Positions 1 to 20,998 of a DNA stretch of 20,998 bases are shown piece by piece (the first letter of the stretch is position 1; every line of letters begins with the position of its first letter). The position numbers and the translations under genes are program-made. This DNA comes from a virus, in the IMG/VR virus record IMGVR_UViG_3300023119_000154, positions 1-20,998 of that record; one strand, written 5' to 3'. The notes under the pieces are model-generated. The model was given only the letters and a program-made list of their open reading frames with translations, was not told where the DNA came from and searched no databases.

Positions 1-1
1 T

Positions 2-307
2 GGTGAGAATAAAGATTTAGATAAACTGCAAGTTCATCTCGGAGGGTTTCCATTTGCTTCTGCAACGTCAACTGGCGATGCATTCTTGCATACACATCGA
101 AAAGGCTATGAAAGAAACAGTGATGGAAATACGATGTTTCGTTTTGGAAGACTGGCACAAAAAATCTTCTCAGCAGAAATCTATGTAAAACAAGATACTA
201 CCGCATTCTTGCCTTACATTTTAATTGGTCATGATGATGATAAAAAGCTCAATGAATTTATTTTTGAATTAATCGACTCAACAATTAAATTTTATCGAAT
301 AGCATAG
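2..307 (+). CDS. Unidentified protein, 3' end only
   Basis: This reading frame is open from the left edge of the window to a TAG at 305-307, giving about 101 residues of a protein whose start lies outside. The in-frame TTG at 86 is not needed as a start, because the frame continues upstream without a stop and the residues there look like ordinary protein. The visible part is soluble, with no membrane segment, and ends in a mixed helical-looking stretch (LNEFIFELIDSTIKFYRIA). It lies 12 bases before gene 25 on the same strand. It is therefore probably part of the same virion-structure operon, since in T4-like phages genes 5, 53 and 48 or small unknown genes often sit near gene 25. I do not recognise it as T4 gp53 or gp5, and I assign no function. 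Confidence 0.75.
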   Translation, partial: GENKDLDKLQVHLGGFPFASATSTGDAFLHTHRKGYERNSDGNTMFRFGRLAQKIFSAEIYVKQDTTAFLPYILIGHDDDKKLNEFIFELIDSTIKFYRIA

Positions 308-315
308 CATAAATA
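308..315 (+). promoter_or_regulatory. Weak T4-late-promoter-like octamer before gene 25
   Basis: The octamer CATAAATA differs at one position from the T4 late promoter element TATAAATA and fills most of the 12-base gap between the upstream stop and the gene 25 ATG. A late promoter here would start RNA at about the gene 25 start codon, leaving no leader. It may therefore be chance in AT-rich DNA, or serve only downstream genes. It is listed because gene 25 lacks a Shine-Dalgarno sequence and this is the only other signal in the gap. Confidence 0.2.
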
Positions 316-319
316 ATAA

Positions 320-697
320 ATGTCCAAGTACATAGATTTAGATTTAAAATTTCTACCACATCCAAATACAATGCGTGTAAATCATGTTGTGGGGAAAGCC
401 GCTATCTTTCGTTCTATAAGTCATATACTTTTCACACGTCCTGGAGAAAGACTTTACAAACCTGACTTTGGCATCGGGATTCAAAATCAATTGTTTGAAC
501 CAAATGATTTTATTGGTATTGATTCTCTAAAAACAGATATCAGAGATCAAATAAAAAATTATGAGAATCGTATTACTGTAACAAATCTTGAAATTACAAA
601 AGAACTTTATAATCTTGATATAAAACTTTCTTTTTATATAAACACGGAACCATCAAATGAAATAACATTTGAAAGGACTGTCAAACAGATTCGCTAA
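320..697 (+). CDS. 25: Baseplate wedge protein gp25
   Basis: 125 residues, close to the 132 of T4 gp25. The protein is part of the inner baseplate wedge, where it binds the gp6 dimer and helps connect the wedge to the sheath; the same fold is found in TssE of type VI secretion systems. The family signature is visible: a helix with RSISHIL, then TRPGERLYKPDFGIGIQNQLFE (residues about 39-60), matching the T4 block with a conserved Gly, Arg, Pro, Phe and Gly followed by QLFE. The YENRI segment (about 81-85) corresponds to the NYEPRI motif of the family. The ATG at 320 gives the expected N terminus but has no purine-rich ribosome binding site upstream, so translation probably depends on ribosomes arriving from the preceding gene, which ends 12 bases away. 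Gene 6 follows after 3 bases. Identification is firm. Confidence 0.94.
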   Translation: MSKYIDLDLKFLPHPNTMRVNHVVGKAAIFRSISHILFTRPGERLYKPDFGIGIQNQLFEPNDFIGIDSLKTDIRDQIKNYENRITVTNLEITKELYNLDIKLSFYINTEPSNEITFERTVKQIR

Positions 698-700
698 TCA

Positions 701-2545
701 ATGTCTAAAATACCTAAAGAACATATAAGTGAATTAGATTTTAATGAGATAAGAAAAAACTTTCTTAGTTATGTACAAAATAATTCTGAATTTGCGAATT
801 ATGATTTTGAAGCCTCAGGTTTAAATTTCGTTGTTGACCTTCTCGCCTATAATACACAATACAATGCCTTTTACTTGAATCAAATCTCAAGTGAAATGTA
901 CTTAGATACAGCACAGAAAAGAAAGAATGTTGTATCAATCGCAAAGCAAATGGGCTACACTCCTCGTTCAAAGAAATGCGCCCAGGCGGAAGTTTTACTT
1001 CGCTTAACAGGTACTGAGAATTTCAGAGGACCTCTTCCTGTTGAAAGATATACTGAATTAATCGGTAAAGATATTAATGAAGATACATATCCTTTTGTTG
1101 TAAAACACCGTGTCAATGTTTCAGGAGGACGTAATTGGGAGGAGCCATTAATATTATTACAAGGTTCACATCAAAGAGAAGAAATAGTAGTTAATAATCT
1201 CATGCTTGAAAAAAAGTATGAAATACCAAGTAGAGATATTGACCTCAATACTCTTGAAGTTTATGTAAAACCATTTCGTGAATCACAAGAACAAGAAAGA
1301 TTTTTTGAAGCTCAAGATATTACACTATTGAATAAAGACTCAAAAATTTATTTCATTGAACAAAATTATGAGGGCAAGTATGAATTAGTATTTGGTGATG
1401 GTGTTTTGGGTAGAGCAGTTGAGAATAATAATTGTATTGTATTAGAATATCTTGTCACCCGGGGTAACGAAGGTAATGATTGTGTTCAATTTAATTTTAA
1501 AAATCGTAAAGAAATACCGATCAATTATCTTATAAGAACAGTTAGTCCTTCAGCCGCTGGACAAGCCGAAGAAGATATTGAAACTATTCGTTTAAGTGCA
1601 AGAAAAAGTTTTATGAGCCAAAATCGGCTTGTGACCGCAAAAGACTATGAAATTGCATTATTAAGATACTTTAATTATATTGATACAATTTCTGTTTGGG
1701 GAGGAGAGCAGAATGATCCGCCTGCATACGGAACAATTTTTTGCGCAATTAAACCAAAAAATTATCCGTCATTGATGGGTACTCAAAGACAAGAAATTTC
1801 AAATAAACTTAAAGAACTAAGTGTAGTTACAATTACACCTAAAATTTTAGATCCTATTTATACATTCATAAGAGTAAAAAATCAAATTGTTTATAATGCA
1901 GATGAAATTACATCAACAGAAGGAACAATTATAAATGAAACAAAAGTACTGCTTCATAATTATTTAAAAAATAATTTATTAAAATTTGAAAAACAATTTC
2001 ATATCTCAGATATTAATCGATTGGTTGATAAACAAGATGATAATTATGTTGCAACAAATACAGCAGTTGTACTGTATCAAAGAATATCACTTGATGTTGG
2101 TGTACCAAGTTATTATGAAATTAATTTTAATAATAAAATAAAACATGGATCTCTTAAAGCAACTCACTTTGATTATCTTGACGAAAATAATAATTACATT
2201 CGTAATTGTTATTTGAAAGAGAATTCTAGCTTTAATGGAAAAGTTGATGTTGTAACTGATATTATGGTTGGAACTATAAAAGAAACAGCAGTTATAAAAA
2301 AAGATGTTGCAGACATTAATTATGATACAGGTAAATTTAAACTTGAAACTTTTCTACCATATTTGTCAGATGGAAAAACAGAATTTATTATTGATGTAAC
2401 ACCTGATACGTTTATTATTTCACCAGCAAAAGAACAAATCTTAGCAGTGCTTGAAGAGGATATTGAAATTTTACCAGAACCATTTGTTGATCGTGTGGTC
2501 AATTCACAGACACTTACAAAAAATGGGATGTTTAAATCCTTATGA
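701..2545 (+). CDS. 6: Baseplate wedge protein gp6
   Basis: 614 residues (T4 gp6 has 660). gp6 forms dimers that link neighbouring wedges into the baseplate ring and belongs to the baseplate J family. The N-terminal segment, with a DFNEIRKNFLSYVQ helix and then YDFEASGLNFVVDLLAYNT (residues about 31-52), matches T4 gp6 (YDFEGSRLNVLCDLLAYNT) almost position by position. A QMGYTPRS segment near residue 85 matches the T4 NGYLPTS. Further along, FGDGVLGR, an AEEDIETIR helix and the LVTAKDYE segment are typical of J-like proteins. The gene starts 3 bases after gene 25 without a clear Shine-Dalgarno sequence. Its TGA overlaps the ATG of the next gene (ATGA, 2542-2545), which suggests coupled translation. 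The C-terminal ~130 residues are less similar to anything I know. Identification is firm. Confidence 0.94.
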   Translation: MSKIPKEHISELDFNEIRKNFLSYVQNNSEFANYDFEASGLNFVVDLLAYNTQYNAFYLNQISSEMYLDTAQKRKNVVSIAKQMGYTPRSKKCAQAEVLLRLTGTENFRGPLPVERYTELIGKDINEDTYPFVVKHRVNVSGGRNWEEPLILLQGSHQREEIVVNNLMLEKKYEIPSRDIDLNTLEVYVKPFRESQEQERFFEAQDITLLNKDSKIYFIEQNYEGKYELVFGDGVLGRAVENNNCIVLEYLVTRGNEGNDCVQFNFKNRKEIPINYLIRTVSPSAAGQAEEDIETIRLSARKSFMSQNRLVTAKDYEIALLRYFNYIDTISVWGGEQNDPPAYGTIFCAIKPKNYPSLMGTQRQEISNKLKELSVVTITPKILDPIYTFIRVKNQIVYNADEITSTEGTIINETKVLLHNYLKNNLLKFEKQFHISDINRLVDKQDDNYVATNTAVVLYQRISLDVGVPSYYEINFNNKIKHGSLKATHFDYLDENNNYIRNCYLKENSSFNGKVDVVTDIMVGTIKETAVIKKDVADINYDTGKFKLETFLPYLSDGKTEFIIDVTPDTFIISPAKEQILAVLEEDIEILPEPFVDRVVNSQTLTKNGMFKSL

Positions 2546-5500
2546 GTTCACCAAGAGATTTAATTGAAAGTCAATTTCCTAGTTACTTTCTCGAACAATA
2601 TCCACAATTTGTAAAGTTCATTGAAGAATATTATGATTTTCTTGAATCTTCAATTGTAGTTTTCAATGAACCGAAACGTTGTAAGCCGGGTGATGTTCTA
2701 TATGGATCATTATCAAAAGCAAAAGCAATTGTAAAAATTGCTGCTGATAATAAATTTTATTTTGATTATCAAACAGAAAATAATACTTTCTATAAAAATG
2801 AAGTTGTTCTAAATGGATCAACTGGTGAAATATATGTTATAAAAAATGTCTATCAAAATATTTTTAGTTTTGCTAAAAATATGGAGAAAGAAACTGCTTA
2901 TGATACAGTCCGAAGTTTATACAAAAAATATTTTAAGAGAGATATTTCTTTAGATCATAGTATCTTTCGAAGAGTAGACCCCAACACCCTTACAAAAAGA
3001 ATTCTTGATTATTATCAAAAAAGAGGTACTGAAGATTCAATGTATTGGTTCTTCAGAATTTTCTTTGATGATGATATTGAATTATATTATCCTAAAGTTA
3101 ACATACTTCGTCTTTCAGATACTAATCATATTCAAAGACGATGGATGCAAATTGTATATGATGTATCTCTTGAAAGATTTTATAAAACACGAATTGTTGG
3201 TGTTAAAAGTAAAGCAACAGCAACTGTAAGAGCCACAGAAGTTCGCAATCGCCATTCAAACACTCGAGCATTTCTTGATTTAATTTTTATCAATGGAAAT
3301 TTTGTTGAAAATGAAGAAATCATTGGATACGATATCATCACTGGACAAGAAAAGGCGAGGTCGTTTGTCCGTAAAACCGCAGGAAAATTAAAGATACTTG
3401 ATGGTGGTATTGGCCACTTTATGAAAGATGAGTTCGGTTTTGCTGATGGTGTTGGTGAAGTTGTTTGGCAAGATGAATATTCTGTTACACAAATAAAAGT
3501 TCTCAATCCAGGATATTTACATTCACCTGGTGATGTAATTGAATTTGATAATGAATATCGTGGTGCAACTGCATTTGCAAATGCAGAGGTTCAAACTGTT
3601 CAAACAGATTATCAGTTCTCAGATTATGCATTTCATTTGAACACTGTAATGAAATATCAGCAAGTCAGTTCTTTCCTACATATGAACTTGACTGATTTTA
3701 TTGCAAACAATTCACCAACAATTTTTGAAAACGCACATTCAGCCTCACAATTACCTGATACTTGGAAAAAACTTGGTCCGATTGATAAACTTCAAATCAA
3801 CAAATCAGGTCTTAACTATAAGTTTGCACCTGCTGCAAAAGTTATCAATACAAACAAAGTTGCTCACATCACCAAATATTTTGATCTAACATTTGATTTG
3901 CAGCATCCAAATACATACTTGATGGATGCAAATACATTTGTTATAATTGATGGTGAGCCTGCTTATTTTCAGGGTGTAAAATCAATCAGCAATAATATCT
4001 TCTTGTCAAATACAAATTTGTTGACAGAAGATTTCCATGTCCATCGTTTTATTGCACCTCGCTGGCTTGAAGCAAACAACCGAATAGCTACTGCAAACAT
4101 TCAATTCTATACGTCAAGCAATACACTTGAACTATCTGATATTTTATTTGATACTTACAATAAAAATGAAGTAATGAATTTGCCAGTCAAGGCACTTCAT
4201 TCATGGGAAGGTCTTGCTAATGTATCACAGATTGAACCTGAACTTGGTTATGGTATTTCAAGAGTTCAAGCAACACAAGCTGGACTCATGGCAAGAATTG
4301 ATGATAAAATTAGTTTCTTAGATAAGCCTGAATTGCGAGAGTATGACAATCCAAATATATTGCATGGGTTAACTGCTGAAGTTGAACTTGAAGAAAGTAT
4401 TCTTTTTGATCCAATTCCATTCTTTAAAGAGAATAATAGTAATCTTTCTTCTGAAAAACATATTCAAGATAATTATTATTATCAAACATATTCATATGAA
4501 ATTATCACAAGCTTAAAGCCCGATGATATCGATATGAATTTGTTTGATGATTTACATCCTGCTGGTTTTATTGCATTTGTAAGAAATCGTATTGATTGGG
4601 AAATGCAACAGCATTTAAAAGTTACTGCATTCCCAAGAGTGGAAATATATGTTGAAACTGCTAAGTGTATGATTGACACACATGAAGCAATTCAACGTAT
4701 TCAAATTACACATAAAAAGATGGAAGCACAATCAACTGAAGAACGAGATTTTTATACTCGAGTTGAAGTTGATAACACTGCAGATAATACTATCAAGGAA
4801 ACTGAAGTATATCCTAGATTTGAAGAAGTTGCATTTGTTAATGCATTTGAAGCATTTAAGTTTTATGTTGAAGATGTATTGATTCGTCCAGAAAGTAGTA
4901 CATTCACAGAGTTTCGTCAATGTTTGGGTGGTAACTTAACTTTTGACCATGGCAGTACACCTACTGATTTACTTGATTTAGAAATAACTTTTGACTCAAT
5001 TGAAACTGAACCGCCTTGGGGAAGATTTGACGGTACTGGTGGCTGTGAGTTAACTGGTTATGGAACTACAAAAGAATATCAAAAATTAATTCGTGAACAA
5101 TTTCACTATGATGGTCATGTAGCCATTGAATCATTTGTGAAATTAATTAATATTGAAGATAAAGCAAATTGGAAAGCTGATATCATTGAAGCATTTGGTG
5201 GTAGAATTGGAGATCGACTAGATCAACCAATTAATAATCATGTTGCAACCGTTGAAGAAATTATTGAACGCACCGTTGGAAACAATCCGGGTAAAAGAAT
5301 ATTGATTCGTGATTCAATGGGCGAGGCATCAAAAGTATTTTTTGATTCAGAATATTCATATAACTGGCAAGAAAATAAGTACTATGATGCATTTCCAGTA
5401 AATTTCACAGAAAATCCATATTGGCTTTGGGACCTAGATAAAAGTGCATATAATGCAGCAGCAATGAATGTTGACCCACTTGAGCCAGATTTCTCAGATG

Positions 5501-8500
5501 ATGGCGGTGGACCAAAAAGATGCCGTGCAGATTGGCATGATCATAATGCAAGGAACTTTTCAAATGAGCCAGCAACTGCATACATGCCTACGATATCTGG
5601 AAATACTATTGAATATCGTGGTTCTTATCTACCGACAACTGAAGTACTTACAAAGAATCGTGGATTTATTCAAATACAATATGTGCAACCAAGTGACATT
5701 GTTGCCACAATCAATGATAAGGGTGAAACAGTTTGGTTGAATCCAACTGAAGTTATTCGTCAGGAATATACCGGTTATATGTATCGAATTACAGATTATA
5801 ACCGCATATCATTTACTGTTACACCAAGACAAAACTTAGTATTATTTGATGAACGTGCAAAGCCAGATATTAAAGCTGAGTTGTGGAAAGCAGAACGAAT
5901 ACAATTACCTAGAATGGTAAATCATAGTTTTGCTATTGTAGATCATAAATCAACTTCAATGACGGATGATTCAATAACAGATTATATTCCTGTTACAAAT
6001 TGTCATAAATTTTTAATTGAATATACAGGTTATGTTTATTGTTTACAGTTTGCTGATTATAAAGAAGGCATTGGAGCAACGGATAAATTCAGAGTTAATG
6101 AAGCAGACCTAAGCGCATTGCAAATTGCTTTAGAAATTCGTGATGAAAAAATGCTTCCTAAGGTTGATGTTCCCGCAGAGCAACCAACGATTTGGAATTA
6201 TGACCATATAAAGAGTGGTATTCGTATTGATATGAGTAGCTTTACTTATAATATCGATGCAAATAGTGCCGTACTTGGTATATCAAATACACGGTTTGAG
6301 GAAGCAAAACTAAATCATGCCAAAATGTTGAATATTGATGGTCCATTATTTGACCGCAATATGGGTTGGTATGATAAATTAACTTTTGACAATACTAATC
6401 TAGCAGAGTTTTCCGACAGTGGTGAAAGATTTAAAGTATTTGCAACAAGAATGTATTCCGCTTCAGCAGTTGCGTTAACACCAAAACCTGTAGTGATTGA
6501 AACACCGCTAATATATCAGAAAGAAACTTTAGCAAATTATTCTGGTCAAATTGGTGGATTCCTACCAGATAGTCCTTATTTTGAAAAGGCAAATACAGCA
6601 AATGGTGAAATACAAGAAAAGTCCGGTGCAGACCTAACGCAAATTACTTATCTTGATTTTGGTGATCAAAGTGCAACCATGCAGCCAATGTCAACTCTAT
6701 CTCAAGAAAATGATATTGGTTTGTATCCTAAGTTTTATAATCAAAAAATTGGTTGGGATAATAGACCACTAGATCCACCATGGATGCCGTATGGTTTGTT
6801 TGATGCTGCCAATACAACTACGATTAATGTACGGACTCATCGATTTGATGCCGATGCAAATACAGGCGCATTAACATTTGGACATACTATTGGAGATGCA
6901 AACTATACAGAACAGCCACATGAATTAGTAAGATTTAATAATTTATTTGATTCAATTAAATTTGATTTTACATTTGATAAAACACATGCAAGATATAAAA
7001 CGAATGAGCAAAAGGTATTTGCAGTACAAACACTATCAAGTGAAGCAGAAGGTAAAGCAAGAGCAAAGTATGGAGGCTCTGAACAAATACGCATTCGTGA
7101 AAACTTTGGTACTGCTATTGTCGCAACGATTAAAAACTACAGAATAGACCCAAAAAAAAAATTCTTTGATAGCTTAATTTATACATTTGACCGTGATTAT
7201 AATAAGGCACAATATAGTGAAGAAGGTTGGGATAGTGGTCATACACCAAGAAAACTTGATTTAGATTGTTTCCATTTATTCTTCGATGCAGATGGTATTG
7301 ATTTTGGTAGATTGGACATTCAGTATTATACCCGTGACTTTGCACCAAAGACCTTAGATAATACAGGTTTAAACTTCACACAAACTGATACGAATTGGGA
7401 TCGATACGGTTGGTTATATAAAGATTGCAGTTCACGATACACACCATTCCCCTATGACGAAACTGACACAAGCATTCGACTTGACCTTGAATTAGTTTAC
7501 GAGATTGATGGTTATGGTCCGCATAATTATGCTGCATCTTTTGATGATGGCGACAATCGATATGGATTCAGTAGAACTAAGTTTCCGAAATTTGATAATA
7601 GCCGTGGTGCGATCAAACCATACATTGATCCAGAATATGTTATCACAATTGATGGCGGCCACACACCATTTGAGCCAACTGCTGGTGATTGTGTAATTGA
7701 AATTGATGCTGCACCATTTAGAGATGTTGAAGCAAAACTTGTCCTTGAACAACCACTAAAATGGATTTCCGGACCTTTCTTTGACCGGGCTAAGAAAGAT
7801 GTATCTTTCGATCAAATTTTTGAACCAAAGTTTGATGATATACATTCAGGTCATATACCTCCTTTAATTGCTGAATCTGAACAAGTATTAATAAATTATA
7901 ATGATGTATATGTCTGTGACTATGGATGGATTTATCATCATACATTAGTTGATCGTTATTTGAAAATGAAGATACATCCATTCTTGAGTAGAAGAGGTGG
8001 ATGTCCACCAGATACAACTGAAGGAACAGTTGCTGTAGGTGATTACTACTTCTACAATTTTGACCATGCAGACATGAGTATTGAACTTGAAGATGTAGAA
8101 ACAATTGTTTATCATGCACCATCAGAAGTCCAAGAAGTAATTGAAACAATTGAAATGCCAGAAATTGAAGTTGTAACTGAAATTCAATCCTGCAAGCCAA
8201 TTCGATATACAGATACCATTGCATATTTTGAAAGATACTTCATTGAAGCCTACATGGGTGATGATTGTCCTGGACCAGATCGTTTACAACGAAATGAGTT
8301 GTTCTTATGGCCATCGATCATTAATGATGTGAAATTAAACATGAGAGCATATGCATGGCAAGCAATCTATTCAGATGAAATAAATTCAAATACAGCAGAA
8401 GTGGTTGTAATTACAGATGGATTTGGAAGTACAAAACTTGATTCATATTGGGGTGAACATTATATACATGTTGACCAACCAATACTTTCCAGAAATTGTG

Positions 8501-11500
8501 CAATTGCAAATGAAGATAAAATCAAAACATTCTATTGGACAAAAATTACAGATTGCCATTTGAGAGAACCGATTCGAGATTATACTCGAGACTTAGTATA
8601 TACGGGCAAGGTAAGTCAACAAACAATTCAAATACAAGAGCGGTCACCGAATACATGGATTGTTGATGCAGAAACATGGCCAACATATACAGACGAACAA
8701 TTAATTAATGGTGAATTTGGTCTTCTTGAAAAGTTGACTGAGGTTGAGATGGGAATTCGGTTAGATGATCGTTGGAAATATCTTGCTCTTGATGGTATTA
8801 TTAATTCAAAACTATATGAACCAATTGGACGTGACATTCAAAAGAATGAAATTATTCAAAGTAACTTGCAGCACATACCAACTGTTCTTGTAAAAGGTTT
8901 GACAAAGATACGAAAAACTGATGAAGTAATAACAAACTCAACTGCAAACATTGTTTCTTCTTTAATTCGACATGCTGATCAAGATGTAGAAGCAATGTTT
9001 ACAACTAAAGAAGAAAATGAAGACGAAATTATAATCAATATGAAAGACCGTGGTAAGATTATTGATTTGAATGATATTATTGCGGCTAAATTCTGGAAGT
9101 ATATTCAGCCAAATATGGACAATTATGAAATTACAGATAGTCCTTGGGAATTTATTCCAACTGTAAAAGCTACTGCTTTCAATGAAATTGAACAGTATCG
9201 TTCAAACAGTCTGATGGCTGTTGCAAATCCAGATACAGTTCAAAGTACAAGAATTAAAAAGAAAAAGGACAAGGCAAATACTGCAAATTCAATTAGTCCT
9301 ACAATGCCACCAGCTAAGGAATCACCAAGAATTGATAGCCGTGATGACTTCCATCGAATGATTGATGCACAGTTTCGGCTTGATGATAATCCAGAATTAG
9401 AATATGTGATGAATCTGAGAGACCGCTGGATGTTATTGGATTTAGATGATATCATTGCACCAAGATTCTTTGAGTTGCTACCTGCACGACCACAAATTTA
9501 TACTATTTCTGATTATGTTGATGAGTATATTCCGACTGTAAGAGCAGTTGCATTTAATGAAATTGAACAATATCGCAATAATGTTATGACTGCAACATAT
9601 GAATCAATGACAACAGTTCCATTTACTCAATCAGTTGAAACTATGCAAACAACTGATGAAGAAAATGAAATTGAATATGTCATTGATATTCTAGACAGAA
9701 ATAAAGCCATTGATCCAAATAAGATTATTGCTGCAAAATATTATGATTATATTGCACCAAATATGATGAGATATCCAATTTTGGATTATGTGCTTGATCG
9801 AATTCCTGTGGTGACTGTTGATAGTAGACCATCAATCCGTGTAAAGAATGAACATAAGTATAACTTGCAGGCAAATCTATTCTTTGCAACAACATTTACT
9901 GGTGAGGACCTGCATCAAGAGATTGATGTATCCCATGATACACATGAAAACAATGAAGTCGAATATGTAATTAACATGTTTGACCGATGGCGCACAATAC
10001 CTCTTAATGAAAAACCTGTTGAGGGCCGTTGGGAAAATTGGATTATAACTAAGAAATCTTTGATTTATCCTATTGTTGATGATAAAAATGGTTATATGCC
10101 AACCGTAAGAGTTGATCCATTACCATCAATTATACCAACAAGAGAAGAAAAGCACGACCTTCAAAGCAATACATTCCCATATACTGTAATGACAGGAGAT
10201 TTCTTATCTTCTGTAGTTGAAATGAAACAAATAGTTGATGAACATACTGAACTTGAACATGTAGTAACATTGTGGGCAGATTATACAATTAATCTAGCAG
10301 ATAGTATTGGTCCTTGGTATGATGAAGTAATAACTGAAGCACTTCTTGAAACGAAACTAAGAGACAAATATTATACAGCACATACTCCGAAGTTCAAAAC
10401 ACTTCCTGAAATTGAAGTTGTCCATGAACATACTGCAAATGTAGAATACTTTACAACATCAGTAATGTATGATGAAGCAACATTTAATGATGTAAGTGGT
10501 GAAGTTGAACTTGAAGGTGAACATGAAAGACTTATTCATATACCTGATCGGCATCGATTAGTTAACTTGAATGATCGTATGCCACATTATCTTGCAGATG
10601 AATATATTCATGACAGTGTATGGTTTGATTTAGGAAAACGAATTACATGGGATGATGGCTATGCAATGCCAAGAATGACAATTGATAGTAGACCTTCAAT
10701 TGAATCACTACGAACATATCATCATGATATTCGATCAAATACATGGCTGTTTGAAACAACATCACACGATTCATATATTGATCAATCATTTGAAACTACA
10801 CCAATTAATGATCTTGAGTTTGAGAATAAGATTGTACAACGAGCGCCATATTTTGATTTGACAAAACCAATACCAATCAATCAATGGTTTGGTATGGGAT
10901 TTGCTCAAGAAATTACTGATGAATGGACCAAATTAAAGTTGACTGATTGGGTTGGAGATAAAGCAATCTTTGGTGCAGTTGACCCAGAAGTTTATATTAT
11001 AAATGCAAATACAGTAAGCATGGAACCTGAATATGATTTTGTTTACACCGCACTTGAAGAACAGTCACTATATGTGAATTTGGGCCCAACAACTGAATAT
11101 CAAGAATTGAATAATGATGTATTCATGTATAATGATAGTAAAACTTTTGGTATGGAAAGACAAACGAAATCATGGTTTAAAGATTGGATACTTGCTGATT
11201 ATCTGAATCATCGTCTACGTCCAAATGCAACAATACCAACCGTTGCTCCAGGACCTCTATCAAATTACGAAGCAGAACAAAGACTGGTTAACCGACCAGT
11301 GCATTCGGCATATGGGCCTCAACAATGGAAACAAGATCGTTGGACATTTAAAGTTTCTACAGATCCTCAAACAGTTACATGCTATACTGAGTTTACTCTT
11401 GATACATTTGTTGAAGGCCATATGATTTATACTGGTACTGAAATTCGTGCTGAAACTCAAATAAATGCAGAGATGTTACCAAATGAATACGATGAAGACG

Positions 11501-12741
11501 GTAATATAATTTCAAGAATTCAACTTGATGAGCAAAGATTGATCATGTTCTATCCTGTTGGTATTGAAAAATATGGTAAGAATAAAGATAAGTTAACTTG
11601 GAAGATGTCTGCTAAAGATTGGGTATCTGAATACATGACGAAACCAATTGAAGAGTTTATTCATATTCCAGTTGATGTATTTGACATGGCAGATATTCGA
11701 ACTGAAAGTGAAATTTATTCTCAAATGCCAAATGCAAATAATGTTTCTGGTAATACATGTTTTACAAAAGTTGATGAACAAAGACTGACGATGGAATATC
11801 TTGTTGATGGTTCACCATTTGCAAATTCAATAACATTCCATGATTCATATGGTTCACAAAGACTTGGTGTTTACTATCCAAAAGATGCTTGTTTGCCTTT
11901 AGGATCTCGCTCCGAAGCTTTCAATCAATATATAAAGGCATCAAATGTCAAGCTTCAGGGAGTTGATGCATTATTGCCATTGATTGATGATGCAACAGTG
12001 AAAGCATTTTCTCAAGATCCGGGTAATACTCATGGTAGTAATACTTCAACAACTGTTTACCATAAAAACTTATTTTTTGATAAATCTGGTCCAGCATATT
12101 TGCTTGATAAAAATCGAAACTTTTTCACTGAGTTAAATGATTTAACAGCAAACACCGCAAATAATGGACCTCGAGCAAATCGTGATATTGAAATGGCATC
12201 ATTTGAAAGATATGAATTTCGAATCACTGATATTGCCAATACACATGCAAATGGAGTATTTGCTTTGGGTTTAGCAGATGTATATGAAAAAAATCGTGCA
12301 GATGCGGCGAACTTAATTTTTGGTGATGCGAATTCAACATATATGGTTGACGGAGTTAAATATACAAATTGGGCTGATTATCAAGCAGACTTTGCAAATG
12401 GTTCAAATGCAGTAATTACATTCCATCCAACAATTGAATTCTTACATACAAAAGGATTGAATGCGAATACTGCAAATGGAGATACTTGGGAAAAGAGAAC
12501 AGGTGTTTATAATACACCTAGTTGCGACATAAAAACTGGTAATACTGTTGCAAATACATTCGAAATATTCTATTTCACAACAGCAAATAATGAAATCTTT
12601 AGTGCGGGAGGAATTATCAGGATTTACGAACTAAATATGTTAGAGGCTTATGATTTTACTATAAATAAAAAAGAGTACTTAGATAATATACGAACATTGC
12701 CAGAAATAAATGATTATGTAAGTTCTGACTGTATTGCGTGA
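2542..12741 (+). CDS. Giant gp7-like baseplate wedge protein (3399 aa)
   Basis: A single uninterrupted frame of 3399 residues in the gene 7 position; T4 gp7 has 1032. Three blocks match the C-terminal part of T4 gp7: a FPSYFLEQYPQFVKFIEEYY helix (about 12-32); ILDYYQKRGTEDSMYWFFRI (about 154-173) followed by an acidic strand ending IELYYPK; and YYYQTYSYE (about 645) with LHPAGF (672-676), equivalent to the VHPVGF region. gp7 is the largest wedge subunit and joins the gp6/gp25/gp53 core to peripheral baseplate proteins. The three-block pattern is also usual in large virion proteins of marine T4-like phages, and a related fold occurs in tail protein I/TssG. Residues ~690-3399 have no counterpart I recognise. 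They are acidic and rich in Asp, Asn, Tyr and Trp, and they include the tandem repeats at 8740-10950. There are no membrane segments and no intein-like splice motifs. It starts by a 4-base overlap with gene 6; gene 8 follows after 34 bases. I am sure it is coding; the gp7 assignment for the N-terminal part is good, and the rest is unassigned. Confidence 0.85.
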   Translation: MSSPRDLIESQFPSYFLEQYPQFVKFIEEYYDFLESSIVVFNEPKRCKPGDVLYGSLSKAKAIVKIAADNKFYFDYQTENNTFYKNEVVLNGSTGEIYVIKNVYQNIFSFAKNMEKETAYDTVRSLYKKYFKRDISLDHSIFRRVDPNTLTKRILDYYQKRGTEDSMYWFFRIFFDDDIELYYPKVNILRLSDTNHIQRRWMQIVYDVSLERFYKTRIVGVKSKATATVRATEVRNRHSNTRAFLDLIFINGNFVENEEIIGYDIITGQEKARSFVRKTAGKLKILDGGIGHFMKDEFGFADGVGEVVWQDEYSVTQIKVLNPGYLHSPGDVIEFDNEYRGATAFANAEVQTVQTDYQFSDYAFHLNTVMKYQQVSSFLHMNLTDFIANNSPTIFENAHSASQLPDTWKKLGPIDKLQINKSGLNYKFAPAAKVINTNKVAHITKYFDLTFDLQHPNTYLMDANTFVIIDGEPAYFQGVKSISNNIFLSNTNLLTEDFHVHRFIAPRWLEANNRIATANIQFYTSSNTLELSDILFDTYNKNEVMNLPVKALHSWEGLANVSQIEPELGYGISRVQATQAGLMARIDDKISFLDKPELREYDNPNILHGLTAEVELEESILFDPIPFFKENNSNLSSEKHIQDNYYYQTYSYEIITSLKPDDIDMNLFDDLHPAGFIAFVRNRIDWEMQQHLKVTAFPRVEIYVETAKCMIDTHEAIQRIQITHKKMEAQSTEERDFYTRVEVDNTADNTIKETEVYPRFEEVAFVNAFEAFKFYVEDVLIRPESSTFTEFRQCLGGNLTFDHGSTPTDLLDLEITFDSIETEPPWGRFDGTGGCELTGYGTTKEYQKLIREQFHYDGHVAIESFVKLINIEDKANWKADIIEAFGGRIGDRLDQPINNHVATVEEIIERTVGNNPGKRILIRDSMGEASKVFFDSEYSYNWQENKYYDAFPVNFTENPYWLWDLDKSAYNAAAMNVDPLEPDFSDDGGGPKRCRADWHDHNARNFSNEPATAYMPTISGNTIEYRGSYLPTTEVLTKNRGFIQIQYVQPSDIVATINDKGETVWLNPTEVIRQEYTGYMYRITDYNRISFTVTPRQNLVLFDERAKPDIKAELWKAERIQLPRMVNHSFAIVDHKSTSMTDDSITDYIPVTNCHKFLIEYTGYVYCLQFADYKEGIGATDKFRVNEADLSALQIALEIRDEKMLPKVDVPAEQPTIWNYDHIKSGIRIDMSSFTYNIDANSAVLGISNTRFEEAKLNHAKMLNIDGPLFDRNMGWYDKLTFDNTNLAEFSDSGERFKVFATRMYSASAVALTPKPVVIETPLIYQKETLANYSGQIGGFLPDSPYFEKANTANGEIQEKSGADLTQITYLDFGDQSATMQPMSTLSQENDIGLYPKFYNQKIGWDNRPLDPPWMPYGLFDAANTTTINVRTHRFDADANTGALTFGHTIGDANYTEQPHELVRFNNLFDSIKFDFTFDKTHARYKTNEQKVFAVQTLSSEAEGKARAKYGGSEQIRIRENFGTAIVATIKNYRIDPKKKFFDSLIYTFDRDYNKAQYSEEGWDSGHTPRKLDLDCFHLFFDADGIDFGRLDIQYYTRDFAPKTLDNTGLNFTQTDTNWDRYGWLYKDCSSRYTPFPYDETDTSIRLDLELVYEIDGYGPHNYAASFDDGDNRYGFSRTKFPKFDNSRGAIKPYIDPEYVITIDGGHTPFEPTAGDCVIEIDAAPFRDVEAKLVLEQPLKWISGPFFDRAKKDVSFDQIFEPKFDDIHSGHIPPLIAESEQVLINYNDVYVCDYGWIYHHTLVDRYLKMKIHPFLSRRGGCPPDTTEGTVAVGDYYFYNFDHADMSIELEDVETIVYHAPSEVQEVIETIEMPEIEVVTEIQSCKPIRYTDTIAYFERYFIEAYMGDDCPGPDRLQRNELFLWPSIINDVKLNMRAYAWQAIYSDEINSNTAEVVVITDGFGSTKLDSYWGEHYIHVDQPILSRNCAIANEDKIKTFYWTKITDCHLREPIRDYTRDLVYTGKVSQQTIQIQERSPNTWIVDAETWPTYTDEQLINGEFGLLEKLTEVEMGIRLDDRWKYLALDGIINSKLYEPIGRDIQKNEIIQSNLQHIPTVLVKGLTKIRKTDEVITNSTANIVSSLIRHADQDVEAMFTTKEENEDEIIINMKDRGKIIDLNDIIAAKFWKYIQPNMDNYEITDSPWEFIPTVKATAFNEIEQYRSNSLMAVANPDTVQSTRIKKKKDKANTANSISPTMPPAKESPRIDSRDDFHRMIDAQFRLDDNPELEYVMNLRDRWMLLDLDDIIAPRFFELLPARPQIYTISDYVDEYIPTVRAVAFNEIEQYRNNVMTATYESMTTVPFTQSVETMQTTDEENEIEYVIDILDRNKAIDPNKIIAAKYYDYIAPNMMRYPILDYVLDRIPVVTVDSRPSIRVKNEHKYNLQANLFFATTFTGEDLHQEIDVSHDTHENNEVEYVINMFDRWRTIPLNEKPVEGRWENWIITKKSLIYPIVDDKNGYMPTVRVDPLPSIIPTREEKHDLQSNTFPYTVMTGDFLSSVVEMKQIVDEHTELEHVVTLWADYTINLADSIGPWYDEVITEALLETKLRDKYYTAHTPKFKTLPEIEVVHEHTANVEYFTTSVMYDEATFNDVSGEVELEGEHERLIHIPDRHRLVNLNDRMPHYLADEYIHDSVWFDLGKRITWDDGYAMPRMTIDSRPSIESLRTYHHDIRSNTWLFETTSHDSYIDQSFETTPINDLEFENKIVQRAPYFDLTKPIPINQWFGMGFAQEITDEWTKLKLTDWVGDKAIFGAVDPEVYIINANTVSMEPEYDFVYTALEEQSLYVNLGPTTEYQELNNDVFMYNDSKTFGMERQTKSWFKDWILADYLNHRLRPNATIPTVAPGPLSNYEAEQRLVNRPVHSAYGPQQWKQDRWTFKVSTDPQTVTCYTEFTLDTFVEGHMIYTGTEIRAETQINAEMLPNEYDEDGNIISRIQLDEQRLIMFYPVGIEKYGKNKDKLTWKMSAKDWVSEYMTKPIEEFIHIPVDVFDMADIRTESEIYSQMPNANNVSGNTCFTKVDEQRLTMEYLVDGSPFANSITFHDSYGSQRLGVYYPKDACLPLGSRSEAFNQYIKASNVKLQGVDALLPLIDDATVKAFSQDPGNTHGSNTSTTVYHKNLFFDKSGPAYLLDKNRNFFTELNDLTANTANNGPRANRDIEMASFERYEFRITDIANTHANGVFALGLADVYEKNRADAANLIFGDANSTYMVDGVKYTNWADYQADFANGSNAVITFHPTIEFLHTKGLNANTANGDTWEKRTGVYNTPSCDIKTGNTVANTFEIFYFTTANNEIFSAGGIIRIYELNMLEAYDFTINKKEYLDNIRTLPEINDYVSSDCIA
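8740..10950 (+). repeat. Tandem array of ~93-residue protein repeats in the giant wedge protein
   Basis: About eight degenerate units follow one another inside the giant CDS. Each begins with a strand of the form E-Y-V-I-N-x-x-D-R-W, then I-D-L-N-D-I-I. About 20 residues later comes I-P-T-V-R followed by a PSI or NEIEQYR element, then a D-L-Q-S-N-T-F-like element, and the unit closes with an acidic linker. The aligned Asp-Arg (or equivalent) codons start at 8767, 9046, 9421, 9694, 9982, 10276, 10546 and 10837. Spacings are 93, 125, 91, 96, 98, 90 and 97 residues. The 125-residue unit carries an inserted basic linker (RIKKKKDK, about residues 2237-2244). Fainter copies may extend on both sides: PNTWIVDAETW before the first unit, and IPTVAPGPLSNYEAEQRL near 11236. 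Conservation is at protein level only, which suggests old duplications. The fold is unknown. Confidence 0.75.
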
Positions 12742-12761
12742 GTATTTTAAAGTTAATTAAC

Positions 12762-12768
12762 AAAGGAG
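12762..12768 (+). promoter_or_regulatory. Strong ribosome binding site for gene 8
   Basis: AAAGGAG lies 7 bases before the ATG at 12776 and fixes the gene 8 start. It is the only clear Shine-Dalgarno sequence among the + strand baseplate genes; genes 25, 6 and the gp7-like gene lack one. The 34-base gap in which it sits shows no promoter-like octamer. Confidence 0.85.
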
Positions 12769-12775
12769 AACCCAA

Positions 12776-15283
12776 ATGCCAGCATTAGTGCATACCACAT
12801 TCCGTGTTAGTAATGCTAAACAATTTCGTGAAAGTTTTGAAGAAAAGAAAGAAAACGGTATTGGTGGTTATGTTCCAGCACACTTGTATGCTTTCAGTGT
12901 TGCAAATAATCAAATGGAACTTTCTGCCACAACGGTAGCTAATACCGATATTAATAGTATTCCAACCTATGCTTTGGATGATCAAATTTTCTTGTTCATT
13001 GGTAGAGTTGGAAAATGGAGCCAATTTGACCATGCCGCATATGAAGTGGATGGTACAATTGATCCAAACTACAACGAGAATAACCCTCCTGCTCCTGTTG
13101 ATAGTCCGAAGGATTCACACTTTAATCACTGGGATGATATGATTGCAGCAAAAAAAGTTGCTGCTTCTGAAGTATCTCATGTAATTAAAAGAGAAAGAGC
13201 AGATGAAATTCGTGCTGGTGTAAGAAACTGGAAAGCTGGTTTGCGCTATGATGAATATGATAGCCGTGATCCATTCATGTTTGATGATGACATGTTGATC
13301 CACACCACAAACGATAAGTTCCGTGTTTATAAATGTATCAAGCGTGGAACCGGTAAGTTTACAAGAATTGATAACGTCCCCGGTGTATTAGCTGATTATT
13401 CCAACAATAGTGGTGGTGCTAATACTGTATGGATGTGGAACTATCAGTCAACAAGAGAGCCATTACTAAGAGATATTTCTTGTGATGATCCAAATGGAAA
13501 GTGGACGGAAGATTTCATGTACACTGGACCAACTGCTGACGATGCCTATAATGACGGCTATCAATGGAAATATTTCTATACAATTGATGCAGGTCAAGCA
13601 TTGAAGTTCGTAACAACTTCATATATTCCTGTAAAGAGATTGCGCAAAGAAAATGGTGATATTATTGATGATTCTTCTGACCAATATGTAGTAGAAGAAG
13701 CTTCCATTCCTGGAGCGATTCTTAATGTTGTTACATTGAAGAAAGATGAAAACGGTTATGATTCAACTGGACAACGATATGGATACGATACAAGAGGCGG
13801 TGATGGTTACTTCCAAACAGCATTCAAAAGTGTAAGAATCCAATCGTCTTTTAGTTCGTTGGCAAATACTATGCAGTTTGATGTTACTCTTCCTTCTGCA
13901 CCAGCTGCACCAACAAATGCGCCAAAATGGCCAAATCCAGAAATTGCTCAATTGAATGCTGGATTTGATACAGCAGTCCCAGGTAGAAATCAATTTGATA
14001 CTCAAAGTGTAGGTGGTCAAGCCCATACTTGGATTAATAACTTAAACGGCAATGACCTTGAAGGATATGGTATTGTAATTACAGGTGCTGATCCTGGTAC
14101 AATTTTTGATAATGAAGACTTTACACGATATGTGTATCCAATTGATGCAGCATTATGTACAACGCCAGGTACTTTCCATATTAAGCAAGATTTCCTCAAA
14201 AGAATTTCTGGAAAAGTTTCTAGAGATCAAAATCCTAGATTACCAATTGTTGCTGGTCCTCCACATGGAACCTGGAATGAACTTGGTGGTAATAACGTTT
14301 CAATTGCAATTCATCCAATTATTAATATTGAATCAAATTTCCAGAGTACAACTGAATCAGATCCTGTTGATGCGTTTCAGGCATATGCAATCTGTGAACC
14401 TTTAGCTGATGTAACTGCTACACCGTTCCCAGTATATCATCAACAAAATCCAGGTCGTATCATTGATGCGTATGTCCAAAATCCAGGACGTTACCACTAC
14501 AGAATTGATAAAACTATGGTTGCAAATAACACCTTAACAGATACTGCATCAGGTGGTACAGCAAATTCTGCAGTAATGTGGGCATGTATTCCTCCTGTCG
14601 GTGGACATGGTTGGGATCCTGTAGAAGAACTTGGTGGATTTAACGTCATGATTAATGCACGATTCGAAGGTGACGAAGCTGACGAATTTACTGTAAAGAA
14701 CGAATTCAGAAAGATTGGTATTCTAAAGAATCCTCTCCAGTATGATACTCCGTTTGGACCAGGTGCAAATACAGACTTGAATCAACTTTGGCAATCACCG
14801 TTTGGATATGAAGAATTGTTCAGAGAGTACAAAACTGATCAATGTTATCGCATATTCTTGAATGGTAATCCTACTGTTGGAGCAGTAACAGGTACCGGTC
14901 CTTTGAGATACGAGCCTGATATGGATGTTGAATTTATTTCAACTAAAGCCATTACCGGTGTAACTGGTGAACCATATTCCATCGGTGACGTTGTTGCTAA
15001 AGCAAGAGTTGTAGATCATGATGATGTGCAACATCGTGTACGTTTCATTAAGCCACGAAAAGATTGGGGTACAATTCTCCGAGGTGGTGATTTTGAAATC
15101 AAATCAGTAACAAAGCACTCTGTTGAAAACGAAAGTGTAACAGGTAATACAAAGAACACTCATACATCTGAAACTCCAGGTATGAAGCCGTTCTCTGGAA
15201 AAATCCTATACATTGAAAACAGAAGTATGGTTTCTCGTTCTGAGAATCAAACTGAAGACTTGAAGATTAGTATCCAGTTCTAA
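12776..15283 (+). CDS. 8: Baseplate wedge protein gp8, enlarged (835 aa)
   Basis: 835 residues against 334 in T4 gp8. gp8 is a dimeric wedge protein on the outer face of the baseplate that contacts gp7 and gp10. The start MPALVHTTFRVSNAKQF is the usual N terminus of gp8 relatives (compare AIVTSKFR in T4). Then come FLFIGRVGKW (about 72-81), HWDDMIAAKK (118-127), FRVYKCIKRG (182-191) and DGYQWKYFYTI (260-270), the last matching the DGYVWEYLFEI stretch of T4. The extreme C terminus, SGKILYIENRSMVSRSENQT (about 807-826) and the strand after it, matches SGEMIYMENRPPIIMAMDQT in T4 and its final strand. The extra length is mainly between about residues 300 and 720, an Asn/Pro/Gly-rich region I cannot assign. 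Start support comes from AAAGGAG 7 bases upstream. It is the last gene of the + strand baseplate run, ending 23 bases before a hairpin terminator. Confidence 0.92.
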   Translation: MPALVHTTFRVSNAKQFRESFEEKKENGIGGYVPAHLYAFSVANNQMELSATTVANTDINSIPTYALDDQIFLFIGRVGKWSQFDHAAYEVDGTIDPNYNENNPPAPVDSPKDSHFNHWDDMIAAKKVAASEVSHVIKRERADEIRAGVRNWKAGLRYDEYDSRDPFMFDDDMLIHTTNDKFRVYKCIKRGTGKFTRIDNVPGVLADYSNNSGGANTVWMWNYQSTREPLLRDISCDDPNGKWTEDFMYTGPTADDAYNDGYQWKYFYTIDAGQALKFVTTSYIPVKRLRKENGDIIDDSSDQYVVEEASIPGAILNVVTLKKDENGYDSTGQRYGYDTRGGDGYFQTAFKSVRIQSSFSSLANTMQFDVTLPSAPAAPTNAPKWPNPEIAQLNAGFDTAVPGRNQFDTQSVGGQAHTWINNLNGNDLEGYGIVITGADPGTIFDNEDFTRYVYPIDAALCTTPGTFHIKQDFLKRISGKVSRDQNPRLPIVAGPPHGTWNELGGNNVSIAIHPIINIESNFQSTTESDPVDAFQAYAICEPLADVTATPFPVYHQQNPGRIIDAYVQNPGRYHYRIDKTMVANNTLTDTASGGTANSAVMWACIPPVGGHGWDPVEELGGFNVMINARFEGDEADEFTVKNEFRKIGILKNPLQYDTPFGPGANTDLNQLWQSPFGYEELFREYKTDQCYRIFLNGNPTVGAVTGTGPLRYEPDMDVEFISTKAITGVTGEPYSIGDVVAKARVVDHDDVQHRVRFIKPRKDWGTILRGGDFEIKSVTKHSVENESVTGNTKNTHTSETPGMKPFSGKILYIENRSMVSRSENQTEDLKISIQF

Positions 15284-15306
15284 GAACTTAATACTAAAAA
15301 GAAGAG

Positions 15307-15335
15307 AGCCGGGTTTAAAAGCCCGGCTTTTTTTT
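15307..15335 (+). terminator. Rho-independent terminator after gene 8, probably bidirectional
   Basis: AGCCGGG (15307-15313) pairs perfectly with CCCGGCT (15322-15328) around an 8-base loop, followed by a run of eight T (15328-15335). It begins 23 bases after the gene 8 stop. The convergent fibre gene ends at 15339, only 4 bases beyond the T run. Read on the - strand, the same stem is followed by the T-rich stretch CTCTTCTTTTT, so it probably stops transcription from both sides, more weakly on the - strand. The GC-rich stem stands out against the AT-rich surroundings. Confidence 0.9.
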
Positions 15336-15338
15336 GGC

Positions 15339-16595
15339 TTAAATTATGGAGAGTTTGAATTGTGAAACAGTTCTTCCGAAGAGATGGTCAAGATTTGAGC
15401 CACTTCCGTTATAGCATCGTCCGTACACCCCCGCTCCCATCCAATTAACCTGTCGATACCAATGCATACCACCCCAACCCATTTGAGCAGAACACCAATC
15501 AGAGTAGGTACTTCCGTTGTGGGCAGTTATTTGATCATTCGCAGAAATTGAACCATCATTTGAAAAATTAACCAATGTTTTTCTTGCTGCTAATGCATTC
15601 AAACGATTGTAGCCTATTGTTGCTTCACAGCCCGGCAAACGAGTTACCTTTGATCGATGTCCTGCCGTACTCAACGTTGCTCTTTGAAGATAGCCAATAA
15701 TGTTATGATGATAATAAGCTTCGTAGTCGGTTGGATTTGGTGATTTAGTGTAGTCAATTAAATAATCTGTTTTCTTTTTTAAGTGTGTGCCACACCCGTT
15801 AACTAGTTCAATCTTAACTTGATGTGATGTATAGCCAAAGGTTATAGGTGGTTTTGTATAAATCAATATATCAACTAGTCCGCTTGGCTTGTCAATATCA
15901 TTAGTTAAATACACATACTTATTTGCAGTAAGGTTTACACGTTGTCCCCATGGTTTTGGAGAATATCTTGGTTTAATGATCGCCTCACTGTGAAAAGCAT
16001 AAGACATATCAGTAATTACAACACCACCAGGACCACCGTTTGCATAAAATGTGTAGTGTAAACCTCCATTATTTTCAAGATGCGGAACAGGTGTATAAGG
16101 TGAATTGGAAATTACAGTATCGTAATTTGTACTCATATAACCCATATCAAAAATCTGACGTAGGTATCCATGATCATCTTTTGTGATTTGAAATCTTGTA
16201 CCTACTGCTTTCCACCTACCAATACTCATGTCAAAAATATTACCACTTCCATTATTAACATTCGTTAAATCTATAGGAAGGTTCCAACATTTTGCTTGAC
16301 ATGCTATACCATCAATTACAATATCCCATTGAACATCAACATATGGTATTGGCGTTTTCAACCAATCCAACGTGACGGGTTCAAGTAATGATTGTTTGTT
16401 GACCAAACCTTTATCAATTAATACACCATCAAAAGGTGGTACAGAACTTGCACCATAGAAATCTTTAATACCTATTTTACCACTTGTAGGTATACCAGTA
16501 CTGGCTCCATAATATGCTTTTAAATTAGGATCAGTTCTGGTATACTCTGTTTGAATATCACTTAAAGTAATTTGACCTGATGATTGTAGTGTCAT
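15339..16595 (-). CDS. Tail fibre/adhesin-like virion protein with SGxIxLSDI N terminus
   Basis: 418 residues. The N terminus carries two short related blocks, SGQITLSDIQTEY (6-18) and TSGKIGIKDFYGAS (37-50). This phage-tail motif is often found at the base of small tail proteins and fibres, where residues around it attach to other virion parts. After a PPFDG linker (about 53-57) the protein is rich in Tyr, Trp, Asn and Gly, with scattered Cys, and ends in a Trp/Gly/His-rich segment (GWGGMHWYRQVNWMGAGVYG, about 372-391) such as is common in surface-exposed binding tips. No enzyme motif is visible. Its ATG overlaps the TGA of the fibre gene upstream (ATGA, 16592-16595) and has no Shine-Dalgarno sequence, so the two are probably translated together and may act in one fibre. 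Role in host recognition is inferred from neighbourhood and composition, not from a recognised domain. Confidence 0.75.
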   Translation of the reverse strand: MTLQSSGQITLSDIQTEYTRTDPNLKAYYGASTGIPTSGKIGIKDFYGASSVPPFDGVLIDKGLVNKQSLLEPVTLDWLKTPIPYVDVQWDIVIDGIACQAKCWNLPIDLTNVNNGSGNIFDMSIGRWKAVGTRFQITKDDHGYLRQIFDMGYMSTNYDTVISNSPYTPVPHLENNGGLHYTFYANGGPGGVVITDMSYAFHSEAIIKPRYSPKPWGQRVNLTANKYVYLTNDIDKPSGLVDILIYTKPPITFGYTSHQVKIELVNGCGTHLKKKTDYLIDYTKSPNPTDYEAYYHHNIIGYLQRATLSTAGHRSKVTRLPGCEATIGYNRLNALAARKTLVNFSNDGSISANDQITAHNGSTYSDWCSAQMGWGGMHWYRQVNWMGAGVYGRCYNGSGSNLDHLFGRTVSQFKLSII

Positions 16596-18889
16596 TTGTT
16601 TTTAAGTTCATCAATTTCTTGTTTAAGTTCTTGAATTGCTTTGAGCAAAAGCACAGAAAGTTTAGGATAATCAACAGTTAAATAATTTTCACCTGATACT
16701 GATACACCTTCACCATTATCGTCTACTGGCGCAAGTCTCACTAACTCTGGCATAACTTTTTCGAGTTGCTGTGCGCTAACACCAATATGGCTATTTGTAT
16801 CAAATCCCAAATCATTTGCTGTTGAATTATATGAAAAGGCAAATGTATCAAGGTCTGAAATTTTATCAAGTGCATTTTCAATTGGACTCAATACTGTTTT
16901 AAGTCGATCATCAGATGCTGCAGCAAGAATATCTCCTGTCATTGATTTAATATCACCATCTGCAGTGATTGTTGATGCACCAACAATTGGATTTGTCAAC
17001 ATATCAAGACCAGTTGAACCTATTTTACAAGTCAAATCACCATTGGTAAAGATACCAATATGTCCAGCAGGTACAGTTTCTTCGGAAGGTGTTCGTGCTT
17101 TGTCACTGAGTAAGATACCATTGCTAAGATAATTTCTTGTTGCAATATCTTCAATGGCATGTGCATACATCCAAGGTGCAGCAATATTAACTGAATCTGG
17201 TATTTGTCCACCAAGAACAGGTAATGAATGTTCATGAGCTATTGATGGCCCAAGACCAATACCTGAATTGTCAAGTCCTGTTTCACCAGATATAGCATCA
17301 TTTGGATAGCCTACACTTGTTTTTGGACCAAGAAGAATACTTCGATTATGTTCAATACCATCAAATGGTGGTGTAGTTAAACTAATTAAGCTTCCATCAA
17401 AATCAACATAGAACAATAAGTTTGTTAGACGATCACGAATTAATCTACCCACTCCAATTGCATCAACAATATTTGTAGCACCGTCAAGCTCAAAATTACC
17501 ATCACTCTTTGGCTTATAAATTTGCATTGGTGTTGATGATAGATCAAAGATATATTCTTCGTATACATCTGGTGCAAAGTTTTCAAATTTGATATCAGAG
17601 AATCGAGCGCCTTGTGAGAGACAACCATATCCATATGATTTCTTACCACGAAACTTTTCAAATCTTGGATCATCTTTAAGATCAAATTCAATTAAAGTAT
17701 TTGCATCAAATGTTGTTTCATCATCTTGTGTTGTCCAACATTTAATTGAATCACCTTCTCTGCGAATTTTAATTCTTGTACCATTTGTCATTGTTGACCA
17801 ATTGGCATTAGCAACCTTATGTGGCACTTGTGCTGTTTTATCATGAATTTTAGCACCATCTGATTTATTATAATTATAATAAATTGCCCAAGATACACCA
17901 TTAGAATCATGATTTCTTATAGCAGATAATGTATATTCAATACCGGCTTCTTCAACATATGCAATGACTAATCCCATTCGATCATTATCCGCACCAGCAG
18001 CACCGGCTGCCGCAGTCAATTGAACGTCAAGTTGATAATCATCAAATTCCTTTGAACTTAAAAATCCAACATATGTACTTGTATTAACTAAACAATCAAT
18101 GTAGGCATTTGCCGCATCATAAGAAAATGCATTCATTTCACTTGCTTTTGGTCCGCTAGTAGAGTGTGAGAATCTTTTCCAACTATTGAATATAGTTGCG
18201 GCACTCTGACCACTTGATAATGCGGTTGCCAAGTCACCTGAATTTGTAGGTAAATATGTTTGAAATAAAATCCATTCAGGTGATGCTTCTCTTGAATTAT
18301 CTTTATTAATGATATTAACTTGATTTCTTAAACCAATGCCATTTGATTTTGATATAAGTTCTTCAATTTCAGAATCAGTTCTTACATTTACTGATCCTTT
18401 TGTAAGAGCAGATCCATTCCATTGTAGAAATTCATTACTTGAAGTTGAGAAACCTGCCGCTGGTTTTGTTACTTTACTTGAAACAGATGTTAGAATTGAA
18501 GCAATATCACTATCATTACTTTTTAATTCATTTTCAAGTTCCTTTAATGTATCATAAGCAGAACTTGCACCACCAAGTAAATCATTAAATTTATCAGTGA
18601 CATACTCATTGATACCTTTTGCTGTTACCAATGTATGATCATTAAGTGAACTCATGTTTGTAGAAATTGCACCAATTGCAGGACCTGTTCCAATTTGAAT
18701 TGAAGTATTTGCAGTTAACTGCTGAACAGAACAATTGATAAAATTTAATGAACGATTTGGATCAAAACGGACAAGAGCATTTGGAGAGCCAATGGCAGTT
18801 GCTGAATTATTCTCAGCAACTAAATCATTAATACGATACATCCATTCACCGAATGTATTCGTGGTAACTAAACTTTGAATAGAAGACAT
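16592..18889 (-). CDS. Tail fibre with lectin-like domain and C-terminal S74 chaperone
   Basis: 765 residues. The N-terminal ~180 residues look like a fibre shaft, with a LVTAKGINEYVTDKFNDLLG stretch (87-106) and a helical DTLKELENEL segment, then a FLQWNGSALTKG block (154-165) of the kind common in tail-fibre collars. Residues ~258-436 resemble a beta-sandwich sugar-binding domain frequent in marine phage fibres, with DNDRMGLVIAYV (301-312), a SWAIYYNYN strand (333-341) and KSYGYGCLSQ (417-426). The C-terminal ~107 residues are a peptidase S74 intramolecular chaperone: SDDRLK has the Ser659/Lys664 pair with the spacing used for self-cleavage, followed by IGVSAQQLEKVMPELV and a terminal helix. 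Such domains trimerise the fibre and are then clipped off. Upstream, GGTGA gives only a modest ribosome binding site, and a late-promoter-like octamer lies about 50 bases away. Identification as a fibre is firm; the receptor is unknown. Confidence 0.88.
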   Translation of the reverse strand: MSSIQSLVTTNTFGEWMYRINDLVAENNSATAIGSPNALVRFDPNRSLNFINCSVQQLTANTSIQIGTGPAIGAISTNMSSLNDHTLVTAKGINEYVTDKFNDLLGGASSAYDTLKELENELKSNDSDIASILTSVSSKVTKPAAGFSTSSNEFLQWNGSALTKGSVNVRTDSEIEELISKSNGIGLRNQVNIINKDNSREASPEWILFQTYLPTNSGDLATALSSGQSAATIFNSWKRFSHSTSGPKASEMNAFSYDAANAYIDCLVNTSTYVGFLSSKEFDDYQLDVQLTAAAGAAGADNDRMGLVIAYVEEAGIEYTLSAIRNHDSNGVSWAIYYNYNKSDGAKIHDKTAQVPHKVANANWSTMTNGTRIKIRREGDSIKCWTTQDDETTFDANTLIEFDLKDDPRFEKFRGKKSYGYGCLSQGARFSDIKFENFAPDVYEEYIFDLSSTPMQIYKPKSDGNFELDGATNIVDAIGVGRLIRDRLTNLLFYVDFDGSLISLTTPPFDGIEHNRSILLGPKTSVGYPNDAISGETGLDNSGIGLGPSIAHEHSLPVLGGQIPDSVNIAAPWMYAHAIEDIATRNYLSNGILLSDKARTPSEETVPAGHIGIFTNGDLTCKIGSTGLDMLTNPIVGASTITADGDIKSMTGDILAAASDDRLKTVLSPIENALDKISDLDTFAFSYNSTANDLGFDTNSHIGVSAQQLEKVMPELVRLAPVDDNGEGVSVSGENYLTVDYPKLSVLLLKAIQELKQEIDELKNK

Positions 18890-18934
18890 TTTTCACCAAT
18901 AGTATATTATTGAATTTTAAGGTGGAGTTATCTT

Positions 18935-18953
18935 CTATTATTTAGATAAATAG
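18935..18953. promoter_or_regulatory. Palindromic pair of divergent late-promoter-like elements
   Basis: The 96-base gap between the divergent fibre gene and the coiled-coil gene contains TATTTA-GA-TAAATA (18939-18952), a perfect 6-bp inverted repeat with a 2-base centre. Read on the + strand, 18945-18952 is GATAAATA. Read on the - strand, 18946-18939 is TCTAAATA. Each differs at one position from the T4 late element TATAAATA. They are 33 bases before the + start codon and 49 bases before the - start codon, so both would give reasonable leaders. This is a sequence match and spacing argument; no start site is known. Confidence 0.5.
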
Positions 18954-18973
18954 TTTTATTATTAACTCGTTAT

Positions 18974-18980
18974 TAGGAGG
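18974..18980 (+). promoter_or_regulatory. Consensus ribosome binding site for the 101-residue gene
   Basis: TAGGAGG ends 5 bases before the ATG at 18986, an essentially ideal Shine-Dalgarno sequence and spacing. It is the strongest in the window and suggests the small protein is made in quantity. Confidence 0.88.
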
Positions 18981-18985
18981 TTTTT

Positions 18986-19291
18986 ATGCCAATTGATCCA
19001 GATGTACAAATAGAACTTGATGCAATTAATACCATGTTAAGCTCAATCAATACGCAAATTGCATCGATTAATTCTTCATTGTCAACATTAAATACTGGTC
19101 TTTCAGATCTTGGAGACCAAGCAGATGCTCAAGGTGATGCAATTGCGGCACAACAACAAGCAAATGCTGATGCTGACGCCGCAAATGCGGCAGCTATGGC
19201 ATCATCACCTGATGAAAAGTGGATCGACTTTGACAATGATCCTGACGGTGTGTATGTAACTTCTGGTGAAAAAGTAATGAGAGAACCTTAA
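18986..19291 (+). CDS. Small predicted coiled-coil protein (101 aa)
   Basis: 101 residues of unknown function. Residues ~8-45 show a regular seven-residue spacing of Ile/Leu (INTMLSSINTQIASINSSL and on), as expected of a long parallel coiled coil. An Ala/Gln/Asp-rich helical stretch (about 45-73) follows, then a short acidic tail with WIDFDNDPDGVYVTSGEKV. There is no signal peptide, membrane segment or enzyme motif. It is the only + strand gene inside a - strand block and has its own late-promoter-like element and an ideal Shine-Dalgarno sequence. Its TAA overlaps the TAA of the convergent neighbour through the shared TTAA at 19288-19291. The trimeric-fibre look and the place beside fibre genes suggest a minor virion part, such as a whisker, a fibre stalk or an attachment piece. 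This is inference; an assembly chaperone is equally possible. Confidence 0.8.
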   Translation: MPIDPDVQIELDAINTMLSSINTQIASINSSLSTLNTGLSDLGDQADAQGDAIAAQQQANADADAANAAAMASSPDEKWIDFDNDPDGVYVTSGEKVMREP

Positions 19292-19782
19292 TACAACAAA
19301 CGGTTCTGCATTCGTTTGAATTCAATCTCAAAGTCTGAGCCTCGTTTCGCCAGAAATTCCGCATAAATCTTACAGCAGATTTCAACACCACGTCCTCTTG
19401 GCTCAACTTCATTGCGAAGTCCTTCAAGTACAGACCTTGCAAAGTTTCCTGGTGTGTTGGCAAGGACTTCCATGATTGGTGACCACTTGTTGTTAAAACG
19501 TTCTCTTCTTCTTCGAGCACGTTCTTCAATCTTTTTGTTGTGTCGCATTTTCTTGCGAAGGTCATCCAAAGCATGTTTCATTGGCTTACCAATGGTCGCA
19601 TCATTCGTTTTTTCAACACAAGTAGTACCAACAATATATTCTTGACCTCTTGCATCTTCAATATGACAGAGATATTTGATTGGTCGTCCGCAGTGATTAC
19701 AGTGTTCACCACCAACAGTTAGGCGGGTAAAGGTGTAGTTTGGTGTTGAGCCGGTGAGTGTTTCTTCAAATGGATGTGACAT
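19288..19782 (-). CDS. Zinc-ribbon-like, basic protein of unknown function (164 aa)
   Basis: The start is placed at the ATG at 19782, giving MSHPFEETLTGSTPNYTF and 164 residues. It has AAAGGAG 6 bases upstream and lies downstream of a strong promoter. A longer frame from TTG at 19812 would begin before the predicted transcription start. Residues 27-55 hold C28-x2-C31-G, C39-H40 and C55 (in GTTCV), with the pattern HCNHCGRPIKYLCHIED...GQEYIVGTTCV. This resembles the small zinc ribbons common in phage and bacterial uncharacterised proteins. It is followed by a strongly basic helix (RKKMRHNKKIEERARRRRER, about 76-95) that could bind nucleic acid, and then a helical C-terminal half. I know no function for the family; a DNA- or RNA-binding host-takeover role is only a guess. 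The fourth metal ligand is uncertain. Its stop overlaps that of the coiled-coil gene. Confidence 0.82.
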   Translation of the reverse strand: MSHPFEETLTGSTPNYTFTRLTVGGEHCNHCGRPIKYLCHIEDARGQEYIVGTTCVEKTNDATIGKPMKHALDDLRKKMRHNKKIEERARRRRERFNNKWSPIMEVLANTPGNFARSVLEGLRNEVEPRGRGVEICCKIYAEFLAKRGSDFEIEFKRMQNRLLY

Positions 19783-19788
19783 GACTTG

Positions 19789-19795
19789 CTCCTTT
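19789..19795 (-). promoter_or_regulatory. Ribosome binding site that fixes the zinc-ribbon-like gene start
   Basis: On the - strand AAAGGAG is followed by 6 bases and then the ATG at 19782. It would fall inside the coding sequence if the TTG at 19812 were used, so it supports the shorter protein. Confidence 0.85.
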
Positions 19796-19814
19796 AGAGT
19801 TTGTGAATACAATG

Positions 19815-19842
19815 ATCATATCAGATGTAAACGTAATGTCAA
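19815..19842 (-). promoter_or_regulatory. Near-consensus sigma70 promoter (extended -10)
   Basis: On the - strand, TTGACA (19842-19837) matches the -35 consensus exactly. After 16 bases comes TATGAT (19820-19815), one mismatch from TATAAT, preceded by TGA, which supplies the extended -10 TG. Transcription would begin near 19808, giving a leader of about 26 bases that contains the Shine-Dalgarno sequence. The -35 begins 2 bases after the stop codon of the upstream cyclase gene. This is a host-type, early-phage promoter, unlike the T4-late-like elements before the fibre and coiled-coil genes. Confidence 0.8.
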
Positions 19843-19843
19843 G

Positions 19844-20998
19844 TCATAAAAATAAAATTCTTCTTCTTTCTGCTGACATATGCTCACCTTCATCCTCACA
19901 ACGTTCAATATAGAGTTTCGCAACATAGTCAGATGGATCTTCTGCAATGACTTCTTTGAACATTAAATCAGCACGAATAAATTCCGCATTCATGAACGCA
20001 TCATATGCTCGATCAAAAAGCGGTAAAAGTCTCATTTTTCTTTCAATCATTGGTTCTGTATAAACATCCAAAAGTTGATAAATATCTGTTTTTTCTTCTT
20101 TGCCTTTTACTGCTACGCTATCGATCATTCGAAGCCGGTAGCGAGACTCTGGAAGCTTCTGGACAGTATGTCCAGACAATAGCACCGGCACATTATAATA
20201 CTTGGTTAATGCTTCTAATCGTGAAGCAAGATTAACCGCATCACCAATTACAGATGCCTCCATTCGGTCATGCGTACCGAGTGTTCCTAACATCAATCTA
20301 CCCGAGTTTACACCAACACCAATTTTAATTGGATCATAATTCGAATCAATTAAGTAATCATTAAACATATGAAGTTTTTTGATCATATCAATTGAACATT
20401 GAATAGCATCAGTAATATCATTATGAAAGATTGCCATGATACTATCACCAATAAATTTATTCACGAAGCCATTGTTATTACGGACTATTGGTGTCATATG
20501 AATTAAGAAATCATTGATAAATTTAAAGTTTTCTTCTGGTGTCATTTTCTCACTGATTGTAGTAAACCCACGAATGTCTGTGAATAAAATTGACATATCA
20601 TATTCTTTTTGATCACCAAGTGTTACATCAGTGATTCTTTTTTTATTCAGCAACAAATTCAATTCTTCAGGTACAAATCTTGCATATGATTCTTTAAGTT
20701 TTAATTGGTCATTTAATTGGTCTGCTTCTGTTTGACGAATCTTGAGTGTTGCAGTAACACCTAACAAACAAATTAAACCACCTAATAAAAATTCAGAACT
20801 AGGTAATGCATCAAAAGGCACATTAAATTTTAAAATTAAAATATATTTTAATGGTATCAATGTTAAGAATATCATACTTGTCAATAAGGAAATAGAATAA
20901 GCCTTTTTATTTGTTACAGAGATGGCTGCATATACAATTAATGGCATTAATTGAATCATCCAAAAAATAATAATCACTAATGGTGGAATAAATGATGG
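19844..20998 (-). CDS. Membrane-bound class III adenylate/guanylate cyclase, 5' end missing
   Basis: The frame is open through the right edge of the window, so the GTG at 20977 is probably not the true start. Numbering from it, 377 residues are visible. Three hydrophobic segments (about 1-21, 27-50, 59-80) are followed by a short coiled-coil linker and the block SYARFVPEELNLLL (97-110), which in bacterial cyclases leads into the catalytic domain. Catalytic residues appear complete: metal-binding Asp134 (LFTDIRGFT) and Asp178 (KFIGDSIMA), base-recognising Lys174 and Ser242 (before VIGD, where Asp or Thr is usual), and transition-state Asn249 and Arg253 (DAVNLASRLE). A VAVKGKEEKTDIYQL strand ends the domain, and a TPR-like helical tail follows (about 313-370). 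It should convert ATP to cAMP at the inner membrane; GTP use is less likely given the Lys. The truncated N-terminal region could be a CHASE2 or 7TM sensor. It is codirectional with the zinc-ribbon-like gene, 61 bases upstream of its start. Confidence 0.9.
   Translation of the reverse strand, partial: PSFIPPLVIIIFWMIQLMPLIVYAAISVTNKKAYSISLLTSMIFLTLIPLKYILILKFNVPFDALPSSEFLLGGLICLLGVTATLKIRQTEADQLNDQLKLKESYARFVPEELNLLLNKKRITDVTLGDQKEYDMSILFTDIRGFTTISEKMTPEENFKFINDFLIHMTPIVRNNNGFVNKFIGDSIMAIFHNDITDAIQCSIDMIKKLHMFNDYLIDSNYDPIKIGVGVNSGRLMLGTLGTHDRMEASVIGDAVNLASRLEALTKYYNVPVLLSGHTVQKLPESRYRLRMIDSVAVKGKEEKTDIYQLLDVYTEPMIERKMRLLPLFDRAYDAFMNAEFIRADLMFKEVIAEDPSDYVAKLYIERCEDEGEHMSAERRRILFL

Follow-up and report, generated by a model that had tools for sequence, protein, structure and literature searches.

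The window analysed here, one complete virus record of 20,998 bases, carries at one contig end the 3' part of a gene whose product is almost certainly a phage receptor cyclase. The full-length protein of its relatives is predicted to join a seven-helix membrane part (7TM) to a class III nucleotide cyclase, and two genes for PilZ proteins lie upstream of it. Phage cyclases of the curli-linked type are already known; new here is a 7TM receptor-type phage cyclase behind two PilZ genes. No description of a 7TM or PilZ-linked phage cyclase was recognised among the open-literature matches listed, a scope that leaves most subscription papers and preprints outside. The features of the window are the following.

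320..2545, plus strand: gp25 and gp6 baseplate wedge genes (Pfam PF04965, PF21379; phrog_261, phrog_219)
12776..15283, plus strand: gp8-like baseplate wedge (Pfam PF09215, phrog_438)
16592..18889, minus strand: tail-fibre protein with S74 chaperone domain (Pfam PF13884, PHROG tail fibre)
19288..19812, minus strand: 174-aa protein with several Cys in its N-terminal half (open reading frame; weak matches to PHROGs of unknown function)
19844..20998, minus strand: 3' part of the receptor-type class III nucleotide cyclase gene (open frame, PF00211, 91% identity to the protein of virus record L006)
19847..20071, minus strand: C-terminal helical tail (alignment with L093, L104 and L123; helices 641-698 in the model)
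20072..20605, minus strand: class III catalytic domain, residues 132-309 (Pfam match; D141, K181, D185, S249, N256 and R260 in 384-codon numbering)
20753..20977, minus strand: last hydrophobic segments of the seven-helix membrane region (hydropathy scan; frame residues 8-26, 32-50 and 64-82)

The cyclase frame comprises 384 codons and a stop, its 5' end being lost at the contig end. It corresponds to residues 327-710 of the 710-residue L006 protein, and as judged against that protein the GTG at 20977 is an internal codon. The initial annotation had described a membrane-anchored class III cyclase with a complete active site, and had proposed a profile search. This search bore out the class, with Pfam Guanylate_cyc (PF00211) scoring 80.2 bits against a cut-off of 21.9 over residues 132-309, and the anchoring agrees with three hydrophobic segments found N-terminal to the catalytic domain. 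Class III cyclases are recognised by two metal Asp residues and by the transition-state Asn and Arg, while adenylate specificity goes with a Lys plus Thr, Ser or Asp in the base pocket. All six catalytic residues named in the annotation were found, i.e., D134, K174, D178, S242, N249 and R253 as numbered from the GTG (adding 7 gives the 384-codon numbering), and they are kept in all five phage proteins compared. K507 is invariant in 53 of 53 aligned sequences. Of the 79 bacterial catalytic stretches, 46 were taken into an alignment. The pocket Ser is replaced by Thr in 46 of 47 bacterial relatives compared, the exception being L093, a 7TM cyclase of SAR324. Because K174 and S242 stand in the base pocket, as in the adenylate-type rule, ATP is very probably the substrate, in agreement with what the annotation had read from the Lys. 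The helical tail behind the domain is common to bacterial cyclases of the same branch.

Judging from the relatives, the full-length protein of 710 residues would begin with a signal peptide and a periplasmic part, followed by the seven membrane helices, which a long helix links to the cyclase. An AlphaFold2 model of the L006 protein, built on an alignment of 53 rows, reached a mean pLDDT of 67.9. The catalytic domain was predicted with values of 82-94 per ten-residue block over residues 451-640, except for one block of 72, while the blocks of residues 1-400 ranged from 31 to 80. Behind the signal peptide follows a poorly predicted part with beta strands, and then seven helices at 177-212, 216-241, 247-273, 279-306, 332-355, 359-384 (broken) and 394-432. 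The best match in the PDB by VIA-align was the adenylyl cyclase OaPAC (8qfg; Z 22.4, 229 residues, 3.4 Å), and CyaB (3r5g; Z 22.0, 180 residues, 1.7 Å) and the cUMP synthase 7r65 (Z 20.0, 189 residues, 2.9 Å) were also matched. The match lists were filled by the cyclase domain and are hence uninformative for the 7TM part. The N-terminus of the L006 protein had no Pfam match at E 1, 7TMR-DISM (PF07695) included, and hhalign gave a negative result (E 0.058, 23 columns) when the phage and SAR324 7TM part was compared with two 7TMR-DISM cyclases of Leptospiraceae. Among relatives of the 7TM part, PF07695 scored 17.2 bits in L189 and 27.6 bits in protein L236 of genome G040, the cut-off being 29.

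The annotation had placed the gene in a phage, next to fibre genes, and this stands: the window neighbours are gp25, gp6, gp8-like and S74 fibre genes, and relatives carry T4-like tail genes. Six further virus records with the 7TM cyclase were found by scanning viral sequences with aligned 7TM cyclases from phages and bacteria, giving seven with the window. One of them, L005, is nearly identical to the window, and the cyclases of L230 (an 84 kb contig), L231, L232 (41 kb) and L233 are 72-73% identical to that of L006. Directly downstream of the cyclase and in the same direction lies the gene of the 174-aa protein, which a separate viral scan found in the window, L005 and L006 only; at this position L230-L233 have a different small gene on the opposite strand, followed by a fibre-like gene and further on by a gp8-like gene. 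The start of the fibre-like gene resembles the window fibre by eye; the L230 copy has no PHROG match, and its gp8-like gene has one. Ten proteins of the 84 kb relative were scanned, and eight matched: DNA polymerase, UvsX, a DnaB-type helicase, primase, NrdA, NrdB and two baseplate wedge proteins. The gp6 of the window is nearest, among the named phages listed, to Melnitz, HTVC008M and cyanophages (28-30% identity). Two observations on the surrounding genes are added here. A protein of 3399 aa is encoded in gp7 position at 2542-12741 of the window, with the best stretches of the baseplate wedge models within its first approximately 260 residues. Proteins resembling GIY-YIG endonucleases by eye are encoded between the fibre-like and gp8-like genes of L232 (7175-7795) and L233 (4896-5822). 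The GC content varies from 0.28 to 0.40 along the window and is 0.37 at 19501-20500. Values of dN/dS were 0.12-0.21 in all ten pairs of five phage cyclase sequences, although they are rough because dS exceeds 1 in six pairs. By these rates the cyclase is evidently under purifying selection, a working phage gene and no chimera.

Upstream of the cyclase, PilZ1 and PilZ2 were found on the same strand in each of the four records which reach there (L006, L230, L231 and L232, with PilZ1 of L231 cut by the contig end), while the other three of the seven end before the positions of the PilZ genes. PilZ2 and the cyclase overlap by 4 nt in all four, the cyclase of L006 starting with ATG. An overlap of equal length joins PilZ1 to PilZ2 in L230, L231 and L232, and in L006 the two are separated by a gene for a 207-aa protein. 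The scores with PF07238 (cut-off 22.5) were 31.4 and 31.3 bits for PilZ1 and 25.4 and 34.9 bits for PilZ2, in L006 and L232, respectively. A SOUL gene, the product of which is over its Pfam cut-off, precedes the PilZ genes in three records. It is complete in L232, and a fragment of it stands at the start of the L006 and L230 contigs; in L232 it is itself preceded by a gene for an RCC1-repeat protein. As a separate observation, the SOUL heme-binding protein (L232 452-1204, L006 1-234) looks lipoprotein-like by eye, in a T4-like phage. PilZ proteins are used by bacteria as readers of c-di-GMP, with RxxxR and D/NxSxxG as receptor motifs. Both motifs are present in PilZ2 in three of three sequences. 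In PilZ1 the RxxxR is absent from the place aligned with that of PilZ2 in all three sequences, NxSxxG occurs in L232 only, and L006 and L230 have RGDDR a few residues upstream of the aligned place. A search of 50,697 phage records at E 0.01 with the L006 versions of PilZ1, PilZ2 and the 77-aa SOUL fragment gave no match. A Maribacter phage has a PilZ-domain protein in its gene list, as given in PMC11590407. It was also seen that each of the seven records breaks either within the cyclase gene or at most 2.06 kb before its start, perhaps because the region there is hypervariable or rich in repeats (RCC1). No contig extending further upstream came out of viral scans in which the 7TM part, PilZ2, SOUL and PilZ1 served as queries; such scans are not exhaustive, since two of them, each made with a single protein, missed records that the alignment-based scan found.

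That T4-like phages have no such enzyme, as the annotation had supposed, is wrong. A cyclase is also present in Pelagibacter phage HTVC008M (AGE60353) and in four Melnitz isolates (Melnitz QZI95054), in both cases after csgF, csgG, curli-repeat and FecR genes. In PMC9599517, the curli clusters of podo- and myovirus pelagiphages are reported to include adenylate cyclases nearest to alphaproteobacterial ones. Curli genes of phages are also discussed in PMC7029224 and PMC9004378, in the accessible text of which the word "cyclase" does not occur. A set of 80 viral cyclase loci was taken from 584 confirmed stretches; 74 of these loci match the HTVC008M cyclase into its CHASE2 part, and the available flanks of 44 include a curli or FecR gene. 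The 7TM part and the PilZ genes were found at none of the 80 loci (tblastn, E 1e-4), many of the stretches being short. The score for CHASE2 itself was 134 bits with the HTVC008M protein and 140.7 bits with that of Melnitz, and the L006 protein gave no match to this domain. A tree was computed from 64 catalytic domains, including 13 of 20 bacterial CHASE2 rows (an earlier set took 55 of 170 catalytic rows). In it, the window and L006 fell among cyclases of bacteria, and the curli-phage sequences joined the CHASE2 cyclases of bacteria on a branch supported by an SH-aLRT of 100. One clade of the phage 7TM cyclases (five rows) and the curli-phage cyclases was rejected with p-AU 0.009, in a test of two trees, the groups being chosen once a first tree had been seen and the long-branched L003 (Melnitz) being omitted. 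Because the clades are separate and a joint one is rejected, phages appear to have taken up cyclases at least twice; as judged from these trees, the 7TM cyclase is an acquisition separate from the curli-linked type.

Relatives of the whole protein were found in bacteria of the SAR324 phylum, recognised as such through L099 and L155. The best full-length match, among 80 of 441 genome-scan matches, was L093 in genome G003 (32% identity, residues 1-694). Three of the 52 genomes of the phylum (G003, G027 and G028) have full-length 7TM cyclases, at E 1e-99 or better. They have the same N-terminal 7TM module, aligning over residues 12-694 or more with 32-34% identity, but adjoin the gene of a hydrolase-like lipoprotein (named by eye) and no PilZ gene. 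In G036 and G040 the output of the same 7TM part is a SpoIIE phosphatase instead of a cyclase. When the 7TM cyclases of phages and of SAR324 were constrained to a single clade, the likelihood was 12.9 units above that of the free search (p-AU 0.756, in a test of two trees with groups chosen in the same way). A 7TM profile, searched on the SAR324 phylum only and with three of its rows coming from SAR324, matched nine of the 52 genomes. PilZ2 of L232 has relatives in six of the 52 (G036-G041) and in none of the 398 genomes of the phylum of L103, titled as Methylococcaceae, both at E 1e-5, and PilZ2 of L006 matched none of five further genomes at E 0.001, including G034 and G035 of the SAR324 phylum. 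Relatives of PilZ2 co-occur with the 7TM part in G036 and G040, and are absent from G003, G027 and G028, which have the full-length 7TM cyclase. No host-pointing tRNA was present in the window or in the available stretches of G001, G002, G055 and G057. With the group searches covering the phyla of SAR324 and L103, these matches make SAR324 a plausible source and host, at about an even chance.

Three further stretches are described for their own sake. A SiaABC-like set in G040 (L236, 2875-10216) consists of two 7TM-SpoIIE phosphatases, a DUF6272 protein which we take to be SiaB-like, SiaC and a class III cyclase. Its 7TM module is that of the phage cyclase, and the place of its class III cyclase is taken in Pseudomonas by the diguanylate cyclase SiaD. 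L007, a 3.6 kb contig of the viral collection, encodes a fusion of response regulator and cyclase (43% identical, residues 430-694) and a transposase-like gene, and was rejected as a phage relative, being probably bacterial by eye. 'Acinetobacter phage MD-2021a' (CAKLQF020000009.1, L004) was set aside, as the stretch read from one of its two records is bacterial chromosome with isc genes.

The organisation of the cyclase/PilZ operon suggests a virus that may take over the control of host behaviour. The receptor cyclase would be made during infection, inserted in the host inner membrane and dimerise, and would convert ATP to cAMP, its rate depending on what the periplasmic and 7TM part senses. 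The cAMP would act through cAMP receptors of the host, a route proposed because no cNMP-binding domain was found in the six phage records searched, which are possibly fragments. PilZ2, with both its c-di-GMP motifs, would read or soak up c-di-GMP of the host. Together, the two proteins could override the choices that the host normally makes between motile and sessile life and in carbon use, and the phage might profit through phage production or through the blocking of a second infection. No diguanylate cyclase or phosphodiesterase was found in the phage stretches scanned, and 35 further proteins encoded on the 84 kb contig had no match to another second-messenger domain at E 1e-4. As the scanned stretches thus contain neither these enzymes nor a cAMP receptor, both halves of the scheme depend on host parts. 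That a cAMP source and a c-di-GMP reader of a T4-like phage shift motile/sessile and carbon-use decisions of the host is in our view evenly poised between right and wrong, and the motility and surface reading of the cyclase's role stands a shade lower. Doubtful, though worth stating, is a stronger version in which a self-contained two-messenger module from SAR324-like bacteria, a ligand-gated 7TM receptor producing cAMP, with its own c-di-GMP reader, lets the infected cell sense its environment and rewires the motility and surface state.

The position of the gene at the window edge and the bacterial character of its family are what a host gene, a misassembly or a chimera of virus and bacterium at the contig end would give. 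This origin was rejected, and we give it next to no chance: seven virus records agree in having the cyclase beside tail genes, in four records, with proteins up to 28% divergent, the PilZ genes follow on the other side of the cyclase, and GC is 0.33-0.37 in the stretches measured. It could also be argued that the gene does the same job as the cyclases of curli-linked pelagiphages, with curli genes further upstream past the contig ends. The breaks within about 2.1 kb in all seven records leave room for them, and the nearest named phages by gp6 include two which carry such clusters. We nevertheless regard it as quite unlikely, since the sensor is different, without CHASE2, and the joint clade of the two phage groups was rejected; the upstream genes found are SOUL, PilZ, an RCC1-repeat gene and one without Pfam match, and csgF, csgG and FecR were absent from the flanks of the 7TM cyclase records, which extend at most 2.06 kb upstream.

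To drive a CRP-type regulator of the host, a class III cyclase suffices by itself, and the cAMP might thus serve host metabolism only (catabolite control, energy metabolism), with the PilZ neighbours as incidental cargo. The other viral cyclases, at the 80 loci described above, do without these PilZ genes, which fits; the 4-nt overlap of PilZ2 with the cyclase start in all four records does not, nor does that of PilZ1 with PilZ2, which is found in three records though the genes downstream vary, and we consider this explanation rather improbable. The annotation had further raised a link to Pycsar, in which the product would compete with or trigger cyclic-nucleotide defence. A Pycsar cyclase profile, PDLC02367, does match the catalytic domain of the window protein with 67.5 bits, but the same profiles match the HTVC008M cyclase with up to 85.4 bits, so the matches reflect the common catalytic domain. 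Pycsar cyclases are soluble and thus unlike the 7TM fusion, the pocket residues are of adenylate cyclase type, and a PADLOC match was obtained in none of the five neighbour proteins scanned, the DNA available upstream being limited. Beyond the shared catalytic domain the link found no support, and a role in counter-defence or of Pycsar-like kind is very unlikely. The combination of cAMP source and c-di-GMP reader is the reading which we prefer. If the two-messenger reading is true, the phage would encode an environmental receptor independent of the curli-linked kind. The 7TM type of phage cyclase makes it possible to test if a cell under infection perceives its environment by way of phage proteins. 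The gene may also serve as an entry point to the phages that infect SAR324, a marine group not in culture.

The phage cyclase can be compared with several known systems. CyaB, CyaC and OaPAC have the catalytic fold in common with it, at Z of about 20-22 for the predicted structure, whereas their sensor domains are other than that of the phage protein. Receptors of the 7TMR-DISM type (PF07695) have a signal peptide, a periplasmic domain, seven helices and a signalling output, all of which are also predicted for the phage protein, with pLDDT of only 31-80 per block over residues 1-400, but its N-terminus itself is without a Pfam match at E 1. The Maribacter phage Panino is likewise a marine phage with a PilZ protein, and a cyclase is not mentioned in the accessible part of its description (PMC11590407). 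The closest comparison is with the curli-linked cyclases of pelagiphages and methylophages, which share with the window lineage the class III catalytic domain, a membrane sensor protein and the genome of a T4-like marine phage, and which keep the two Asp, Lys and Arg in 81 of 81 rows and the Asn in 80 of 81. The HTVC008M cyclase and the window protein are 34.5% identical, in the catalytic region only. The curli-linked type has a CHASE2 sensor and csgF, csgG and FecR as neighbours, whereas the window lineage has a 7TM part and SOUL and PilZ genes. This second, separately acquired type of cyclase points to more than one uptake of receptor-type signalling by T4-like phages.
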